From Pirellulales bacterium (GTDB taxonomy: Bacteria > Planctomycetota > Planctomycetia > Pirellulales > Thermoguttaceae): a stretch of DNA of 64,000 nt. The DNA lies in NCBI GenBank assembly GCA_016931995.1, contig JAFGDS010000067.1, forward strand, positions 1 through 64,000, in the 5' to 3' direction. The translations under genes were made by a program, and so were the position numbers. The notes beneath the pieces are model-generated. The model was not told the DNA's origin, searched no databases, and saw nothing but the letters and a program-made list of their open reading frames with translations. This document shows, piece by piece, positions 1 to 64,000 of this stretch (positions are counted from its first letter, which is position 1; each line of letters opens with the position of its first letter).

Positions 1-763
1 GTGGTGATCGTTGCCGCGCCAAAAAACCGCTACTATCCATTCAATCGGTAACTTCGGCAATTTCGATAGTCTTGCTTGAACAAGATGTACTATGGGTCGC
101 CAGCACGCTGCGAGGGATGGGTAAGGTGGCGAAGTCCGTGACGATCCAGGGATGGCCTGGCCCAGCAGCCTCAAAATTGATGGCCAAGGATGAATTGGCC
201 GCCGTGGCCTTCGGATGCGTCGTGCCAGATTGGCAACAGATGGGCTGCCGCTAAGAGTCACCGGCTCGACCTGTCTCGACCCCCACGACCGCCACGTCGG
301 CTCGGTGCTTGGAACTGCTCCTGATCTGCCGTTGGCTGTTACGCCGGCGGCCGAGTTGTCATTGGAGCGGGCACCCCTTGAAGTGGGGAAACACGGCCGT
401 CTATACTATTCGGACCGTTTGTGCCGATTCTGACGACACTTCAAGAGTCTCGCCGCGTCATAGGACCGTCCCAGAGAGGCTCGAATACTCTCTCCAAAAG
501 AATTAGTGCCAAAACGCGAAAGAGGATTCCGAAAGAAAATGGCGAGAAGTTCGATCGTCCGCACATTCGTGGTCTTGCGCGCGTCCCGTGAAGCAGACTT
601 GTTTCCTATTCTTCATCTCCCTCCGGGCACTTGGACCATGGGAGCACGTCCTCTTGTAACACGGCGTCGTGAGACGTGCCCGTCAATTGACGTCCTTGGA
701 CAAAGAGATTCGCCGCGGTGTCTTCGCCGGAAAGTCCCTCTCGTTTGACAACGGGGAGAAAAA

Positions 764-854
764 GGGGATAAGTCCAAATATTTGCGTATCCTTGGTCTAG
801 TACGCGTCCCATTAATTGGACTTATCCTCTTTTCTCTTTATCCTCTTTTCTCTT
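764..854. repeat. Inverted repeat plus 16-bp tandem duplication
   Basis: The perfect 12-bp arms GGATAAGTCCAA (766-777) and TTGGACTTATCC (816-827) face each other across 38 nt, and the similarity extends outward as purine/pyrimidine runs to about 20 bp. The right arm runs into an exact direct duplication of TATCCTCTTTTCTCTT at 823-838 and 839-854. This looks like the end of a small palindromic element (MITE-like or REP-like). No transposase is adjacent. Confidence 0.65.
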
Positions 855-914
855 CCTCCGCGTCTCCGCGCGAGATGAAGGACATCGGACAATTCTCGCG
901 CGGAGACGCGGAGG
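855..914. repeat. Palindromic repeat family A, copy 1
   Basis: A perfect 20-bp inverted repeat has its left arm at 855-874 (CCTCCGCGTCTCCGCGCGAG) and its right arm at 895-914, with a 20-nt loop. Diverged copies with the same arms occur at 50232-50308 and 56680-56748, all outside genes. The conserved arms with variable loops suggest a dispersed palindromic element, not a terminator, since no T-run follows. Confidence 0.75.
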
Positions 915-1053
915 CGCAGAGATGGGTTCTGGATCGGACTGTGTTCAAACGCGCAACGGCAGGTGAAACAATAGCCGCGCCAGACGCTACCGCTGGCTTC
1001 TCCAACATTCAGTCACGTTAATCATCCGCCCAGACATAGCCTAGCCTACCGTT

Positions 1054-2175
1054 TCACCCAAACCGCCCGTCGGTCAACCGGACGGTGCGGTGGGCGGCGG
1101 ACGCAATGGTGGGGTCGTGGGTGACCATGACCACGGTGAGCTTCTGCTCGGCGTTGAGTCGGTGAAGCACGTCCAGAATGCCCTGGCCGGTCTCGTGGTC
1201 CAGGTTGCCGGTGGGCTCGTCGGCCAGGAGGAGATCGGGCCGGTGGACCAGGGCGCGGGCAATGGCCGTCCGCTGCATCTCGCCGCCGGAGAGCTCGCGG
1301 GGCTTGTGTTTGAGACGATGGCTCAGGCCGACTAGGTCCAACAGCTCGACCGCGCGATGGCGATACTGCCGTCGCCGCGCGAGGTAGCCCAGCGTGGATT
1401 GGCCGATCATCATGGGCACGAGGACGTTTTCGAGCATGGTAAGCTCGGGCAGGAGGTGGTAGAACTGAAAGATCATGCCGAAGCGACGGTTGCGCAGGGC
1501 GTCGCGCTGGCGGCCGGGCAGGTTGTCGATGCGGCGTCCCTCGAAGCGGATCTCGCCGGCGTCGGGGGCGTCGAGCGTGCCCAACAAGTGCAGCAGCGTG
1601 CTCTTGCCCGAGCCGCTTTGCCCGACGATGGCCAGGAACTCGCCCCGGGCAACCGTCATATCGACGCCGCGCAAGACGGGGATCGTGAACGGCCCCTTCC
1701 AGAAGCTCTTGGCCAGACCCATCACGTCCAGGACGGCGCCGTGGTAGTGCGGCGCGTCGACGCGCCGGACGGGATCGGCCCGGAACGCTTGGTCCAGCAG
1801 CGTCTTGGCTTCCGGGACCGGCGCGGCGGCCGCGGCGGGTTTTTCGACGGCAACGTGGGGTCGGTGCGCGGCGCCGGACGCGTGGGCGGAGTCGAGCACG
1901 TGGAATGAGCCGTCCGGAACGGCCGTCGGCCGCGGCGGCTTCGGCGGGGCCGGCGTGCGGCGGCGGGGCTTCGGCCGGGCGGGCTTGGGCGGCTCGACGG
2001 CCTTCGGCGGCTCCTCGGCCAGCGAGCCCAGCACGCTTTGCATCTCGTGGACTTCGAGTTTCGGTCCGCCGTCCAGCGGCGGCCCGCCCCGCACGCGCGG
2101 AAAGAAGTGCGCCCGCGGATCGCGCGGTCGAGGCGACGAGCCCTCGCCGAGCATTTCCGAAAGGTCGTTATTCAT
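1054..2175 (-). CDS. lolD: LolD-like ABC transporter ATP-binding protein
   Basis: This is an ABC ATPase of the LolD/MacB type, expected to energise release of lipoproteins from the inner membrane together with the permease encoded just upstream. The ATPase core starts near residue 148. It has Walker A GQSGSGKS at about 185-192, a [17 protein letters not shown]-loop region, the signature [15 protein letters not shown], Walker [10 protein letters not shown] and an H-loop VVMVTHDP. The first ~145 residues are an unusual Pro/Ala/Arg-rich extension absent from typical ~230-residue LolD proteins. The ATG at 2175 overlaps the end of the permease gene by 8 nt, which supports this start and translational coupling. 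A later start would give a normal-length LolD, so the extension is probable but not proven. Confidence 0.88.
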
Positions 2176-3937
2176 ACCGCAGTGCCTCCACCGGATGCAA
2201 CAGCGCCGCGCGGAGCGCCGGCAGGATGCTGGCCAACACGGCGATTCCCATCGCCCCGAAGACGATCCAGCCCACCGTCCAGGGATCGACGATGGTGGGA
2301 ATCTTGTAGAAGTAATAGATCGATGGGTCGAACACCGGCTGGCCGGTGATCCGCCCGAGCACGTCGGCGATGGGGTTGATGTTGTGCGTGAACCAGAGCC
2401 CCAGAATCAACCCCGCCACCGAGCCCACCAATCCCAGCGACAATCCGTAGCCCAGGAAGATGCCCATGATGCCCGAGCGCGACGCGCCGAGCGACTTGAG
2501 GATGCCGATGTCGCGGGTTTTTTCGACGACGATCATGAGGAAGATGGCCAGGATGCCAAACCCGGCCACGGCGATGATGAGAAACAACAGCACGTTGAGA
2601 ATGGCCGTCTCCATCTGGACGGCGGCCAGAAGCGGCCCCTGCTTGTCGCGCCAGGTGGACACCATGTACGCCGAGGGCGACAGGGCCGCGCGGAGCCGGT
2701 CGCGTACGTCCTCCCCGTTGGCCCCGGGCCGCAGCTTGATCTGGATCGCGTTGACGTTGCGCACGTCGGTCGTCGGGTCGATCATCGCGCGCAGCTCCTG
2801 GAGCTTGCGGATGGGCACGAAGACGAACTGGGCGTCGTACTCGCTCATCTTGCTCTCGTAGACGTCCACCACGGTGAAGTTGTCGGAGATGATCTTCGGC
2901 GGCGTGCCGGTGTTCGGGAACGTGAGCTTCACGTCGTCGCCCGGTCGGATGAGGAAGCGGTCCACGCCGTCGTGGTCGCGGAAGCTGCAAAGGGCGATGC
3001 CCAATACCGCGCCGGCGTGCTGCTTTTTGGCTGGATCGAACTCGTCCTGCTCGGCCGCGGCCGCCGAGGCAAAGGGATCGGCCGGATGCGCCGGCGACGG
3101 ATAGGACGGCGTCGGGGCGACGGGCGATTCGGTGGGCAGCGCCACGGGCGGAAACGCCGCGGGCGGCTCGGGACCTTCGCGCAAGAGGTTCGTGCGGCCG
3201 GGCGTCGGAAGTTGCGGAGTCTGGGACATGGCGGGTTCCGGCGGCGACGGCCGCGGGGCTGGCGGCTCGGCGCGGAAGACGATCTCCGTGGCCGACACCG
3301 GCGTCACCTCCGGCGGAGGCGGCAGCGGGAACGCGCTCCCGCCAGGCGAATGGGATGCCGGACGCACCGGCCGCAGCTCGGCCGGACGCAAAAACGCCTG
3401 CTCCTCGGCCATCCGCCGGCGGTAGCCCCAGCCCGCGTCGCGCATGTCCTCGCGCACGGGCGCCTCGGGGCCGGACTGGTGATCCCGCGCGTCGTAGCCA
3501 CCCGGGCGCAGCTCGAAGCTCATCTTCTGGCGATTGGCCGGGTGTTGCAGGTATTTGCCGAAATCGCTCACCTGGCTCTGCGTCGCCTCGTCGATGCCGA
3601 TGAGCTGCACCTGCCGCATGGTCCATTCGCCGCGATACTGGAAGCTCAGCATGGCCGGCACGACGACCGTGGGCGTCATCGCCTCGATCGAATCGCCGGC
3701 CACCTCGCGGAAGAGCTTCATGTGCGCCTCGGGATCGGGAAACCCGCTCAGGCTTCGCGGCTCGACCACGACGTCCGAGATAATGCCCTTCAGACGATCG
3801 CGCATCTCGGTGGTGAAGCCGGACATCACGCTGTTGACCACGATCATCGTCGCCACGCCGAGCGTGACGCTGATGATCGAGGCCAGCGCGATGTAGCGCG
3901 TGCGCAGGTAGCGCAAACAAAGGAGCATCTTATACAT
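2168..3937 (-). CDS. lolC: LolC/LolE-family lipoprotein-releasing permease
   Basis: This is an FtsX-like permease of the LolC/E family, the membrane partner of the adjacent LolD-like ATPase. One membrane helix lies at the N-terminus (about residues 12-38, with the typical MVVNSVMSGF-like end), then comes a large periplasmic domain, and three helices lie in the last ~150 residues (ILNVLLFLIIAVAGFGILAI, an SGIMGIFLGYGLSLGL segment, and WIVFGAMGIAVLASILPAL). The C-terminus HPVEALRYE is a family signature. At 589 residues it is about 180 longer than E. coli LolC because of a Pro/Glu-rich, low-complexity insert around residues 190-310. The start at 3937 has GGAG 7 nt upstream and lies 3 nt after the lysS stop. 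A single LolC/E-type subunit suggests a homodimeric transporter. Confidence 0.9.
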   Translation of the reverse strand: MYKMLLCLRYLRTRYIALASIISVTLGVATMIVVNSVMSGFTTEMRDRLKGIISDVVVEPRSLSGFPDPEAHMKLFREVAGDSIEAMTPTVVVPAMLSFQYRGEWTMRQVQLIGIDEATQSQVSDFGKYLQHPANRQKMSFELRPGGYDARDHQSGPEAPVREDMRDAGWGYRRRMAEEQAFLRPAELRPVRPASHSPGGSAFPLPPPPEVTPVSATEIVFRAEPPAPRPSPPEPAMSQTPQLPTPGRTNLLREGPEPPAAFPPVALPTESPVAPTPSYPSPAHPADPFASAAAAEQDEFDPAKKQHAGAVLGIALCSFRDHDGVDRFLIRPGDDVKLTFPNTGTPPKIISDNFTVVDVYESKMSEYDAQFVFVPIRKLQELRAMIDPTTDVRNVNAIQIKLRPGANGEDVRDRLRAALSPSAYMVSTWRDKQGPLLAAVQMETAILNVLLFLIIAVAGFGILAIFLMIVVEKTRDIGILKSLGASRSGIMGIFLGYGLSLGLVGSVAGLILGLWFTHNINPIADVLGRITGQPVFDPSIYYFYKIPTIVDPWTVGWIVFGAMGIAVLASILPALRAALLHPVEALRYE

Positions 3938-3940
3938 CGT

Positions 3941-5464
3941 TCACTCCGCTTCGGGACGCAACAGCGGAAACAGGATGACCTCGCGGATCGTGGGCGAATT
4001 GGTCAAGAGCATCACGAGCCGGTCGATCCCCACCCCCAGCCCACCGGCTGGCGGCATGCCGTGACGCAAGGCCCGGAGAAAATCGCGGTCCATCCGGGCC
4101 ATCGAGTCCTCGGCCGCCAGCCCGTCGAGCTGGCGGTTGAACAGGGCCTCTTGCAGATCTGGATCGTTCAGCTCCGTATAGGCGTTGGCCACTTCCATTC
4201 CCGCCACGAACAACTCGAACCGCTCGGCCACGTTCGGATCGCCGGCCTTGCGCTTCGTGAGCGGGCAAATGCTGGCCGGGTAGTCGCAAACGAACACGGG
4301 GCCAGTCAATGCGCTTTCCACCTTGGCCTCGAACACGTCGTTTTTCACCACGTCGATGTGTTTCCCCCGCGTGACGAATCCCAATTCGTCGCCCAGCGCG
4401 CGGACCGCCGGCTCGTCGTCGGGCGACGCGCCCGCGTGCTGCTCGAACAGCTCGTTGTACGTCTTTCGCTCGAACGGCGGGGTGAAGTCGATTTGGGTCT
4501 CGCCCCAGGGCAGCACGAGCGACTCGCCCGTGGCGCGGATCGCGTCGGCGAGAATCTTCTCGGTCAGATCCATCATCGTGCGGTAGTCGCCGTAGGCCTG
4601 GTAGGCCTCGAGCATCGTGAACTCGGGATTGTGCCGAGGGCTGATGCCTTCGTTGCGGTAAACGCGGCCCAGTTCGTACACCCGCTCGATCCCGCCGACC
4701 AGAAGCCGCTTCAGGTGCAGCTCCAGCGCGATGCGGAGATAGAGGTCGATGTCCAGGGCGTTGTGGTGCGTGACGAACGGTCGGGCGGCCGCCCCGCCGG
4801 CGATTGCGTGCAGCGTCGGCCCTTCCACCTCGACGAACCCTTGGCCGGCCAGGGTGGCGCGGATGGATTGAACGATCTTCGTCCGCGCCAGCGCGCGTTC
4901 GAGCGCCCCCTCGGTGTGGATGAGATCGAGATACCGCATCCGCTGGCGGAGTTCCGGATCGCGCAGGCCCTTGTGCTTGGCCGGCGGCGGTTCGAGCGAC
5001 TTGGCGAGGAAATGGAGCTTCTCGGCGAAGACGGTCAACTCGCCGGTCTTGGTTCGCTTGAGCTCGCCGTCCACGCCCACCAGATCGCCCAGGTCGAAGC
5101 ACTGGGCCAGCTCCCAACCGTCGTTGCCCACCTGGCTCTTGCCGACGAAGATCTGGATCTGCCCGGTCCAATCGCGGATGTCCAGAAAGATGAGCTTGCC
5201 CTTGCGGCGTTGCAGGACGATCCGTCCCGCGGCGCGGACGGTGGGCCCGTGCTGCTCGGGCGATTGGCCGGTCGCGCAGTCGCCCACCGGCTCGACGACG
5301 ATCTTGCCTTCGCGGGCGCGGATCTGCCCGATGGGCGCGTGGCCGTCGAAACGACCGCCCCAGGGATCGACGCCCAGCTCGATGAGCCGCTGGAGCTTCT
5401 CGCGTCGCGAGGCTTCGAGCATCGCCCCGCCGCCGAGGGGTTCTTCATTAGGTGGATTCGTCAT
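3941..5464 (-). CDS. lysS: Lysyl-tRNA synthetase (class II)
   Basis: This is a class II lysine-tRNA ligase, which charges tRNA-Lys in the cytoplasm. The N-terminal OB-fold anticodon-binding domain contains GRIVLQRRKGKLIFLDIRD. The catalytic core has motif 1 around GFVEVEGPTL, motif 2 (RVYELGRVYRNEGISPRHNPEFT) and motif 3 (GLGVGIDRLVMLLT). Its length of 507 residues is normal. The ATG at 5464 was chosen because homologues begin just before this point; the frame upstream encodes a hydrophobic stretch with no family similarity. It is the first gene of the lysS-lolC-lolD operon. The predicted beta-lysine locus lies elsewhere in this window, and nothing links the two directly. Confidence 0.96.
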   Translation of the reverse strand: MTNPPNEEPLGGGAMLEASRREKLQRLIELGVDPWGGRFDGHAPIGQIRAREGKIVVEPVGDCATGQSPEQHGPTVRAAGRIVLQRRKGKLIFLDIRDWTGQIQIFVGKSQVGNDGWELAQCFDLGDLVGVDGELKRTKTGELTVFAEKLHFLAKSLEPPPAKHKGLRDPELRQRMRYLDLIHTEGALERALARTKIVQSIRATLAGQGFVEVEGPTLHAIAGGAAARPFVTHHNALDIDLYLRIALELHLKRLLVGGIERVYELGRVYRNEGISPRHNPEFTMLEAYQAYGDYRTMMDLTEKILADAIRATGESLVLPWGETQIDFTPPFERKTYNELFEQHAGASPDDEPAVRALGDELGFVTRGKHIDVVKNDVFEAKVESALTGPVFVCDYPASICPLTKRKAGDPNVAERFELFVAGMEVANAYTELNDPDLQEALFNRQLDGLAAEDSMARMDRDFLRALRHGMPPAGGLGVGIDRLVMLLTNSPTIREVILFPLLRPEAE

Positions 5465-5632
5465 GGCCAGCCGGTTCCCGAACGCCAGCGCGAGAAGGGC
5501 AAGAAAACCGCGACATTGTAGTGAAACCAAGAAGGGGGTCAATGTCAGATTGGACCTGGACGGTTAGCCTACACCCCCCCGCAGGAGACTCCGCGGACAG
5601 TGGCGCAACAGGGCCGTGACCACCGATCTTCC

Positions 5633-5653
5633 CTCTCCCGCCTCGCGGGAGAG
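5633..5653. repeat. Hairpin CTCTCCCGC/GCGGGAGAG
   Basis: A 9-bp stem with a CTC loop lies upstream of lysS and of the kinase gene. There is no T-run. The stem shares CTCTCCCG with the terminator at 44426, and a loose relative (CTCACCCTCTCCC) follows at 5712. It is probably a dispersed repeat. Confidence 0.5.
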
Positions 5654-5787
5654 CGGCTGGGGGTGAGGGGTTCCAGATTGCTAATAAAACACGAATATCC
5701 TGGTGCATAACCTCACACTCACCCTCTCCCAGGGGAAGATGGAACGGTGGGCCGTGCCGGGACGAACACACCTGGTATACTGGCGTC

Positions 5788-7977
5788 ATGAGTTCCGACA
5801 CCACGCAACCCCTCGAAGGCGACGACCGACGCCGGTCGCAAGAGATCAGCCGGGAAAGCCGCCGGCCGCCGCTGGCGCTGCCCGGCTACGAGCCGCAGAG
5901 GCTCTTGGGCATGGGAGCCTTTGGCGAGGTCTGGGTGGCCGTCGAGCGAAACACGGGCCGCCGGGTCGCCATTAAGTTCTATACCCATCGAGGGGGGCTC
6001 GACTGGTCGCTCTTGGCCCGCGAGGTCGAAAAGCTCTCCTTCCTCTTCGCCGATCGCTACGCGGTGCAGCTTCTGGCCGTGGGCTGGGACGCGGAGCCGC
6101 CGTATTACGTCATGGAGTATCTCGAGCGCGGGTCGCTCGCCGCGCGGCTCCAGCAGGGCCCGCTGCCCGTGGCCGAGGCGGTCGCCCTCTTCCGAAGCGT
6201 GGCCGTGGGCCTGGTCCACGCCCACGACCAGGGCGTGTTGCACTGCGATTTGAAGCCGGCCAACATACTTTTGGATCGCGATGGGCAGCCGCGACTTGCC
6301 GATTTTGGGCAGTCGCGGCTATCGACCGAGCAGGCGCCCGCGCTGGGCACGCTCTTCTACATGGCCCCGGAGCAGGCCAAGCTGACCGAGGCGCCGCAGG
6401 CCCGCTGGGACGTGTACGCGCTGGGCGCGGTTCTCTATTGCATGTTGACGGGCGAGCCGCCGCATCGCACGCCGGAAAACGTGGAAAAGCTGGAGCGGAC
6501 CGAAGACCTCGACAAGCGCCTGAGCTTGTACCGGCGGATGATCCGCAAGTCGCCCGCGCCGTCGCGTCATCGGGAGATCCGCGGCGTGGATCGCGCGCTG
6601 GCCGAGATCATCGACCGCTGCCTGGCCGCGGAGCCGGAGGATCGCTATCCCGACGTGCAGGCCGTGCTGGCCGCGCTGGACGCCCGCGAGTCGCGCCGCG
6701 CCCGCCGGCCGGCGCTCCTTCTCGGCGCGATCGGGCCGGCCATCCTGTTGGCCGTGGCCGCGTGGTTCGCCTGGCAGGGCTTCAGCACGGCCGTCCGCCG
6801 GACGGATCAGGAGCTTACGCGCCGAGCATATCAGACCAATCGTTTTCTGGCGAGCAACCTGGCCGAGTTGGCCGGCAACGAACTGGGCCGCCGGTGGCGC
6901 GCGGTGGGCCAACTTGCCCAATCCAGCGAACTCCGCGAGGCCTTGGCGGCGGCAACGGGTCCGACGAGCGAAGCCGCCTCGCTTCTGGATGAATTGAGCG
7001 ACCCGACGCGGCCGGAACGCGAGCTTGAGCCGATGCGCCGGGATTATCGCGAGCAGGATCCTTCGCGAGCAACCTTGCAGCGATTGTTCGATCGGCTTAC
7101 GAAGCAAGCGGCCCGACAACACGGCGTCGTCGAGTCGGCCGGCTGGTTCCTGAACGATGCCCGCGGAATTCAGGTTGCCCGCAATCCGCGGCAGCCGATC
7201 ATCGGGCGGAACTACGCCTGGCGGAGTTATTTCAGCGGTCTGGCGGACGACCTGCTCCCGTCGCAACGCCCCGCGCCGGGCCAACACGTCGGGCGGGTGC
7301 GCCTCTCGGCCGTGTATCAGAGCCAGGCCACGCGGCGTTGGATCGCGGCCATCTCCGCGCCCATTCTGGGCGAGGGACCCGAGCCGGAGTTTCTGGGCGT
7401 TGTGGCCATGATGGTCGAACTGGACCGGTTCTCCAACTTTGAAGGCGACGATCCCGAACAGTTCGCCGCGCTGGTGGACTGGCGCGCCGGCCGCAACCAG
7501 GGATTGATCCTGCAGCACCCCCGGCTCGACGAACTCCTAAGCTCCCACGACAACCTACCCGAGATCGAGTTGCGAAAGTACCGCGTCGTGCTGACCCGAG
7601 CCGCGGACGGCGGGGGGCGGCTGGTGCGGTACCGCGATCCCTTGAGCGACGTGCCCCTGGACCAGCAGCGCTGGCTGGCCGAGATGGCGCCCGTGCCGAT
7701 CGCGGGAGAGACAGTCAATCCGGAGGACTGCCTGGCCGTCGTGGTCCAAGAGGCCTATCAGGGTTCGATCGGCCAGACGCTGGTGCGGCTCAAGGCGAGT
7801 CTCGTGCGCCGCGGCTTCCTCGCTCTTTTGGTCATTGCGGCCGTCATGGCCGGATTGTGGACGCTGGCGCTTCGCATGTTTCGCGAAGCGGGCCATCTGC
7901 CCCGCGTTCTCGCCGCGGCGGACGCCCCGGATCCCAGCGCCCCATCCAGCCGGACCCCCGGCTCCGGCGACACCTGA
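5788..7977 (+). CDS. Membrane Ser/Thr protein kinase with extracytoplasmic sensor
   Basis: This is a eukaryotic-type (Hanks) protein kinase that phosphorylates Ser/Thr on unknown targets. The kinase domain covers residues ~33-300: Gly loop GMGAFGEV, ATP-binding Lys63, HCDLKPANILL with catalytic Asp154, DFG at 172-174 and APE at 193-195. The usual HRD arginine is Cys, so this is a non-RD kinase whose activation may not depend on classical activation-loop phosphorylation. A membrane helix follows (~308-332), then a ~340-residue extracytoplasmic region resembling Cache sensors (FLNDARGIQVARNP near 455-470, IIGRNYAWRSYF), and a second helix (~672-694) with a short tail. The layout suggests ligand sensing across the membrane. 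A TATACT box lies only 6 nt before the ATG, so a leaderless mRNA is possible. Confidence 0.9.
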   Translation: MSSDTTQPLEGDDRRRSQEISRESRRPPLALPGYEPQRLLGMGAFGEVWVAVERNTGRRVAIKFYTHRGGLDWSLLAREVEKLSFLFADRYAVQLLAVGWDAEPPYYVMEYLERGSLAARLQQGPLPVAEAVALFRSVAVGLVHAHDQGVLHCDLKPANILLDRDGQPRLADFGQSRLSTEQAPALGTLFYMAPEQAKLTEAPQARWDVYALGAVLYCMLTGEPPHRTPENVEKLERTEDLDKRLSLYRRMIRKSPAPSRHREIRGVDRALAEIIDRCLAAEPEDRYPDVQAVLAALDARESRRARRPALLLGAIGPAILLAVAAWFAWQGFSTAVRRTDQELTRRAYQTNRFLASNLAELAGNELGRRWRAVGQLAQSSELREALAAATGPTSEAASLLDELSDPTRPERELEPMRRDYREQDPSRATLQRLFDRLTKQAARQHGVVESAGWFLNDARGIQVARNPRQPIIGRNYAWRSYFSGLADDLLPSQRPAPGQHVGRVRLSAVYQSQATRRWIAAISAPILGEGPEPEFLGVVAMMVELDRFSNFEGDDPEQFAALVDWRAGRNQGLILQHPRLDELLSSHDNLPEIELRKYRVVLTRAADGGGRLVRYRDPLSDVPLDQQRWLAEMAPVPIAGETVNPEDCLAVVVQEAYQGSIGQTLVRLKASLVRRGFLALLVIAAVMAGLWTLALRMFREAGHLPRVLAAADAPDPSAPSSRTPGSGDT

Positions 7978-8090
7978 TCCGGCGCCCCTCCGTCGGCAAG
8001 GTCGGCACAATCGTTTCAACGCGACGGCGCCGTCGCGGGCTATATATGTAGAGACTTTCGCAAAACCAAAATGAGTCCATCGGTCATCCT

Positions 8091-8165
8091 GAACGAAGGT
8101 CATCCTGAGTGAAGCGAAGGATCTCCTTGGCTTTCAAGCAGTTCAGATGCTTCGCTCGGCATGAC
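8091..8165. repeat. Imperfect palindrome GAAGCGAAGGATCT / AGATGCTTCGCTCGG
   Basis: The arms TCATCCTGAGTGAAGCGAAGG and CTTCGCTCGGCATGACA form an imperfect inverted repeat, and a partial copy of the left arm (TCATCCTGAACGAAGG) precedes it. Sequences of this kind (TCATCCTGAGCGAAGCGAAGG) are widespread intergenic repeats in bacteria. No coding role is seen in the 7978-8245 gap. Confidence 0.55.
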
Positions 8166-8245
8166 AGGTTCAAATTGGCTTTGGGATAGTCTCTTGGAAG
8201 GGCACGCGTGGCCGCAATCCCGCACATGGGAGCAACCTGGAACGC

Positions 8246-9379
8246 ATGATCCGTCGAATCGCGTTGGGCGTGGTGGCGGCGGCCCTGGCGCTGGGCCTGC
8301 TGCTGGCGAGTCAATGGCGCAGCCGGCCGCTGGTGGTCTCCGGGTTCATCGAGACCGACGAGATCCGGCTTGGCTCGCGCATCGGTGGGCGCGTGGCGCG
8401 CGTGGACGTCGAGGAGGGCGACCGGGTGAAGGCGGGCCAAACGCTCGTCGAACTCGAACCCTACGATCTTGCCGAACGCGAGGCCGCCGCCGCCGCCGCG
8501 CTGGCCGCCAAGAAAGCGGAATACGCCAAGCTCACCGCTGGCTACCGCCCGCAGGAGATCGCTCAGGCCGAGGCCCGGTACGACAGGATGAAGGCCGAAC
8601 ACGACAAGCTCGTCGCCGGCCCGCGCCCGCAGGAGAAGGACGCCGCCCGCGACCGGCTTCAGGCCGCCCAGGCCGAAATGCAGTTTGCCGAGTGGTCGTA
8701 CGATCGGGCGAAGGACCTCTTCGAGCGCAGCGCGATTGCCAAGGAGGAGCTGGACCGCCGTTCCGAGCAATTGCGGATCGCCCGAAGCCTCCAGGGCGTG
8801 CGGCGCAACGAGCTGGCGCTGTTGGAGGAAGGGACGCGGGCGGAAGACCTGGCGGCGGCCGCGGCCGCGGTGAAAGAGGCCCACGCCGCAAGCGAATTGG
8901 CGAAGGCCGGATTCCGCAAGGAAGACGTCGCCCTGGCCAAGGCCGCGATGGAGGCCGCCGCGGCCGAACTCGCGGCCATCGGCCGCCAGCGCGAGGAGCT
9001 TGCGATCGTGGCCCCGTTGAACGGATTCGTCGATTCGCTCGACCTGCGGCCGGGCGACCTGGCCGCGCCGAGCGCGCCGGTCATGTCCATGCTGAATCCG
9101 AAGCGGCTCTGGGTTCGGGCCTATCTGCCCGAGAATCTCTCGGTGCCGCTGGGCACGAAGGTCCGCGTGACCGTGGACGCGTTTCCCGACGAGTCCTTTG
9201 AAGCGGAAGTGACGTTTGTCTCGCGCCAGGCCGAATTCACGCCCAACAACGTGCAAACGCCGGAGGAGCGATCCAAGCAGGTCTTCCGCATCAAGGTCGT
9301 GCTGCTCGAGGGACTCGATCGGCTTCGGCCCGGCATGGCCGCCGACGTCTGGTTGCCCCCGTCCGAGGCCGCGCCATGA
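8246..9379 (+). CDS. HlyD-family membrane fusion protein
   Basis: This is a periplasmic adaptor (YbhG/HlyD type) that should link the downstream ABC exporter to the outer envelope. Residues ~4-22 form one N-terminal membrane anchor. A biotinyl-lipoyl-like half follows (GRVARVDVEEGDRVKAGQTL, ~50-70), then a long Ala/Glu/Arg-rich coiled-coil hairpin (~80-245), the second lipoyl half (LAIVAPLNGFVDSLDLRPGD, ~252-272) and a beta-barrel domain ending near residue 372. The length of 377 is typical. Its stop overlaps the start of the ABC gene by 4 nt (ATGA), so the two are translationally coupled. Confidence 0.92.
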   Translation: MIRRIALGVVAAALALGLLLASQWRSRPLVVSGFIETDEIRLGSRIGGRVARVDVEEGDRVKAGQTLVELEPYDLAEREAAAAAALAAKKAEYAKLTAGYRPQEIAQAEARYDRMKAEHDKLVAGPRPQEKDAARDRLQAAQAEMQFAEWSYDRAKDLFERSAIAKEELDRRSEQLRIARSLQGVRRNELALLEEGTRAEDLAAAAAAVKEAHAASELAKAGFRKEDVALAKAAMEAAAAELAAIGRQREELAIVAPLNGFVDSLDLRPGDLAAPSAPVMSMLNPKRLWVRAYLPENLSVPLGTKVRVTVDAFPDESFEAEVTFVSRQAEFTPNNVQTPEERSKQVFRIKVVLLEGLDRLRPGMAADVWLPPSEAAP

Positions 9380-11637
9380 ACGGCCCGGCCATCGACGTTC
9401 GCCAACTGTCGCGGCGATTCCACGAACTGACGGCCGTGGACCGCGTCTCGTTCGACGTCCAGCGCGCGGCCATCTTCGGCCTGTTGGGACCCAACGGCAG
9501 CGGCAAGTCCACGATCATCCGGATGCTCTGCGGCGTGTTGGCGCCCTCGGGCGGAGACGCCTCCGTGCTGGGCCTGGACGTCCGCACGCAATCGGAACGG
9601 ATCAAGCGCCGCATCGGCTACATGTCGCAGGCGTTCAGCCTGTACGGCGACCTGTCCGTGCGGGAGAACCTCGACTTCTACGGGCGGATCTACAATCTGC
9701 CGCGGCAGCGCCTGATCGATCGGCGCGACGCCGTGTTGGATCTCACCTCGCTGGGCGGACGCGTCGCGCAGTTGGCCGGCACGCTCTCCGGCGGCTGGAA
9801 GCAGCGGCTCGCCCTGGCCTGCGCGCTCATCCACGAGCCGGAAGTGGTTTTCCTCGACGAACCCACCGCCGGCATCGACCCCGTCGCCCGGCGGCAGCTT
9901 TGGGACCTGCTCTTCAAGCTGTCGGGCCAGGGCGTGACGCTGTTCGTCACCACGCACTACATGGACGAGGCCGAGCGGTGCAGCGACGTCGGCTATATCT
10001 ACCAATCCCGTCTCCTTCTGCTGGGCAAACCCGCCAGCCTGCGACGCTTGCCGGAAGTCACGCCCCCCGGCACGCGGCGCTGGGAGCTGGTCGTGCCGCG
10101 CCCGGTCGAGCGGCTCATGGCCCTGGAAACGGACGAGGACGTGCGGGACGCCACGCTCTTCGGCCACGCCATCCACGTGCTGGTGGACGACGACGTGCGG
10201 CCCGACGATCTCGTGGCGCGTCTGGACGTTCCCCGCGAGGAAGCAAGCGTCCGCCCGATCGAGCCAACGCTCGAGGACGTGTTCGTCTCGCTTACCCGCG
10301 CGGCCGACGCGCGGCACGAGGCCGGAGCGAACGATCCATCGCCGCTCCGCACGGACGACAACGAGCCACGCCGCGAGCCGGACGACGCGGCCGGTGCGCC
10401 GGGCGTCACGACCACGCCGGGCTCGCCACGCGAAAAACCCACCCCGGCCGCGCCGCCCGACGCCCCGCGCCCGATGCGCCGCCGCCGCACGACCGACGGA
10501 TTCGCCGCGATCTGCCTGAAAGAGTTCTCCCACATCCGCCGCCAGCCGGCAACGCTGTTCTTCCTGTTGGTCGTGCCCATCATCCAAACCATCATCTTCG
10601 GTTACGCCATCAATACGCAGATCGACAACATCCCCACGGTGGTCCTCGACCTCGACGGCCGAGGCAATGCGCGCCGGCTGGTCGAGGCGTTCGTCAATAC
10701 GCGGAAATTCGCCGTCGTCGAACGCGTGCGCGACGAGGATTCGTTTCGCCGGGCGATGACGTCGGGCCGGGCGAAGGTGGGGATCAAGATCCCGCCCAAC
10801 TACTCCGACCGCCTCGTCCGCGCCGAACAAGTCCAGGTGCAGGTGCTCATCGACGGCAGCGATTCCCAGGTGGCCACCACGGCGCTGAACGCGGCAAGCC
10901 TGCTGGGACTGAACATGTCGATCCAAATGGCCAAACGCAAGGCCGACTCGCTTCAGATCGGCGTGGCGCGCAACGCGGCCGGTCGGGCCGCGCTGCCCGT
11001 CGAGGTCCGCCCCCGGCTGCTCTACAACCCCGACCTGGATAGCTCCCATTTCTTCGTGCCCGGATTGGTGGGACTCATCCTCCAACTCGTTACGCTCTTC
11101 CTTACGTCGTTCGCCATCGTCCGCGAGCGGGAGCTGGGTACGCTCGAACAGTTGTTCGTCACGCCGGTGGGACGCGCCGGCCTCATGCTGGGCAAGCTGC
11201 TCCCATACGCGGTGCTGGGCGTGCTGGAAACGCTGCTCGTCCTGAACGTGATGGTCTTCATCTTCGGCGTGCCCATCGCCGGCGACGTCTTTTTGCTATT
11301 GGCCCTGGCAACCCTCTTCTTGGTCTGCTCGCTGGGTCTTGGGTTGCTCGTGTCCACGCTGGCCAAGACGCAGGTGGCGGCGCTCTTGTTCGCGTTCATG
11401 GTGATGCTGCCCTCGGTGCTCCTCTCCGGATTCATGTTCCCCCGGTCGGAGATGCCCACGGCCATCTACGTGTTGACCTTTGCCATCCCGGTGACCTATT
11501 TCCTCGAGATCCTCCGGGGGATCGTGCTCCGCGGCGCGGGCCTGGTCGATCTGACCGCGCCGCTGGTGGGTCTTTCGATCTGCTGCGTGCTGATCGTGGC
11601 CCTGAGCATCGCGCGATTCCGCAAGCAGTTGTCGTAG
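9376..11637 (+). CDS. ABC exporter: ATPase fused to ABC-2 permease
   Basis: This is a drug or macromolecule exporter in which the ATPase and permease are one polypeptide. Residues 1-~230 are a CcmA-type ATPase: Walker A GPNGSGKS (~36-43), signature LSGGWKQRLALACAL, Walker B VVFLDEPTAGID and switch His in FVTTHYMDE. A Pro/Ala/Arg-rich, probably disordered linker covers ~310-375. The rest is an ABC-2 (YbhR/YbhS-like) permease: one helix (~390-410), a ~140-residue outer domain, then five or six helices. The E. coli counterparts are separate genes, YbhF plus two permeases; here only one permease is present, so the transporter is probably a homodimer of the fusion. The start codon overlaps the adaptor gene by 4 nt. 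Confidence 0.93.
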   Translation: MNGPAIDVRQLSRRFHELTAVDRVSFDVQRAAIFGLLGPNGSGKSTIIRMLCGVLAPSGGDASVLGLDVRTQSERIKRRIGYMSQAFSLYGDLSVRENLDFYGRIYNLPRQRLIDRRDAVLDLTSLGGRVAQLAGTLSGGWKQRLALACALIHEPEVVFLDEPTAGIDPVARRQLWDLLFKLSGQGVTLFVTTHYMDEAERCSDVGYIYQSRLLLLGKPASLRRLPEVTPPGTRRWELVVPRPVERLMALETDEDVRDATLFGHAIHVLVDDDVRPDDLVARLDVPREEASVRPIEPTLEDVFVSLTRAADARHEAGANDPSPLRTDDNEPRREPDDAAGAPGVTTTPGSPREKPTPAAPPDAPRPMRRRRTTDGFAAICLKEFSHIRRQPATLFFLLVVPIIQTIIFGYAINTQIDNIPTVVLDLDGRGNARRLVEAFVNTRKFAVVERVRDEDSFRRAMTSGRAKVGIKIPPNYSDRLVRAEQVQVQVLIDGSDSQVATTALNAASLLGLNMSIQMAKRKADSLQIGVARNAAGRAALPVEVRPRLLYNPDLDSSHFFVPGLVGLILQLVTLFLTSFAIVRERELGTLEQLFVTPVGRAGLMLGKLLPYAVLGVLETLLVLNVMVFIFGVPIAGDVFLLLALATLFLVCSLGLGLLVSTLAKTQVAALLFAFMVMLPSVLLSGFMFPRSEMPTAIYVLTFAIPVTYFLEILRGIVLRGAGLVDLTAPLVGLSICCVLIVALSIARFRKQLS

Positions 11638-11663
11638 CGGCCCCTCGTCCCCGGTACCTCCGC

Positions 11664-11692
11664 TTCCCAAGCGTCGGCAAAGGTTCTATACT
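11664..11692 (+). promoter_or_regulatory. Possible sigma70 promoter
   Basis: TTCCCA (11664-11669), a 17-nt spacer and TATACT (11687-11692) lie 76 nt before the ATG of the downstream gene. The -10 box is good and the -35 box is weak. It would drive the basic disordered protein and the ketosynthase-like gene. Confidence 0.3.
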
Positions 11693-11767
11693 GGGCAAGG
11701 ACTGCGTTCGAGACGCCCGGAGTCACCTGGCGCTCGTTAAGGTCATATCTCACAAGTGTTTTGGAAA

Positions 11768-12739
11768 ATGAGCGACGATAAGAAGCGGAGCCATTGGGAC
11801 GATTTGGCGGCCGGCTTGGGGGCAACCCCCCCGCCGGCCGAGCCACCGAGGACGACCCCGGAGAAGACGGAACCGGCCACGTCGGGACCCCAGCCCCAGG
11901 AGTCCCATCGGGCGACCGAGCCTGGTCAACGGGCTGTCCCGTCGCGGCGGCCAGCCGCCAAACGGGCGGCATCGGCCTGGAACGATCTGGCCTCGCAATT
12001 GGGCGTCGCCGTGCCGGACCTGCCGGCGCGTCCCAAGGAGCCGCCGCCGGCGCCGGACGTTGCCCCGCCGACGCCGGTCGAAGCTCCCGCGAAGGACACG
12101 GCGGAACCCCGCGCCGCGACGGACGATGCATCACCCCGGACTCCGGGCGACGCGCGGGATGCGGCAAGGGAGGCCAAACCCGCCAAGAAGCGGCGGCGCC
12201 GCCGGTCCCGCGCGCCAGGCGCTCGGCCCGCCGCGGTGGAGGAAGCTCCTTTGGCGGACGACGCTCCCGTGGTCGAGACCGTCAACGACGCCGAGCGGGA
12301 CGACGAGGGCGGATCGTCGCCGGCCGAAGCGGAGGGCGCCGACGAGCCATCGACCGGTCGGACCAAGCGGCGCCGGCGTCGTCGACCTGGGCGGAAGAAG
12401 GCCGCGGGCGACGCCGCGGCCGGGCCGGAACCGATCGAGTCAACGGAACGGACCGAGGCCGGCTCGGGCAAGGCCGCCGCGCCCGAGGATCGCCCGGCCG
12501 AGGACGACCTGGACGATGCCGACGACTTCGACGAAGCCCGCCCTCGCGGGACGAAGAAGCTTCCGCCGTCGCATCGCGGGCTGCCAAGCTGGGACGAGAC
12601 GATCGGCGTGGTCATCGCGGCGAACATGGAAGCCCGCGCCAAACGCCCGGCCGTCGGCGGTTCCGCGCATCCGCGAGGCGGAAACCGCCGTCGCAATGGA
12701 CGGGACAAATCCGGTCCCAGCCGCGCCAAGTCGAACTGA
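11768..12739 (+). CDS. Basic/acidic low-complexity protein, function unknown
   Basis: I do not recognise a catalytic domain. The 323-residue protein is mostly Ala, Pro, Glu, Asp and Arg and is probably disordered. It has two related short motifs, HWDDLAAGLGATPP near the N-terminus and AWNDLASQLGVAVP about 65 residues later, and two strongly basic patches (KKRRRRRSR, TKRRRRRRPGRKK) that could bind nucleic acid. The C-terminus has an ordered-looking block, LPSWDETIGVVIAANMEAR, followed by an Arg/Gly/Asn tail. This layout resembles RNA-binding tails and RNase E-like scaffolds, but no such domain is present. The ATG at 11768 is preferred over one four codons upstream. The ketosynthase-like gene follows 39 nt later in the same direction. 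Confidence 0.7.
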   Translation: MSDDKKRSHWDDLAAGLGATPPPAEPPRTTPEKTEPATSGPQPQESHRATEPGQRAVPSRRPAAKRAASAWNDLASQLGVAVPDLPARPKEPPPAPDVAPPTPVEAPAKDTAEPRAATDDASPRTPGDARDAAREAKPAKKRRRRRSRAPGARPAAVEEAPLADDAPVVETVNDAERDDEGGSSPAEAEGADEPSTGRTKRRRRRRPGRKKAAGDAAAGPEPIESTERTEAGSGKAAAPEDRPAEDDLDDADDFDEARPRGTKKLPPSHRGLPSWDETIGVVIAANMEARAKRPAVGGSAHPRGGNRRRNGRDKSGPSRAKSN

Positions 12740-12778
12740 CCTGCCAGAAGAGAGCCGACGGCGCCGAGTGAAAGACTG

Positions 12779-14044
12779 ATGGCAAGCGCGCGGGAAATCG
12801 TCGTCACCGGCCTGGGCGTCGTCAGTCCGATCGGGATTGGCCTCGACGCGTTTTGGAATGCTCTCGGCGAGCGGCGCAGCGGCGTCCATCGGCTCGGCGT
12901 GTTCGACGGCAGCGACCTACCCAACCCGATCGGCGCGGACGTCGCCGATTTCGACCCCAAGCAGTACGTCCGTCCTCGCAAGAGCCTCAAGGTGATGAGT
13001 CGCGACATCCAGCTTGGCTTCGCGGCTGCCGACATGGCCTGTCGCGAGTCGCGTCTGGACGCGCATTCGGTGGATCCGGACCGGCTGGGTATCGTCTTCG
13101 GCGCGGACATGATCGCCTGCGATCTGAACGAGCTGCGCGACGCTTTCGCCGGTTGCATGCGCGAGGGCGAGTTCGATTTCCAGCGATGGGGCGACTCGGC
13201 CATGACCGAGATGTACCCGCTGTGGATGCTCAAGTACCTACCCAACATGCCCGCCTGCCACGTCGGCATTGCCCAGGACGCCCGCGGGCCGAACAACTCG
13301 CTCACCATGGGCGAGGTCTCCAGTTTGGCGGCGCTGGCCGAGGCGAGCCGGGTGATCGAGCGGGGGCAGGCGGACGTGATGATCGCCGGCGGAACCGGCT
13401 GCCGCGTGCACCCGACGATCTGGGCTTATCGCCGCGCCTATCCGCTCTCCCATCGCCTGGACGATCCGACCCGCGCGATGCGGCCGTTCGACGCGGATCG
13501 CGACGGGATGGTCCACGGCGAGGGCGCCGCGGCCGTGGTGCTCGAGTCGCGCCACCACGCCGAGGCCCGCGGGGCCCCAATCCTCGCCCGGCTGCTGGGC
13601 TTCGCCGCCCGCTACGAGCCGCAGCCCGGCGGACGCGAGCCCGATGGGCAAGCCGTGCGCAACGCCATCGCCGAGACCCTGCGCCAAACCGGCGTCCGCC
13701 CGGAGGAAATCGACCACGTGAACGCCGACGGCCTCGGCACGCCGGTTGACGACCGGCTCGAAGCCCACGCCATCCGCGACGTGCTGGGCGACGTGCCGGT
13801 CACCGCCCCCAAGAGCTATTTTGGCAATCTGGGCGCGGGCACGGGGGCGGTCGAGATGGCGGTCTCGCTCTTGGCCTTCGACAGGGGCGAGGTCCCACCC
13901 ACCTTGAACTACGACCGGCCCGACCCCGACTGCCCCGTCAACGTGATCCACGGCGATTTCAAGCGGCGTACCAAAACCTACGCGATCGTGCTGAGCCACT
14001 CCCGGATCGTCCAGTCCATCGCCGTGATGTTGGGCGCGCCGTAG
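12779..14044 (+). CDS. Ketosynthase-fold protein lacking the Cys-His-His triad
   Basis: The 421-residue protein aligns along its whole length with beta-ketoacyl-ACP synthase II (FabF): VVTGLGVVSPIG at the N-terminus, RPFDADRDGMVHGEGA (~235-250), VNADGLGTPVDD (~314-325) and KSYFGNLGAGTGAVE (~345-359). All three catalytic residues are changed. The nucleophilic Cys position is Glu179 (LTMGEVSS where FabF has ATACTSG), the first His is Asp317, and the second His is Asn350. It therefore cannot act as a normal condensing enzyme. Chain-length-factor and KSQ proteins also lack the Cys, so a decarboxylase, scaffold or partner role is possible. No partner ketosynthase or acyl carrier protein is adjacent. 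Confidence 0.9.
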   Translation: MASAREIVVTGLGVVSPIGIGLDAFWNALGERRSGVHRLGVFDGSDLPNPIGADVADFDPKQYVRPRKSLKVMSRDIQLGFAAADMACRESRLDAHSVDPDRLGIVFGADMIACDLNELRDAFAGCMREGEFDFQRWGDSAMTEMYPLWMLKYLPNMPACHVGIAQDARGPNNSLTMGEVSSLAALAEASRVIERGQADVMIAGGTGCRVHPTIWAYRRAYPLSHRLDDPTRAMRPFDADRDGMVHGEGAAAVVLESRHHAEARGAPILARLLGFAARYEPQPGGREPDGQAVRNAIAETLRQTGVRPEEIDHVNADGLGTPVDDRLEAHAIRDVLGDVPVTAPKSYFGNLGAGTGAVEMAVSLLAFDRGEVPPTLNYDRPDPDCPVNVIHGDFKRRTKTYAIVLSHSRIVQSIAVMLGAP

Positions 14045-14068
14045 TCGTTCGCACACACGTGAATCGAT

Positions 14069-14144
14069 GGGTGCCATGTCCACGCTTGCGTGGACATGCG
14101 GTGCATCGGATTTACATGTCCACGCAAGCGTGGACATGGCACCC
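14069..14144. repeat. Nested palindrome: two self-complementary 30-bp arms
   Basis: The left arm (14069-14098) and right arm (14115-14144) are a perfect 30-bp inverted repeat around 16 nt. Each arm contains its own palindrome, CATGTCCACGC facing GCGTGGACATG. A related single palindrome, CATGGCCACGGCAAGCGTGGCCATG, lies near 40449. No T-run is present. It lies between two co-directional genes. Confidence 0.75.
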
Positions 14145-14167
14145 GACACGCCGTAGTGGTGTCTTGC

Positions 14168-16015
14168 ATGACGACCGACTTCGCAACTTGGGCTCAAGGG
14201 ATTCGCCGGCTCGCGGGGGCGTTGGACGCCCTGGGGCCGATCGCGGCGGGGCTCGGGGTCGAGCCCATGGCCGGCCGCGACTGGCACGAGCTGTTGGTCC
14301 GCAAGCTCCTGCCGCAGCTTGAAGGCCGGCCGCTTCTCGTGGTGGCCGTGGTCGGCGGAACGAACATCGGCAAGTCGGTCTTGTTCAACCACCTGACCGG
14401 CGAGGAGGCCAGCGCGGCCAGTCCCCTGGCGGCCGGCACGCGCCACCCCGTGTGCCTCGTGCCCCGCGACGCCGCCGAGCCCGAAGTGTTGGCCCGCCTG
14501 TTCGAGGGCTTCGCGCTGCGCCCGTGGCGCTCGGCCGACGATCCGCTGGAAGACTCGCCGGAGCACCGCCTCTTCTGGCGGGTGGGCAAGAACGTGCCCG
14601 AGCGGCTGCTGCTTCTGGACACGCCCGACATCGACTCCGACGCGCAGGTCAACTGGCAGCGTGCCCGCGTGATCCGCCAGGTGGCCGACGTCCTGGTGGC
14701 CGTGCTCACGCAGCAGAAGTACAACGACGCGGCGGTGAAGCGGTTTTTTCGCGAGGCGGCCCGGGCCGATAAGCCGATCGTCGTGGTCTTCAACCAGTGC
14801 GATCTGACGGCGGATCGGCCGTTTTGGCCGCAGTGGTTGGCCACGTTCGCCAGCGAGACGGACGCGCGGCCCGAGCTGGCGTACGTCGTGCCGCTGGATC
14901 GCCGGGCGGCCGACGAGGAACGATTGCCGTTTTTCCGCGTGGGGCCCGACGGCCGGCTGCCGCCCGAGCCGACCGACGGCCTGCGCGACGAGTTGGGCTC
15001 GCTGGCGTTCGACGCGATCAAGATCCGCACGCTCCGCGGGGCCCTGGCCCAGGTGATCGACCCGCGCGACGGGGTGGGCGGCTATCTGGCCGCGGTCCGC
15101 GCGGCGTCCGATCAGTTCGCCGCGGCGGCTCGCGCCCTTTCGGCCACGGAGATGGTCCGCGTCCAGTGGCCGACGCTTCCGGCCGCCGTGCTGGTGGACG
15201 AGATCCGCGCGTGGTGGGACGCCGGCCGGGCCGAGTGGTCGCGAAAGATCCACGGCTTCTACCGCCGGTTGGGCCAGGGCGTGACGTGGCCGGTCCGCGC
15301 GGCCATGGCCGGCCTTGCCCCCGACCGACCCGATCCGATCGCGTCGCTCCGCCGGCAGGAGCGCGCGGCCATCGTTTTGGCGGTCGAAAAGGTGCTCGAC
15401 GAATTGGATCGGCTCTCGCAGGTGGGCAACGAAACGCTCCGGCCGCGGCTGTTGACGCTGCTCTCCGGCGATGCCCGGCAGACGCTCTTGGCCAAGGTCG
15501 AGCTCGCCCACGAGAGCCTGGCGACCGTGGACGACGACTACCGGGCCGTGGTGCGGGCGGAATTGGACGCCTGGCGCGAGGCCAACCCCCGGGCGGTTCG
15601 GTTTTTACAGTCGCTCGATCACGCGGCGGCGCTGGCTCGGCCGGCCATCACCGTGGGCCTGGCCGTCAGCGGCTGGGTCGTGGCGGGCGATCTGGTGGGC
15701 CAGGCGGCCGTGCAGGCGGCTGGCCATACCGTTTCGGAGCTGGCCGCGGAAGCCGCCATCGCGGGCGGGATCGCCGGCGGCGGCGAGGCCCTGGTGAGCA
15801 CCACCAGCGAAGGCGTCCGCCAGGCCGCCGGCCGGCTCTTCTCCCGCCTCCAATCCCGCTACGCCCAACGCCGCGCCCAATGGCTCGCCGCCTGGCTCGA
15901 AGGCGAACTATTAGGCAACCTCCTCGCCGAACTCCGCGCCGGCGCCGAAACGCCGCAGAGCGAAGCCTTTCAGGCCGTCGAGGCCGCGGTCGAGGCGCTG
16001 CGCCGGCACGATTGA
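14168..16015 (+). CDS. P-loop GTPase, planctomycete type, function unknown
   Basis: This is a TRAFAC-type GTPase with G1 GGTNIGKSVLFNHL (~residues 63-76), a G3-like LLLDTPDID, and G4 NQCD. It resembles Era/dynamin-like GTPases that act on membranes or ribosomes. The C-terminal ~300 residues are largely helical. Near residues 490-560 they include Ala/Gly-rich hydrophobic stretches (AITVGLAVSGWVVAGDLVG, AAIAGGIAGGGEALV) that could insert into or lie on a membrane. The ATG at 14168 avoids reading through the nested palindrome; no clear Shine-Dalgarno is present. The target is unknown, and the flanking genes do not suggest one. Confidence 0.82.
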   Translation: MTTDFATWAQGIRRLAGALDALGPIAAGLGVEPMAGRDWHELLVRKLLPQLEGRPLLVVAVVGGTNIGKSVLFNHLTGEEASAASPLAAGTRHPVCLVPRDAAEPEVLARLFEGFALRPWRSADDPLEDSPEHRLFWRVGKNVPERLLLLDTPDIDSDAQVNWQRARVIRQVADVLVAVLTQQKYNDAAVKRFFREAARADKPIVVVFNQCDLTADRPFWPQWLATFASETDARPELAYVVPLDRRAADEERLPFFRVGPDGRLPPEPTDGLRDELGSLAFDAIKIRTLRGALAQVIDPRDGVGGYLAAVRAASDQFAAAARALSATEMVRVQWPTLPAAVLVDEIRAWWDAGRAEWSRKIHGFYRRLGQGVTWPVRAAMAGLAPDRPDPIASLRRQERAAIVLAVEKVLDELDRLSQVGNETLRPRLLTLLSGDARQTLLAKVELAHESLATVDDDYRAVVRAELDAWREANPRAVRFLQSLDHAAALARPAITVGLAVSGWVVAGDLVGQAAVQAAGHTVSELAAEAAIAGGIAGGGEALVSTTSEGVRQAAGRLFSRLQSRYAQRRAQWLAAWLEGELLGNLLAELRAGAETPQSEAFQAVEAAVEALRRHD

Positions 16016-16078
16016 CTCACCCCAGGGGATTCGCTCCGTCCAGATCAAGACCTCCGCCGCGTGAACAGGAGTATTCCC

Positions 16079-17635
16079 ATGCAACGCTCGTCTGCGGCCT
16101 TGTGCATCGCGCTTTTCGCGTGGGTCAACGCGGCGCCGGCTGACGAGAAGACAGCCGTGCGCCCCAACGTGGTCATCCTCTACGCCGACGACCTGGGCTA
16201 CGGCGACGCGCGGTGCTACAATCCGGATCGGGGCAGGATCCCGACGCCCCACATCGACCGGCTGGCGTCGCAAGGCATCCGCTTCACCGACGCGCACTCG
16301 AGCTCCGCGGTGTGCTCGCCCTCGCGGTATGCGCTCTTGACCGGGCGGTATCACTGGCGGACTCGCCTGCAATCGGGCATTGTCGGCAAGTGGGGTAAGC
16401 CCCTGATCGCCCCCGACCGGCTCACGCTGCCCGAGATGCTCCGGCGAAGCGGCTATCGCACCGCGTGCATCGGCAAATGGCATCTCGGCTGGGATTGGCC
16501 CATCGCGGCCGAGGACCAGCCGTTGCTGCTGCCCGAATCGCCGCCGGACGCCGTGGCCAGCGCCGAGCATCGCGCGGCGTGGCGGCGCGTTTTCTCCCAA
16601 CCGATCGGCGGCGGGCCGACCGCGCGCGGCTTCCAACACTACTTCGGGACCGACGTGCCCAACTGGCCGCCGTTTTGCTTCATCGAAGACGATCGGACGG
16701 TGGGGATTCCGTCGACGTTCCTGCAGCCGCGGCTCTTCGCGAAGAACATGGCCAGCGTCGAGGGGCCGGCGTTGGAAAACTGGACTCTCGAACCGATTCT
16801 GCCCGAGCTGACCGATCGGGCGGTGCGGTTCATTCGCGACGCGTCGAGCAATCCCGAACAACCCTATTTTCTCTACGTGCCGCTCACGTCGCCCCATACG
16901 CCGCTGGCCGTGAACGAGCCGTGGCGAGGCAAAAGCGGCCTGAACAGCTACGCCGACTTCGTGATGGAAACCGACGCGACGGTGGGACGCGTGCTGGCCG
17001 CAATCGACCAGAGCGGCGCCGCGGAGCGGACGATCGTGCTATTCAGCAGCGATAACGGCTGCGCCCCGTACATCGGGGTGGACGAACTCGAAAAGCAGGG
17101 CCACTTCCCGAGCGGTCCGCTGCGGGGCTACAAATCGGACGCCTGGGAAGGCGGGCATCGCGTTCCCTTCATCGTGCGATGGCCGGGAGTCATTGAGCCG
17201 GGACGCGTCTGCGACCGACTCGTTCACCAGGCGGACGTCATGGCGACGATCGCCGAGGTCATCGGAAAGCCGCTGCCCGCAAACGCCGGCGAGGATAGCT
17301 ATAGCCTGCTGCCGCTCGTGAAGGGCGAGGATCGCGACGTTCGCGAAACGTCCGTCAGTCAATCGATCAACGGGCTCCTGGCCGTGCGCCGCGGTCCGTG
17401 GAAGCTGCTTTTTGGCCCCGGCTCGGGCGGTTGGACGAAAGGCGGAGACGCCCAGCCCGCCCAGCTCTACAACCTCGATGACGATTTGGCGGAAGCCCAC
17501 AATCTGTGGGCCGACCGGCCGGACGTCGTGGCCGAGCTCAACGAGCTGATGAAACGCCTGGTGCATGACGGACGCAGCACGCCGGGTCCCGTGCAAGCCA
17601 ACGACGCGCCCGTGCGGTGGAAGCCGGTGGAGTAA
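16079..17635 (+). CDS. Secreted sulfatase (formylglycine type)
   Basis: This type I sulfatase hydrolyses sulfate esters, in planctomycetes typically on sulfated polysaccharides. It has a Sec signal peptide (~residues 1-22, ending AAPADE). The calcium-binding start VVILYADDLGYGD comes first, then the modification motif C79-S-P-S-R83, whose Cys is oxidised to formylglycine, then GKWHLG and a C-terminal YNLDDDLAEAHNL element typical of the family. At 518 residues it is of usual length. The ATG at 16079 has AGGAG 7 nt upstream, preferred over a GTG at 16061. Its stop directly abuts the stop of the convergent 119-residue gene. The substrate cannot be read from the sequence, and the maturase is not in the window. 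Confidence 0.93.
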   Translation: MQRSSAALCIALFAWVNAAPADEKTAVRPNVVILYADDLGYGDARCYNPDRGRIPTPHIDRLASQGIRFTDAHSSSAVCSPSRYALLTGRYHWRTRLQSGIVGKWGKPLIAPDRLTLPEMLRRSGYRTACIGKWHLGWDWPIAAEDQPLLLPESPPDAVASAEHRAAWRRVFSQPIGGGPTARGFQHYFGTDVPNWPPFCFIEDDRTVGIPSTFLQPRLFAKNMASVEGPALENWTLEPILPELTDRAVRFIRDASSNPEQPYFLYVPLTSPHTPLAVNEPWRGKSGLNSYADFVMETDATVGRVLAAIDQSGAAERTIVLFSSDNGCAPYIGVDELEKQGHFPSGPLRGYKSDAWEGGHRVPFIVRWPGVIEPGRVCDRLVHQADVMATIAEVIGKPLPANAGEDSYSLLPLVKGEDRDVRETSVSQSINGLLAVRRGPWKLLFGPGSGGWTKGGDAQPAQLYNLDDDLAEAHNLWADRPDVVAELNELMKRLVHDGRSTPGPVQANDAPVRWKPVE

Positions 17636-17995
17636 TCAGCCTCTCTTCTTTCGCCTGCGCATCGCCTTCCAGACGCCGCGGGCGTAGCGCCGCTTCAGTC
17701 GCACAAGTTGGTGCTGGCGGACGTCGAGCGTGCGGTGGCCGCCGCGGGGCGCGCGGACAAATACGAAGGGCAGGCAGATCGCCTTGACCTTCAAGGGCGT
17801 GCCGCCGTCCTGGCCGAGCCACCGGACCCGGACCGGCTCATCGGCGGCCACGGCCGGCAGCTCCCCCTGCCACAGGAACGACGGCAGCTCCGTGGTCTCG
17901 CTCAGGATGCCCACGAAGTCCCCCGGGCGGAGATCCTCCGGCGCGAGCGTCCGCGCGACGTGGGTTGTGCGGTTCGTGGTGGACAGCGTTTTCAT
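17636..17995 (-). CDS. Conserved small protein, function unknown
   Basis: A 119-residue protein begins MKTLSTTNRTTHVARTLAPE. The centre, LRPGDFVGILSETTELPSFL, looks like a small beta-barrel (SH3/KOW-like) with a strongly basic end (RHQ..LKRRYARG..KAMRRRKKRG style). I take it as a real gene because of its organised sequence and codon usage. No signal peptide or catalytic motif is seen. The start at 17995 matches the apparent start of the conserved part, and an upstream alternative adds nine residues. It is convergent with the sulfatase with no spacing. Confidence 0.65.
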   Translation of the reverse strand: MKTLSTTNRTTHVARTLAPEDLRPGDFVGILSETTELPSFLWQGELPAVAADEPVRVRWLGQDGGTPLKVKAICLPFVFVRAPRGGHRTLDVRQHQLVRLKRRYARGVWKAMRRRKKRG

Positions 17996-18398
17996 CGGTC
18001 GGTCTCGTGCAAGACGCCCCATCCGTGGAATCGTGGGGTTTCTCCGCGATCAGGGGCAAAGACGCAAGCGGGCGGCCACTGGGCAAGACACCCAGGAAGA
18101 GGAATTCCACCGTGCCACCGCTTGGTCGGCCAACGATCGGACACCGATCATCCCGACAAGGTTCGCAGGCAGCCCCCCGGGGGAAATGGGCGTCGCGTGC
18201 CCCTGCCGGCTTGTCCAGTGGTGTTGGACAGGGGTAGGATGATGAGGCACGATGGCGGGTGGCCCAGCAGGTAGCCGTGGTTCTCGAACGGGCCGCGCGA
18301 GCGGCGGGGGATGCTGGACCTCGCGTGGCTGCGCCACAGCGGTTCAAGAATCGGAGCCACGCGCGAAGCCGGTAAGCTTTGCATTAGCCAGGGCACAG
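17996..18398. other. Intergenic, no gene seen
   Basis: About 400 nt separate the 119-residue gene and the HEPN-like gene. Overlapping open frames on both strands have no recognisable sequence. A short inverted pair (TCCAGTGGTGTTGGA, near 18209) is the only structure noted. The change from high-GC to lower-GC sequence occurs near 18360. Confidence 0.45.
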
Positions 18399-20012
18399 AT
18401 GCATCCACTACATGAACAACTCCAGAATCCGTTGACGCGAGGACGTGATACCCGCGATCGAACACGCCTCGCTTCAGCCTTCCCTGCTCTTCAGTCCTGC
18501 TCCGACCAGCACTTCCTTGCCCTCCGTTGCTACTTGAACCGTCGTCCCGAGAGGTTCTTCAACGAGACGGTCTACGAGACCTATCTCCGTTGGTTCCAGG
18601 AACGTGACAAGACACACGGCGAGGAGCTCAAGAAATACCTTTGTCGATCTGACGCCGAGATCAACCGTGCGCTGCTGTTCCTTCGCGAGATTAACTCTGA
18701 GGAGTGGCACGACGGGCCGCTCAAGACCATAGACGAATACGACTTTGTGCGGTTCATTGACAAGTGTGTTCATCCAACCTATCTACGCCTTGTTGAATCG
18801 GTTTTGACCGCGTTGACTCGGCCCGTCGCGTACTTTTCTCGACTCGAGCGCGGCAAAGGTACGGACGGACTTGACGTCTGGTCTGTGATGCATGAACTGG
18901 AACAGCCTCCAACGGATTGTCTCATCCAGCCCTACCGACACATCATTCGCAACGGCATCGCTCATGGCGGAATCACGTTCCTCCAGAATGAGATTCGTTA
19001 TCGGGATAATAAGGAGAATGAGGAGAAGTTCGACACCGCATCCGTCCTGCGCCTATTTGATGACCTCTTGGACACGTGTAACGGACTAGCTGCGGCACTC
19101 AAGGTGTTCTTCTTGGTTTCACGCCATCGAGGCTACATTCCACCCCGCGAGTTGCTCGTGGAGGAACTTCAAGAGGAGACCTTCACGCCATGGTGGACTA
19201 TCGAGGGTTGCGTGGAGTCGGAAATGGCTTGTAAACGCCAGCTGATTGTCTACGCACGACCGGATTCGCGGCACTACCAAAAAGTGCAGTGGTCGGCTAT
19301 TCAGTCGGGGATTCTGGCAGAATTGTTTGCGCCCGGGTACGACCGGTACTTCTTTTCCCTCCGCTCACGAAAGGCGTGGCCTGGCTGGGCGGCTTTCGAC
19401 GGAGAAAGGTTGCGCAACCTGCGTGAAGCCGGAGTTGATGACCTCTTACAGTATGGTGGGATTGTCGAAGACAATCTAGTCTTCTATGTCGCTCGGCCGG
19501 CGATGCCTGTGATCCTCGGCAAACTCGACACATTTGCCAAGAGCTTCCAAATTAACATGCCCATGGCCATTCAGCAGCTAAAGGAGAACTTGGGGATTCC
19601 CCGTATCGTTTGCAGAAATGCTTCCCTTCACCGCAACTCCTGGGGTGCAGTGCTAAAGGCTGATGTTGTAGTGGAAGACCTCCGCGATGAGACAGCAGTC
19701 AGTGTCATTCGTAAGCACCGGCGTCGTATCATCAGATCGGCGGTCAAGCACGCGCGCAGGGAGAATAGACGGAACGGAGCAGCCTATCTGCCTCTCGGCT
19801 ATGCTCATGTCGCCGTGTTCAGACGAGACTACCGTCGTCATCGCCTTTCAACATTTGGCCTTGGCAATGACTTGGTGTGCACCATCCGGTTTCAGCGGAT
19901 ACGCCGAATCAAGTCGCCAGACATTATGGGCTCCACAGTCGAGACCATGGGCAAATATCGCATCGCTTGGAACAAGGCGTGGCTGGAGACGAGCGGCAGG
20001 CAATTGGATTGA
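18399..20012 (+). CDS. Large unknown protein with a HEPN-like RX4H motif
   Basis: I do not recognise this 537-residue protein by family. It is clearly coding: its composition is balanced, its GC content is visibly lower than its neighbours and it spans 1.6 kb. Residues ~120-240 are helical and contain HIIRNGIAHGG, with R184-N-G-I-A-H189 matching the RX4-6H motif of HEPN ribonucleases found in toxins and phage-defence proteins. The C-terminal ~100 residues are very basic (RKHRRRIIRSAVKHARRENRR). No membrane segment or signal peptide is seen. It sits alone beside a tandem repeat array and a transposase element, which suggests acquisition by transfer. The ATG at 18399 begins the organised part; an upstream extension to 18252 looks non-coding. 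A defence or toxin role is inference. Confidence 0.72.
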   Translation: MHPLHEQLQNPLTRGRDTRDRTRLASAFPALQSCSDQHFLALRCYLNRRPERFFNETVYETYLRWFQERDKTHGEELKKYLCRSDAEINRALLFLREINSEEWHDGPLKTIDEYDFVRFIDKCVHPTYLRLVESVLTALTRPVAYFSRLERGKGTDGLDVWSVMHELEQPPTDCLIQPYRHIIRNGIAHGGITFLQNEIRYRDNKENEEKFDTASVLRLFDDLLDTCNGLAAALKVFFLVSRHRGYIPPRELLVEELQEETFTPWWTIEGCVESEMACKRQLIVYARPDSRHYQKVQWSAIQSGILAELFAPGYDRYFFSLRSRKAWPGWAAFDGERLRNLREAGVDDLLQYGGIVEDNLVFYVARPAMPVILGKLDTFAKSFQINMPMAIQQLKENLGIPRIVCRNASLHRNSWGAVLKADVVVEDLRDETAVSVIRKHRRRIIRSAVKHARRENRRNGAAYLPLGYAHVAVFRRDYRRHRLSTFGLGNDLVCTIRFQRIRRIKSPDIMGSTVETMGKYRIAWNKAWLETSGRQLD

Positions 20013-20104
20013 CTGTTTACGGTGGCTATAGAACGGATGGAGCGGATGTCGGTTCATGGCGCAACTCACCCAAAAATCATCATAGGCCGAAATTGGTGCC
20101 GCCG

Positions 20105-20255
20105 CTACACCCACCGCGGCGCGATGCGGTGCTCTTCGTCGAAGATGTCTTGGGGCAGGAGGCTCTCGAAGTCATCGAGGCGGCCGCCGTCGAGACAGCA
20201 GCGGACGATGTGGCGGCCCATAGGGTCCAGGTCTTTTTCGGGGACGGGGAATTCG
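20105..20255 (-). pseudogene. Possible 3' fragment of a coding gene
   Basis: On the minus strand about 50 codons read FPVPEKDLDPMGRHIVRCC and then GGRLDDFESLLPQDIFDEEH before a TAG at 20105. This looks like a real protein C-terminus, unlike the repetitive Pro-Asn-Ser-Phe sequence encoded by the tandem array just upstream. I read it as a gene tail cut off by the array and transposase element. The family is unknown. Confidence 0.3.
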
Positions 20256-20346
20256 GGGTAAGAATTCGGGGAAGAATTCGGGGAGAATTCGGGGAGAATT
20301 CGGGGAGAATTCGGGGAGAATTCGGGGAGAATTCGAGAATTCGGGG
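20250..20346. repeat. Tandem array of GAATTCGGGG units
   Basis: Nine units begin at 20250, 20262, 20274, 20285, 20296, 20307, 20318, 20329 (degenerate) and 20337. The first spacings are 12 nt and the next ones 11 nt, and each unit contains an EcoRI-type GAATTC. The last unit is part of the left terminal inverted repeat of the transposase element, so the array appears to have grown from that end. Confidence 0.85.
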
Positions 20347-21087
20347 GACACGAACCGATTATGGGCGTTTGAGCAACTTCGACGGACGACCTGCCTTTTG
20401 TGGGCGCAGGATACGACCTACGACTCGTTCCAGCCGATCCACAAACGTCGCGTTTCCCAACGGACAGCCGGTGCGAACGTGCTCTCGAAAATCCCGCAAC
20501 TCTTCTTCCCGAAGGGCACTGTCCAACAGTCCTCGCCAATTGGCCACCATTGCGAGCATGGGAGCCGCATGCGCCAATCGGTCGTCGCGGCCCGACAGGT
20601 GCGCTCTTGCACTGCTCCACGGCCAATCAGCGGTGTCAGGCACGAGCTTCGCCCGCACCGGGTTCAGTTCGACGTAGCGCGCGGCCACCAGCAGATACGG
20701 CTCGTCCATCACGAACGAGGTAAAACGCCCTTGCCACAGGCAGCCTCGTCACTGCTCGCGAAAATTGACCCGCCGCGTGTAACGTCGATGAGCCTCGCCG
20801 ATGGCCCTTGCCAGGCCGTCTTCCGACTGTGGAACCGCAATCAAATGGACGTGATTGGGCACGAGGCAGTACGCCCAAATCGCGACGCCGCGCTCCTTGC
20901 ACCAGTCGGCCATGAGTTCCACGTAGGCCGCGTAGTCTTCCTCGCAAAAAAACGTCTGCTGGCGACGATTGCCACGCTGCGTCCCATGATGCGGCATCCC
21001 CGGCACAACGAGTCTCGCTAACCTTGGCATTCCGGGAATCTATCGAATCTTACCCAAAATGTCAATATCGGCTCGTGTCCCCCGAAT
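20339..21087 (-). mobile_element. REP-associated transposase element with 20-bp inverted ends
   Basis: The left end ATTCGGGGGACACGAACCGA (20339-20358) and the right end (21068-21087) are inverted copies matching at 19 of 20 positions. Together they bracket exactly one transposase gene of the REP-associated tyrosine (Y1/HUH) family. The element is 749 bp. The left end merges with the GAATTCGGGG array, and the right end lies inside the 3' end of the serine hydrolase frame. With the transposase broken by a stop codon, the copy is probably immobile unless helped in trans. Confidence 0.75.
20359..21030 (-). pseudogene. REP-associated tyrosine transposase, TGA nonsense
   Basis: This Y1-type HUH transposase starts MPRLARLVVPGMPHHGTQRG and has the metal-binding HUH motif NHVHLI and the nucleophile region RRYTRRVNF. 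After FREQ the frame meets TGA (20749-20751) and then continues in the same frame with RGCLWQGRFTSFVMDEPYLL and the usual ELNPVRA segment through to 20359. In relatives the stop position is a Trp (the GW in REGWRG..WQGRF), so a single TGG-to-TGA change explains the break. No frameshift is needed. The two halves are 93 residues and about 130 codons. Confidence 0.82.
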
Positions 21088-22279
21088 GCCCCGAATGCTC
21101 ACGTGTCCCCCGCTTGCCCCCGCTTGCTCTGTTGACGCTCTGCGATTTCCGCTTAGACTGGCGGAGTCCCGGGCGCCGGTCACGCCCTTTGGGACGAACC
21201 GTGACCGAGGGGATGAGATAGTCGCGGACGAAGATCTCGTGGATTGCCGGCTCCGTTTCCGTGCCGTCGCGAGCAGTGTTCGTGGTCATAACGAAGACGA
21301 TCTTGAGGCTCGGGATGACGTAGACGACTTGGCCGCCCCATCCCCAGGCTTGCCACACGCGCTGGCCGGCGAGCACGTCCGTCCACCAGCACAGCCCGTA
21401 GTCGTGGCCGTAGTCGACCAGCGACGCGGTGACGGCCCAGGTGGGGAGGACCTGCGCGCCATTTCGGCTCTTGCCGTCGTTGAGATAGAGCAGGCCGAAG
21501 GCGGCCAGTTCGCGAGCGGTCAGGTATACATTGCAACCGCCGCTGGAGATACCCTCGGGATCGGCGCCCCAGTGTTCGGCCTCCGCGCCGATGCCGTCGA
21601 GGATCGTCCGCCGCGCATACTCCGCGGTGGTCAGGCCGGTGACTTTGTGGAGCACGGCCGAGAGCAGATGGGTGTTGCCGGTCGAATAGTTGAACACCTC
21701 GCCGGGCGCGACGGGCGTATTCTCCTCGTCCGCGGTGGCCATGCCCCGGTCCAAGACGGCTTGGACCCATCCCGGGCTGTCGCCGATCTCGTACTCCGTG
21801 TCGTCCTCGGCCCAATCCAAGCCCGAGGTCATCGTCATGAGGTGCTTGACGGTGATCCGCCGTCGCGGATCGTCGGAGGGGTATTTGGCGAAGTACTGAG
21901 GGATGACTTTGCAGATGGGCGTGTCGAGGCTTTCGATGAGCCCATCTTCGACGGCGCGACAGGCGAGCGCGGCCACGATGCTTTTGCTCGCCGAGTGGAC
22001 ATTGGACGCACTGGCCTGGGTGGCGCCGCGGTAGTAGCTTTCGTGGACGATCACGCCGTTGCGAATCACGATGACTCCCAGCGTCCGGCGATCGGCCTTG
22101 AGCCGACCGACGCCGCGCGAGAGCGTGACGGCATTCATGCCCTGCGACGGGGGCGTCCCCCGGACCCAGGGGCCCGTCCCGTCCGCCGGGTCGGTGTAGA
22201 TCGGGTTGCTTTCATACCAATTGGCCGCCACCGGCACGGCCAGAGCGGGCAACAGCAGCATCCCAACGGAGATGCGCAT
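21062..22279 (-). CDS. Exported beta-lactamase-fold serine hydrolase
   Basis: This penicillin-binding/beta-lactamase-family (class C-like) serine hydrolase has an N-terminal signal peptide (MRISVGMLLLPALAVPVAA). The catalytic SxxK motif is S-A-S-K in NVHSASKSIVAAL (~residue 97), the YxN-like motif is FNYSTGN, and the third motif region is WGWGGQ. Such enzymes are esterases, D-aminopeptidases or peptidases. The last ~30 residues (Lys/Arg/Ser-rich, then HSGHSGDTSRY) are not family-like, and their codons run into the right inverted end of the transposase element, so the native C-terminus has probably been replaced. It lies downstream of the predicted poly-beta-lysine locus in the same direction; a role in product trimming or immunity is speculative. 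Confidence 0.82.
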   Translation of the reverse strand: MRISVGMLLLPALAVPVAANWYESNPIYTDPADGTGPWVRGTPPSQGMNAVTLSRGVGRLKADRRTLGVIVIRNGVIVHESYYRGATQASASNVHSASKSIVAALACRAVEDGLIESLDTPICKVIPQYFAKYPSDDPRRRITVKHLMTMTSGLDWAEDDTEYEIGDSPGWVQAVLDRGMATADEENTPVAPGEVFNYSTGNTHLLSAVLHKVTGLTTAEYARRTILDGIGAEAEHWGADPEGISSGGCNVYLTARELAAFGLLYLNDGKSRNGAQVLPTWAVTASLVDYGHDYGLCWWTDVLAGQRVWQAWGWGGQVVYVIPSLKIVFVMTTNTARDGTETEPAIHEIFVRDYLIPSVTVRPKGRDRRPGLRQSKRKSQSVNRASGGKRGTREHSGHSGDTSRY

Positions 22280-22435
22280 CGCCCGTCCTCCCCTGCTCGA
22301 ACCGAATTCCTCTGGTCAATTGGCCGCCGTATCCTTCGCCTCGTCCGGCGGACGGCCCGACCTTGACGAATTCCTCGAAAGAAGTCAAGAGTCGTAGACT
22401 TGGGGAGTTGGGTTTCATCTTCGCTGCCGGCAAGA

Positions 22436-22810
22436 TCACACTGGCCCGTCGTCTGGCCGCGGCAATGAAGTGACCGTGGCAGGCGTCTTGCTCGCGCTCT
22501 CGGCTCTCTTGGTTTTTGGGACGGGCAGCGGCTCGACGCGGTCCCAATCATCCGGGATGAACGGGTTGCCCCACCATTGGGCGTTGTACGCCTGCATGGA
22601 GCGAATTCGCTGGTTCCACTGCGTTGCCTGGCCAACGACGTCCTCCGACGACTCGCCGGAAAGGTTTCCGATGTCGGATCGAAGTTGTTCGATCGCTGGA
22701 CCGGCGCCGACGAACGCAATGTCGTAGCTGATCCGGACGACCGCCGCCGGCACGCACAACAGACCGATGGCCACGGCCACGGCCAAAAGGTTTCGCATCG
22801 TATCGCGCAT
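22436..22810 (-). CDS. Small membrane-anchored protein, unknown
   Basis: The protein is 124 residues. An N-terminal hydrophobic segment (~5-27, LLAVAVAIGLLCVPAAVV) acts as an anchor or uncleaved signal. It is followed by a charged outer domain with WNQRIRSMQAYNAQWWGNPF and PDDWDRVEPLPVP, and a Pro/Ser/Thr-rich tail. No family is recognised. It follows the 133-residue exported protein by 46 nt on the same strand and may belong to the same transcript as the synthetase locus. The Shine-Dalgarno is weak. Confidence 0.6.
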   Translation of the reverse strand: MRDTMRNLLAVAVAIGLLCVPAAVVRISYDIAFVGAGPAIEQLRSDIGNLSGESSEDVVGQATQWNQRIRSMQAYNAQWWGNPFIPDDWDRVEPLPVPKTKRAESASKTPATVTSLPRPDDGPV

Positions 22811-22856
22811 GGGTTTGACCTGGCTGAATGTCGTGTTTGAGTGTGGGGAGAGGAGC

Positions 22857-23258
22857 CTATTGGACTTCGAGGGGATCTCGCTTCTTAAGTTCGATCGACA
22901 GGATGTTCTTCTGCGGGATCAGGATGACGCCCCAGTCGTGCTCGTCCTCGCATTCGAGATATCGCGGCTGATCGCTTGCCAGACCGCTTTCCTCGCTGCC
23001 TTCGGCGTCGTTTTCAATGCGGAGGTTGGACAGGCGGATGAACGTGCGGTCGCACTTGCCCAACTCGATCTCGTCGAGCACCTTCTTCTCGATGGTGCCG
23101 ATCAGATAGTCATTTGTTTCTTGGTTCGGCATGTGCACGCTCACGCCGACCCACACGACTTCGCGGGATTCCGTGTCCTGATCTTGCGCCTGAAGACGAC
23201 CCGCGGTCATCAGCCCGGCGATCCCAATACCCAACGCACAAAGCAAAATCCGAGACAT
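22857..23258 (-). CDS. Small exported protein, unknown
   Basis: The 133-residue protein has a Sec signal peptide (MSRILLCALGIGIAGLMTAG, cleavage near LQAQ). The mature part is acidic (DQDTESREVVWVGV, then an ENDAEGSEESG stretch) and ends with an ordered segment, DWGVILIPQKNILSIELKK. GAGGAG lies 8 nt before the ATG. It starts 85 nt after the synthetase stop, so it could be the fourth gene of that transcript. An acidic exported protein beside a predicted polycation locus could bind the product, but this is a guess. Confidence 0.65.
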   Translation of the reverse strand: MSRILLCALGIGIAGLMTAGRLQAQDQDTESREVVWVGVSVHMPNQETNDYLIGTIEKKVLDEIELGKCDRTFIRLSNLRIENDAEGSEESGLASDQPRYLECEDEHDWGVILIPQKNILSIELKKRDPLEVQ

Positions 23259-23343
23259 GTGAATACTCCTCGAGAAAAAGGGAACGTGATTGAAAACCCG
23301 TTTGAGATGGAACGTGGTCCCGCCGCCGGGCCCACGCGATCGC

Positions 23344-26300
23344 CTACGACTCCTGAGTACCCGAGATCGCGCTGGTGGGAATTCCGAGCCAGCGGGTGGA
23401 CGCGGGAAGTGTCTCGCCCTTCATCAGCAGGGACAACGGGCCCACCGACGCGCCTTGTTTCATCTCCGTGTCATAGAGCACCACGGACATGTTGCCGATG
23501 GAACACTCATCGCCAATCCGCAAGTACGAGGATTTCATGATCCGGTCCTCGAAGAGGTGGTTCTGAACGACGGCGCCCAGATTAAGCGCGGCGTAATCGC
23601 CGATATCCACCAGATCGAACTCGGAGAATAGGGCCGTCTCGAGGAACACCCGCTTGCCGATCTTGCACCCCATCAGCCGGAGATACCAGTTGATGAAAGG
23701 GGTCCCCATCAGCGGCGCCAATGCCGGCGTGGCGACGGTCTCGTAGGCGCCGTTGATGACCTCATTCCACCACACGTACGTGCACCAAAGCGGCTTGATG
23801 ACCGGCTTGAACGGAGCCATCAGGAGCCGCTTCAAGGCCACGACGCACAACGCGACACCCAACGCGACGGCCAGCGCAACGGGCGGCGTGAAGATCACCG
23901 TCACCCAAAGCGGCAAGATGGAATACGAAAACGCCAGAAGGAAGACGAAGGCGACCGACGCCGCGGCCAGGATATAGTACGGAATCAGTATCCGCAGCGC
24001 GTCGATCAGGAACCGGAGAACGTAGAGCCTTACGGTTGGACGGTACGTCTGGGCGTCCTTGAAGCCTTCGACCTTCTTCCGATGCGGCAGCCGGAACGAC
24101 GGCGAGCCGAGCCACTCGGTGCCGTCCGGCGTCCTGGAGGAATCGGCGGGCGGGGCCGAGAGCACGCCCAAAAGACAGTTGTCGCCCAGACTGGATCCCA
24201 GCGGGAGGATCGCATTGTTGCCCACGAAACTCCGCCGCCCGATCCGGTTGCTGTTGAATTGCGCATGGCCGCGGAAGAAGTGCCGTCCGCCGATCATCGA
24301 GCCGTCGGCAAAGAAACTCTCGTCCTCAATGACGATCAGGTCGGGCGTGACCTGAGTGACGGTGGAGATTTCCGCCCGAACCCCGATCTTGGCTCCCAAC
24401 AGCCGAAGCCACGTCGGGAGATAGATCGTCGTGTACAGCGGGTGCAACAGCGCGCGGCTGGTGGACAACAGCACGTCCACCATCCACTTACGCAGGAACA
24501 GGACGCTCTCGACCGGATAGACGCCAGGCCGCATACGACCCAGAATCAGGGCCTTAAGAGCCGCGACGCACAGGCAATACCAGACAATGCCGACGGGCAC
24601 GGCCACGGTCATCGACGCGATTGCCCAAAGCGTGCCCCCGAGAAACATGGGAAACGCCATGATGATCAGGGAGGGAACCATCGTGACCAGCAAGGCGATT
24701 TCCAGTACCCCAAGCAGCAAAACGTGGATCAGACCGAAGAGGAAGGGATGCCTGCGCGCAGCCTGCGCATCGGTGACTTCCGCAATTCCGACTTTGGCCG
24801 GCTTTGCCGGGGAACCCCGGCGAGCCTCGCCGGGTGGAATGAACCCGCCGTCGGGCAGCAGCGAGAGATCGTCCAGCCGCGCGTCGTCCCCCATCCGCGT
24901 GTCCAGACCCAAGTTGCTGTGGATTCCCACGAAGCAGCGACTGCCGATCTCGACCGTGCCGAGAATCAGCATTCCATCTTCCACGCGGTAGCCCAGCAGT
25001 TGCGTTTCCGAACCGATGCACGAATCCTCGCCGATGGTCACCAGGTCGAACGCAAAGCACAAGGCCGTGTCGAGAATGCAGTTGCGTCCGACCTTCGCGC
25101 CCATGAGCCGGTAGTAGAGACTCATGACCGGCGTGCCGGCCAGGATGCCCATGCCGCTGAGAGCCTGGATCCGCGTTGCAAGCCACCAACGAAAGTAGTA
25201 CAAGCCCCAAAGAGGGTACCTGCCCGACTTGTACTTTCCGATGATCAACCATTTGAATACGATGCTGGTCGCGAGCATCGCCGGAAACGTCCCAAAGGTC
25301 AGCATCGAGACGATGGCGATGGCCGGTTCCACCGCGAGGTTGCCCTGCACCAAGGCGAAGACAATGCCCATCAGAATGACGACGGGCAACGTAACGAATC
25401 CGTGGATCAACAGCAGGGAAAGCGCCTGCATCGCCACGCACGCCCAGCGCGCCAGCACGGGCACGCTCTGGAAGACCTCTCGGCTGGTTGGCCGTTCGCA
25501 GCGGTTCTGAACCCCGTCTTCCTCGTCGGCGCGCTCTTCGTCCGACGAGGCGACGTGCTCGGCGAGTTTTCGGATCGTGGTGTGTTCGTAGACGTCGCGG
25601 ATGGCGACCTCGACACCCGACTTCGCCCGCAGACGTGAGACCACCTGCGCGGCAAGCAACGAGTAGCCACCCAGATCGAGGAAGAAGTCGTCGTCGATCG
25701 AAATCGGCGACACGTCGAGGACCTCCTCCCACACGTCGGCGATCTTGCGCTGGACGTCGGTAACGGGGCGGACGATGTCGCGCCGGGCGCGCACGAGGGG
25801 AACGACCGGCTCCGGCAGGCGGTTTCGATCAATCTTTCCGCTGGTCAGCGACGGCAGCCTCGCGATCGAGTCGAGGTACGCCGGAACCATGTAGGCGGGC
25901 AGCCGGGCGTGGAGCAGCTCGTAGACGCCGTCCTGCTCGAACGGCCGCGTCGCGTCCTTGGGCACCACGTACGCGGCCAGGTCCTGGGCGCCGTCGCGAT
26001 CGACCACCTTGACCGCCGCCGCGCGGACCCTCGGATGCTCCATGAGGACCGCCTCGATTTCCGACAACTCGACGCGATATCCGCGGACTTTGACCTGGCT
26101 GTCGATTCGTCCGAGGAACTCGAGCTCCCCGCGCTCGTTCTCGCGGACCAGGTCGCCCGTCCGATAGAGCCGCGGCGAGCTGGACAAATCGCCGAACGGA
26201 TTGGCGATGAACTGTTTGGACGTCAACTCCGGTTGTTTGAAGTAGCCGCGCGCAACGCCCGCTCCGCCGACGAACAGCTCGCCGGGCTCTCCGCGCGAAA

Positions 26301-27309
26301 CCGGTCGAAGATTCTCGTCGAGGACGTGCGTCTCGTAGTCCGGCAACGGCCTGCCGATCGTCACCGGCCTGCCCGGCGCGCACTCGGCCGCCGTGGAGTT
26401 CACCGTGGCCTCGGTCGGACCGTAGACGTTGAGCATGCGACGCGCGGGGGTGGCCCACTTCGAGACAAGCTCCGGAGGGCAGGGCTCCGCGCTGACCACC
26501 AAAAGGCGCACGCTCGGCAAGTCCTCCTCGATCATCGACAAGAAGGTCGGAACCGTGGAAAGGTACGTGACGCGTTGGCGGGTTAATAGTCGGGCGACCT
26601 CGTTTCCGAACCGAACCACTTCGCCCGTGCCAACCACCAGCGCCGCGCCGTTGGAGAAGGCCATCCAGATCTCTTCCACCGAGCCGTCGAACGCCAACGA
26701 GAAACCTTGATAGACGCGGTCCGTGTGGTCCATCCGGCAGACGGCGTTGAACGCCGCCGCGAACCGAACGGCGTTTCGGTGCTCCGTCATCACGCCCTTG
26801 GGGCGTCCCGTGGTCCCGGACGTGAAGATGACGTAGCACAGATCGTCGGGCGACACGCCGGACTGCCCGCGCGAGAGGCGCGCCGTCGACTGCCGGCCAA
26901 TTTCCTCGGCGTCCGCGTCGAGCGCGACGATCCGGCCCGAGAAAACGGCCGACGCCTTGGCCGCCATCGCCTGTTCGGTCAGGAGCACGTCGGCTTCGGC
27001 CTCGTCAAGGATGTGCCGCATGCGTTCGGACGGGTATTCCGGATCGAGCGGGACGTACGCGGCGCCCGCCTTCAGACACGCAAGCAGCGCGATGATCGGC
27101 CGTGCCGATCGCTGGAAGTAGACGCCGACAAATGACCCCGGTCCGACGCCGCGCGCGCGCAGATAATGCGCCAACTGGTTTGCCCGGCGTTCCACTTCTT
27201 CATACGAGTAGGTGTCGTCCCCGCAGACCAGGGCCGGGTCGCGGGGCCGAAGATCGACCTGTGCCTCGAAGAGTTCGTGGAGGCATTGTGTGTCCAGTGA
27301 CACCGTCAC
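23344..27309 (-). CDS. Pls-type nonribosomal peptide synthetase (A-T-membrane/LbH)
   Basis: The 1321-residue protein matches the epsilon-poly-L-lysine synthetase (Pls/PosA) plan. The adenylation domain (~1-495) has A3 FTSGTTGRPKGVM, A5 NVYGPTEAT and A10 TSGKIDRNRLP. The carrier domain (~515-585) has phosphopantetheine site Ser550 in DLGGYSLLAA. The C-terminal ~700 residues have three membrane blocks alternating with three left-handed beta-helix modules (hexapeptides such as GRNCILDTALCFAFDLVTIG). There is no ordinary condensation (HHxxxDG) or thioesterase domain, as in Pls, where the C-terminal modules polymerise the monomer. Manual alignment to the PheA pocket gives D208, G209, E212, S251, V271, S273, V295, V303, N304 plus Lys; Asp with Glu at the third position suits a basic amino acid. 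The GTG at 27309 overlaps the kamA stop by 4 nt (GTGA). A GTG one codon upstream is an alternative. Confidence 0.9.
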   Translation of the reverse strand: MTVSLDTQCLHELFEAQVDLRPRDPALVCGDDTYSYEEVERRANQLAHYLRARGVGPGSFVGVYFQRSARPIIALLACLKAGAAYVPLDPEYPSERMRHILDEAEADVLLTEQAMAAKASAVFSGRIVALDADAEEIGRQSTARLSRGQSGVSPDDLCYVIFTSGTTGRPKGVMTEHRNAVRFAAAFNAVCRMDHTDRVYQGFSLAFDGSVEEIWMAFSNGAALVVGTGEVVRFGNEVARLLTRQRVTYLSTVPTFLSMIEEDLPSVRLLVVSAEPCPPELVSKWATPARRMLNVYGPTEATVNSTAAECAPGRPVTIGRPLPDYETHVLDENLRPVSRGEPGELFVGGAGVARGYFKQPELTSKQFIANPFGDLSSSPRLYRTGDLVRENERGELEFLGRIDSQVKVRGYRVELSEIEAVLMEHPRVRAAAVKVVDRDGAQDLAAYVVPKDATRPFEQDGVYELLHARLPAYMVPAYLDSIARLPSLTSGKIDRNRLPEPVVPLVRARRDIVRPVTDVQRKIADVWEEVLDVSPISIDDDFFLDLGGYSLLAAQVVSRLRAKSGVEVAIRDVYEHTTIRKLAEHVASSDEERADEEDGVQNRCERPTSREVFQSVPVLARWACVAMQALSLLLIHGFVTLPVVILMGIVFALVQGNLAVEPAIAIVSMLTFGTFPAMLATSIVFKWLIIGKYKSGRYPLWGLYYFRWWLATRIQALSGMGILAGTPVMSLYYRLMGAKVGRNCILDTALCFAFDLVTIGEDSCIGSETQLLGYRVEDGMLILGTVEIGSRCFVGIHSNLGLDTRMGDDARLDDLSLLPDGGFIPPGEARRGSPAKPAKVGIAEVTDAQAARRHPFLFGLIHVLLLGVLEIALLVTMVPSLIIMAFPMFLGGTLWAIASMTVAVPVGIVWYCLCVAALKALILGRMRPGVYPVESVLFLRKWMVDVLLSTSRALLHPLYTTIYLPTWLRLLGAKIGVRAEISTVTQVTPDLIVIEDESFFADGSMIGGRHFFRGHAQFNSNRIGRRSFVGNNAILPLGSSLGDNCLLGVLSAPPADSSRTPDGTEWLGSPSFRLPHRKKVEGFKDAQTYRPTVRLYVLRFLIDALRILIPYYILAAASVAFVFLLAFSYSILPLWVTVIFTPPVALAVALGVALCVVALKRLLMAPFKPVIKPLWCTYVWWNEVINGAYETVATPALAPLMGTPFINWYLRLMGCKIGKRVFLETALFSEFDLVDIGDYAALNLGAVVQNHLFEDRIMKSSYLRIGDECSIGNMSVVLYDTEMKQGASVGPLSLLMKGETLPASTRWLGIPTSAISGTQES

Positions 27310-28376
27310 CACTTACGCACCTCGTCCGTTTGATGCTCGCGGCAATGGGTCGGGTAGCTGCAGGTAAACCCTTCGTAGTTCTTCAGCACGATCTCTTCGT
27401 CGTCGTAATGAACGACCGGATCCGGAATAATGGCGATCTTGCCGACCCCCCCCGACCCGTCGACGACGAAGTGCGGCACGGCCAGGCCCGACGTGTGTCC
27501 CCGCAGAGACGCCATGATGTTAAGCCCCGTCTCGATGGACGTTCGGAAATGGTCGGTTCCACGAACGAGATCCGCCTGGTAGATGTAATACGGCCGGACG
27601 CGGATGGTCAAGAGCTTCTGCACGAGGCGTTTCATCACGGCGGGATCGTCGTTCACGCCTTTGAGAAGGACCGATTGGTTGCCCAGCGGGATGCCGGCGT
27701 CGGCCAACATGTTGCACGCCTTGCTCGATTCCGGCGTGATCTCGCGGGGGTGGTTGAAGTGCGTGTTCAGGAAGAGGGGGTGGTGCCTTTTGAGTATCTT
27801 GCACAGCTCCGGCGTCACCCGTTGGGGAAACGTCACCGGAACGCGGCTTCCGATGCGCAGGATCTCGACGTGCCGGATGGACCGAAGGCTCTTGAGGATC
27901 GCGTCGATCCTCTCGTCGGCCAGCATGAGCGGGTCTCCGCCCGAGACGATGACGTCTCGAATCTCGGGATGTCGCCGAATGTAGTCCAGGCCGCACTGAA
28001 TACCCTCGTCGCTGAGCGACTGCGGGTTGCCCACCTTCCGCTTGCGCGTGCAGAATCGACAATACGTCGCGCAAACGTGGCTAACGTAGAAGAGCACCCG
28101 ATCGGGATACCGGTGCGATATGCTGGGCACCGGGCTGTCGGCCTCTTCGGCCAGCGGGTCCACTTCTCCCGCGTCGTTGAGTTCCTCGATGTCCGGGATG
28201 GCCTGTCTCCAAATGGGATCGCCTTTTTCCCGAATCAAACCCAGGTAGTACCGGCTGACCCGAAGCGGATAAACCTCGTGGACCCGCCGAAGCTCCTCCG
28301 GATCCACGCGGAGTATCTTGGCAAGCTCGTCGGGGCGAGTAATCGCCGTCTGGGCCAGTTGTTTCCACTCACTCAT
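27306..28376 (-). CDS. kamA: Lysine 2,3-aminomutase-family radical SAM enzyme
   Basis: This KamA-family enzyme uses SAM, a [4Fe-4S] cluster and PLP to convert L-lysine to beta-lysine. The cluster motif is CATYCRFC (CxxxCxxC) followed by TRKRKVG. The GGDPL motif (VIVSGGDPLMLAD) is present, as are PLFLNTHFNHPREITPE and GIPLGNQSVLLKGVNDD. The length of 356 residues is closer to EpmB/YjeK (about 340), which acts on EF-P, than to clostridial KamA (about 416), so family alone does not settle the role. The context does favour monomer supply: it is tightly coupled to a lysine-type adenylation enzyme and follows a phosphopantetheinyl transferase, with no epmA or efp nearby. The ATG at 28376 was chosen over a TTG at 28400. 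Confidence 0.92.
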   Translation of the reverse strand: MSEWKQLAQTAITRPDELAKILRVDPEELRRVHEVYPLRVSRYYLGLIREKGDPIWRQAIPDIEELNDAGEVDPLAEEADSPVPSISHRYPDRVLFYVSHVCATYCRFCTRKRKVGNPQSLSDEGIQCGLDYIRRHPEIRDVIVSGGDPLMLADERIDAILKSLRSIRHVEILRIGSRVPVTFPQRVTPELCKILKRHHPLFLNTHFNHPREITPESSKACNMLADAGIPLGNQSVLLKGVNDDPAVMKRLVQKLLTIRVRPYYIYQADLVRGTDHFRTSIETGLNIMASLRGHTSGLAVPHFVVDGSGGVGKIAIIPDPVVHYDDEEIVLKNYEGFTCSYPTHCREHQTDEVRKW

Positions 28377-28424
28377 GACGTTTTTTCCACAGATGCGCAA
28401 TCGCGATGCTACGTCTCAAACGGT

Positions 28425-29207
28425 TCATCCCGCGCGTCGCGGACGATCCCGCTGCCAGTCGGCCAACGGCTCACGGAAAAGGTAATACGTCCATTCCGGC
28501 GCCTTGGGCCCCGGGCATTGGGCCGCCAGCGACAATTGGTAGAAGCCGTCCGGCATCCGAACCTCGTGTGTCGCCAAGTGCAGGCCAACCGGGGGAAGTC
28601 CCCCCGTCTCGGTCCGCGCTAGCCGCAACGGGTCCATCCCGATCTCAAAAGACGAAAAATCAAGCGCGACACCCCGGCCAAGCAACTTCGCATAGGCCTC
28701 TTTCGCCGTCCACAGCCGGAGGAAGTCGCGTGCCCGTTCCGCCCTGGGCCGGCGCGCCAACCAGGCGCGCTCGCCGGGCGCGAGAATGGATTCAGCGGTG
28801 ACCGCGTCGTGCGCCGGATCGAGAAACTCGACGTCGAGTCCGACGGGCGCGCGCAAGGCCACGGCTGCCACGACGAGCCACCGACAGTGCGAGAGACTAA
28901 ACTCCAATGCCGGCAGCCCCGCCGCGTCCACCACGGCCGGCTTCCCCTCATCCGCTGTGCGGAACCGCCAGCAGCGCGGATCGACCTTCCGTGGGGCAGC
29001 GTGGGAAAGGGCCGTCCGAAGCAGTGCGCGAGACACAAGATAGCGACGCCGGTCGGATTCGACACGAAACCGTCCAAGCTGGCGCTGCTCCAAGTCGCTC
29101 AGCAGTTCGAGCCATGCCCCAGGCAATGGCGCACCGTCCGCGCCTGTGGCAGCAATCCACACGTCGACGTGGGGCCTCGTTCGGCAGTACGACCAGGGCA
29201 GAGTCAT
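28425..29207 (-). CDS. 4'-Phosphopantetheinyl transferase (Sfp type)
   Basis: This enzyme transfers the phosphopantetheine arm of CoA to a carrier-domain serine, here most likely Ser550 of the downstream synthetase. The Sfp/AcpS signature is clear: substrate region FSLSHCRWLVVAAVA, magnesium-binding PVGLDVEFLDP, and FLRLWTAKEAYAKLLGRG with the WxxKEAxxK motif. The length of 260 residues is near Sfp (~225), with a ~45-residue tail. It is the first gene of the predicted operon, and 48 nt separate it from kamA. No strong Shine-Dalgarno precedes the ATG. Confidence 0.92.
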   Translation of the reverse strand: MTLPWSYCRTRPHVDVWIAATGADGAPLPGAWLELLSDLEQRQLGRFRVESDRRRYLVSRALLRTALSHAAPRKVDPRCWRFRTADEGKPAVVDAAGLPALEFSLSHCRWLVVAAVALRAPVGLDVEFLDPAHDAVTAESILAPGERAWLARRPRAERARDFLRLWTAKEAYAKLLGRGVALDFSSFEIGMDPLRLARTETGGLPPVGLHLATHEVRMPDGFYQLSLAAQCPGPKAPEWTYYLFREPLADWQRDRPRRAG

Positions 29208-29963
29208 TTGTCGTGGCGGATCTCGTTGTTGAAGCGCCGACCCATCAGCCTGCCATCAGGTCCCTCTCCATCAGGACGCCCTCAAGGGCTTTTCACGTCG
29301 TCGTTGTCCTCGACGACAACTGTGGGCGTATCACAAACCCGTCACACCACTGAAGGCCCCACCCGGGGGTCACCGTAAAACCGGCATACCGCGTTGCCGG
29401 CGGGACAATGGACAAAAACGAGAGGAGATATCGGTGAGATAAAGGGTAATCGCATCGTAAACAGGCAAACAGGGGTTGTCAATAACCGCCACCGCCCGGG
29501 TTCGGCCTGGCGCGGGTGGGTTTGCACCAGTGGGGGGGCTGGACGGGACTTGCGGGCGTCCCCTGTCCGAACATCCGGCGCAATCGGAATGATTGTGGGG
29601 CTCGCCGCGGCGCGGACGGCGTCTCGTCGCGTCGGCCGACGCGCGGATCTCCGTCGGTTCGGCTGCACCGTCGCACGTCAGTCTTTCACAAGAAGGCAGA
29701 CTCAAGGGGACCGCGCCAACCGGCGCCTCGGCGAGACTTCTCCCAGGTGCCATAGGTAGTCCTTGAAAGCCGGCCTTTGACGTTTTTTCCGCGCCGGCCG
29801 GCGAATTGACTCGCGCCCTTCAGGCAGACTTCCGATGGAAGTTAACGGATCTGTGGAAGACGGTGGGGCATTGCCAGCACACAAGCTGGTCCTTCGTCTA
29901 TTACAACCTCACCGCGTCGGTATGGCCCTCCACGTCGCCTCGCTGGGAAAAGGACTGCCCATC
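29208..29963. other. Divergent intergenic region, no gene seen
   Basis: About 750 nt lie between the minus-strand synthetase locus and the plus-strand porin. Open frames in this stretch overlap on both strands and have no recognisable content. The 29400-29490 part is AT-richer and holds the promoter noted separately. Regulation of both divergent units should lie here. Confidence 0.5.
29454..29482 (-). promoter_or_regulatory. Sigma70-like promoter of the synthetase locus
   Basis: On the minus strand TTGACA (29482-29477), a 17-nt spacer and TACGAT (29459-29454) form a near-consensus promoter. The predicted start of transcription near 29447 leaves a leader of about 240 nt before the phosphopantetheinyl transferase ATG. 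No riboswitch or attenuator fold could be identified by eye in the leader. Confidence 0.5.
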
Positions 29964-31310
29964 ATGAACCTGAAAAGCCTCTTCATTGGGATGGCGTTGC
30001 TCGCTGTCTTTGGTCTATCCGCGGCAGCCGCGGCTCAGGGACTGCAACAACCGGCCTCGGTGAATCAGCTCCTTTGGCCCGATGGCACGGATGCGACGCC
30101 GCCGGCTTTCAATCAGGCAGCTGCCTTGCCCGGCCCGGCCCCTGGCGTCCGACCCGTTGGCTACTTCGCCGACGATGAGGACCTGGGCGCCGGAATGGCA
30201 ACCGAGGAGACGCTCCGGTGGACCCCGAACGGCGCCGGCCGCGGGCGTCGGACGCCGCGTGGCTTTGAATTCGGCGGCTGGCTCCAACAGGGTTTCTCGG
30301 CGGCGGGTAACAACCCCATCGACCGCTTTAATGGTGTCGTCGGAATGAACGATCGCCATGCGGAATACCAGATGAACCAGCTATGGTTTTTCCTGGAACG
30401 CGAGACGGCAATCCGCGGCGACGGTTGGGACATCGGCGGCCGGGTCGACGTCATGTTGGGTACCGACGCCTATTTCATCCAGTGTAAGGACGGGCTCGAG
30501 GCCAACTGGAATCAGCGAGAGCGCTTCTATCAGATGGCGCTGCCTCAGTTCTACATGGACGTCGCCTACAATGACTTCACGTTCACGATGGGCCACTTCA
30601 TCAGCCCCTTGGAATGGGAATCGTACCTGGCGCCCCACAACTTCTTCTACTCTCATTCCTATGCGTTCATGTACGCCGTGCCCGGCACCTTGACCGGCGG
30701 CCTGCTCACGTGGGACCTCACCGATCAAGCCCAGGTATATGGCGGTTTCCATCGAGGCGGCGATCAGTTTGAAGACACCGACGGTCTTAACGCGTTGAAC
30801 TTCATCGGCGGCGTGAGCTGGGAAAGCGAGGACGAGGACACGTACCTCGAATTCGGCATCGACGCCGAGGAGGACGGCCCCGGCGATCAAGTGGTGATGG
30901 GGGCGATCTCGATGCTACGGAAGCTCGGCGACCGGACCGATTGGATGATCGAGTACGTGCAAGGACACAAGGACGCCTGCGGAAACGACTGGTACGGAAT
31001 CAACCAGCACCTCATTCACAAGATCAACTGCTGCTGGACGGTCGGCGCCCGGCTCGAGTGGTTCCGCGACGACGATGGAGGCGTGGTGTACGGCTACCGA
31101 CAAGGAAACCTCGCGCACGGACCCTTCATCGGCAACTTCTGGGAACTAACGCTGGGGCTCAACTACCAGATCCGACAGAACCTCCTCCTTCGCAACGAAG
31201 TGCGTTGGGATTGGTATACGGCCGATCACGCGGGCGGGCCGCGCCCCTTCGACGGCGGCGACCGGAACCGGCAATTTCTCTACGGCATCGATTTGATTTA
31301 CACGTTCTGA
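29964..31310 (+). CDS. Outer-membrane beta-barrel porin (BBP2/OmpL-like)
   Basis: The 448-residue protein has a Sec signal peptide (MNLKSLFIGMALLAVFGLSA, cleavage near AAAQG). A ~60-residue Pro-rich spacer follows, then many alternating, aromatic-rich strands typical of a barrel: FEFGGWLQQGFSAAGN, NDRHAEYQMNQLWFFLERE, DIGGRVDVMLGTDAYFIQ and WELTLGLNYQIRQNLLLRNE, ending in a strand ...LYGIDLIYTF with terminal Phe, the usual outer-membrane signature. The ATG at 29964 was chosen because it starts the signal peptide and AGGA lies 9 nt before it; the longer frame from 29835 adds implausible sequence. A role in solute passage is inferred from the family only. Confidence 0.85.
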   Translation: MNLKSLFIGMALLAVFGLSAAAAAQGLQQPASVNQLLWPDGTDATPPAFNQAAALPGPAPGVRPVGYFADDEDLGAGMATEETLRWTPNGAGRGRRTPRGFEFGGWLQQGFSAAGNNPIDRFNGVVGMNDRHAEYQMNQLWFFLERETAIRGDGWDIGGRVDVMLGTDAYFIQCKDGLEANWNQRERFYQMALPQFYMDVAYNDFTFTMGHFISPLEWESYLAPHNFFYSHSYAFMYAVPGTLTGGLLTWDLTDQAQVYGGFHRGGDQFEDTDGLNALNFIGGVSWESEDEDTYLEFGIDAEEDGPGDQVVMGAISMLRKLGDRTDWMIEYVQGHKDACGNDWYGINQHLIHKINCCWTVGARLEWFRDDDGGVVYGYRQGNLAHGPFIGNFWELTLGLNYQIRQNLLLRNEVRWDWYTADHAGGPRPFDGGDRNRQFLYGIDLIYTF

Positions 31311-31338
31311 CAAAGCGGCCCGCATCACGCGACGGCCT

Positions 31339-31596
31339 TTGGGAATACTCCTGCCTCCGGCGGCTCGCGGATCGCTCTGGACCGACGTGTTCGTCTCGAT
31401 TCCCTGGGCGGTGATCGCCTTCCTGCTGGGCACGGCACTTTACGCCTTCTACAGCTTCAACCTCCGCGTGACGAACCCTCACGCGGAGTGTGAGGAGTAC
31501 AAACCCGCCCCACGCGGACTTACGCCAACTCCGGCAACTCGTACCCCTCCCGACGCGGGCGAGACAGCAACGCGTTGGCGGCGTCCGAGTTGGTGA
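31339..31596 (+). CDS. Possible small membrane protein or gene remnant
   Basis: An 85-codon frame begins 28 nt after the porin. The middle encodes a convincing membrane helix (WTDVFVSIPWAVIAFLLGTA followed by LYAFYSFNLRVTNP), but the last ~30 codons overlap the 3' end of the oppositely oriented oxidoreductase and look random. It may be a remnant of a transporter end or a real small protein that stops earlier. No Shine-Dalgarno is evident. Confidence 0.28.
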   Translation: MGILLPPAARGSLWTDVFVSIPWAVIAFLLGTALYAFYSFNLRVTNPHAECEEYKPAPRGLTPTPATRTPPDAGETATRWRRPSW

Positions 31597-32908
31597 ATCG
31601 CTCGGCCACGGGGTCCCATTTCAGGGGCACGCCGACTTCGCCGACCTCGCGGACGATATTCACCAGGTAACACAGCGACGACGCCCGCTGGCCGATCTCG
31701 ACGTCGGCGTTGCAGCGATGGCGGGTTTTGATGCCGTCCACCCAGTTTTCGATGTGGTAGGTGTTTTCATCCCGCTTATTCGGCCCGGGGTTGTCGGGCG
31801 AATTGACCAGCTCCTTGGGATTGCTGGCGATTTTATCGCGGTTGATCTCGATTTTGCCCTTCTCGCCGACGAAGATCGCCCCGAGGCCCGGCCCGCGGTC
31901 GCCGTCCATGTGCAGACGCAGCTCCGTGCCACTGGCGAACTTCATGCGGACCTTCGCCCGCGGGCCCACCACCGGCTGGGCCAGGCGGCGGAGGTATTCG
32001 AGCGAGGTTTCATCGTCCTCGGGCACGGTCTCGAACTTGCCGCAGGGCATCTCCTTCACCGGCTCCTCGAGCACGATCTCGGTGGGGCCGGTGTCGTCGG
32101 TGCCCAGGGCGCGGTTGATTTGGTCGTAGGAATGGGTGCCCCAGCCGGTTACGCCAAAGCACAGCCCGCCGCCGTCGTAGTCCCACCACCGCATCCAATC
32201 GCGGTGCAGCTCGGTGTGGTACGGCCGGAACTCGGCCTGGTTGGTCCAGATGTCCCACCAATCGCCGCTGCCGCCGGGGGGCAGGGGCTCGCCGGGCTTG
32301 CCGGGCCAGCGGTTCGGCCCGACGAAGTTCGGCGCGAGCACCGTGCGGATCTTGCCGATCGCCCCGTTCTTCACCAGGTCGCTCGCCCAGTTGTTCATCG
32401 GCATCGACCGCTGCTGCGTGCCCACCTGGGTGACGCGGTCGTATTTCCGCGCGGCGTTGACCATGTAGCGCCCCTCGGCGATGGTCAGGCACATGGGCTT
32501 TTCGATGTAGGTGTCCAGGCCGGCCTGCATGGCGTGCACGGCGACCCACGCGCGGGCGTGGGTGGTGGTCTCGATCATCACGCCGTCGAGCTTCTCCTTG
32601 TCGAACATCTGGCGGAAGTCGGTGTACACGGCCCAGTTTTTGTCCTTGCCCACCGCCTGGACGAACGAGTCGCAAAGCGGCGCGAAGCAGTCGCAGACGG
32701 CCTTGATCTGGATGGTGGGCACCGCGTCGCACGAGCCGACGATGCCCCGGGCGCGGCCGCCCAGGCCGATGATGGCCACGGTCGCCTTGTCGTTCGCGCC
32801 AGGTTGGCCCGGGGCGCCCAACACGCGCGAGGGAACCAGATACGGCAAGGCCAGCGAGGCCGCCCCCGCTCGAAGCACGTCGCGTCGCGTCCATTTGTTT
32901 TTGGGCAT
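31520..32908 (-). CDS. Tat-exported Gfo/Idh/MocA-family oxidoreductase
   Basis: This NAD(P)-dependent oxidoreductase has an N-terminal twin-arginine signal (WTRRDVLRAGAASLALPYLV), so it is predicted to fold in the cytoplasm with its cofactor and be exported. The Rossmann fold begins KATVAIIGLGGRARGIVGS (~residues 42-60). The family motif EKPMCLTIAEGRYMVNAARK is typical, with the catalytic Lys in EKP. The C-terminal substrate domain includes WWDIWTNQAEFRPYHTELHRDWMRWWDYDGGG, a pattern common in planctomycete paralogues. The length of 462 residues is normal for this exported subgroup. GAGG lies upstream of the start. The substrate is probably a sugar or sugar acid, and the neighbours do not refine this. 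Confidence 0.9.
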   Translation of the reverse strand: MPKNKWTRRDVLRAGAASLALPYLVPSRVLGAPGQPGANDKATVAIIGLGGRARGIVGSCDAVPTIQIKAVCDCFAPLCDSFVQAVGKDKNWAVYTDFRQMFDKEKLDGVMIETTTHARAWVAVHAMQAGLDTYIEKPMCLTIAEGRYMVNAARKYDRVTQVGTQQRSMPMNNWASDLVKNGAIGKIRTVLAPNFVGPNRWPGKPGEPLPPGGSGDWWDIWTNQAEFRPYHTELHRDWMRWWDYDGGGLCFGVTGWGTHSYDQINRALGTDDTGPTEIVLEEPVKEMPCGKFETVPEDDETSLEYLRRLAQPVVGPRAKVRMKFASGTELRLHMDGDRGPGLGAIFVGEKGKIEINRDKIASNPKELVNSPDNPGPNKRDENTYHIENWVDGIKTRHRCNADVEIGQRASSLCYLVNIVREVGEVGVPLKWDPVAERFTNSDAANALLSRPRREGYELPELA

Positions 32909-33615
32909 CGTAACACCTCAGTTTGCAGAAGGATGGAGAGTTTCTTGGGGGTGGAGGGGAGAATTGCCCCGGGGACCCTCATTATCGCCCGCCGGGACGG
33001 CCTCGGTCAAGCAAGGGCCGGGCGTCCCACCCGAAGTCACCCGGCGGCTTGCCCCCGCCCCGTAGCACAGCCGCCCTCGGCTGTGCAAACCGGCCAACAC
33101 GGCCGAGGGCGGCTGTGCCACGGGCGGATCGTCGCCTCATCCATTGCCCTCAGGCGCGATGGACCACCCGTGCGACAACCCCCGGATTGCCCCCGGAAGG
33201 ATTTGGACGGATACTGGTCCCTGTTGGGCAAGCCAACAGGGACACCCTTCGGTTCTCCATGGGACCCTTGTCTCCAGCCCCGGCGTTCACGTGCCCTTTT
33301 CTCCAGCCCAGACGTTCACGTACCCTTTTCTCTAGCCCAGGCGTTTACGCCTGGGAAACGGAAGACGAATACCATTTCCTCCCCAAGCCCCCTTCAGGGG
33401 GCGACACGAAACAATCCCCAGGCGTAAACGCCCTGGGCTGGAGAAAGGACGTATGGACGCCCTGGGCTAGAGATAAGGCGTGCAAGCACGAACAACACGC
33501 CGTGTGCCACTGGCTCCGCCAGTGCCGGACTTTTTGGCCCTTCGTTGCACTGGCGGAGCCCGTGACACACGTGCGGCCAGCAGCACACACAAACAACCCG
33601 TATTGAGGAGTTTTC
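32909..33615. repeat. Dense cluster of dispersed palindromes
   Basis: The whole 700-nt gap before rnr is repeat-like. ACAGCCGCCCTCGGCTGTGC and its complement face each other at ~33066-33120. Three degenerate ~30-nt units of TTCTCCAGCCCAGGCGTTCACG follow at ~33268-33352, with inverted counterparts (CCCAGGCGTAAACGCC, GCCCTGGGCTGGAGAAAGG) at ~33418-33470. The palindrome GTGCCACTGGCTCCGCCAGTG lies at 33505-33525, and an inverted copy at 33547-33566. No gene was found. GAGGAG just before 33616 belongs to rnr. Confidence 0.75.
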
Positions 33616-35931
33616 ATGCAAAAACACACGCCAGATCAGACGGCGCTTGAGGAAAGAATTTTGGCGTTCGTCGCCCGGCCGGGTTACCAGCCCGTCAAGC
33701 CCAGGGTGATTGCCCAAAAGCTCGGCGTGACCAAAGAACAGGCCATGGAGTTGAAGCAGGCGATCAAACGGCTCGTCCAGCGGGGGCGGCTCGCCTACGG
33801 GGCCAGCCACCTGGTGCGGCCCGCCGACGCCGCGCCGACGCAGGCCAAGCAGGCCAAGGCGCCGGCCAATCTGCTGGTGGGCGTCTTCCGCCGCAACGAA
33901 AAGGGTTTCGGATTCGTGCGGCTGTCCGCCTCGGCCGGCGCGAAAACGCCGATGGCCGACGTCTTCATCCCCGCCCAGCGAGCCGGCAACGCCTCGACGG
34001 GCGATCTCGTGCAGATCCGCGTGCTGAAGGACCGCGCCCCGTCGCGGGGCCAGCCGCCCGAGCCCGACCGCGGCCCCCGCGGCGAAATCGTCGAGATCCT
34101 CCAGCGCCAGACGCACCGCTTCGTCGGCACGTATTTCGCCGCGGAAGGCACGGGCTTCGTCCAGGTGGACGGCCCGCTCTTCTCCGCGCCCGTGGCCGTC
34201 GGCGATCCCGGGGCCAAGGGCGTCCGCGACGACGACAAAGTCGTGATCGAAATGGTCCGCTTCCCCTCGCAATACAACCAGGGCGAAGGCGTCATCGTCG
34301 AGGTGCTCGGCGCGGCCGGCCAGCCGCGGGTGGACACGCTTTCGGTCATCCGCGAGTTCGAACTGCCCGACGAGTTCGCCGACGACGCCCTGGCCCAGGC
34401 GCACCAACAAGCCGACTCGTTCGACGGATCGGTCCCCAAGGGCCGAACGGATCTGTCGGGCACGACGATCATCACGATCGACCCGGCCGACGCCAGGGAC
34501 TTTGACGACGCGATTTCGCTGGAGCGGATCGAGCGGGGCCATTGGCGGCTGGGCGTGCATATCGCCGACGTGGCCCACTTCGTTCCGTCCGGCACGCCGC
34601 TGGACCGCGAGGCCCTGCGCCGCGGCACGAGCGTGTATCTGCCCGATCGCGTCATCCCGATGTTGCCCGAGGTGATCTCCAACAGCCTGGCCAGCCTTCA
34701 GCCGGGCAAACCCCGCTTCACGAAGACCGCGTTCATCGAATTCACGCCCGAAGGCCAGCCCGTGGCGACCGACTTTTGCGACTCGGTTATCGCGAGCGCG
34801 AAGCGGCTCAACTACGAGCAGGTGGACGAGTTTCTGGCCGACCCGGCCCCGTGGCGGCGCAAGCTCGGGGCGAAGGTCCACGACCTGCTGGGCCGGATGC
34901 ACGAGCTGGCCATGATCCTGCGGCGGCGCAGGTTCGAGCGCGGGGCGCTGGACATCACCATGCCCGAAGTGAAGATCGACCTGGACCGCGACGGCCGCGT
35001 GTCCGGGGCGCACGTCGTCTCGTACACGGAAAGCCACCAGATCATCGAGGAGTTCATGCTCGCCGCCAACGAGGCGGTCGCCCAGCGGCTGGCCAGCCAG
35101 GGTCTCGCGTTCCTTCGCCGCATCCACGCAACGCCCAGCGAAGAGAAGATGAAGCTCTTGACCGAGTTCGTCACCGGGCTGGGCTTCAAGACGGACAGCC
35201 TGCGGGATCGTTTTGCCCTGCAAAAGATACTTCGCCAGGCGGCCGGCCGGCCCGAGCGGCACGCCGTCAATTTCGCCGTGCTCCGGTCGATGCAGCAGGC
35301 GATTTATGCTCCTCAAGATGAAGGCCACTACGCCCTGGCCAGCGAGTGCTATTGCCACTTCACCTCGCCGATCCGCCGCTATCCAGACCTGACCGTGCAC
35401 CGGCTGCTCGGGGCCCTCTTGGCCGGGAAAAAACCCGTGCAGAACATGGCCGAACTCGTCGTGCTGGGCGAACATTGCAGCGACCGCGAGCGCCGCGCCG
35501 AGAAAGCCGAACGCGAGCTCGTGAAGCTCAAGCTACTGGGCTACCTGAGCGACCGGATTGGCCAGGAGATGGACGGCGTGGTGACCGGAGTGGAGCGGTT
35601 TGGCCTGTTCGTCCAGGGCATCGAGCTGCCGGCGGAGGGCCTGGTCCACGTCGATTCGCTCGTGGACGACCACTACACGTTCGATCGCGCCAGTCGCACG
35701 CTCTCCGGCTTCCGCCGCGGCAATGCCTTCCGCCTGGGCGACCGCCTGCGGGTGGCCGTGGCCCGGGTGGACCTGCCTCGGCGCGAATTGGACTTCCGCC
35801 TGGTCGGCGCCGGCGCGCGGGGAAGGGCGACAAAGCCCGTCTCGAAGAAGCCCGTATCGAAAAAGCCCGCCGTGCCCGCCAAACCCTCGAAGCCCCGGCG
35901 GGCGCCGACGAAGAAGGGGCGGCGGCGGTGA
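33616..35931 (+). CDS. rnr: Ribonuclease R
   Basis: This is a 3'-to-5' exoribonuclease of the RNB family that degrades structured RNA. An N-terminal winged-helix segment (RVIAQKLGVTKEQAMELKQA, ~30-50) is followed by cold-shock-like domains (~85-210). The RNB core has the catalytic Asp cluster DPADARDFDDAISLE (~residues 290-304) and LGVHIADVAHFV, and HFTSPIRRYPDL is another signature. The C-terminal S1 domain begins near DGVVTGVERFGLFVQ. The last ~35 residues are Lys/Pro/Arg-rich, as in many RNase R proteins. The length of 771 residues is normal, and GAGGAG lies 7 nt before the ATG. Confidence 0.96.
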   Translation: MQKHTPDQTALEERILAFVARPGYQPVKPRVIAQKLGVTKEQAMELKQAIKRLVQRGRLAYGASHLVRPADAAPTQAKQAKAPANLLVGVFRRNEKGFGFVRLSASAGAKTPMADVFIPAQRAGNASTGDLVQIRVLKDRAPSRGQPPEPDRGPRGEIVEILQRQTHRFVGTYFAAEGTGFVQVDGPLFSAPVAVGDPGAKGVRDDDKVVIEMVRFPSQYNQGEGVIVEVLGAAGQPRVDTLSVIREFELPDEFADDALAQAHQQADSFDGSVPKGRTDLSGTTIITIDPADARDFDDAISLERIERGHWRLGVHIADVAHFVPSGTPLDREALRRGTSVYLPDRVIPMLPEVISNSLASLQPGKPRFTKTAFIEFTPEGQPVATDFCDSVIASAKRLNYEQVDEFLADPAPWRRKLGAKVHDLLGRMHELAMILRRRRFERGALDITMPEVKIDLDRDGRVSGAHVVSYTESHQIIEEFMLAANEAVAQRLASQGLAFLRRIHATPSEEKMKLLTEFVTGLGFKTDSLRDRFALQKILRQAAGRPERHAVNFAVLRSMQQAIYAPQDEGHYALASECYCHFTSPIRRYPDLTVHRLLGALLAGKKPVQNMAELVVLGEHCSDRERRAEKAERELVKLKLLGYLSDRIGQEMDGVVTGVERFGLFVQGIELPAEGLVHVDSLVDDHYTFDRASRTLSGFRRGNAFRLGDRLRVAVARVDLPRRELDFRLVGAGARGRATKPVSKKPVSKKPAVPAKPSKPRRAPTKKGRRR

Positions 35932-35966
35932 GTAGCTTGGGCGCCATGCTCACGCTTGCCGTCCAA

Positions 35967-36124
35967 TGCAACGACATGGGTTACAGGTAGTGAAGGGACA
36001 TGGGTAACACTTTTTCGGGCATAATGCGCCTCCAGAAAGACGGTGGGTTATGCCCTGGAAGGTGGTGCCCCTGTCGGAGATTCGATTGGCGTTTGTGCAT
36101 CGGGTTGTGTCGTTAGCGTTCCGC
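35967..36124 (+). pseudogene. 5' remnant of an IS481-like element
   Basis: The DNA starts with TGCAACGACATGGGTTACAG and repeats ACATGGGTAACAC, a pattern like IS481-family ends. At 36050 the frame MPWKVVPLSEIRLAFVHRVV resembles the first residues of IS481-type transposases. The frame loses similarity after ~24 codons, where a dispersed palindrome (GCACTGGCAAAGCCCGTGGC, 36126-36145) begins. Only the left end remains. Confidence 0.45.
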
Positions 36125-36125
36125 T

Positions 36126-36148
36126 GCACTGGCAAAGCCCGTGGCACA
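36126..36148. repeat. Palindromic repeat family B (CACTGGCnnnGCCnGTG)
   Basis: GCACTGGCAAAGCCCGTGGCAC is one of at least seven copies of the same element in the window. Others lie near 33503, 33547, 44381, 52150, 61056 and 61096, in both orientations and always outside well-defined coding sequence. The stem is ACTGGC/GCC(A/C)GT with a 3-nt loop. Confidence 0.7.
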
Positions 36149-36157
36149 CCGGAGGGT

Positions 36158-36703
36158 TCACGCCGGCGCGAGGGCAGGCGCGGCGGGAAGATCCACTTCC
36201 GTGCCCGCCGCGCGATTGAAGTAGTTCGTGAAAAGGTTCAACCCGATGTGGGCGACGACCTCGGCGATCTCGGCGTTGCTGTAGCCGGCGTCGCGAAGCC
36301 GCGTGACCTCGTTGTCGTCGATCGCCCCGCGCCGCTGGATAACTCGTTGCACGAACCGAAGCGCCGTCCCCGTGCGGCGATTCGTGGACTCGCCACGGCG
36401 GCTGTCGGCGATTTCCTCCTCGCTCAGGCCCACCGTTTTGGCCATTGCCAGATGCGCGGCCAGGCAATAGTCGCAGCGGTTTGCCTCGGCCGCCGCCAGG
36501 GCAATCTGCTCTTGAAGCTGCGGCGTCAGCGCGCCTCGGGCCAACGCGCCGCTCAGGGAAAGATAAGCCTCGAGCGCCGCCGGCGACTGGGCCAGCGTCC
36601 GCATGAGGTTCGGAACCATCCCCCATTCCGCCTCCACCTGATGAAGCAGCTCTTCGACCCGCCCGTGGGCAGCCTCGCGCGCTAGCGGAGGAATGCGTGA
36701 CAT
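36158..36703 (-). CDS. AhpD-like / carboxymuconolactone decarboxylase-family protein
   Basis: The 181-residue protein has the AhpD-like core with the redox motif CDYCLAAH (Cys-x-x-Cys plus His, ~residues 77-84), preceded by LQEQIALAAAEANR and followed by the helical GLNLFTNYFNRAAGTE. Such proteins are disulfide reductases or peroxidase-related enzymes. The C-terminus VDLPAAPALAPA is Ala/Pro-rich. Its start lies 22 nt inside the end of the upstream sigma factor gene on the same strand, so the two are probably cotranscribed, hinting that this redox protein is linked to the sigma factor's regulon. Confidence 0.88.
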   Translation of the reverse strand: MSRIPPLAREAAHGRVEELLHQVEAEWGMVPNLMRTLAQSPAALEAYLSLSGALARGALTPQLQEQIALAAAEANRCDYCLAAHLAMAKTVGLSEEEIADSRRGESTNRRTGTALRFVQRVIQRRGAIDDNEVTRLRDAGYSNAEIAEVVAHIGLNLFTNYFNRAAGTEVDLPAAPALAPA

Positions 36704-38136
36704 GGTTGGCTCGTTATGTGATTCTCGTGGTACTCAACCCGCTCTTCGTTGGCCGCCTCGCGGAGCTTGTTCATCGCCCGGGCTTCAATCTGGCGCACCC
36801 GCTCCTTGGTTACGCCCATGATCGCGCCCACTTTCTTGAGCGTCAGCGGCTCTTGCCCCCGCGCCAGACCAAAGCGGCGCCGGATGATCTCCCGCTCGCG
36901 CTGGTCCAGCCGCGTCATAATCCGTTGGACGTGGCGCTCGCGTGCCCTCTGGAGCGATTCCTCGGCGCTGGCGTCCGCGTGCGCGTCGGCCGTCGCCTCG
37001 AGCATCTCGTCGTGGCCCGTGCGGAAGCGGTCGCGCCGGGCGAACTCGTTCGGAATCGTCCGCGCGTAGTTGTTCATCAAGGCCCACGTGGCGTAGGTGC
37101 TGAATTTGTTGCCCCGGGCATAGTCGAACTTGTCCACCGCCCGCATGAGCGTGATGTTCCCGTCGCTGACCAGCTCGAAGAAGTCCTCCGACCGCGTCGC
37201 GTGCCGCTTGGCAATGGACACCACCAGCCGCAGGTTCGCCCGAACGATGTCGTTCTTCACCTCCATCGCTTGGGCGTGCAACTGCTCGATCCGGTCCATG
37301 AGCCGGGCGCGCGGCCGCCGCGGATCCAACTGCGCCCGTAGGGCCGCCGCCTGGTGCTTCAGATAATTCATCTTCCGGAACAGGTGCCGCTCCTGCTCGC
37401 CCGTCAATAGCGGCGTCCGGTACAGGCTCGCCACGTAGGCGGGCAATTCCTTGGGCACGCGGGGAAGCCGGGCCGCGTCGTCCGCCCCCGGAAGAGGGCC
37501 AAGGATCGCCCGCTCCGACCCGGCGTCGTCGAATTCCGGGTTGGGAATGTGGTCCAGCGGGAGTTCCCCAATGCGCCGCAGCCGCGTCTCGGCCATCACC
37601 CGCCGCACGCCCGCCTTGCTCAACGAAAACCGCCTCGCGAGCGACTCGACCGACTCGCCGCGCTGCGCGCCCTCCCAGATCCGCCGCCGCGTCTTCTCGC
37701 GGAGCGGACCGTAGTGGTCCGGGAAGATGGCCTCGTTCGGGTGCTCCCGGTCGAATCGCTTGAGAATGCACCGGATCGTCTCGGCGGTCCGGCCGGTCTG
37801 CTCGGCAAGCCGCTTGATCGTCTCCGAGGGCCCCGCGCCTTGGCTGGCCAGCACGCGCGCGCCCTGGACCACGCGATCCCGCTGCCGCGGCGTCATCCGA
37901 CTGAACTCGGCGCCGCGCTCCACCCGCCGCTTGTTGTCCCGCAGAAAACGCCGCACGGCGGCCTCCGGAAAACCAACGCGATGCCGCCCCTCGGCCACGA
38001 ACCGGCAACTCTCCAATCCTTGCGCTCGCCACCGGGAGATCGTCTTCGTCGACACGCCAAGCCGCTGGCTCAACTCGTCGACCGTATAGACCTTGTCGCT
38101 CAGGGCACGCGATCGGGGTTTCGTGAGCATGATCAT
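36682..38136 (-). CDS. Sigma70-family factor with N-terminal HTH domain
   Basis: The 484-residue protein starts with a MerR/excisionase-type helix-turn-helix (YTVDELSQRLGVSTKTISRW, ~17-36), followed by further HTH-like helices (~75-190). The sigma part begins near 240. Region 2 includes NLRLVVSIAKRHA, DFFELVSDGNITLMRAVDKFD and a YARGNKFSTYATWALMNN motif for -10 binding. Region 4 has LDQREREIIRRRFGLA and GVTKERVRQIEARAMNKLRE. The link between regions 2 and 4 is short and rich in Ala/Glu, so a standard region 3 seems absent. The N-terminal DNA-binding domain is not usual for housekeeping sigma factors. GAGGA lies 9 nt before the ATG at 38136. It is divergent from a sigma54 activator. Confidence 0.88.
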   Translation of the reverse strand: MIMLTKPRSRALSDKVYTVDELSQRLGVSTKTISRWRAQGLESCRFVAEGRHRVGFPEAAVRRFLRDNKRRVERGAEFSRMTPRQRDRVVQGARVLASQGAGPSETIKRLAEQTGRTAETIRCILKRFDREHPNEAIFPDHYGPLREKTRRRIWEGAQRGESVESLARRFSLSKAGVRRVMAETRLRRIGELPLDHIPNPEFDDAGSERAILGPLPGADDAARLPRVPKELPAYVASLYRTPLLTGEQERHLFRKMNYLKHQAAALRAQLDPRRPRARLMDRIEQLHAQAMEVKNDIVRANLRLVVSIAKRHATRSEDFFELVSDGNITLMRAVDKFDYARGNKFSTYATWALMNNYARTIPNEFARRDRFRTGHDEMLEATADAHADASAEESLQRARERHVQRIMTRLDQREREIIRRRFGLARGQEPLTLKKVGAIMGVTKERVRQIEARAMNKLREAANEERVEYHENHITSQPCHAFLR

Positions 38137-38290
38137 CGTATGGCTTCCTCAATCCTGGGGGGACGTTGTCGGTTGGCTGTCCTAAGACTTGCGGACGGCC
38201 CGACTGGATGCAAAGGGGGTGCCAGAATCGCTGGATCCATCTAAGTACATTTAAGAAAACACTTTATGGTTTTTGTGACATTCGTGGCGA

Positions 38291-38351
38291 AACAACGAAA
38301 AGTCAAAAAAATACGATCTTTCGTTGACTGGCAACGAAAAACCGTTATTCT
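38291..38351 (+). promoter_or_regulatory. Repeated CAACGAAA boxes and possible promoter
   Basis: CAACGAAAA occurs at 38293-38301 and 38332-38340, with the reverse-complement form TTTCGTTG at 38320-38327. TTGACT (38324-38329), a 16-nt spacer and TATTCT (38346-38351) form a possible promoter whose start would lie close to the ATG at 38360, so the mRNA may be nearly leaderless. The boxes could be operator sites for either divergent gene. The gap 38137-38359 shows nothing else. Confidence 0.35.
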
Positions 38352-38359
38352 TGTTGTGT

Positions 38360-39988
38360 ATGAACGACCAGGTTGCGGAACACGCTAGCTTCGAAGCGCT
38401 CAAGGACCTCCTGCTCGACATGGCGCAGGAGCGCTGCGTCGATACCCTGCTGGACCGTGTGGTCCGCCGGCTCGCCGAGTGGTCCCACGTGGCCCTGGCC
38501 CGGATCTGGCTGGTCGGCCCCGGCGACGTCTGCGGGAGTTGCCCGCCCTCGATGGAGGCCGAATGCGTCGACCGATCGACGTGTCTCCATCTCGTGGCCA
38601 GTGCCGGCAATCCGCTCTCGCCGGACGCCGACTGGAGCCGCGTGGACGGCTACTTCCGTCGCTTTCCGATGGGTGGAGGGCTTGTCGGGCGGATCGTCGC
38701 CCGGGGTGAGCCAGTTTTCATGACGCAGGGAGAAAACGGGGACCCGTGGGTCACCCGACCCCAATGGGCAGCCGCCGAAGAAATCTGTGCCTACGCCGGC
38801 CAACCCCTGGCCCATCGCGGCGACGTGCTCGGCGCGTTGGTCGTCTTCCTCCGGCAACACCTTCTACCGGACGACATGATCTGGCTCCGCCTCGTGGCCG
38901 ACCACGCCGCCACGGCCATCGCCAACGCCCGCGCGTTTGAGGAAATCGAGCGGCTCCGGCAACGCGTCGAGCTGGAACGCGACTACCTTCGCGAGGAGGT
39001 CTCCGAAGCCCACTCCTTCGGCGAGATCGTCGGCCGAAGCGCGGCCCTGCGCAAGGTCCTCCAGCAGGTCGATCTCGTGGCGCCCACCGACGCGAGCGTG
39101 CTCATTCTGGGCGAGTCTGGTGTGGGCAAGGAGCTGGTCGCCCGCGAGATCCACCGCCGCAGCCCCCGCCGCGACCGGCCGCTGGTGAAGGTCAACTGCG
39201 CCTCGGTTCCGCGAGAGCTTTACGAAAGCGAGTTCTTCGGACACGTCGAGGGCGCGTTCACCGGGGCCATCAAGGATCGCGCCGGCCGGTTCGAGTTGGC
39301 CGACGGTGGAACCCTCTTCCTCGACGAGGTGGGGGAGATCCCGCTGGCCTTGCAGGGCAAACTCCTGCGCGTGTTGCAGGAGGGCGAGTTCGAACGCGTC
39401 GGCGAGGAGCACACCCGACGCTGCGACGTGCGGATCATCGCCGCGACCAACCAGGATCTCCGGGCCGAGGTGGAGCAGGGCCTGTTTCGCCAGGACCTGT
39501 ACTACCGGCTGAACGTCTTTCCGATCGAGGTGGCGCCCCTGCGCGACCGCCGCGAGGATATCCCGCTTCTGGCCGCGCATTTCGTCGAGCAAGCCGCCGC
39601 CCGGCTGCACCGCCCTTGCCCTCGGCTCACCCAGGCGGGCATCCTGCAATTGCGCCAATACAATTGGCCGGGCAACGTGCGGGAGCTGCAAAACGTGATC
39701 GAGCGGGCGGTCATCACGGCCCGCTCTGGCGCGCTCGTGTTCGATCTGGCCGGCGACGACTCAGCGCCTCCCGCGGCGCTGCCGGTCCTTCCGTCGCCGA
39801 GCTTCGCGCCCGAGGTCGTGCCCGAGGCCGAGATGCAGCGCCGCGAGCGCGAGAACATCCGCTTGGCCTTGGAGCAATCCGGCTGGAAGATCTACGGCCC
39901 CGGCGGCGCCGCCGAACTGCTGGGCGTCCGGCCCACCACGCTCTCCTCCCGCGTTGCCCGGTTGGGGCTGAAGCGGCCGGGCGAGTGA
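38360..39988 (+). CDS. Sigma54-dependent transcriptional activator with GAF domain
   Basis: The 542-residue protein activates sigma54 RNA polymerase. A GAF-like sensor covers ~15-195 ([17 protein letters not shown] and [20 protein letters not shown]); four Cys between residues 54 and 76 might bind metal. The AAA+ domain (~225-455) has Walker A GESGVGKE (~251-258), the sigma54-contact motif GAFTGA (~297-302), Walker [12 protein letters not shown] and [12 protein letters not shown] Fis-type HTH ends the protein ([32 protein letters not shown]). The ATG at 38360 is preferred over a TTG at 38324. No sigma54 target promoter was spotted by eye. Confidence 0.92.
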
Positions 39989-40530
39989 TCCGCATTAGCG
40001 TGAATTTCGGGAGGGCGAGGCTCCCGCCGAGCCGCGTTGTTCCGGTGGCGCGCTCTGAGAGACTGTTTTAAGATAGTCGCTTCGGCGACTCGTCGGCGGA
40101 CCAAACGCGTTTGGGAGCCCCGAAGGGGCGGACTATGTCAGCCCCTTCGGGGCTTTTGATCGGCTGTCTGCCTGGTTGGAACGGAAAACGAATCCCAAAA
40201 CACGTTCCGAGCGCAGCGAAGGGCGTGCCACCGGCCAAATCCGTCACGACACCGATGTCGCCCTTGCGTCACGAACCGTTCATCGGGCGAGCGATCCTCA
40301 AAATGCCGCAAAGTACGCGGCGACAAGTCGCGTGTCTTTTTTCGCCTACCCATCTTCGCACCCGTGTCGGATCAACAACTCGCACCATTCGGCGTGATGA
40401 ATGGTGTGCGCACGTCCGCCCTTTGGGGCCTTTGCCCTACGCACACACATGGCCACGGCAAGCGTGGCCATGGCACCCGGCCACGTGACGCAACCGATCG
40501 TGACCACGGCGCCCCACACGTTGGGTCATG
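39989..40530. other. Intergenic with two palindromes, no gene seen
   Basis: Between the convergent activator and methyltransferase genes the sequence carries a terminator-like nested palindrome (40116-40157) and CATGGCCACGGCAAGCGTGGCCATG near 40448-40472, a relative of the repeat at 14069. The remainder shows no recognisable coding sequence. Confidence 0.5.
40116..40157. terminator. Nested palindrome / rho-independent terminator
   Basis: AGCCCCGAAGGGGC (40116-40129) and GCCCCTTCGGGGCT (40141-40154) are perfect 14-bp inverted repeats, and each is itself palindromic. The second forms a compact AGCCCC-TTC-GGGGCT hairpin followed by TTT. It lies about 130 nt after the sigma54 activator stop. The self-complementary arms resemble the layout at 14069-14144. 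Confidence 0.6.
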
Positions 40531-41310
40531 TCACTTCCGCCGCAAGACAAAAATCACGTCTTCCGTCCGACCCGTCACCGGCGCGGGGGCGTCCAGGTCG
40601 TAGCCGAAGTCGTACGTCTCGGCCAGCTCAAACTCGTCCACCCGCCGGAAGAGATCGCGGATCTGGTCGGCGGTGTACGTGCGGAAGAGGATCTGGTCGA
40701 CGAGGCGGAACTGGCGCGAAGGCGTGCGGATATCGAGCGTCATGCCGACGGTCTCTTGGCGGTGGCGCCGGTCGAGATCAATTGACCACATCCGCGAGTG
40801 GACGGCCAGGTGGCCCCGCCGGGCGTTCCACGTCTCCTCGTCGCACGTGGGCGGGCCCTTGGGCGTCAGGTGCAGCCCCATTATGTAGAGCCCTCCCTCG
40901 CCCAGCGCGGCCGTCATCGAGCGGAGGTGGCCTTCGGCGGCTTCCTCGGTCGGCAGATGGCGGAAGCTGTTGATGGTGTTGAAGGCGGCGTCCGCCTTGC
41001 GCGCGAGGCGGAAGTTGGCCATGTCGCCCACCACGGCCGCCGCGGGGAAGCCGTGCCGCGCGAGCCGGGCGTTGCAGAAGGCCACCGCCCGCGGGTTCAG
41101 GTCGTTGCCGGCCACGTCGTAGCCGGCCTGGGCCAGCTTAATTAAAAGCCGCCCCGTGCCGCAAGCCGGCTCGAACAGACGCCGCACGGGCCGCCGGGCG
41201 TGCCTGTCAAAACACCCCCGCAGAAAATCGAATTCCGCCCGCCAGTCCGCCCCGAACAACAGGTCGTAATACTTCGGGTAGTCGTACAGGTTGCCGTGGA
41301 CAACGTCCAT
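40531..41310 (-). CDS. SAM-dependent methyltransferase
   Basis: This is a class I methyltransferase of 259 residues. Motif I is VRRLFEPACGTGRLLIKLAQAG (~43-64), motif II is YDVAGNDLNPRAVAF, and VVGDMANFRL is the adenine-binding Asp region. DAAFNTINSFRHLPTEE is motif IV-like and typical of small-molecule methyltransferases. The start ATG at 41310 (MDVVHGNLYDYPKYYDLLFG) is clear because the family N-terminus begins there and the frame upstream is non-coding in character. The substrate is unknown, and no biosynthetic neighbours are present. Confidence 0.88.
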   Translation of the reverse strand: MDVVHGNLYDYPKYYDLLFGADWRAEFDFLRGCFDRHARRPVRRLFEPACGTGRLLIKLAQAGYDVAGNDLNPRAVAFCNARLARHGFPAAAVVGDMANFRLARKADAAFNTINSFRHLPTEEAAEGHLRSMTAALGEGGLYIMGLHLTPKGPPTCDEETWNARRGHLAVHSRMWSIDLDRRHRQETVGMTLDIRTPSRQFRLVDQILFRTYTADQIRDLFRRVDEFELAETYDFGYDLDAPAPVTGRTEDVIFVLRRK

Positions 41311-41615
41311 GGTGGGACCTTGTTGGGTGTAATGGAGTTGGTTCCGACCGTCGCCACCGGAATGCCTCGGGCCATGTGCCGCGTCGAGCACGGGCCCATT
41401 GTATTGGTCCCGTTGGCCATTGAATAGGAGCCTCTTCACCGCCACCAGGTCGTCCAACGATTGGATCGCCACGGCGCCACAAGTCGTTGCCTTGAATGCC
41501 TTTACCTCCGTGTTCTCCGTGTCTCCGTGGTGCGCTTGGCGTCTCGACACGGGCGGCGATCCCGCTTTCATCCCCCGACGTTCTCGACCTCCCAAAAAAT
41601 CCTCCAAAAAAACTC
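41311..41615. other. Intergenic, no gene seen
   Basis: About 300 nt lie upstream of both divergent genes. One tract (ACCTCCGTGTTCTCCGTGTC near 41510) resembles common dispersed repeats. No coding sequence is recognised. Confidence 0.4.
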
Positions 41616-41691
41616 TTGACGCCCGCGCCAAACCGCGATACCTTGACTGTAAGACTACACGGGTAGTCACATGAAGACGACAAAAGTAGTC
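41616..41691 (+). promoter_or_regulatory. BlaI-type promoter-operator
   Basis: TTGACG (41616-41621), a 17-nt spacer and TACCTT (41639-41644) form the promoter. Two 16-bp dyads lie just downstream, over the expected start: GACTACACGGGTAGTC (41653-41668, perfect 6-bp arms) and GACGACAAAAGTAGTC (41676-41691, one mismatch). They match the BlaI/MecI operator form with GTAGTC half sites and a 4-nt centre. Repressor binding here would block transcription of blaI-blaR1. Confidence 0.75.
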
Positions 41692-41707
41692 CGAAGGAGG
41701 GAGGCGG

Positions 41708-42100
41708 ATGTCAAAACAGCGGTTGGGCCAGGAAGAATGGGAAATCCTCCGGTACGTCGCCGAGCACGCGCCGACCACCGTACGCGAAGTGGCCGAGCAG
41801 TTCGCCGAGACGAAGGGCCACGCCCGAACCACCGTGCTCACGGTCATGGAACGGCTCCGCAAAAAACGATTTCTCGTGCGGCGCAAGTGCGACGGGCTCT
41901 TTCACTACTCGCCGCGGGTGCCCCTGGCCGAGCTGGTCCACGGCATGGTCGATCACTTCGTCCAAAACACGCTCCAGGGCGTCGTCTCGCCCTTCTTCGC
42001 CTACCTTTCCGAGTCGGCCAACGTGTCCGACGAGGAACTCGATGAACTGAAACGTCTGGTCAAGGACCTGGAACAGCAACGGCGCGAGGCATCGTCATGA
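41708..42100 (+). CDS. blaI: BlaI/MecI-family transcriptional repressor
   Basis: The 130-residue winged-helix repressor begins MSKQRLGQEEWEILRYVAEH. The recognition region TTVLTVMERLRKKRFLVRRK (~residues 41-60) is the family signature, and the C-terminal half is the dimerisation helix pair. In the BlaI/MecI system, cleavage of the repressor by the partner protease relieves repression. It is preceded by an excellent AGGAGG and by two operator dyads, suggesting autoregulation. Its stop overlaps the M56 protease gene by 4 nt (ATGA). No beta-lactamase gene is adjacent, so the regulated function is probably different. Confidence 0.93.
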   Translation: MSKQRLGQEEWEILRYVAEHAPTTVREVAEQFAETKGHARTTVLTVMERLRKKRFLVRRKCDGLFHYSPRVPLAELVHGMVDHFVQNTLQGVVSPFFAYLSESANVSDEELDELKRLVKDLEQQRREASS

Positions 42101-44322
42101 ACCCCTTTGGTCCGCATTTCTTCGACTTCGCGGAGGGATGGCTCGCGGCCATGGTCCGCGCCTCGGCGCAGGGCGGGATCGCCCTGGGGTTGGTCTGGGT
42201 CGCGTGCCGGCTGTTTCCCCGGCTGCCGCCGCGATGCCGCTGCTGGCTGTGGCGGCTGGCGCTGGCGAAGCTCCTGCTGGCGGCCGTGGTGCCCGGCGCG
42301 CTCGAGGCGCCCCTGGTTCCGCATTCCTGGGCGGGCGTTTTCGGGGGCTCGGCCGACCGCGCGCCCGCCGCGGCGTCCGCGTCCCGGACGACGTCGGGCG
42401 AGTCAACAACGTTCGCGCCGTTGGAGAGCGTCCAGCCTGGCGCGGCCGCGCCGTCCGAAGCGGAGGAACCCGTCTCCGCCGCCGCCGGTCCATCGGATGT
42501 TTCGACCGTGCGGCTCCTGCCCGGCGTCTTGTTCGGCGTTTGGTTGGTGGTCGTGCTCGGGCTCGTTGCCCTGGTGGTCGGCCGGGTCCTTGCCGCGCGC
42601 GGCTTTCGCCGTCGGTGCGTGCTCATCAAGGATCCGGAGATCCTCGCGCTGGGGGAGCGGCTTGCCCGGCAGTTCGGCCTGGTGCAGCCGCCGCTTTTGT
42701 TCGAGGCGGATTTCTGTCGTTCTCCGGTGGTGTTTGGCGCGGTGCGGACGTCGGTCGTGTTGCCCGCCGCGCTGGCGTCCGGCGCCGACCGGCGCGAGTT
42801 GCGGCTGATCCTCGCGCACGAGATGGCGCACATCCGGCGCGGCGATCTGGTGGGCAACTGGTTTTCGACCATCGTGTCGGCTCTCTTCTTCTTTCATCCG
42901 TTGGTCTGGCTGGCCTTTCGCGAAACGCGCCTCGCGCAGGAGACGGCGTGCGACGAGATGGCCGTGAGCCAGGGTGACGTTTCGATCGGCGATTACGGGC
43001 GTTTGATCGTGGAACTGGCGGCGCGCTACCGACAATCCGCCTCGGCGGTCGTGGCGGTGGGCGTCGTCGAATCGTTTCACCACTGTCTAGGGAGGAGGCT
43101 TACAGCCATGAGACACTTTGGAACGGGATCGTGGCGCGCGCTCGTGTTGTCGTGGACTCTGGCGTCGGTCGCCGTGCTGGGGTTGTTGCCCTGGCGCGTC
43201 GTCGCCCAGAGCGGGCCGGACGCGGATCCGGCGGTTGCGGAAGGGGAGGACGACGGCCAGGCCGTGCGCGCGCGGGCCAAGTCGGGTCCGTACACCATCA
43301 CGGTGGACCGCGTCCACCGCAACGACAATTCCCGGATCGTGCTCGCGCCCAGCGGGTTCCCCATGATGAACCTGCAAACCAGCCGCGAGACGCGCACGGA
43401 ATCGTTCGCCGGTGGCGGCGCAAGCGGCGCGGCCGCCGGCATGGGCGGAGGCCACGCGTCGGCCTTCATGAAACCCAACCTCATCCTCGACGTCGGTCTG
43501 AAAGGCCCCAAGCTCCGCGGCAAGAGCCAATGGGTTTGCACCGTGGCCGGCAAGGTCAAGGGCGCGGACGACAAGGGCCAGCCGATCGAAGGGCCGGACC
43601 TGACGCCCATGATGGGACTGCGGCTTTCGGACGTCGAATACCGCGAGGGCCCGGGGCGAACCGCCATCCATATGTATCTGCCCCCCGCCAGCAACGACTC
43701 GCAATATCTCCAGTGGGTCGAGGGCGCGCTGCTCGTGGCCGAGGGCACGGTCAGCCGGGTGGCGTTCAAGCCGGACGAACTCGACCGGCCCAAAACCAAA
43801 CGCGACAAGGACGCGTCCGTCCGCGTGGACGGATACCGCGAGTCGCCCGAGGGCATCGACGTGGTCGTCGCGGCCTCGCCGCCGGCGGCGCTGGCCGCGC
43901 CGGTCAATCCGATGGAAATGATGCAAGGCGACCCGTTTGCCCGCATGAGGGCGATGATGTCGGCCCAGGGCCGGCTTCGCGTCACCCTGGAAGACAGCAA
44001 CGGCGGCGTGCACAACCCCGCCTCGACGGCCAACGGCGGATCGTTCGGTAGTGGAGGCGGCAGTGGGGGCGGCGGCGGCTCGTGGAGCGCGACGACCGGC
44101 GGCTCCAGCGGCGGACGGCAATGGAGCCACACCACCCGCGGCGGCAGGTCCAGCGGCGGCGTGGGCTCGGGCAACAACGACGGCTGGGCCACGCAAAACG
44201 TCCGCTTTGCCCCGCTGCCCAACGGCACGACCGTCAAGGCGATCATCTGCACGATCACCGACCTGGCGGGCGAGCCCAAGACCGTGCCCTTCCGCCTCGA
44301 GAACATCCCGCTGCCGAGGTGA
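42097..44322 (+). CDS. BlaR1/M56-family membrane metalloprotease
   Basis: This antirepressor-type zinc protease has 741 residues. Helices near the N-terminus (AQGGIALGLVWVACRLFP, LALAKLLLAAVVPGALEA) and a helix at ~145-168 precede the M56 protease domain, with the zinc motif HEMAH (~residues 241-245), LVGNWFSTIVSALFFFHPLVW and ETACDEMAV. A helix near 350-370 leads to a ~370-residue extracytoplasmic domain that does not resemble a penicillin-binding sensor; it contains TITVDRVHRNDNSRIVLAPS and a Gly/Ser-rich tract (~650-690). The sensed ligand is therefore unlikely to be a beta-lactam. It is translationally coupled to blaI. Confidence 0.9.
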   Translation: MNPFGPHFFDFAEGWLAAMVRASAQGGIALGLVWVACRLFPRLPPRCRCWLWRLALAKLLLAAVVPGALEAPLVPHSWAGVFGGSADRAPAAASASRTTSGESTTFAPLESVQPGAAAPSEAEEPVSAAAGPSDVSTVRLLPGVLFGVWLVVVLGLVALVVGRVLAARGFRRRCVLIKDPEILALGERLARQFGLVQPPLLFEADFCRSPVVFGAVRTSVVLPAALASGADRRELRLILAHEMAHIRRGDLVGNWFSTIVSALFFFHPLVWLAFRETRLAQETACDEMAVSQGDVSIGDYGRLIVELAARYRQSASAVVAVGVVESFHHCLGRRLTAMRHFGTGSWRALVLSWTLASVAVLGLLPWRVVAQSGPDADPAVAEGEDDGQAVRARAKSGPYTITVDRVHRNDNSRIVLAPSGFPMMNLQTSRETRTESFAGGGASGAAAGMGGGHASAFMKPNLILDVGLKGPKLRGKSQWVCTVAGKVKGADDKGQPIEGPDLTPMMGLRLSDVEYREGPGRTAIHMYLPPASNDSQYLQWVEGALLVAEGTVSRVAFKPDELDRPKTKRDKDASVRVDGYRESPEGIDVVVAASPPAALAAPVNPMEMMQGDPFARMRAMMSAQGRLRVTLEDSNGGVHNPASTANGGSFGSGGGSGGGGGSWSATTGGSSGGRQWSHTTRGGRSSGGVGSGNNDGWATQNVRFAPLPNGTTVKAIICTITDLAGEPKTVPFRLENIPLPR

Positions 44323-44425
44323 AACGCCGCGGCGCCCCAGCGCGCCGCCATGGGTGTGTCGAAGGCATGAGAGGACGGTGTGTGCCACTGGCTCTGCCCG
44401 TGTCGAATCCCCCGGCGTCGGCTCA

Positions 44426-44457
44426 CCCCTCTCCCGCGAGTCGGGAGAGGGGTTTTT
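44426..44457 (+). terminator. Rho-independent terminator after blaI-blaR1
   Basis: A perfect 11-bp stem, CCCCTCTCCCG with CGGGAGAGGGG, encloses a 5-nt loop and is followed by TTTTT (44453-44457). It lies about 100 nt after the protease stop and ends the blaI operon. The stem core CTCTCCCG also occurs in the hairpin at 5633. Confidence 0.8.
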
Positions 44458-44531
44458 CGTTGATCGTGCTCATCTCGCCGGCGCGACGAGGACGCAAGAC
44501 GGCCCGGCCAAAGCCTCCTGGGCCTTCGGCC

Positions 44532-44554
44532 CCCCGATAGCAGAGCTATCGGGG
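44532..44554. repeat. Palindromic repeat family C (CCCCGATAGC/GCTATCGGGG)
   Basis: A perfect 10-bp stem with an AGA loop lies outside genes. A diverged copy sits inside the 3' end of the DUF5615 toxin gene (46505-46530). Confidence 0.7.
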
Positions 44555-44593
44555 CTACCCACTTCGGGGAGGGTCTTCGACCGGTCCTCCGTC

Positions 44594-45817
44594 TCACCTC
44601 CCAGCGGCCTGTTGCCACCGCCGATTGGCTTCGGAGACGGCCTCGAGCATGTAGGCGCGCTGGTTGGCGGCGGTGATGTTCCAGTCCTTGTCCTGCATGG
44701 TCAGGTCGAACACCCACACGGCGGCCAACGGCACGCCGGCTTGCTCCAGGTCGGCGAGCATGGCCGCGAACTCCGTTTTCTCCTTCGCCGGACCAAGCTC
44801 TTTGCTGACGCCGAATTCGCCTACAAATAGTGGCTTTCGGGCGGCTCGCGCGGCCTCTTGCATGGCGCGGAACACGTCGGCCGACGCGGCCGGCTGGGTC
44901 TTCGAGAATCGTGGGTCCTTCTCCGGATACCAATGCACGCACAGCACGGAAAGCGGATCTGGGTTGTCTCGGCGAAGCACCTCGATAAACTGCTCGCGGG
45001 TGTCCACGGTCCACGAACTCTCGGCCGTGTTGTGCCACGCGCTGGCGCGCGGCGCGGAATTGCCGCTGATGACGATCCGGCGCGGATCCAAACGGCGCAC
45101 CGTCTTGCCGAATTCGCGCAGGGCCGTGAGCATGGCCGGGGCATGTAGAATGTCCGCTTCCGTGGGCGCGGGCACGCCCAAATGCGGGATGGCCTTGCGC
45201 GCGGCAAGCTGGCTCTTGGCGTTGGGTAGATCGACGGCCAGCGACATTTCGTTGGCGAACTCCCAGCCCCAGATGGCCGGGGAATTTCGGTAGCGGGCGA
45301 CGATCTGCTCCGTGTACCGCCGCATCAAGGCGTGCGTGCGGCTGGCGGGATCGCCCCAGGCGCTAGCGGGCTCGCCGACCAACTCCGGCAACGTCTCGAC
45401 GCGCCAAAACAGCGAGGGGATCAAGCCCACTTGATTGTCCTCGGCGGCCTTCACCACGTCGTCCAGCCGCGCGAAATAGTTTGCTGGATCGTCCTGGTAG
45501 AGCCGCCAGTCCGAAGGCCAGAACCCGCACGCGGCGAACCGCGCGAAGGGAATGCCGTATTCACGCAGGGTGGCAAAGCCCGCGCGATAGCTGGTGTCGG
45601 CGGGATTGGCCAGCGCCCGGCCAAACGCGCTAAAGTAATTCACGCCGATGCCCCGGTACGGTTTTCCCTCCCGCACGAGCACTCCGTCGCGGACCTCGAG
45701 CCCGGCCGGGGTCGGCGGCGCATCCGCGGCCCGCGATGCGGCGGGCGGGACCAGCAGCAGGGCGACGGCGAAGGCGGCGTTAACGAGCGCGGCGAGTTGA
45801 TCGTGTTGGGTTCTCAT
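44594..45817 (-). CDS. Secreted GH5-like glycoside hydrolase
   Basis: The 407-residue protein has a signal peptide (LVNAAFAVALLLVPPAASRA, cleavage near AADAP). The (beta/alpha)8 clan-A layout is visible: YRGIGVNYFSAFGRAL at the first strand, the acid/base Glu in IWGWEFANEM (~residue 186) and the likely nucleophile Glu in PLFVGEFGVSK (~residue 332). LCVHWYPEKD supplies a conserved His. Such enzymes cleave beta-mannans, glucans or related glycans; the specificity is not readable. The ATG at 45817 begins the signal peptide, and the longer frame to 45883 adds an Arg/Pro-rich stretch and overlaps the exonuclease gene. Confidence 0.85.
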   Translation of the reverse strand: MRTQHDQLAALVNAAFAVALLLVPPAASRAADAPPTPAGLEVRDGVLVREGKPYRGIGVNYFSAFGRALANPADTSYRAGFATLREYGIPFARFAACGFWPSDWRLYQDDPANYFARLDDVVKAAEDNQVGLIPSLFWRVETLPELVGEPASAWGDPASRTHALMRRYTEQIVARYRNSPAIWGWEFANEMSLAVDLPNAKSQLAARKAIPHLGVPAPTEADILHAPAMLTALREFGKTVRRLDPRRIVISGNSAPRASAWHNTAESSWTVDTREQFIEVLRRDNPDPLSVLCVHWYPEKDPRFSKTQPAASADVFRAMQEAARAARKPLFVGEFGVSKELGPAKEKTEFAAMLADLEQAGVPLAAVWVFDLTMQDKDWNITAANQRAYMLEAVSEANRRWQQAAGR

Positions 45818-45879
45818 CGTGGCGCGATCATTCTGTAGTGGAACGGGTCGTCGCGCTCGGGGCCGTGGGCGGCGGGGAT

Positions 45880-46416
45880 TCACTGGGCACGGCCAAGCGC
45901 GTTTGCCGCGGCGAAATAAACGTGGGCCGTGAGTTCACAGTCTTTTAGCGCCCGGTGCGCGCCGCTCGTGCCAAGTCCCATGATCTTCGCCAGATTGGTT
46001 AACTTGTAGCTCCCGAGGCCCGGCCATGCGCGGCGGGCCATTGCCAGCGCGCACGCCGTGTGGCCGCGAAGCCGCACACGGGCACGCAGGGCGGCCGCGC
46101 GTAGGAATGCTCGGTCGAAATCGGCGTTGAAGAACACAATACCCAGGCTCTCGGCGAACTCGGCGAAAGCTCTCAACGCAGTCTCCAGCGACTCGCCTTC
46201 CTGCCGCAGCATCTCGTTGGTTATGCCAGTGATCTCGGTGATCCTTGTTGAGATCCTCCTGGTTGGCCTTACCAACGCCTGGAAAGTCTGGTGGAATGTC
46301 GAGTCTCGGTTGACTTTGATTGCCCCGATTTCGATGATCTCGTGGCGGTCCGGATCAAGTCCGGTGGTCTCGATATCGACGACAACGAATCGTTCTGGAA
46401 GAAAGGGCACGTTCAT
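45880..46416 (-). CDS. DnaQ-like 3'-5' exonuclease
   Basis: This DEDDh-family exonuclease is 178 residues long. Exo I is FVVVDIETTGLD (Asp and Glu), exo II is FFNADFDRAFL (Asp), and exo III is SGAHRALKDCELTAHVY with the His and Asp. The length is that of stand-alone DnaQ/epsilon-like or RNase T-like nucleases. It may proofread or trim DNA or RNA ends. It lies only 15 nt after the toxin gene and could be cotranscribed with that pair. GC content is slightly lower than in the flanking glycosidase. No Shine-Dalgarno is obvious. Confidence 0.88.
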   Translation of the reverse strand: MNVPFLPERFVVVDIETTGLDPDRHEIIEIGAIKVNRDSTFHQTFQALVRPTRRISTRITEITGITNEMLRQEGESLETALRAFAEFAESLGIVFFNADFDRAFLRAAALRARVRLRGHTACALAMARRAWPGLGSYKLTNLAKIMGLGTSGAHRALKDCELTAHVYFAAANALGRAQ

Positions 46417-46431
46417 TTCGCGCGCCGGGCG

Positions 46432-46734
46432 CTACGTTGGCCTTGTCAAGCAGTGCTCGGGGGGGTATTCGATCGCGCGTTCGTCGGCAAGGGCAACCGC
46501 GGGTGGCCCGATGGCAAAGCTATCGGGGCCGGCTGCGCGTGACGTTGCCAAAAGGGCATGAAAGTCGGCGTCCAGCGTGACCACGGCAGAACCGCGTTCT
46601 CGGGCCACGTCCAGAATCTGCGCGTCCGTGGCCCGCGCTAGGCCCAGGTCGCCCACATGCTCGGCAGCGACACCGATGTCCGCCAAGTGGTGGACCGTGC
46701 TGCGCGGTAGGCCCTGGTCCAGCAGCAACTTCAT
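46432..46734 (-). CDS. DUF5615 PIN-like toxin, altered C-terminus
   Basis: This PIN-like putative ribonuclease toxin has 100 residues. MKLLLDQGLPRSTVHHLADI with its acidic Asp6, then RATDAQILDVARERGSAVVT and the second acidic motif LDADFHALLA, are typical. After SRAAGP the family normally continues with a hydrophobic strand and more sequence, but here it reads DSFAIGPPAVALADERAIEY and ends soon after. The divergence coincides with an inserted palindrome (46505-46530). The toxin may be inactive or altered. Its ATG overlaps the antitoxin stop by 4 nt. Confidence 0.82.
   Translation of the reverse strand: MKLLLDQGLPRSTVHHLADIGVAAEHVGDLGLARATDAQILDVARERGSAVVTLDADFHALLATSRAAGPDSFAIGPPAVALADERAIEYPPEHCLTRPT
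46505..46530. repeat. Family C palindrome inside the toxin gene
   Basis: GGCCCGATGGC, an AAA loop and GCTATCGGGGCC form an imperfect hairpin related to the perfect one at 44532-44554. It lies within the 3' part of the DUF5615 gene and encodes GPDSFAIGP. Confidence 0.6.
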
Positions 46735-46964
46735 GGCGGCGATTCCAGCGCAACCACCTTGTCGTCAAGGTTCGCGGCGGCGTATTCAAGGGCCTGGCGA
46801 AGGTCTTCCTCTTCGACCTCCGGGTATTCCGCCTGGAACTGCTCGCGGTTGGGACAGGTGGCCAGTGCTTCAAGCACGCGCCGCACGGTCAACCGCATTC
46901 CACGGATGCACGGCTGGCCGTTCACCACGGCGGGGTCGGAAGTAATTCGGTCGAAAGTCGTCAT
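46731..46964 (-). CDS. DUF433 antitoxin
   Basis: The 77-residue protein is of the DUF433 (VapB-like HTH) family: ITSDPAVVNGQPCIRGMRLT is the family signature, followed by VRRVLEALATCPNREQFQAE and EYPEVEEEDLRQALEYAA. It pairs with DUF5615 PIN-like toxins, forms a complex and usually represses its own operon. The 4-nt overlap with the toxin gene fits the standard antitoxin-first order. An imperfect dyad with AT-rich sequence near 46975-47015 could be the operator. Confidence 0.88.
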   Translation of the reverse strand: MTTFDRITSDPAVVNGQPCIRGMRLTVRRVLEALATCPNREQFQAEYPEVEEEDLRQALEYAAANLDDKVVALESPP

Positions 46965-47256
46965 GGTCTACACTCCAGATTCAGACTACCACGATTCGAT
47001 TATACCCCGATTGTGGTGGTCCTGGAAGGGTGAAGCGCGGCCTAGCCTATAGCCGTTTGCCCTGGCTCCATTGAGGTTGTGGGTGGCCCCTCGACCCTTC
47101 TTTCTCTCGTTCCCGCGCTCCACCGCGTTATATCCCCACCCGATTCTCGCCTTATCCAACGACATGGTGGATTTTGGCCCCGGGGGGCACACGTCTTGCC
47201 GGCCGCATTCGGGCGGGCGCGTGCGCCCCCGATTCTCGTGCGTGGAGGAGAAGACC

Positions 47257-50175
47257 ATGACGCGATCGCTCATTTTGACGTCCGTTTTGGGGGGATTGCT
47301 GTGTTGGGCTCCCCCGGTGGCGGCGGAGGACGCCTTGCCCTTCCAGCACAAGGTCGAGGTCTACCGGAACAAGGAGGGCGACGTGGCCGTGTTCACGGTG
47401 CGGCTGGAGCAGCCGTTTCTGGCCGATGAGTTCGAGAAGAGCAGCTTCCTGCGGCTCCGCTCGGCCGACGAGCGGGCGTATCTGATCTACCCGAAGGAGA
47501 CGACGTTCCAGCAGAAGCACGCCGAGTTCTACGGCCGGCTGCGCGGCGAGGGCACGGTCAAGCTGCAACTGTCTTACGAGATCATCTCGGAGAACCTCGA
47601 CGGCACGCGTCGCGTCGAGGTCCGCCAGGGCGAGGTCGAAGTGCCCATTCCTCCGCCGCCCGATCCGCCGGCCGCGGTGGGCGCGTCGAGCATCTTTCAG
47701 GATTGGGCCCGGCAACAGAATCAGTACTTCCTCGAGCTCTTGCGCTACTATCCGGAGGAGACGTTCTTTCAGTACTGCATCCTGCAATCGCGGGCCCGCT
47801 ACGGGGTGACGCCGCCGCCAATCGCCAAGCTCACGCCCGACCGCACGGCCCTGGAGACCGATTTGTACCAGATGGTCACCGGCTCGATGGCGATCCAGGA
47901 CACGATGCAGCGGGCGGCGTTGGCCGGGGGCGGACGCGCGGGCGATCTGAACATCCACGTGAGCACGCTGAAACCGCCGGCGCTGCGGTCGCTTCCGTAC
48001 AAGGACCTGCTGGAGAAGCGTCGCGCCGAGGACCACGTCGAGCCGAAGCCGCACGACATCGCGCGGCTCGTGCCCGAGGATCAATACTTCCTGCACTTCC
48101 GCTCGATGGAGTCGATGGGCGAGCTGTTGGACCTCGCGCAGCAATGGGGCGACAACCTGCTGCGGCTCTTTACCGTGCGGGCGCAGGACCAGCGGCTCCA
48201 GGCCAAGCTCGAAGAGCAACTGTGCGTGCGACGGACCTTCCTCGCCAAGCTCTTCGCCGACAAGGTGATCGACGAGGTGGCGGTGACCGGGGCCGACCCC
48301 TTCCTTCACGAGGGCACAGATGTAACGATGATCTTCCGGCTGGCGCAGCCCGAGGTCTTCCGCAAGGCCGCGGCCGGCTGGCTCGCGGAAACCCGCGCGG
48401 CGCATCCCGATCTGGTGAGCCGCGAGTTCAACTACCGCGGCCACAAGGTCTCGGTCCACTACACGCGGGATCGGGTGGTCAGCTCGTTCGTGGTCGAGCA
48501 CGACGACTGCATCGTCTTCTCGAATTCCCATCGCGCGGTCCGTCAGGTGATCGACGCGGCGTTGGGCAAAATCCCCAGCCTGCACGAGGCGCTCGACTAC
48601 CGCTACGTGACCACGATCCTCCCGCCTGCCGATTCGCCCGAGGCGGGCTACTTCTTCGTCTCCGAGGCGTTCATCAAGCGGCTGGTGGGGCCCGAGGCCA
48701 AAATCTCCGAGAAGCGCCGCCTCGAATGCTTCAACAACCTCGTGATGCTCAACAACGCGTCGCTGTTTTACCGCCTGGAATACGGCCGGTCGCCGGAGTC
48801 GCTCAGCGATCTGGTCGAGGGCCGGTTCGTCGATCTTGGCCGCGTGGTCTGTCCGCACGGCGGGGCGTACGCCTTCGACGCGGCCAACGACACGTGCGCC
48901 TGCTCGCTGCACAATCGGCTGAAGTACCTCACGCCCAACGTCGAGCTCGCCGTGCAGAACGTGTCGCAGCAGGAGGCCGCCGAGTACGAGCGGTACAAGA
49001 CGCGCTACGCGGCGTTCTGGCAAGAGGCGTTCGATCCGATCGCCGTGCGCGTGTCCGTCGGGCCGCGGCTGAAGCTCGAGACGTGCGTCCTCCCATTCGC
49101 CAACGGCAGTTTCTACGAGCGGTTGCGCCGGGGGCTGGACGAGAAGCCGCGGGCGATCGGCACGGCGAGGTTCGCGCCGTCGGCCGTGGCCTCGGTCGTG
49201 GCGGTGCCCGGCCGGCGGAGCGTCGGCGAGTACCTCCGCGCACTGCCCGGCGTGGCCGAGGCGCTTCGGGCCGACCCGACGTTGACCGACATGAAGTGGC
49301 TGGGCGACCGGGTGGGCGTGCACTTCTGCGACGGCCAGACGATCCTGCAGATTGACCCCACGCGTCTGAGCCCGACGCAGCTACCCATGCTCGGCGAGAT
49401 CCCCCTGCCCGTGCAGGCCGCGGCCGGCGCGGTGTTGATGTCAACCGAGTTGCCGGCGTACGTCACGGTGGACGTGGACAACCCGGCAAGCGCCGCGCGG
49501 CTGTTGGAGTTGCTCTCGCGGCAGGCGTTTCTGCGCCGGGGCACGGTGCTGCCGGGCCTGCAAGGCGAGATGGACGCCTACCGGCTGCCCGACTACAAGG
49601 AGCATCTGATTTACGTGTTCACCGGCCAGGTGTACGCGGTGAAGCTCCGGCTGCACGCGGCCGTGGTCGAGGGCCAACTGGTGGTGGCCACGCGGCCGGA
49701 AACGCTCCGCGAAGTGATCGACGTCGGCGCCGCCAAGGACGCCCAGCCGCCGGCCGCCGCGCACGTGCTCGTGCGGCTCAACCGCCGGGCGCTCGACCGG
49801 ATGCGCGACGACATCGAGCTCTACTGGGCGGAGAAATCCCGCGTGGCGTGCCACCGGAACATCATTTCAATCCACAACCTGTGCCGGCTGTACGACACGC
49901 CGATCGACAAGCTCGCGCGGCTCTCGGAGGCGAAGTACGGCGTGCGTTACTTTTGCCCCGACCACGGCGAGTACGCCTTCGACGCGGAGCGCAACCAGGT
50001 CTACTGCACGGTGCACGGCAACCGCGAGGCGTCGCGTCAAAACCCGCGTCTGGACAAGAAATCCGCCTTCGCCGAGTTCACCGAAAGCCTCGACGAGATC
50101 GTCGCCTCGCTGCGATTCGAGGACGACGCCCTGATTACGACCGTGGAGATCCAGCGGAGCGAGGAGAAGAAGTAG
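47257..50175 (+). CDS. Large exported protein with paired Cys/His motifs
   Basis: I do not recognise this 972-residue protein by family. A Sec signal peptide (MTRSLILTSVLGGLLCWAPP, cleavage near VAAED) is preceded by GGAGGAG 6-7 nt before the ATG, which fixes the start at 47257 over the longer frame from 47071. The mature protein has a beta-rich N-terminal domain, a long mixed region with AFIKRLVG and RVSVGPRL segments, and two copies of a short Cys/His module, CPHGGAYAFDAANDTCACSLH and CPDHGEYAFDAERNQVYCTV, ~340 residues apart, which may bind metal. The duplicated surroundings suggest an internal repeat. It is probably a planctomycete envelope protein; the role is unknown. Confidence 0.8.
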   Translation: MTRSLILTSVLGGLLCWAPPVAAEDALPFQHKVEVYRNKEGDVAVFTVRLEQPFLADEFEKSSFLRLRSADERAYLIYPKETTFQQKHAEFYGRLRGEGTVKLQLSYEIISENLDGTRRVEVRQGEVEVPIPPPPDPPAAVGASSIFQDWARQQNQYFLELLRYYPEETFFQYCILQSRARYGVTPPPIAKLTPDRTALETDLYQMVTGSMAIQDTMQRAALAGGGRAGDLNIHVSTLKPPALRSLPYKDLLEKRRAEDHVEPKPHDIARLVPEDQYFLHFRSMESMGELLDLAQQWGDNLLRLFTVRAQDQRLQAKLEEQLCVRRTFLAKLFADKVIDEVAVTGADPFLHEGTDVTMIFRLAQPEVFRKAAAGWLAETRAAHPDLVSREFNYRGHKVSVHYTRDRVVSSFVVEHDDCIVFSNSHRAVRQVIDAALGKIPSLHEALDYRYVTTILPPADSPEAGYFFVSEAFIKRLVGPEAKISEKRRLECFNNLVMLNNASLFYRLEYGRSPESLSDLVEGRFVDLGRVVCPHGGAYAFDAANDTCACSLHNRLKYLTPNVELAVQNVSQQEAAEYERYKTRYAAFWQEAFDPIAVRVSVGPRLKLETCVLPFANGSFYERLRRGLDEKPRAIGTARFAPSAVASVVAVPGRRSVGEYLRALPGVAEALRADPTLTDMKWLGDRVGVHFCDGQTILQIDPTRLSPTQLPMLGEIPLPVQAAAGAVLMSTELPAYVTVDVDNPASAARLLELLSRQAFLRRGTVLPGLQGEMDAYRLPDYKEHLIYVFTGQVYAVKLRLHAAVVEGQLVVATRPETLREVIDVGAAKDAQPPAAAHVLVRLNRRALDRMRDDIELYWAEKSRVACHRNIISIHNLCRLYDTPIDKLARLSEAKYGVRYFCPDHGEYAFDAERNQVYCTVHGNREASRQNPRLDKKSAFAEFTESLDEIVASLRFEDDALITTVEIQRSEEKK

Positions 50176-50231
50176 GTCGGGTTCCACCGGGGTGGGTGAA
50201 TGCCTGGCTGAACGGTCGGAATCGGCAAGTA

Positions 50232-50308
50232 TCTCCGCGCCTCCGCGTCTTTGCGCGAGATATAAGCTGAAGAGGATACTCGCGCGGAGCCGCGGAGGCG
50301 CGGAGAAT
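50232..50308. repeat. Palindromic repeat family A, copy 2
   Basis: CTCCGCGTCTTTGCGCGAG faces CTCGCGCGGAGCCGCGGAGG across about 20 AT-richer nt, with additional outer matches (CTCCGCGC / GCGCGGAG). It lies between the 972-residue gene and the convergent PEP-CTERM gene. Confidence 0.7.
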
Positions 50309-50314
50309 TGGCCG

Positions 50315-52075
50315 CTATCTCCAACCGCGCAGGGCGGCCACGGAGAGAACCAGTCCTGCAACGAGCGCCAAGCCGCACGGCTCGGGCACGGCGGGCGCGC
50401 CGGGGCCGGGGCGCCAGTTGGCGGCGAGGATGGCCAGGTCCAACTCGTCGACCGCGCCATCGGCGTTGAAGTCGCCGTCGGCCCAGCCGCCCGGCGCGAG
50501 CCAATGGGCGGCCAACGCCGCGGCGTCGGCGGAGTCGACGAGGCCATCGCCATTGGCGTCGCCGGGCAGGGGGCCCCAACGGTCGGCGATGGGCGACATC
50601 TGGTCGTGTTGCATCAGCCACCAATGGAGCCACGCCGCGGCGTTGCCGCGGTACAGGTCCTCGTCCACGCCGCGATCGCCGCCGATCCAATCACCCTCCT
50701 GGTAAACGTTGCCGTCGTGCCCCGGGCGGTTTTGCAGGACGAGCATCGCGTCCACCCGGGCCTGCGCCCAGCCCATTGCGTCGAAGTCCTTGCCCTGGTC
50801 CAGTCCGAGCCACTCGGCCACGAGGTCGATGTTCAGGTAACTGTCGGTCACCTGGTACGTCCAGTCGTTGCCTTGCGGATAATAGACGACGGCCGTATAG
50901 CCTCCGCTGGACGTACGCTTGTAGATCGTCCCGCCGGGGCTGTAGATCGTTTTGCCGGTGCCGTAGAGCGCGTCTGGCCCGGGCGTGAATTCGAGTTCGG
51001 TCAGCGCCTGGTAGACGACGTCGATGTTGAACACGGTGCTCTGGGGGATGCACTGGCCCGCGAGCGATTCGTAGATCACGGCCGACGTCTGTAGGTAGCT
51101 CGAGACCATGTAGTCGGGATGCACGCGGCTGTGGTTGACCACGACGCCGTCCTCGAAGGCGTTGAAACCGTTGAGCCAATCCTGGACCGGGCGGCCGTCG
51201 ACCAGTTCCTGGCTGGTGTTGTCGCTCTGGCGGCTGTACGAGCTTACTTGAAGCTCGGACGCCTTCTGGCGCCACGCCGCGACGTTGGGGTGATCGGGCA
51301 TCATCGCCTGGGCCAAGGCCGGCAGCTCCGCGTTCCAGGAGTTCTCCTCGGCGCGGGTGTTGCCGGGCGAAATGTCGTCGCCGGTGGGCGTCTTCCAGTA
51401 CGGAACCGTGTAGCCGGCGGTGCTGTTGGCCTCATGGATCGCCATGTTGGCCACGGCGGCGCGCGTTTCGGGCGAGAGATCGTCCCAAAGGAGCCAGGCG
51501 GCCAGCATCGTGTGCGAGGCCCAATGGGCCGCCTGCCACGTGCTGCTTGTGGAGCCGCGGCCGCCGAATCGCGGGTCGGACGATTTGTTCGCCCGATGGG
51601 CGAACGCCACGCCGCGGATGGCCATTTCCGTCCGGTGGAGCGCCTCGGCGGCCGTCAAGCCGGCCACGTCTTCGCTGTACGTGCCGGTGGCCAGGAGAGC
51701 CGCCGTGCCGTAGGCGAAGCCCGCCAGCGGTCGAACCGAGCCCTCATAGCCATACGTGCTGAAGTTCGTATAGGCGTTGTAGTAAGGCACGCCCACGAAG
51801 CCGGGCGCGTTGGCGGCCACCGCGTATTGCGTCGGCACCCAGCCCAGTTCATAACGCGACTCGTTTTGCAGCAGCCCCACGAGGCTCTGGCCGAAGGTGT
51901 CGCCGGCGGGTACTCCAAACGTGCCTTTGAATCTCGACCAATTGACCGGGCGGACGTAGTCGGCGACGCCCGCGCCGGCCGCGCGCGGCGCCAGGCCGAT
52001 CGCCAGCGCCGCGCACAGTGCCGGCACGATACTCCCGCCGAGGACGGCGCACAACGGGAGCGCGAATCGTCTCAC
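50315..52075 (-). CDS. Secreted protein with dockerin-like and PEP-CTERM modules
   Basis: The 586-residue protein starts with a signal peptide (RFALPLCAVLGGSIVPALCA). The ~430-residue body is rich in Trp, Tyr and Asn (AAHWASHTMLAAWLLWDDLS, GYTVPYWKTPTGDDISPGN) and resembles an alpha/alpha-toroid polysaccharide lyase or glycosidase in composition only. Near the end two calcium-type repeats occur, PGDANGDGLVDSADAAALAAHW and GDFNADGAVDELDLAILAANW, a type I dockerin-like pair, followed by AVPEP, a helix (CGLALVAGLVLSVAALRGW) and terminal Arg: a PEP-CTERM sorting signal for exosortase. The GTG start at 52075 has AGGAGG 10 nt upstream, preferred over a longer ATG frame that reads through a dispersed repeat. 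Confidence 0.8.
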   Translation of the reverse strand: MRRFALPLCAVLGGSIVPALCAALAIGLAPRAAGAGVADYVRPVNWSRFKGTFGVPAGDTFGQSLVGLLQNESRYELGWVPTQYAVAANAPGFVGVPYYNAYTNFSTYGYEGSVRPLAGFAYGTAALLATGTYSEDVAGLTAAEALHRTEMAIRGVAFAHRANKSSDPRFGGRGSTSSTWQAAHWASHTMLAAWLLWDDLSPETRAAVANMAIHEANSTAGYTVPYWKTPTGDDISPGNTRAEENSWNAELPALAQAMMPDHPNVAAWRQKASELQVSSYSRQSDNTSQELVDGRPVQDWLNGFNAFEDGVVVNHSRVHPDYMVSSYLQTSAVIYESLAGQCIPQSTVFNIDVVYQALTELEFTPGPDALYGTGKTIYSPGGTIYKRTSSGGYTAVVYYPQGNDWTYQVTDSYLNIDLVAEWLGLDQGKDFDAMGWAQARVDAMLVLQNRPGHDGNVYQEGDWIGGDRGVDEDLYRGNAAAWLHWWLMQHDQMSPIADRWGPLPGDANGDGLVDSADAAALAAHWLAPGGWADGDFNADGAVDELDLAILAANWRPGPGAPAVPEPCGLALVAGLVLSVAALRGWR

Positions 52076-52149
52076 TTGCCAGTGCCTCCTCTTCCGGTGA
52101 CCTTTGGCGTCGAATGCCCTGGCCTTGCCAGCGCGGCGCCGAAAATTCA

Positions 52150-52171
52150 GCACTGGCAAAGCCAGCGGCAC
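52150..52171. repeat. Palindromic repeat family B copy
   Basis: GCACTGGCAAAGCCAGCGGCAC lies in the 150-nt gap between two PEP-CTERM genes. It belongs to the CACTGGCnnnGCCnGTG family. Confidence 0.6.
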
Positions 52172-52224
52172 TCGACGGGATCGCTCCCAACGACAAACCT
52201 TCCCAGCGGATCGTAACTATCTCA

Positions 52225-53346
52225 TCATCGGCCTCGGCGCCGCAGGGCGATCACGACCGCGGCGGCCAGGAGCAGCGCGACGACCGAGGGCTCGGGCACG
52301 GCCGCGGCGGGTCCTTCGGGCGTCCAGTTGGCCGCGAGGATCGCCAGGTCCAGGTCGTCCACGTTGCGGTCGTTGTTGAAATCGCCCTGGCCCCACGTGG
52401 CGTCGCCCATGCGGAGCCAGTTGGCGGCCAGGCGCGCGGCGTCCGCCTTGTCGACCTTCCCGTTGCCGTCGGCGTCGCCGGGCAAATCCACGTCGGGAAT
52501 CTCGGGCAGGGCTTCGGCGTAGGTCGTCGCGATGCACAGACTGTCGAGATAGATCCGATCCTCCAGTTCCATTCCCCACACCCGCATGTGCAGCACGGAG
52601 AGGGACATGATGGCGGGATCGCCGATATCGGACCAGAACCGTTGCGCGTCGGGCGTTCCCTCGGAGTCCTGGTCCACGAAGAGGGCGACCTCGTCGTAGA
52701 CGTTGTTGAACAGGCCGCCCAGCGAGAGCCGCATCACCAGCCGATGCACCACGTCGTTCGTGTGGAGAAACGCCGTGGGCACCTGGCTGTCGCCGCCGCC
52801 GGCGCGAACGAAATAGGCGCCGTTGTCGCCGTCGGGCGGCGGGGCGAAATCGACGCCGCACGACAGGGCGTCGTTCTGGCTGCCGGCCGTTCCCGTCTCG
52901 TTGCTCGTGTTGTTGACGTAGATCTGCATCATGTCGCCGGCCGACGTGCCGACGCCGCCGTTCTCGAAGCCGACGGTCTTCAGCGCGAACCCGACGTAGA
53001 CGGTGCCGGTCTGCGGGTCGAATTGTCGTTGCAGGATGTTGTTGTTCGTGGGCACCTTGTTGGGCTGGAGGGCGGAGAAGCCGACCTCGAGCGATTGTCC
53101 GAAGCCGGGCATGACGCCCGCCGAAACGTCGCGTATCGGGACGGCCAACGAACTCGTGGAATTCAACCCCGTCCACGACCCGGTCCATCCGTCGCCGCTG
53201 GTCCCCTGGTCGATGATCGTGCCAAGGGTGTACGACTGAAAATCGTCCGCCGCGATCACGGTGGCCGCCGCGGGCCCGGTCGCGCAGAGCCATTGCAGGG
53301 TCGTCGCGGCCGCGACCGCCGCGACGGTTAGCGTGAGTCGAAACAT
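52225..53346 (-). CDS. PEP-CTERM/dockerin surface protein, paralogue 1
   Basis: The 373-residue exported protein has a signal peptide (MFRLTLTVAAVAAATTLQWL, cleavage near PAAAT). The body (IAADDFQSYTLGTIIDQGTS, VGFALKTVGF, VALFVDQDSEGTPD) is a beta-sandwich-like lectin or concanavalin-type fold by composition. It is closely similar to the neighbouring 306-residue protein. A dockerin-like pair (GDADGNGKVDKADAARLAANW, GDFNNDRNVDDLDLAILAANW) and AVPEP plus helix and Arg-rich end follow. The leader before the ATG (GTGGGAGCACGCTCATG) is conserved with its paralogue, so the start and translation signal are shared. It lies downstream of the ECF sigma/FecR genes. Confidence 0.85.
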   Translation of the reverse strand: MFRLTLTVAAVAAATTLQWLCATGPAAATVIAADDFQSYTLGTIIDQGTSGDGWTGSWTGLNSTSSLAVPIRDVSAGVMPGFGQSLEVGFSALQPNKVPTNNNILQRQFDPQTGTVYVGFALKTVGFENGGVGTSAGDMMQIYVNNTSNETGTAGSQNDALSCGVDFAPPPDGDNGAYFVRAGGGDSQVPTAFLHTNDVVHRLVMRLSLGGLFNNVYDEVALFVDQDSEGTPDAQRFWSDIGDPAIMSLSVLHMRVWGMELEDRIYLDSLCIATTYAEALPEIPDVDLPGDADGNGKVDKADAARLAANWLRMGDATWGQGDFNNDRNVDDLDLAILAANWTPEGPAAAVPEPSVVALLLAAAVVIALRRRGR

Positions 53347-53442
53347 GAGCGTGCTCCCACAAAACGCGTTAGACGAAGGGAAATAGCCTCTCCTCTGCCC
53401 CGCTCGCGAGGGAAGGCGTCCGTGCCGAGTTCGTCCCGTTCC

Positions 53443-54363
53443 TTATCGGACGCGAAGCCTCCGGCGATGGATCACCGCCAGAAGAAGGCCCCCGCCCACG
53501 AGCGCCAGCGCCAGGCCCGATGGCTCCGGAATGGCCTCGGCGTAGGTGGTGGCGATGCGCAAATCGTCGACATACACGCGGTCGGTCGCCTCGAGGCCGT
53601 ACAGGCGCAGGTGCAACTGCGAGAGCGTCGTGAGGCTGCCCGCCGCGAGATTGACCTCGTCGGTTTCGCCCCGCATGGCATCCGGGGTTCCTTCGGTCGC
53701 CTGATCGACGAACAGGGCGACCTCGTCGTAGTTGCCGCCATTGCCGCCGCTTTTGGAGAATCGGATTACCACGCGGTGGATTTCGTCGTTCGGGTGGAGG
53801 AACGAGGTGGGCGTCTGGTAGTCGCCTCCCTTGCGGACGATATAGGCCCCCTCGCTGCCGTCGGGCGCGGGGCCGAAGTCGATCGCGCCGGACAGCGAGC
53901 TGTCCTTGCTGCTGCTCGTGTTGGACGTATCGACGGTGTTGTTGAAGAAGAGTTGGACGAAGTCGCCGACGCCGGCCGTGTCCATGCCCGTGGTCTTGAC
54001 GGCGAATCCGACGTAGACGTCGCCCGTCTGGGCATCGAAGGTGCGTTGGACAATGTTGTGGTTGGTGGGGGCTCCGCTAGTGGTAATGGACGAGAAGCCG
54101 ACCTCGAGCGATTGGCCGAAGCCGGCCATGACGCCCGCCGAAACGTCTCGCAACGGAACGTACCCGGACTTGGTCGAGCCGCGGCCGGACCAGGCGCTGG
54201 CCCAACCGCCGCCGACGGTTCCCTGGTCGAGGATCGAGCCGAGGGAATAGGATTCAAAGTCGTCGGCGGCGATCAACTCGGCGGTTGCCGGAGCGGTTGC
54301 CGACAGGAGTTGCACGGCAACCAGGGCCGCGATTGCCGCGATCGTCAAGAGGTGTCGATACAT
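53443..54363 (-). CDS. PEP-CTERM surface protein, paralogue 2
   Basis: The 306-residue exported protein is a paralogue of the preceding one: signal peptide MYRHLLTIAAIAALVAVQLL, then IAADDFESYSLGSILDQGTV, ISAGVMAGFGQSLEVGF-like segments and VALFVDQATEGTPDAM. It lacks the dockerin-like pair and goes straight to AIPEP, a helix and the Arg-rich end. The shared GGGAGC(A/C)GCTCATG leader supports the ATG at 54363 over one two codons upstream. It is the first gene after fecR, 46 nt downstream, and probably cotranscribed. Confidence 0.85.
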   Translation of the reverse strand: MYRHLLTIAAIAALVAVQLLSATAPATAELIAADDFESYSLGSILDQGTVGGGWASAWSGRGSTKSGYVPLRDVSAGVMAGFGQSLEVGFSSITTSGAPTNHNIVQRTFDAQTGDVYVGFAVKTTGMDTAGVGDFVQLFFNNTVDTSNTSSSKDSSLSGAIDFGPAPDGSEGAYIVRKGGDYQTPTSFLHPNDEIHRVVIRFSKSGGNGGNYDEVALFVDQATEGTPDAMRGETDEVNLAAGSLTTLSQLHLRLYGLEATDRVYVDDLRIATTYAEAIPEPSGLALALVGGGLLLAVIHRRRLRVR

Positions 54364-54409
54364 GAGCATGCTCCCATGAGAAGAAAAGGACTCGACGGAC
54401 ACAAATACC

Positions 54410-55942
54410 TCACCGTTGCAAGCGCGCCTCTTCGCTCGCTCCCTCGGCCAATTGCAGGGCCGCGGCGGCGATGCCGTACATGTACGGCGCCTTCGACGGC
54501 TGGCCTCTCAGATCCAGCGTGCCGTTGCCGCCCAGCGTGACGAGCCCTGGGGTCTTCACCACGCGCTCCCACACGGTGAAGCCGTGCTCGACGCTTTTGC
54601 CCGGCCCCACGCCGCGCCGCACCGGATGGCCGATCGTCGGCCAGGGGCCCAGGTCCATGCCGACGGACGCCTGGACCTTGCGGAAATCGGTTTCGAGCCA
54701 TTTCGGCGGCCTGAGCCGATTGTCGAAAATGACGTACACCGTCGCCGGACGGCTCAGCCACACCTTGATCACGCGATCGGCCCGCATGTCGTCGTCGCTG
54801 AACGTCTTCACGTAGTCGGCGCCCAGGAGGAACTCGGGCAAGCCCGCCGTGGAGACGCCGTTCCACTCGTGCGCCGGCCGGTCGGCGTAGGCCAGCGCGT
54901 CCTCGCCGAACCCGCCGGGCACGATCTCGTAGAACTTTTTCGTCTGTTCGCTCCGCAGATTGTCGGCGACCCGGACGATGACGGCGTCGCGTCGCTGGGC
55001 CTCGCCTTCGTCGTTGGCAAGGAACGTCTTGACGTTGCCGGTCATGATCGAGCCGATGCGGTCGAGCCTGCCGAGCTTGTTGAAGGTCACGCCCTCGCCG
55101 CCCACCAGCCGCTGGACGCGCCGGGCGTCGCCGGCGGTCGACTTGTCGAGGCGCAGGTCCACGGCGCCGTCGAAGACGACGACCCCCGTGCTCTCGCCCT
55201 CGGCCACGTCCAGGCCGAACTCGGTGCTCAGATCGACGACCTCGCCGTCGGGCGTTTCCACGACGAACCCGTGGCCCGACGGCTCCGTCACCCGCACGCG
55301 GATCCGGCCTAAATTCAGCTTCGCCCTCAGCGGCGCAACGAGGTCCACGTCGGCCGGGCCGTCGACCAGCATGTAGCCCACTTTCGGCAGCGTGACGCGG
55401 GCGCTGCCCGAATCGAGATGGATCGAACGCGGATCGAACACTTCCCGCGGGGCGCCGGTGGCGGTGATTCGAGGATCCCCGTTGGGCGACGGCCCCTGGG
55501 CGAGCCGATCCGCGTCCCGCCGCGCGAACACCAGCAGGGCGGCAACGACGATCAACGCCGCGCCGACCAGGCCGAATCCAAACCGCCCGCCGAGCCAACC
55601 TTGCATGAGCGTTGCCCCGGCCGCCGGGCCAGCCGGATCGCTCGCGCCGGGCGCGTCGATCGGCGGCGGCGAGCACGGCGCCGCGAAGTCCTCCGGCGGA
55701 CGACGGGTCGGCTCCGTCAACTCCGACGTCTCGCCGCCGGCCGATCGCTGCTGCGCGAGCAGCTCGTGGAGGTGCGCCGCCTGCAAGATGCTTCGGACGA
55801 AAAGCGTCCGCGCCCGCGGCTCGCGCCGGAGCCGGTCGAACAGCCCGGCCTGCTCGTCCGGCGCCAGCGCGCCGTCCAGGTATTGCTGGACCGCGGCCAC
55901 GAAATCCGCGTCGCTTCGATTCCTTTCGCCGTCGCTTGTCAT
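54410..55942 (-). CDS. FecR-family membrane anti-sigma protein
   Basis: The 510-residue protein is the likely regulator of the upstream sigma factor. The cytoplasmic N-terminus (DADFVAAVQQYLDGALAPDE, RLRREPRARTLFVRSILQ) is the anti-sigma-like part. A membrane helix follows (FGFGLVGAALIVVAALLVFA, ~143-162), then a FecR domain (DSGSARVTLPKVGYMLVDGP, GRIRVRVTEPSGHGFVVETP, EVVDLSTEFGLDV) and a ~250-residue C-terminal part of unknown role (MYGIAAAALQLAEGASEEA). The start at 55942 overlaps the sigma stop by 4 nt (ATGA), giving stoichiometric expression. Paired ECF/FecR genes with surface proteins are typical of planctomycetes. Confidence 0.9.
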   Translation of the reverse strand: MTSDGERNRSDADFVAAVQQYLDGALAPDEQAGLFDRLRREPRARTLFVRSILQAAHLHELLAQQRSAGGETSELTEPTRRPPEDFAAPCSPPPIDAPGASDPAGPAAGATLMQGWLGGRFGFGLVGAALIVVAALLVFARRDADRLAQGPSPNGDPRITATGAPREVFDPRSIHLDSGSARVTLPKVGYMLVDGPADVDLVAPLRAKLNLGRIRVRVTEPSGHGFVVETPDGEVVDLSTEFGLDVAEGESTGVVVFDGAVDLRLDKSTAGDARRVQRLVGGEGVTFNKLGRLDRIGSIMTGNVKTFLANDEGEAQRRDAVIVRVADNLRSEQTKKFYEIVPGGFGEDALAYADRPAHEWNGVSTAGLPEFLLGADYVKTFSDDDMRADRVIKVWLSRPATVYVIFDNRLRPPKWLETDFRKVQASVGMDLGPWPTIGHPVRRGVGPGKSVEHGFTVWERVVKTPGLVTLGGNGTLDLRGQPSKAPYMYGIAAAALQLAEGASEEARLQR

Positions 55943-56463
55943 GATCCGCCCGCCTCCGCGAGTGTTCGACGCACGCAATCGTCGAGCATCCGATATACCC
56001 GACTCAGGCCCATGTACACGCTGGACAGCTTGATACCCAGCTTCGCCGACATCTCACAGCCGCTCAATTGATCGCCGAACCGCAGATCCACCAGCCGCCG
56101 CGACCGGGGCGTCAGCCTCTTCATGCAGTGGTCCAGGGCGTCGATCATCGTTGGGCCGGACGTCCTCGATTCGCTCTCCCAGACGGGTTCGAGCAGATCC
56201 AGCAGGGCCGGGTCGATCGCCCGAGGACGCTGTTTCTGTTGTTTCAAGTAGTCAAACGCGCGGCATTTGGCCACCTGTCTGGCCCAGGCCAAAAGGTGCG
56301 CGGCGTCGCTGATCGTGTCGGCCTTTTGCAGGGCCGTGATCACGACGTCCTGGTGGATGTCCTCCGCCGTATGCTGGCCCAGCACGATCGCCCGAATGTA
56401 GGCGATCAGCTTCGCCCGGTCGGAGAACAGGCAGTGAATGACTTCTTCCTGCGATAAACCCAT
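55939..56463 (-). CDS. ECF-type RNA polymerase sigma factor
   Basis: The 174-residue sigma factor belongs to the Rhodopirellula/Verrucomicrobium-like ECF group. Region 2 includes IAYIRAIVLGQHTAEDIHQD and LLAWARQVAKCRAFDYLKQQ. Region 4 includes MKRLTPRSRRLVDLRFGDQL and CEMSAKLGIKLSSVYMGLSR. It lacks regions 1 and 3, as ECF factors do. It should be held by the coupled FecR protein and drive genes such as the PEP-CTERM proteins downstream. Its ATG at 56463 has a GTG codon immediately before it. No conserved target promoter was found by eye. Confidence 0.92.
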   Translation of the reverse strand: MGLSQEEVIHCLFSDRAKLIAYIRAIVLGQHTAEDIHQDVVITALQKADTISDAAHLLAWARQVAKCRAFDYLKQQKQRPRAIDPALLDLLEPVWESESRTSGPTMIDALDHCMKRLTPRSRRLVDLRFGDQLSGCEMSAKLGIKLSSVYMGLSRVYRMLDDCVRRTLAEAGGS

Positions 56464-56798
56464 CACCTAACTCGCGTGGCCACGAGGGCGCTAGCCGCCA
56501 CTGATATATCCTTCGGATTCGGAAAAACTCTACAGACAATCCTCCCGGCGTAGGTCAGGCCGTGCCTGACGGAAGCGGCCAGGAACGGTCGTTGGTGACG
56601 TAAACCATGTACCACCAACACCTTCGGACCGCTCCCACTTGGGGGGGTCGTCACGTCCCGCGCCACCCGAACGGGAACCCCTCCGCGTCTTCGCGCGAGT
56701 CCTCCGTCACGTTAGTCGATCTCGCGCGGAGCCGCAAAGGCGCGGAGGGACGGCTGGGGCTCTGGCCGCGCCACGCGTGACGGTGTCACGTGGGGGAA
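56464..56798. other. Intergenic, repeat copy 3, no gene seen
   Basis: This gap lies upstream of the ECF sigma gene. At 56680-56748 it carries the third copy of palindromic family A: CCTCCGCGTCTTCGCGCGAG faces CTCGCGCGGAGCCGCAAAGG, then CGCGGAGG. No coding sequence is recognised. The promoter of the sigma operon should lie near 56480-56560. Confidence 0.55.
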
Positions 56799-58247
56799 TC
56801 ACGAAAACACGCAAGGACGAAAACGCGAAGAGGCTTTCGCGCCTATCCAGCCGGCAAGCAAGATCGCCATCCCCGCCAACAATACCCCCGTGCCCGGCTC
56901 CGGCACCGCCGGCGTCTCTTCGCCGGGTTGCCAGTTGGCGGCCAAAATGGCCAGGTCCAGGTCGTCGACCACGGCGTCGTCGTTGAAGTCGCCGGATTGC
57001 CAACTGACGCCGTCCGCGCGGAGCCAGTTCGCCGCCAGGGCCGCCGCGTCCTCCGCGTCCACGTGGCCGTCGCGATTGGCGTCGCCGGGCGCCGGCGGGG
57101 TGATCGAAAAGGTGACCGTCGCGACGTTCGAGTCGCCCAACGTGTCGTTGATCGTGTAGGTGAAGCCGTCCATGCCGAAGTAGTCCGCGTGCGGCGTGTA
57201 GGTGAAACCGCCCAGGTAGTCGGTCACCAGCGCGCCGTGCGCCGGGCTGGAAACGATCGTTGGTAGGAACGGGTCGCCGTTCGCGTCGGTGTCGTTCGCC
57301 AGGAATCCGGACTCCGCCAGCCGAGTGATCGACCCGTCTTGGATGACGCTGTAAACGTCGTCCGTCGCCAGGGGCAAGAAATTCGTCACCGGCGCGAGTT
57401 CGACGACGAAGGCTCCGTTGAGGATGGCGCAGTTGCCCTTCGACGAGATGGGCCAGCCCGTCAGCTTGTACAACCCCGCCGCGCTGCGCGGCAACCCCGA
57501 GCTCGAACCCGTGACTGTGCCCGTGGTCAGGGCGACCGGCAAAACGTAGTTGTTCGTGTAGCTCATGCCGGTCCGGGGCGCCGGGTCGTGAATGACGAGA
57601 TAGTCCGGGTTGGGACCCGAGGCGTTGACCCCGTGGCCGACCATGGTGACGTAATGCGCGCCTTGATAGGCGTAAACGTCGGTGGCCGAGTCGTATTTAC
57701 ACCAGCCAACGTTCCAACAGACGACGCCGGTCGGGCTTTGCAGGCCGTCGCGCATCCAATCGAGGTTCGGGTCGTTCACGCCCGTGTCCCACGGGGGCGT
57801 CATGTAACGCCAACCCTGGAACTCGAATCGCGTGATCGCGTAGCCGCAATCCTCGATGTAGTTCTCCAGACCGGCGCACCAGGCGGTGGGACTGGTGCCG
57901 CTGGCGCCGTCGGTGTTCATGTAGCTCGACGAGCCGAGCGTGGCGCAGACGTGGTATTGATCTTCCTTGCGATCGGGCGTCAAGGGCGCCAGCTTGGGGA
58001 AGCCGTGGTTGGCCAGCCACATGACGGCATTCGAGGCTGCCGTGGGGCCGCAGTAGGTTCCGCCCCCGCCGGTGAACCCGCCGTACGCGGGATCGGTCTG
58101 CGTGTAGTCGGGCGTGGCATTGATCTTCTCGGTGTACGGATCGGCCGCCCGCGCGCCGCGTGCGAGCAACATCGATCCCAGCAACAGTCCGATCAGTAAC
58201 GCAGTGCCAGCCGCGCTCCGTCCAACCGTGCTCCATGCTCGTGTCAT
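56799..58247 (-). CDS. Exported C39-like cysteine peptidase with dockerin and PEP-CTERM
   Basis: The 482-residue protein has a signal peptide (GTALLIGLLLGSMLLARGAR). The N-terminal domain resembles papain-like C39 peptidases: GGGGTYCGPTAASNAVMWLA carries the Cys with a Gly-rich lead, and GAHYVTMVGHGVN the His. A cadherin-like segment follows (FLANDTDANGDPFLPTIVSS, GGFTYTPHADYFGMDGFTYT), then dockerin-like repeats (PGDANRDGHVDAEDAAALAA, GDFNDDAVVDDLDLAILAANW) and AVPEP plus helix. It could process or bind other exported proteins, or be a surface protein with a lost activity; the catalytic Asp was not located. AGAGGA lies 6 nt before the ATG at 58247. Confidence 0.78.
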   Translation of the reverse strand: MTRAWSTVGRSAAGTALLIGLLLGSMLLARGARAADPYTEKINATPDYTQTDPAYGGFTGGGGTYCGPTAASNAVMWLANHGFPKLAPLTPDRKEDQYHVCATLGSSSYMNTDGASGTSPTAWCAGLENYIEDCGYAITRFEFQGWRYMTPPWDTGVNDPNLDWMRDGLQSPTGVVCWNVGWCKYDSATDVYAYQGAHYVTMVGHGVNASGPNPDYLVIHDPAPRTGMSYTNNYVLPVALTTGTVTGSSSGLPRSAAGLYKLTGWPISSKGNCAILNGAFVVELAPVTNFLPLATDDVYSVIQDGSITRLAESGFLANDTDANGDPFLPTIVSSPAHGALVTDYLGGFTYTPHADYFGMDGFTYTINDTLGDSNVATVTFSITPPAPGDANRDGHVDAEDAAALAANWLRADGVSWQSGDFNDDAVVDDLDLAILAANWQPGEETPAVPEPGTGVLLAGMAILLAGWIGAKASSRFRPCVFS

Positions 58248-58385
58248 GTGCGTCCTCTCCTCTTGTTCGGGTTTCCCTTGTTCCGTTCCAGGCGGGCGCC
58301 GGCCGATCGGCATTTCTACCCTTTTACGCGGCGTCTTCCGGACCTCATGAGCCCGGCGCTGGCCGGGCCGCGATACGATGCTCCG

Positions 58386-60884
58386 TCAATCGCTTCTTTT
58401 GCCGAACCAAGTCATCCGGCCAACCAGCAAGAGCGCCGCCCCCGCCAACAAGATCCCGGCGGGCGGCTCCGGTACCGCCGGAGCGTCGCCGGCGGGCTGC
58501 CAGTTGGCGGCCAGTATGGCCAGGTCCAGGTCGTTCACCACGGCGTCGCCGTTGAAGTCGCCGGTCTGCCAACTGACGCCGTCCGCGCGGAGCCAGTTCG
58601 CCGCCAGAGCCGCGGCGTCCGCGGCGTCCACGCGGCCGTCGCGGTTGGCGTCGCCGGGGATTTGGGGCGGCGACTCCAGGACGAGGATCGTGGCGCGGAG
58701 GAACGATTCGTCGCCGAAGAGGTTGCCCACCCCGCCGTTGCCCAGGACGAAATCGACCGTGCTGCCCAGGTGGAGCGTCACGTCGAAGTCGAAGTACGTC
58801 TCGGGCAGCGTGGTGATGATGCCTTCGGCGGAGAACTCAAGCAAACCATCGACGAAGATGTAGAAATCGACGCTGTCGCTGTTGTCGATGAAGTTGCGCA
58901 CGGAGCCGTTCACGTTGGCCAAACCCTGGGACGATTCGCCGGCGATCCAACGGGCCACGACGAAGGGCCGGTCGGGGTCGCCCTCGAAGGCCCCGCTCCA
59001 GACCATGCCGGCCGGGTGCAAGGCAAGCTCGTGGTAGCCGGGCGAGCCTTGCACGCCGCCGTTGTTGCCGCCATCGACAAACAAGTACTCGTTCGAGATC
59101 GCGCCGAGGTTGTGGCCGTTCTCGCCGCCGCCGTAGCCCTGGTGGCCGGCGTTGCCCACGTCGCCGAAGGTCATCGCCGCCGTTTGCGCGGCCGGGTCCG
59201 ACGGATTGGCGTTGCTGGAGGACAGATAGACCCACTGGCCGTCGCCCGCCGTGTCGGGAATGCCGCCGGTGGCGAAGTCGTGGCCCGGGCGGAAATCGAC
59301 GCCCAGATCGGCGGCCGCGCGCATGGCCGACGCGCCGGGCCGGCCGTACCAGTAGGTCGTCGCGCCGTAGTCCACCTGCGTGTCGGCCCAGTGCCACATT
59401 TCGATATCGAACTTGAACGACTCGTCAAACGGCACGGCATCGAGCGCCCGCATGCGGGCATTGACCGTTTGTCCGCCCGCCGTGTTGTTGCCGCGGCCTA
59501 GCGGCTGGCTGATGAAGGCGGTGCGGAACGTGTCGGGGTGTCCCCAGGCGTAGCCGTAATAGTCTTCGCTGCCCGTGCCGATGTGATCGGGCTGGGCGTT
59601 GTGTCCCACGCCATCGTCGTCGACGTAGTCGACGTACACCTTCTCGTCGCCCTCGCCCCACCAGGAACTCGACCCGTTGCGCAGCGAAAGCGAGTCGCCG
59701 ACGTAGACGCCTTGACCGCGGACGGTCAGATACCGGAAATCGGCCGTGCCGTTGCCGCCGCGGGTTTTGACGTTGTTCTCCTCGCGGTAGTTGGCGTGGA
59801 AGTGCATCGAGCTCGCGTCCCAGGTCCACTCGCCGGAATCGACCTGGAGGGCGACCTGCACGTTTTGCCCCCCCTCGTTCACCAGCCGCACCTCGGCGGC
59901 TTTTTCGTAGGGCATGACCCAGCGGGAGATCAAAAGGCCGCCGGTCACGACGGTCCGATACAAATCGTCGATCGTGTTGTAGGGCGCGGCGGCGGTTCCG
60001 TCGCCGTTGCCGAAGAACTGTCCCAGGGGCACCCGGGCGGTCCGCTGACCGTCGAAGGTGAGCTCGACGTACGTATCGGCCATCGCGGCGACCTGGTCGG
60101 CGCTGGAGACGTTGACGCGAAGCTGCCGGATGGCCCCCGTGCCCCGCAGATCGCAGACGAGGTCTTGCCCGGCGGCGAGGGTTTTGTTCTGGGCGAAGTG
60201 GTTGTCGACGTGGCCGGTGACGCTGGGATTGGCCAGCGCGGCGCGCGCGGCGGCCAGCTCGGCGGCGTAGGTTGTTGGGGCGGTGGCCGAGTAGCTCTCG
60301 ACCACCGTGCCGGGCTCGTATTGCCGATAGTTCACGTTGTAATAGACCGACTGATTGACCGGCCCGCGGTAGGTCACCTTCACGCCTTGCGCGTAGGGAA
60401 TCGGCGCGTAGAGATTGTGCCCGCTGTGGACCGAATTGCGCGTGCGGAACGACAGTTCGTTGCCGAACGTCGCGTTCGCGCCGAGCGTCTGGTGCAGCGG
60501 GCCGGCCAGCGCGGGCGTCGCGCTGCCGTCGACGTAGACGCGGATCTCGCCGGCGTCCTCGCTGGTGGTCATCCACCAGCGGTCGAGGGTCCCGGGCCCG
60601 TCGTCGGCGAACATGACGTACTCCCACGCGCCGTCCACCCACTCGCGGCCGAGGAAGTTCGTGTGGTCGCCGTTGGCGAAGTAGGCCGGGGCCCCGAGCG
60701 TCGTCGGGTTGCGATCGTGGCTGCTGGCCTGCGCCGTGCGGTAGGCGTTGTTCAGGCTGGGATGCACGGCCAACCGGTCGCGATCGACCATGTCGTTAAG
60801 AAGCGTGCCGAACGTGACGTCGGCCACGGCGGGCGCCGCGGCAAGACACGCGGCGATAAGCAGACCGAATCGAAAACCTCTCAT
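58386..60884 (-). CDS. DUF2961/GH172-like secreted enzyme with dockerin and PEP-CTERM
   Basis: The 832-residue protein has a signal peptide (MRGFRFGLLIAACLAAAPAV). The body matches the DUF2961/GH172 family: SSWWGEGDEKVYVDYVDDDG and HIGTGSEDYYGYAWGHPDTF, with acidic residues placed as in the alpha-D-fructo/arabinofuranosidase-type active sites, preceded by QLRVNVSSADQVAAM and LLISRWVMPYEKAAEVRLVN. A dockerin-like pair and AVPEP plus helix end the protein, with DNA almost identical to that in the peptidase gene. It probably acts on furanose-containing glycans. GGAGGAAC lies before the ATG at 60884, preferred over the longer frame to 61157. Confidence 0.85.
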   Translation of the reverse strand: MRGFRFGLLIAACLAAAPAVADVTFGTLLNDMVDRDRLAVHPSLNNAYRTAQASSHDRNPTTLGAPAYFANGDHTNFLGREWVDGAWEYVMFADDGPGTLDRWWMTTSEDAGEIRVYVDGSATPALAGPLHQTLGANATFGNELSFRTRNSVHSGHNLYAPIPYAQGVKVTYRGPVNQSVYYNVNYRQYEPGTVVESYSATAPTTYAAELAAARAALANPSVTGHVDNHFAQNKTLAAGQDLVCDLRGTGAIRQLRVNVSSADQVAAMADTYVELTFDGQRTARVPLGQFFGNGDGTAAAPYNTIDDLYRTVVTGGLLISRWVMPYEKAAEVRLVNEGGQNVQVALQVDSGEWTWDASSMHFHANYREENNVKTRGGNGTADFRYLTVRGQGVYVGDSLSLRNGSSSWWGEGDEKVYVDYVDDDGVGHNAQPDHIGTGSEDYYGYAWGHPDTFRTAFISQPLGRGNNTAGGQTVNARMRALDAVPFDESFKFDIEMWHWADTQVDYGATTYWYGRPGASAMRAAADLGVDFRPGHDFATGGIPDTAGDGQWVYLSSSNANPSDPAAQTAAMTFGDVGNAGHQGYGGGENGHNLGAISNEYLFVDGGNNGGVQGSPGYHELALHPAGMVWSGAFEGDPDRPFVVARWIAGESSQGLANVNGSVRNFIDNSDSVDFYIFVDGLLEFSAEGIITTLPETYFDFDVTLHLGSTVDFVLGNGGVGNLFGDESFLRATILVLESPPQIPGDANRDGRVDAADAAALAANWLRADGVSWQTGDFNGDAVVNDLDLAILAANWQPAGDAPAVPEPPAGILLAGAALLLVGRMTWFGKRSD

Positions 60885-61950
60885 GTTCCGTTCCTCCGGC
60901 CGGGCAACAGGTGATCCCCCAACCCCGCCGGCCCGCGCGCCGACGCCCCCGGAGGCCGGCGCTTCCCTTTCTACCTCCGCGCCCCCGGCCCGGTCAATGA
61001 AACGCGCAAAAACCGCGTTAGCGGCACACTCCCTTTGGCGGGGTGACAACCGTGGAGTGCCACTGGCTTTGCCCGTGCCTGACCAGCTCGGCGGAGTGCC
61101 ACTGGCTTTGCCAGTGCCGGGCCAGGATTCACGCACGCCCAGCGCCCCCCGACGCACGTTTCGCGGGATCCCACAACCCTTCCTCCGCGCCTCGACACGA
61201 ATTCTTTTGGAGAGAGCATCCGGGCTTGTTTGGGCCGAAGCTTATGAAACGGCGAAGCTCGTGAAGTACTGCCGGAGGCCGCACAAATGTCACACGTAGC
61301 GTATCTGGCCATCATCCCCCGCTGCAAGGCGGCTGACATGCGGTGGCGGCTTGGCGAGCGGCACCGTGCTTGAGCATTCAGCGGCTCGACCGATAGGCGA
61401 GGGTGCTCGATTCACAGATTTGCTGGCCTAACGGGCCAGCCCAAAGCAAACGGCCATGCCGCACCCAACCATCTTGAACTTCATGGTCACGAGGGCATGA
61501 ATCGAAGCTGCTAGGTTTGAAGGACCAAGCCAATCGGCCTCGCTTTGGCCCACTCGCTCGCGGTCGAGTTCCCCTCGAAACGCAGGCCCAAAGGAACTAC
61601 GACGCCGCCGGGCCAGCCGCCGATCGGGCGGCGTTCGGCTCGCGCGGCGTGGAAAGCAATTCTTCCCATCCAGACGCCGGCCCGATGGGATCGCCCACCG
61701 AATCACCGGTCTATTCCGCGACGGCTCAACACCTTTCGTCCCTCGGACGACCACGAACGGAACGTGGGACCACGTAGGCGTTCGCGGGCCACGAAGCCGG
61801 GAAACAGATTTTTGGCAATCTCTCCCAATCGGGGGGATGTCAGATGATTGACAAGTAGGGAATGGGTCGTTAGTTTCTGGGAATTGCCGTGGATGGCCGC
61901 CCATTCGGGTACGGCTGTCCGCAAGAGGTCGGACCAGCGGGAGGGGATGG
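60885..61950. other. Long intergenic stretch, no convincing gene
   Basis: About 1.07 kb have only overlapping, low-complexity open frames. Two copies of palindromic family B lie at 61056-61078 and 61096-61118 (GTGCCACTGGCTTTGCC(A/C)GTG), co-oriented 40 nt apart. The 61440-61900 part has lower GC and could be decayed coding DNA, but no family is readable. Confidence 0.5.
61056..61118. repeat. Two direct copies of palindromic family B
   Basis: The two copies share GGAGTGCCACTGGCTTTGCC and differ in the last positions (CGTG against AGTG). They are the only tandem pair of this family in the window. Confidence 0.65.
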
Positions 61951-62595
61951 ATGGGCAATCTCGCGGGTGTGGCTGTTCGGCTCAAACCAGCCACGGGCTA
62001 CGATGTGGTCCGGGCGCTTTTGGGTCTCCTTCTCCTGGCGGCGGCGGTCCTCAAGGCCCATCAATTGGCCACCGAGCCAGTGCTGGGCGCGGGGCTGCTC
62101 GATTCCCGCTGGGTCCTGATCGCCACGGTCGAGTTCGAGTTGTTCTTCGGCCTGTGGCTCCTGGCCGGCCTGCTGCCCCGGCTCACCTGGGCGGCGGCCA
62201 TCGGCTGCTTCGTCCTCTTCGCGGGCGTTTCGCTCCACAAGGCGTTGTCGGGCGCGGCCTCCTGCGGCTGCTTCGGCCGGGTGGAAGTGAACCCGTGGTA
62301 CACGTGTACGCTCGACGTGCGGCGGCCCAGGATTGACGGCTTCCAGGGCTATCCAGAAGCGGTTGACTTGGCTTTCGGCCCTTACGCTAAGTACGGCCAA
62401 ATCATCAAGGACTACCGCAACGCAACGCAGCCTGGACGTTACGCACCACCAGAAATGGTTGGCGCAGAACGCAAGGGGGTATTCGGGATCGCCGAGGCCG
62501 AGGAGCGTACAAACATGCACTTCCCACGTCGAGCGGCACAATCTCACGATCCGTACACTGGTGAAGCGGTTTACGCGGCTATCGCTGGGGTTTAG
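61951..62595 (+). pseudogene. MauE/DoxX-like membrane protein truncated by an IS fragment
   Basis: The first ~120 codons encode a MauE-like membrane protein: YDVVRALLGLLLLAAAVLKA, ELFFGLWLLAGLLPRLTWAA, IGCFVLFAGVSLHKALSG and the redox-type motif ASCGCFGRVEVNPWYTC. After CTLDV (near 62320) the frame turns into IDGFQGYPEAVDLAFGPYAK, which is the inside of an IS1-like transposase. The natural C-terminus, including the last membrane helix of the family, is lost. GGGAGGGG precedes the ATG. A shortened protein may still be made. Confidence 0.72.
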
Positions 62596-62792
62596 CAATG
62601 AAGCTGGAGAACCTGGAGGCCGCATGCGCCATGTTTCTCGCGTACTACAACTTCTGTTGGCGAACACGATATCCGGACTACAGTGGAACTCCCGGAAAGC
62701 GGCGTCCGTCTGCGGCCATAATGGCTGGCGTCGTTCCAACCTTGTGGACGTTCGACACGCTGTTTGACGCCGTAGCCCGGCAGTACATGTAG
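62327..62792 (+). mobile_element. Decayed 3' part of an IS1-like transposase
   Basis: The fragment reads DGFQGYPEAVDLAFGPYAKY in the frame of the MauE-like gene to about 62515. It then continues after a frameshift as CTSHVERHNLTIRTLVKRFT to about 62595, and after a second shift as MKLENLEAACAMFLAYYNFC to the stop at 62792. ERHNLTIR and YYNFC are characteristic of DDE IS1-like enzymes. The 5' half is missing and there are two +1-type frameshifts, so it is inactive. The TAATTTGGCC-like sequence at 62800-62815 may be the element end. Confidence 0.75.
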
Positions 62793-62822
62793 GTGGGCAA
62801 AGGCCAAATTAGGACACTACCC

Positions 62823-62896
62823 TCATGTAACCCAGCCGCCCTCGGCTGGGGGCTCGCAGCCCAGGTGGTGATTCCTCACAGCCGGAGGCGGCTGGG
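62823..62896. repeat. Palindromic repeat CCCAGCCGCC/GGCGGCTGGG
   Basis: AACCCAGCCGCCCTCGGCTG faces CAGCCGGAGGCGGCTGGGCT across ~35 nt. It resembles the ACAGCCGCCCTCGGCTGTGC element near 33066 and lies between the decayed transposase and the GNAT-like gene. Confidence 0.65.
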
Positions 62897-64000
62897 CTAC
62901 GGACGGGCGATCGGGCGCTGGTAGATGCGGTAGGTTTTGTAGCGGCGGGCGCCGACGGCCTCGACGGTGCGGTTGATGAGGCGGTTGTCTTCGAGGGTCC
63001 AGCCAAGCTCGGCGCCGGTGTAGCCGATCGTGTTCTTGCCGTAGTCGAGCGTTTTGAGGATCAGGAGTTCGCTGATTCCACGGCGGCGGTAGTCTTCCAA
63101 GAGGTCCAGGACGAGCATCCGGGCGGTTTTCACGCGGGGAAGGCGGTAGAGGAAACGCGCCAGTCCGATGGGCAGCCCCCAGGTGGTCAGCCGGCCGTTC
63201 AAGGGGGCAATGGCCTCGTTGATGTCGGGCAGGGTGATCGAGAACCCGACGGGCTGGCCGTCCACTTCGGCCAAGAGGACCAGCTCGGGCAGGGCTAGCC
63301 GAGCCAACTGCCGGGCGAAGTAGCGGAACTCCGCGTCGGTCAGCTTGACGAAACCCCAGTTCTCGGTCCGCGCGCCGTTGTACACCGTGCGGCAACGCTC
63401 GACCTCGGCGTCGAAATCCTTGGGGTCAAACGGCCGGACGGTGACGCCTCCCCGCTGGGCCAGCCGTTGGGCCCGGCGGTGCCATTTGGCCACCATGTCG
63501 AGCGGATCGACAAACCACCAACTGTACAGGTCCTTGATCTTCGCTAGCCCCCACGATTCCAACAGCGCGGCGTAATACGGGGGGTTGTGGTTCATCATCA
63601 CCCGCGGCGGCGTATCGAAGCCATCGACCAGGAGGCCCAGCGGGTAGTTGGTCGAGTAGTTGATCGGGCCCATGATTTCGCCGCGGCCTCGGTCGGCGAG
63701 CCACGCGGCGGCCGCGTCCAGAAGCGCGTGGGCAACCGCCGGCTCGTCGACCGACTCGAACATGCCGAAGCACCCGACGTTCGTGCCGTGCAGGGCGTTG
63801 TAGCTCGGGTCGTCGCTGGCGAGGATCCGCCCCACCGCTTGGCCGTCGCGCAGGGCGAGGAACGTCGCCGCCGCGCCGTGCTTGTAGAAGGGGTGTTTCC
63901 TCGGGTTGAGAAACTCCTTCACCTCGACCAGCAGCGGCGGGACCCAATGCGGATCGTTGGCGTAGAGGGACCAGGGCATCCGGACGAACTGGTCCAGATC
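62897..64000 (-). CDS. GNAT-like N-acyltransferase, 5' end beyond the window
   Basis: Over 360 residues are visible, and the frame stays open to the right edge, where DLDQFVR precedes MPWSLYANDPHWVPPLLVEV. This matches the planctomycete GNAT-like proteins that start around FVRLPW.LY..DPNWVPP, so the true start lies upstream. Two GNAT-like halves are suggested: ATFLALRDGQAVGRILASDD in the first, and LVLLAEVDGQPVGFSITLPD with MLVLDLLEDYRRRGISELLI in the second (an acetyl-CoA-site-like RRRG). The substrate is unknown. The C-terminus ends in GARRYKTYRIYQRPI. Confidence 0.85.
   Translation of the reverse strand, partial: DLDQFVRMPWSLYANDPHWVPPLLVEVKEFLNPRKHPFYKHGAAATFLALRDGQAVGRILASDDPSYNALHGTNVGCFGMFESVDEPAVAHALLDAAAAWLADRGRGEIMGPINYSTNYPLGLLVDGFDTPPRVMMNHNPPYYAALLESWGLAKIKDLYSWWFVDPLDMVAKWHRRAQRLAQRGGVTVRPFDPKDFDAEVERCRTVYNGARTENWGFVKLTDAEFRYFARQLARLALPELVLLAEVDGQPVGFSITLPDINEAIAPLNGRLTTWGLPIGLARFLYRLPRVKTARMLVLDLLEDYRRRGISELLILKTLDYGKNTIGYTGAELGWTLEDNRLINRTVEAVGARRYKTYRIYQRPIARP

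Follow-up and report, generated by a model that had tools for sequence, protein, structure and literature searches.

The minus strand of the analyzed stretch of Pirellulales DNA (64,000 nucleotides, hereafter the window) carries, from position 29207 to 23344, genes for a phosphopantetheinyl transferase, a KamA-type radical SAM enzyme and a Pls/PosA synthetase, which probably constitute an operon for epsilon-poly-L-beta-lysine, whereby L-lysine would be converted to L-beta-lysine, activated, and polymerized in the membrane. Pirellulales belong to Planctomycetota, and the locus very likely encodes an epsilon-poly-beta-lysine synthetase from this phylum. This polymer has been reported as an antibiotic from an actinomycete (PMC10522769, PMC9606270; statements attributed here to published papers draw on the portions of those papers available to us), being described in 2022 (Yamanaka) for Streptoalloteichus hindustanus as the product of a Pls homologue with an aminomutase neighbor, a discovery that was helped by the lysine-2,3-aminomutase gene adjoining the synthetase gene (PMC10522769). 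That the monomer in the window is beta-lysine, as suggested in the initial annotation, is supported by the adenylation pocket, by the clade shared with S. hindustanus, by an aminomutase linkage that is specific to this pocket, by the aligned active-site residues of the aminomutase, and by a complete Pls terminal domain.

The three minus-strand open reading frames that the initial annotation had listed hold at their coordinates, with the transferase (260 aa) at 28425..29207, KamA (356 aa when read from its ATG) at 27306..28376, and the synthetase (1322 aa) at 23344..27312. The ATG at 28376 is a likelier start for kamA than the TTG at 28400, and the synthetase starts at either GTG 27312 or GTG 27309. 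With the latter start, the kamA stop codon and the synthetase start share four nucleotides (GTGA), as had been claimed for this gene pair, and GTG 27312 is the alternative; kamA thus provides a linked lysine 2,3-aminomutase gene, upstream of the synthetase gene and overlapping it. The host belongs to the same family as its relative G015, and its genome contains a single match to the TIGR02353 terminal-domain family.

Within the synthetase (AMP-binding 305.9 bits, PP-binding 55.3 bits), an adenylation domain (residues 15-493, 25834..27270, minus strand, PF00501 and PF13193) and a carrier (T) domain (residues 523-587, 25552..25746, minus strand, PF00550 at 55.3 bits) are followed by the Pls terminal, or polymerization, domain (23377..25434, minus strand), which covers positions 1-694 of the 695 in TIGR02353 and scores 608.5 bits against a curated cutoff of 423.1. 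As the initial annotation had noted, the Pfam hits at E 0.001 include neither a condensation nor a thioesterase domain. Hydropathy analysis shows three hydrophobic regions, and an AlphaFold2 model of the terminal domain (pLDDT 92.1, pTM 0.91), built from a 39-row alignment of the window and locus proteins, places helix pairs at 12-48/54-83, 249-285/287-316 and 487-525/528-557 of the 715-aa stretch, each leading into a strand-rich, hexapeptide-like domain. The protein therefore has the A-T didomain, the six long transmembrane helices in three pairs and the three intervening beta-helix domains of the Pls/PosA layout. A structure prediction of the C-terminal modules had been proposed as a comparison with Pls, and the model shows the arrangement described for Pls and PosA (PMC10522769). 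Foldseek returned 0 matches to solved structures at E 0.001 or better; most of the best 50 rows, at E above 0.002, are transferases of the hexapeptide type or gamma carbonic anhydrases, matches too weak for any mechanism to be read from them. The terminal domain also keeps 27/27 positions that are conserved at ≥95% in 55 other rows (with the Enhygromyxa locus counted twice, as L049 and L167). We infer a synthetase that would make a homopolymer of a diamino acid.

We consider it quite improbable that beta-lysine is activated here in order for one or a few units to decorate another molecule, as in streptothricin, with no free homopolymer being formed. Other arrangements do exist, in that the locus L073, from the same order, has a stand-alone adenylation domain beside a KamA, and the assembly of beta-lysine oligomers in streptothricin involves the same units and the same isopeptide bonds as proposed for the window (PMC10522769, PMC9606270). 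In streptothricin, however, the bonds are made by a stand-alone adenylation domain (PMC10522769, PMC9606270), whereas the window protein combines the A-T didomain with a complete, membrane-embedded Pls terminal domain in which every near-invariant position is retained, and no acceptor-building genes were seen directly beside the synthetase among the neighbors scanned.

The adenylation pocket points to the monomer of the predicted homopolymer. By alignment, its ten positions read DGESVSVVNK, confirming the assignment made by hand in the initial annotation, and the acidic residues that had been taken there to indicate a basic amino acid speak against an unrelated amino acid as the substrate. For the epsilon-poly-beta-lysine synthetase of S. 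hindustanus and for a homologue in Methylomarinum, the printed code is DGESISVVNK (PMC10522769), such that the window is identical at 9/10 positions with a conservative I/V exchange at the tenth, the printed code coming from the text of one paper. The same alignment columns give DMEHNGTVSK in two loci (L087 and L088) and DSECYGGVTK in 11 planctomycete loci, which are, letter for letter, the published codes of PosA (ornithine) and Bdello_A (arginine) (PMC10522769), and this exact recovery supports our mapping of the pocket columns. Lysine enzymes have Ala at pocket position 2 (PMC10522769), as does Pls of Streptomyces albulus (PMC10522769), where the window has Gly; in its domain order and terminal domain, Pls otherwise resembles the window protein, and its solved adenylation domain (7wew) matches at E 1.6e-86. 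PosA, the delta-poly-L-ornithine synthetase of Acinetobacter baumannii, likewise belongs to the TIGR02353 Pls/PosA family and shares the terminal-domain layout (PMC10522769), but differs from the window in its pocket.

S. hindustanus itself has three proteins related to Pls in our reading: L052 (full length, DGESV), L074 (A-T only, DGESV) and L161 (DFEC). The last of these is presumably the poly-diaminobutyrate enzyme that has been placed in this organism (PMC8225329), and L052 is our candidate for the characterized epsilon-poly-beta-lysine synthetase. In our own alignment, both of the DGES proteins have V at pocket position 5, as opposed to the printed I. The S. hindustanus synthetase thus resembles that of the window in its Pls/PosA architecture, in 9/10 pocket positions and in its reported aminomutase neighbor (PMC10522769), and L052 is 52% identical to the window protein over nearly its full length, although the one host is an actinomycete and the other a planctomycete. 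We note, however, that no KamA lies within 9 kb of L052 in the record of the type strain, where the closest one found on the contig is about 34 kb away.

In a tree of the A-T region (57 rows, the ten pocket columns included), a single clade with support of 100/99 unites all 20 DGES rows tested with one DGED row, and this clade contains both L052 and L074 of S. hindustanus. Left out of both this tree and the linkage count were L085 and L086 (other peptide synthetases), L081, L090, L095 and L100 (pocket partly off the contig) and L049 (the same locus as L167), and the tree is also without L178-L181, which were added later. Counting same-strand or divergent aminomutase genes, we found one at most 1.3 kb upstream in 14/20 DGES loci of the first set, compared to 0/36 loci with other codes, the linkage in G015 resting on the compatible ends of two contigs. 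A further search covered 396 genomes from the order of the host, and in nine of them the Pls terminal domain scored above its cutoff. Four of these genomes were new, contributing three DGES loci, each with a KamA directly upstream, and a fourth locus (DMESNGTITK) with no aminomutase upstream, so that linkage among the newly fetched loci is 3/3 for DGES vs 0/1 for the other code. One of the three comes from G661, a single-contig genome, which makes a binning artifact unlikely there. In total, 17/23 DGES loci are linked as opposed to 0/37 loci with other codes (Fisher p about 3e-10, without correction for kinship), and in the sampled genomes of the host's order all six DGES synthetases adjoin an aminomutase (6/6).

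The homologue set was seeded with window-protein peptides and is not an unbiased sample. Several of the non-DGES loci have a DGES locus in the same genome, five of the 37 (L062, L063, L067, L088 and L091) have less than 2 kb of readable upstream sequence, and the DGED locus L073 stands outside the 23. For six of the 23 DGES loci, no nearby aminomutase is seen: L052, L053, L064 and L074 have none within about 9 kb on either side; L072, which is cut downstream, has none in 5.6 kb upstream and none in its genome at E 1e-15; and L049/L167 has none in the 1.4 kb upstream, at which point the contig ends. The genomes of L049, L052/L074, L053 and L064 carry a KamA elsewhere, as do, on other contigs, the non-DGES genomes of L057 and L062 as well as G030 and G031, with the KamA in the genome of L062 (lysine-type, DAES, and without readable upstream sequence) being a 52% match.

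Pocket and linkage together bear on the possibility that the synthetase makes ordinary epsilon-poly-L-alpha-lysine and that KamA shares the operon for another purpose. The family was founded on Pls, and the D and E of the pocket would suit either lysine isomer. Yet the 10 DAES loci, unlike the window, show no aminomutase in their readable flanks (L062 and L063 having hardly any upstream sequence), whereas the DGES clade has it, and the other uses of beta-lysine are either covered elsewhere in the genome or were not found, as described below. We thus regard plain poly-alpha-lysine as improbable, and reject it on the basis of pocket and linkage in favor of poly-beta-lysine.

The enzyme that would supply beta-lysine is best described as lysine-2,3-aminomutase-type only, as it scores 467.4 bits on TIGR03820 (AblA), the best of the seven NCBIfam models listed, and thus remains below the curated cutoff of 525.4. 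Its Pfam matches are to Radical_SAM (47.6 bits) and LAM_C (61.6 bits), and it matches the L-lysine 2,3-aminomutase 2a5h at 382.6 bits (phmmer). The CxxxCxxC cysteines, R134, D293, D330 and K337 of 2a5h are all aligned in the window enzyme; among these, we take the cysteines to be those of the radical SAM cluster, the lysine to be the PLP lysine, and the two Asp residues to bind the epsilon-amine. The three radical SAM cysteines and the other four residues are kept in 18/18 KamAs, comprising the 17 linked to DGES synthetases and the DGED-linked enzyme of L073. KamA would therefore be expected, judging by these residues, to convert L-lysine to L-beta-lysine.

In a KamA tree (without L003, a long and distant row), two deep groups are split with support of 100/100, and linked genes are found in both, making up 11/12 rows of one group and 7/22 of the other. 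The tree requires five label changes, two of which are forced by starred branches. Members of the host's own family (the window, G015 and G018) fall into one group, and G641, G661 and G720, from other families of the same order, fall into the other. The pairing of a DGES synthetase with an aminomutase also occurs in several other bacterial phyla.

Well-known uses of beta-lysine include the modification of EF-P and the osmolyte N-epsilon-acetyl-beta-lysine, and a system for modifying EF-P is indeed encoded in this genome, such that KamA could in principle serve one of these instead. The initial annotation had named an aminomutase acting only on EF-P as an outcome that would count against its proposal. 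This is made unlikely by contig C122, which carries in one row EF-P (TIGR00038, 233.1 bits, cutoff 185.8), EpmA (347.6 bits, cutoff 286.9) and an EpmB-type KamA of its own, the second KamA of the genome, at 365.0 bits on the EpmB model (TIGR03821, cutoff 369.3); the window KamA reaches just 247.5 bits on the same model. A third KamA (C74), only distantly related within the family, is surrounded by genes that resemble D-Ala-D-Ala ligase, NlpC/P60 and RloB. A search for AblB at E 1e-3, positive in 5/14 control genomes, gave no match in the window genome, which is rated 99% complete. Given the efp-epmA-epmB cluster elsewhere and the lack of an AblB match, the window KamA is required neither for EF-P nor for the acetyl-beta-lysine osmolyte; we reject both roles, the former on the cluster and the latter on AblB, and consider it very improbable that either accounts for the gene. 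Supply of beta-lysine to the neighboring synthetase is the reading we prefer.

The transferase at the head of the operon is Sfp-like, passing the gathering score of PF01648 (ACPS, 61.7 bits vs 25) and matching Sfp (1qr0) at E 3.9e-13 (phmmer), and would presumably load the carrier domain of the synthetase. A transferase gene also lies ahead of kamA in G018 (L089), G015 (L146) and L083, and in L054 it sits between kamA and the synthetase gene. With the window transferase as the query, a match is present near 7/17 linked loci (the window, G015, G018, L083 and L054, and more weakly L051 and L061), and none was found near the other 10/17 linked loci or near L052.

Taking these observations together, we propose that KamA would shift the alpha-amino group of L-lysine onto the beta carbon, as its residues suggest, and that the adenylation domain, judging by pocket and clade, would turn the carboxylate of L-beta-lysine into an AMP ester. 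The activated unit would then pass to the phosphopantetheine arm of the T domain, presumably installed by the operon's transferase, and the six-helix terminal domain, with its three beta-helix modules, would repeatedly couple the side-chain amine to the thioester of the next residue. Such joining of side-chain amine and thioester by the terminal domain is established for Pls. The product would be a polycation with isopeptide bonds. We infer the substrate, the product, the epsilon linkage and the chain length, as well as export and biological role, the last of these likely being that of an antimicrobial or surface polycation.

The chemistry of poly-beta-lysine is already known, and what the locus adds is that the host is a planctomycete, that the operon is compact, and that such synthetases are paired with aminomutases of separate lineages. 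A literature search for planctomycetes and epsilon-poly-L-lysine synthetase found nothing, and one for planctomycetes and beta-lysine returned, by title, work on EF-P or its modification, on a beta-transaminase and on paddy soil, but no such polymer; the portion of PMC8117764 available to us makes no mention of an aminomutase or of beta-lysine. The locus thus predicts a polymer in a phylum for which targeted searches gave none, and it brings polymerase, monomer supply and carrier activation together in one compact operon suited to heterologous expression. Furthermore, the tie between DGES pocket and aminomutase, extending across two deep aminomutase groups, would allow beta-lysine to be predicted from the pocket code, which would in turn let widely scattered homologues be sorted by product.

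More broadly, poly-beta-lysine may be a polymer class widespread across several phyla, the product of a single synthetase clade that has joined with different lineages of aminomutases, and in Pirellulales a polycation that is secreted or part of the envelope and has export components of its own, namely two small exported proteins and possibly a divergent porin that moves the polymer across the outer membrane; as a whole, we regard this picture as unlikely, though conceivable, and participation of the small downstream genes or the porin in export is a guess. The two putative proteins are encoded on the minus strand 3' of the synthetase gene, at 22857..23258 (133 aa, signal-like N-terminus) and 22436..22810 (124 aa, hydrophobic N-terminus), and neither has a Pfam match. 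In the two close relatives checked, both are kept behind the synthetase gene, the former at 55% in G015 (L048) and 37% in G018 (L089), and the latter at 65% and 60%, respectively. The divergent neighbor upstream, on the plus strand (29835..31310), encodes a BBP2-family beta-barrel porin (PF07642, 191.3 bits), and in G018 a 57% identical BBP2 porin occupies the same divergent place (L089, 5549-6913).

The adenylation-pocket code DSECYGGVTK was read in 11 planctomycete Pls-like synthetases (loci L091-L094, L096-L099 and L101-L103), all of which have E values < 1e-50, yet remain below the cut-off of TIGR02353, the model for the Pls/PosA terminal domain. According to PMC10522769, a bearer of this code from Bdellovibrionales activates L-arginine, and polymers built of arginine or a related compound may be the type that is more common in planctomycetes. 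Two genomes from the host's own family (loci L087 and L088, in G030 and G031, respectively) carry ornithine-type Pls with the code DMEHNGTVSK, and there are thus at least two Pls pocket types within one bacterial family.

At locus L073 (JAFGFZ010000361.1, positions 7646-10611, Pirellulales MAG Zod_Metabat.1355), a lysine-2,3-aminomutase-type KamA comes first and is directly followed by a stand-alone adenylation domain, a protein of 534 aa with the code DGEDLTVVNK that has neither a carrier nor a terminal domain. The surrounding genes encode a glycosyltransferase, a Polysacc_synt_3 protein and a glutamine-amidotransferase protein, and it is possible that this stretch serves to put beta-lysyl groups on a polysaccharide as decoration.

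The second DGES adenylation-carrier protein of S. hindustanus (L074, positions 9001-10752) comprises 599 aa and lacks the Pls terminal domain. The Pls-type synthetase on a Methanothrix MAG contig (L067) has an unusual code, DFEGEGTITK. The Rhodoblastus synthetases L069, L077 and L082 share DLEDIGSVVK, which is near the DLEDIGT code group, left unassigned in PMC10522769.

In the host genome itself, a third, distant KamA-like protein of 460 aa (L105, contig C74 of G000) has neighbors resembling D-Ala-D-Ala ligase, RloB and NlpC/P60. In the window, a minus-strand ORF of 923 aa (58386-61157) carries both DUF2961 and a type I dockerin domain.
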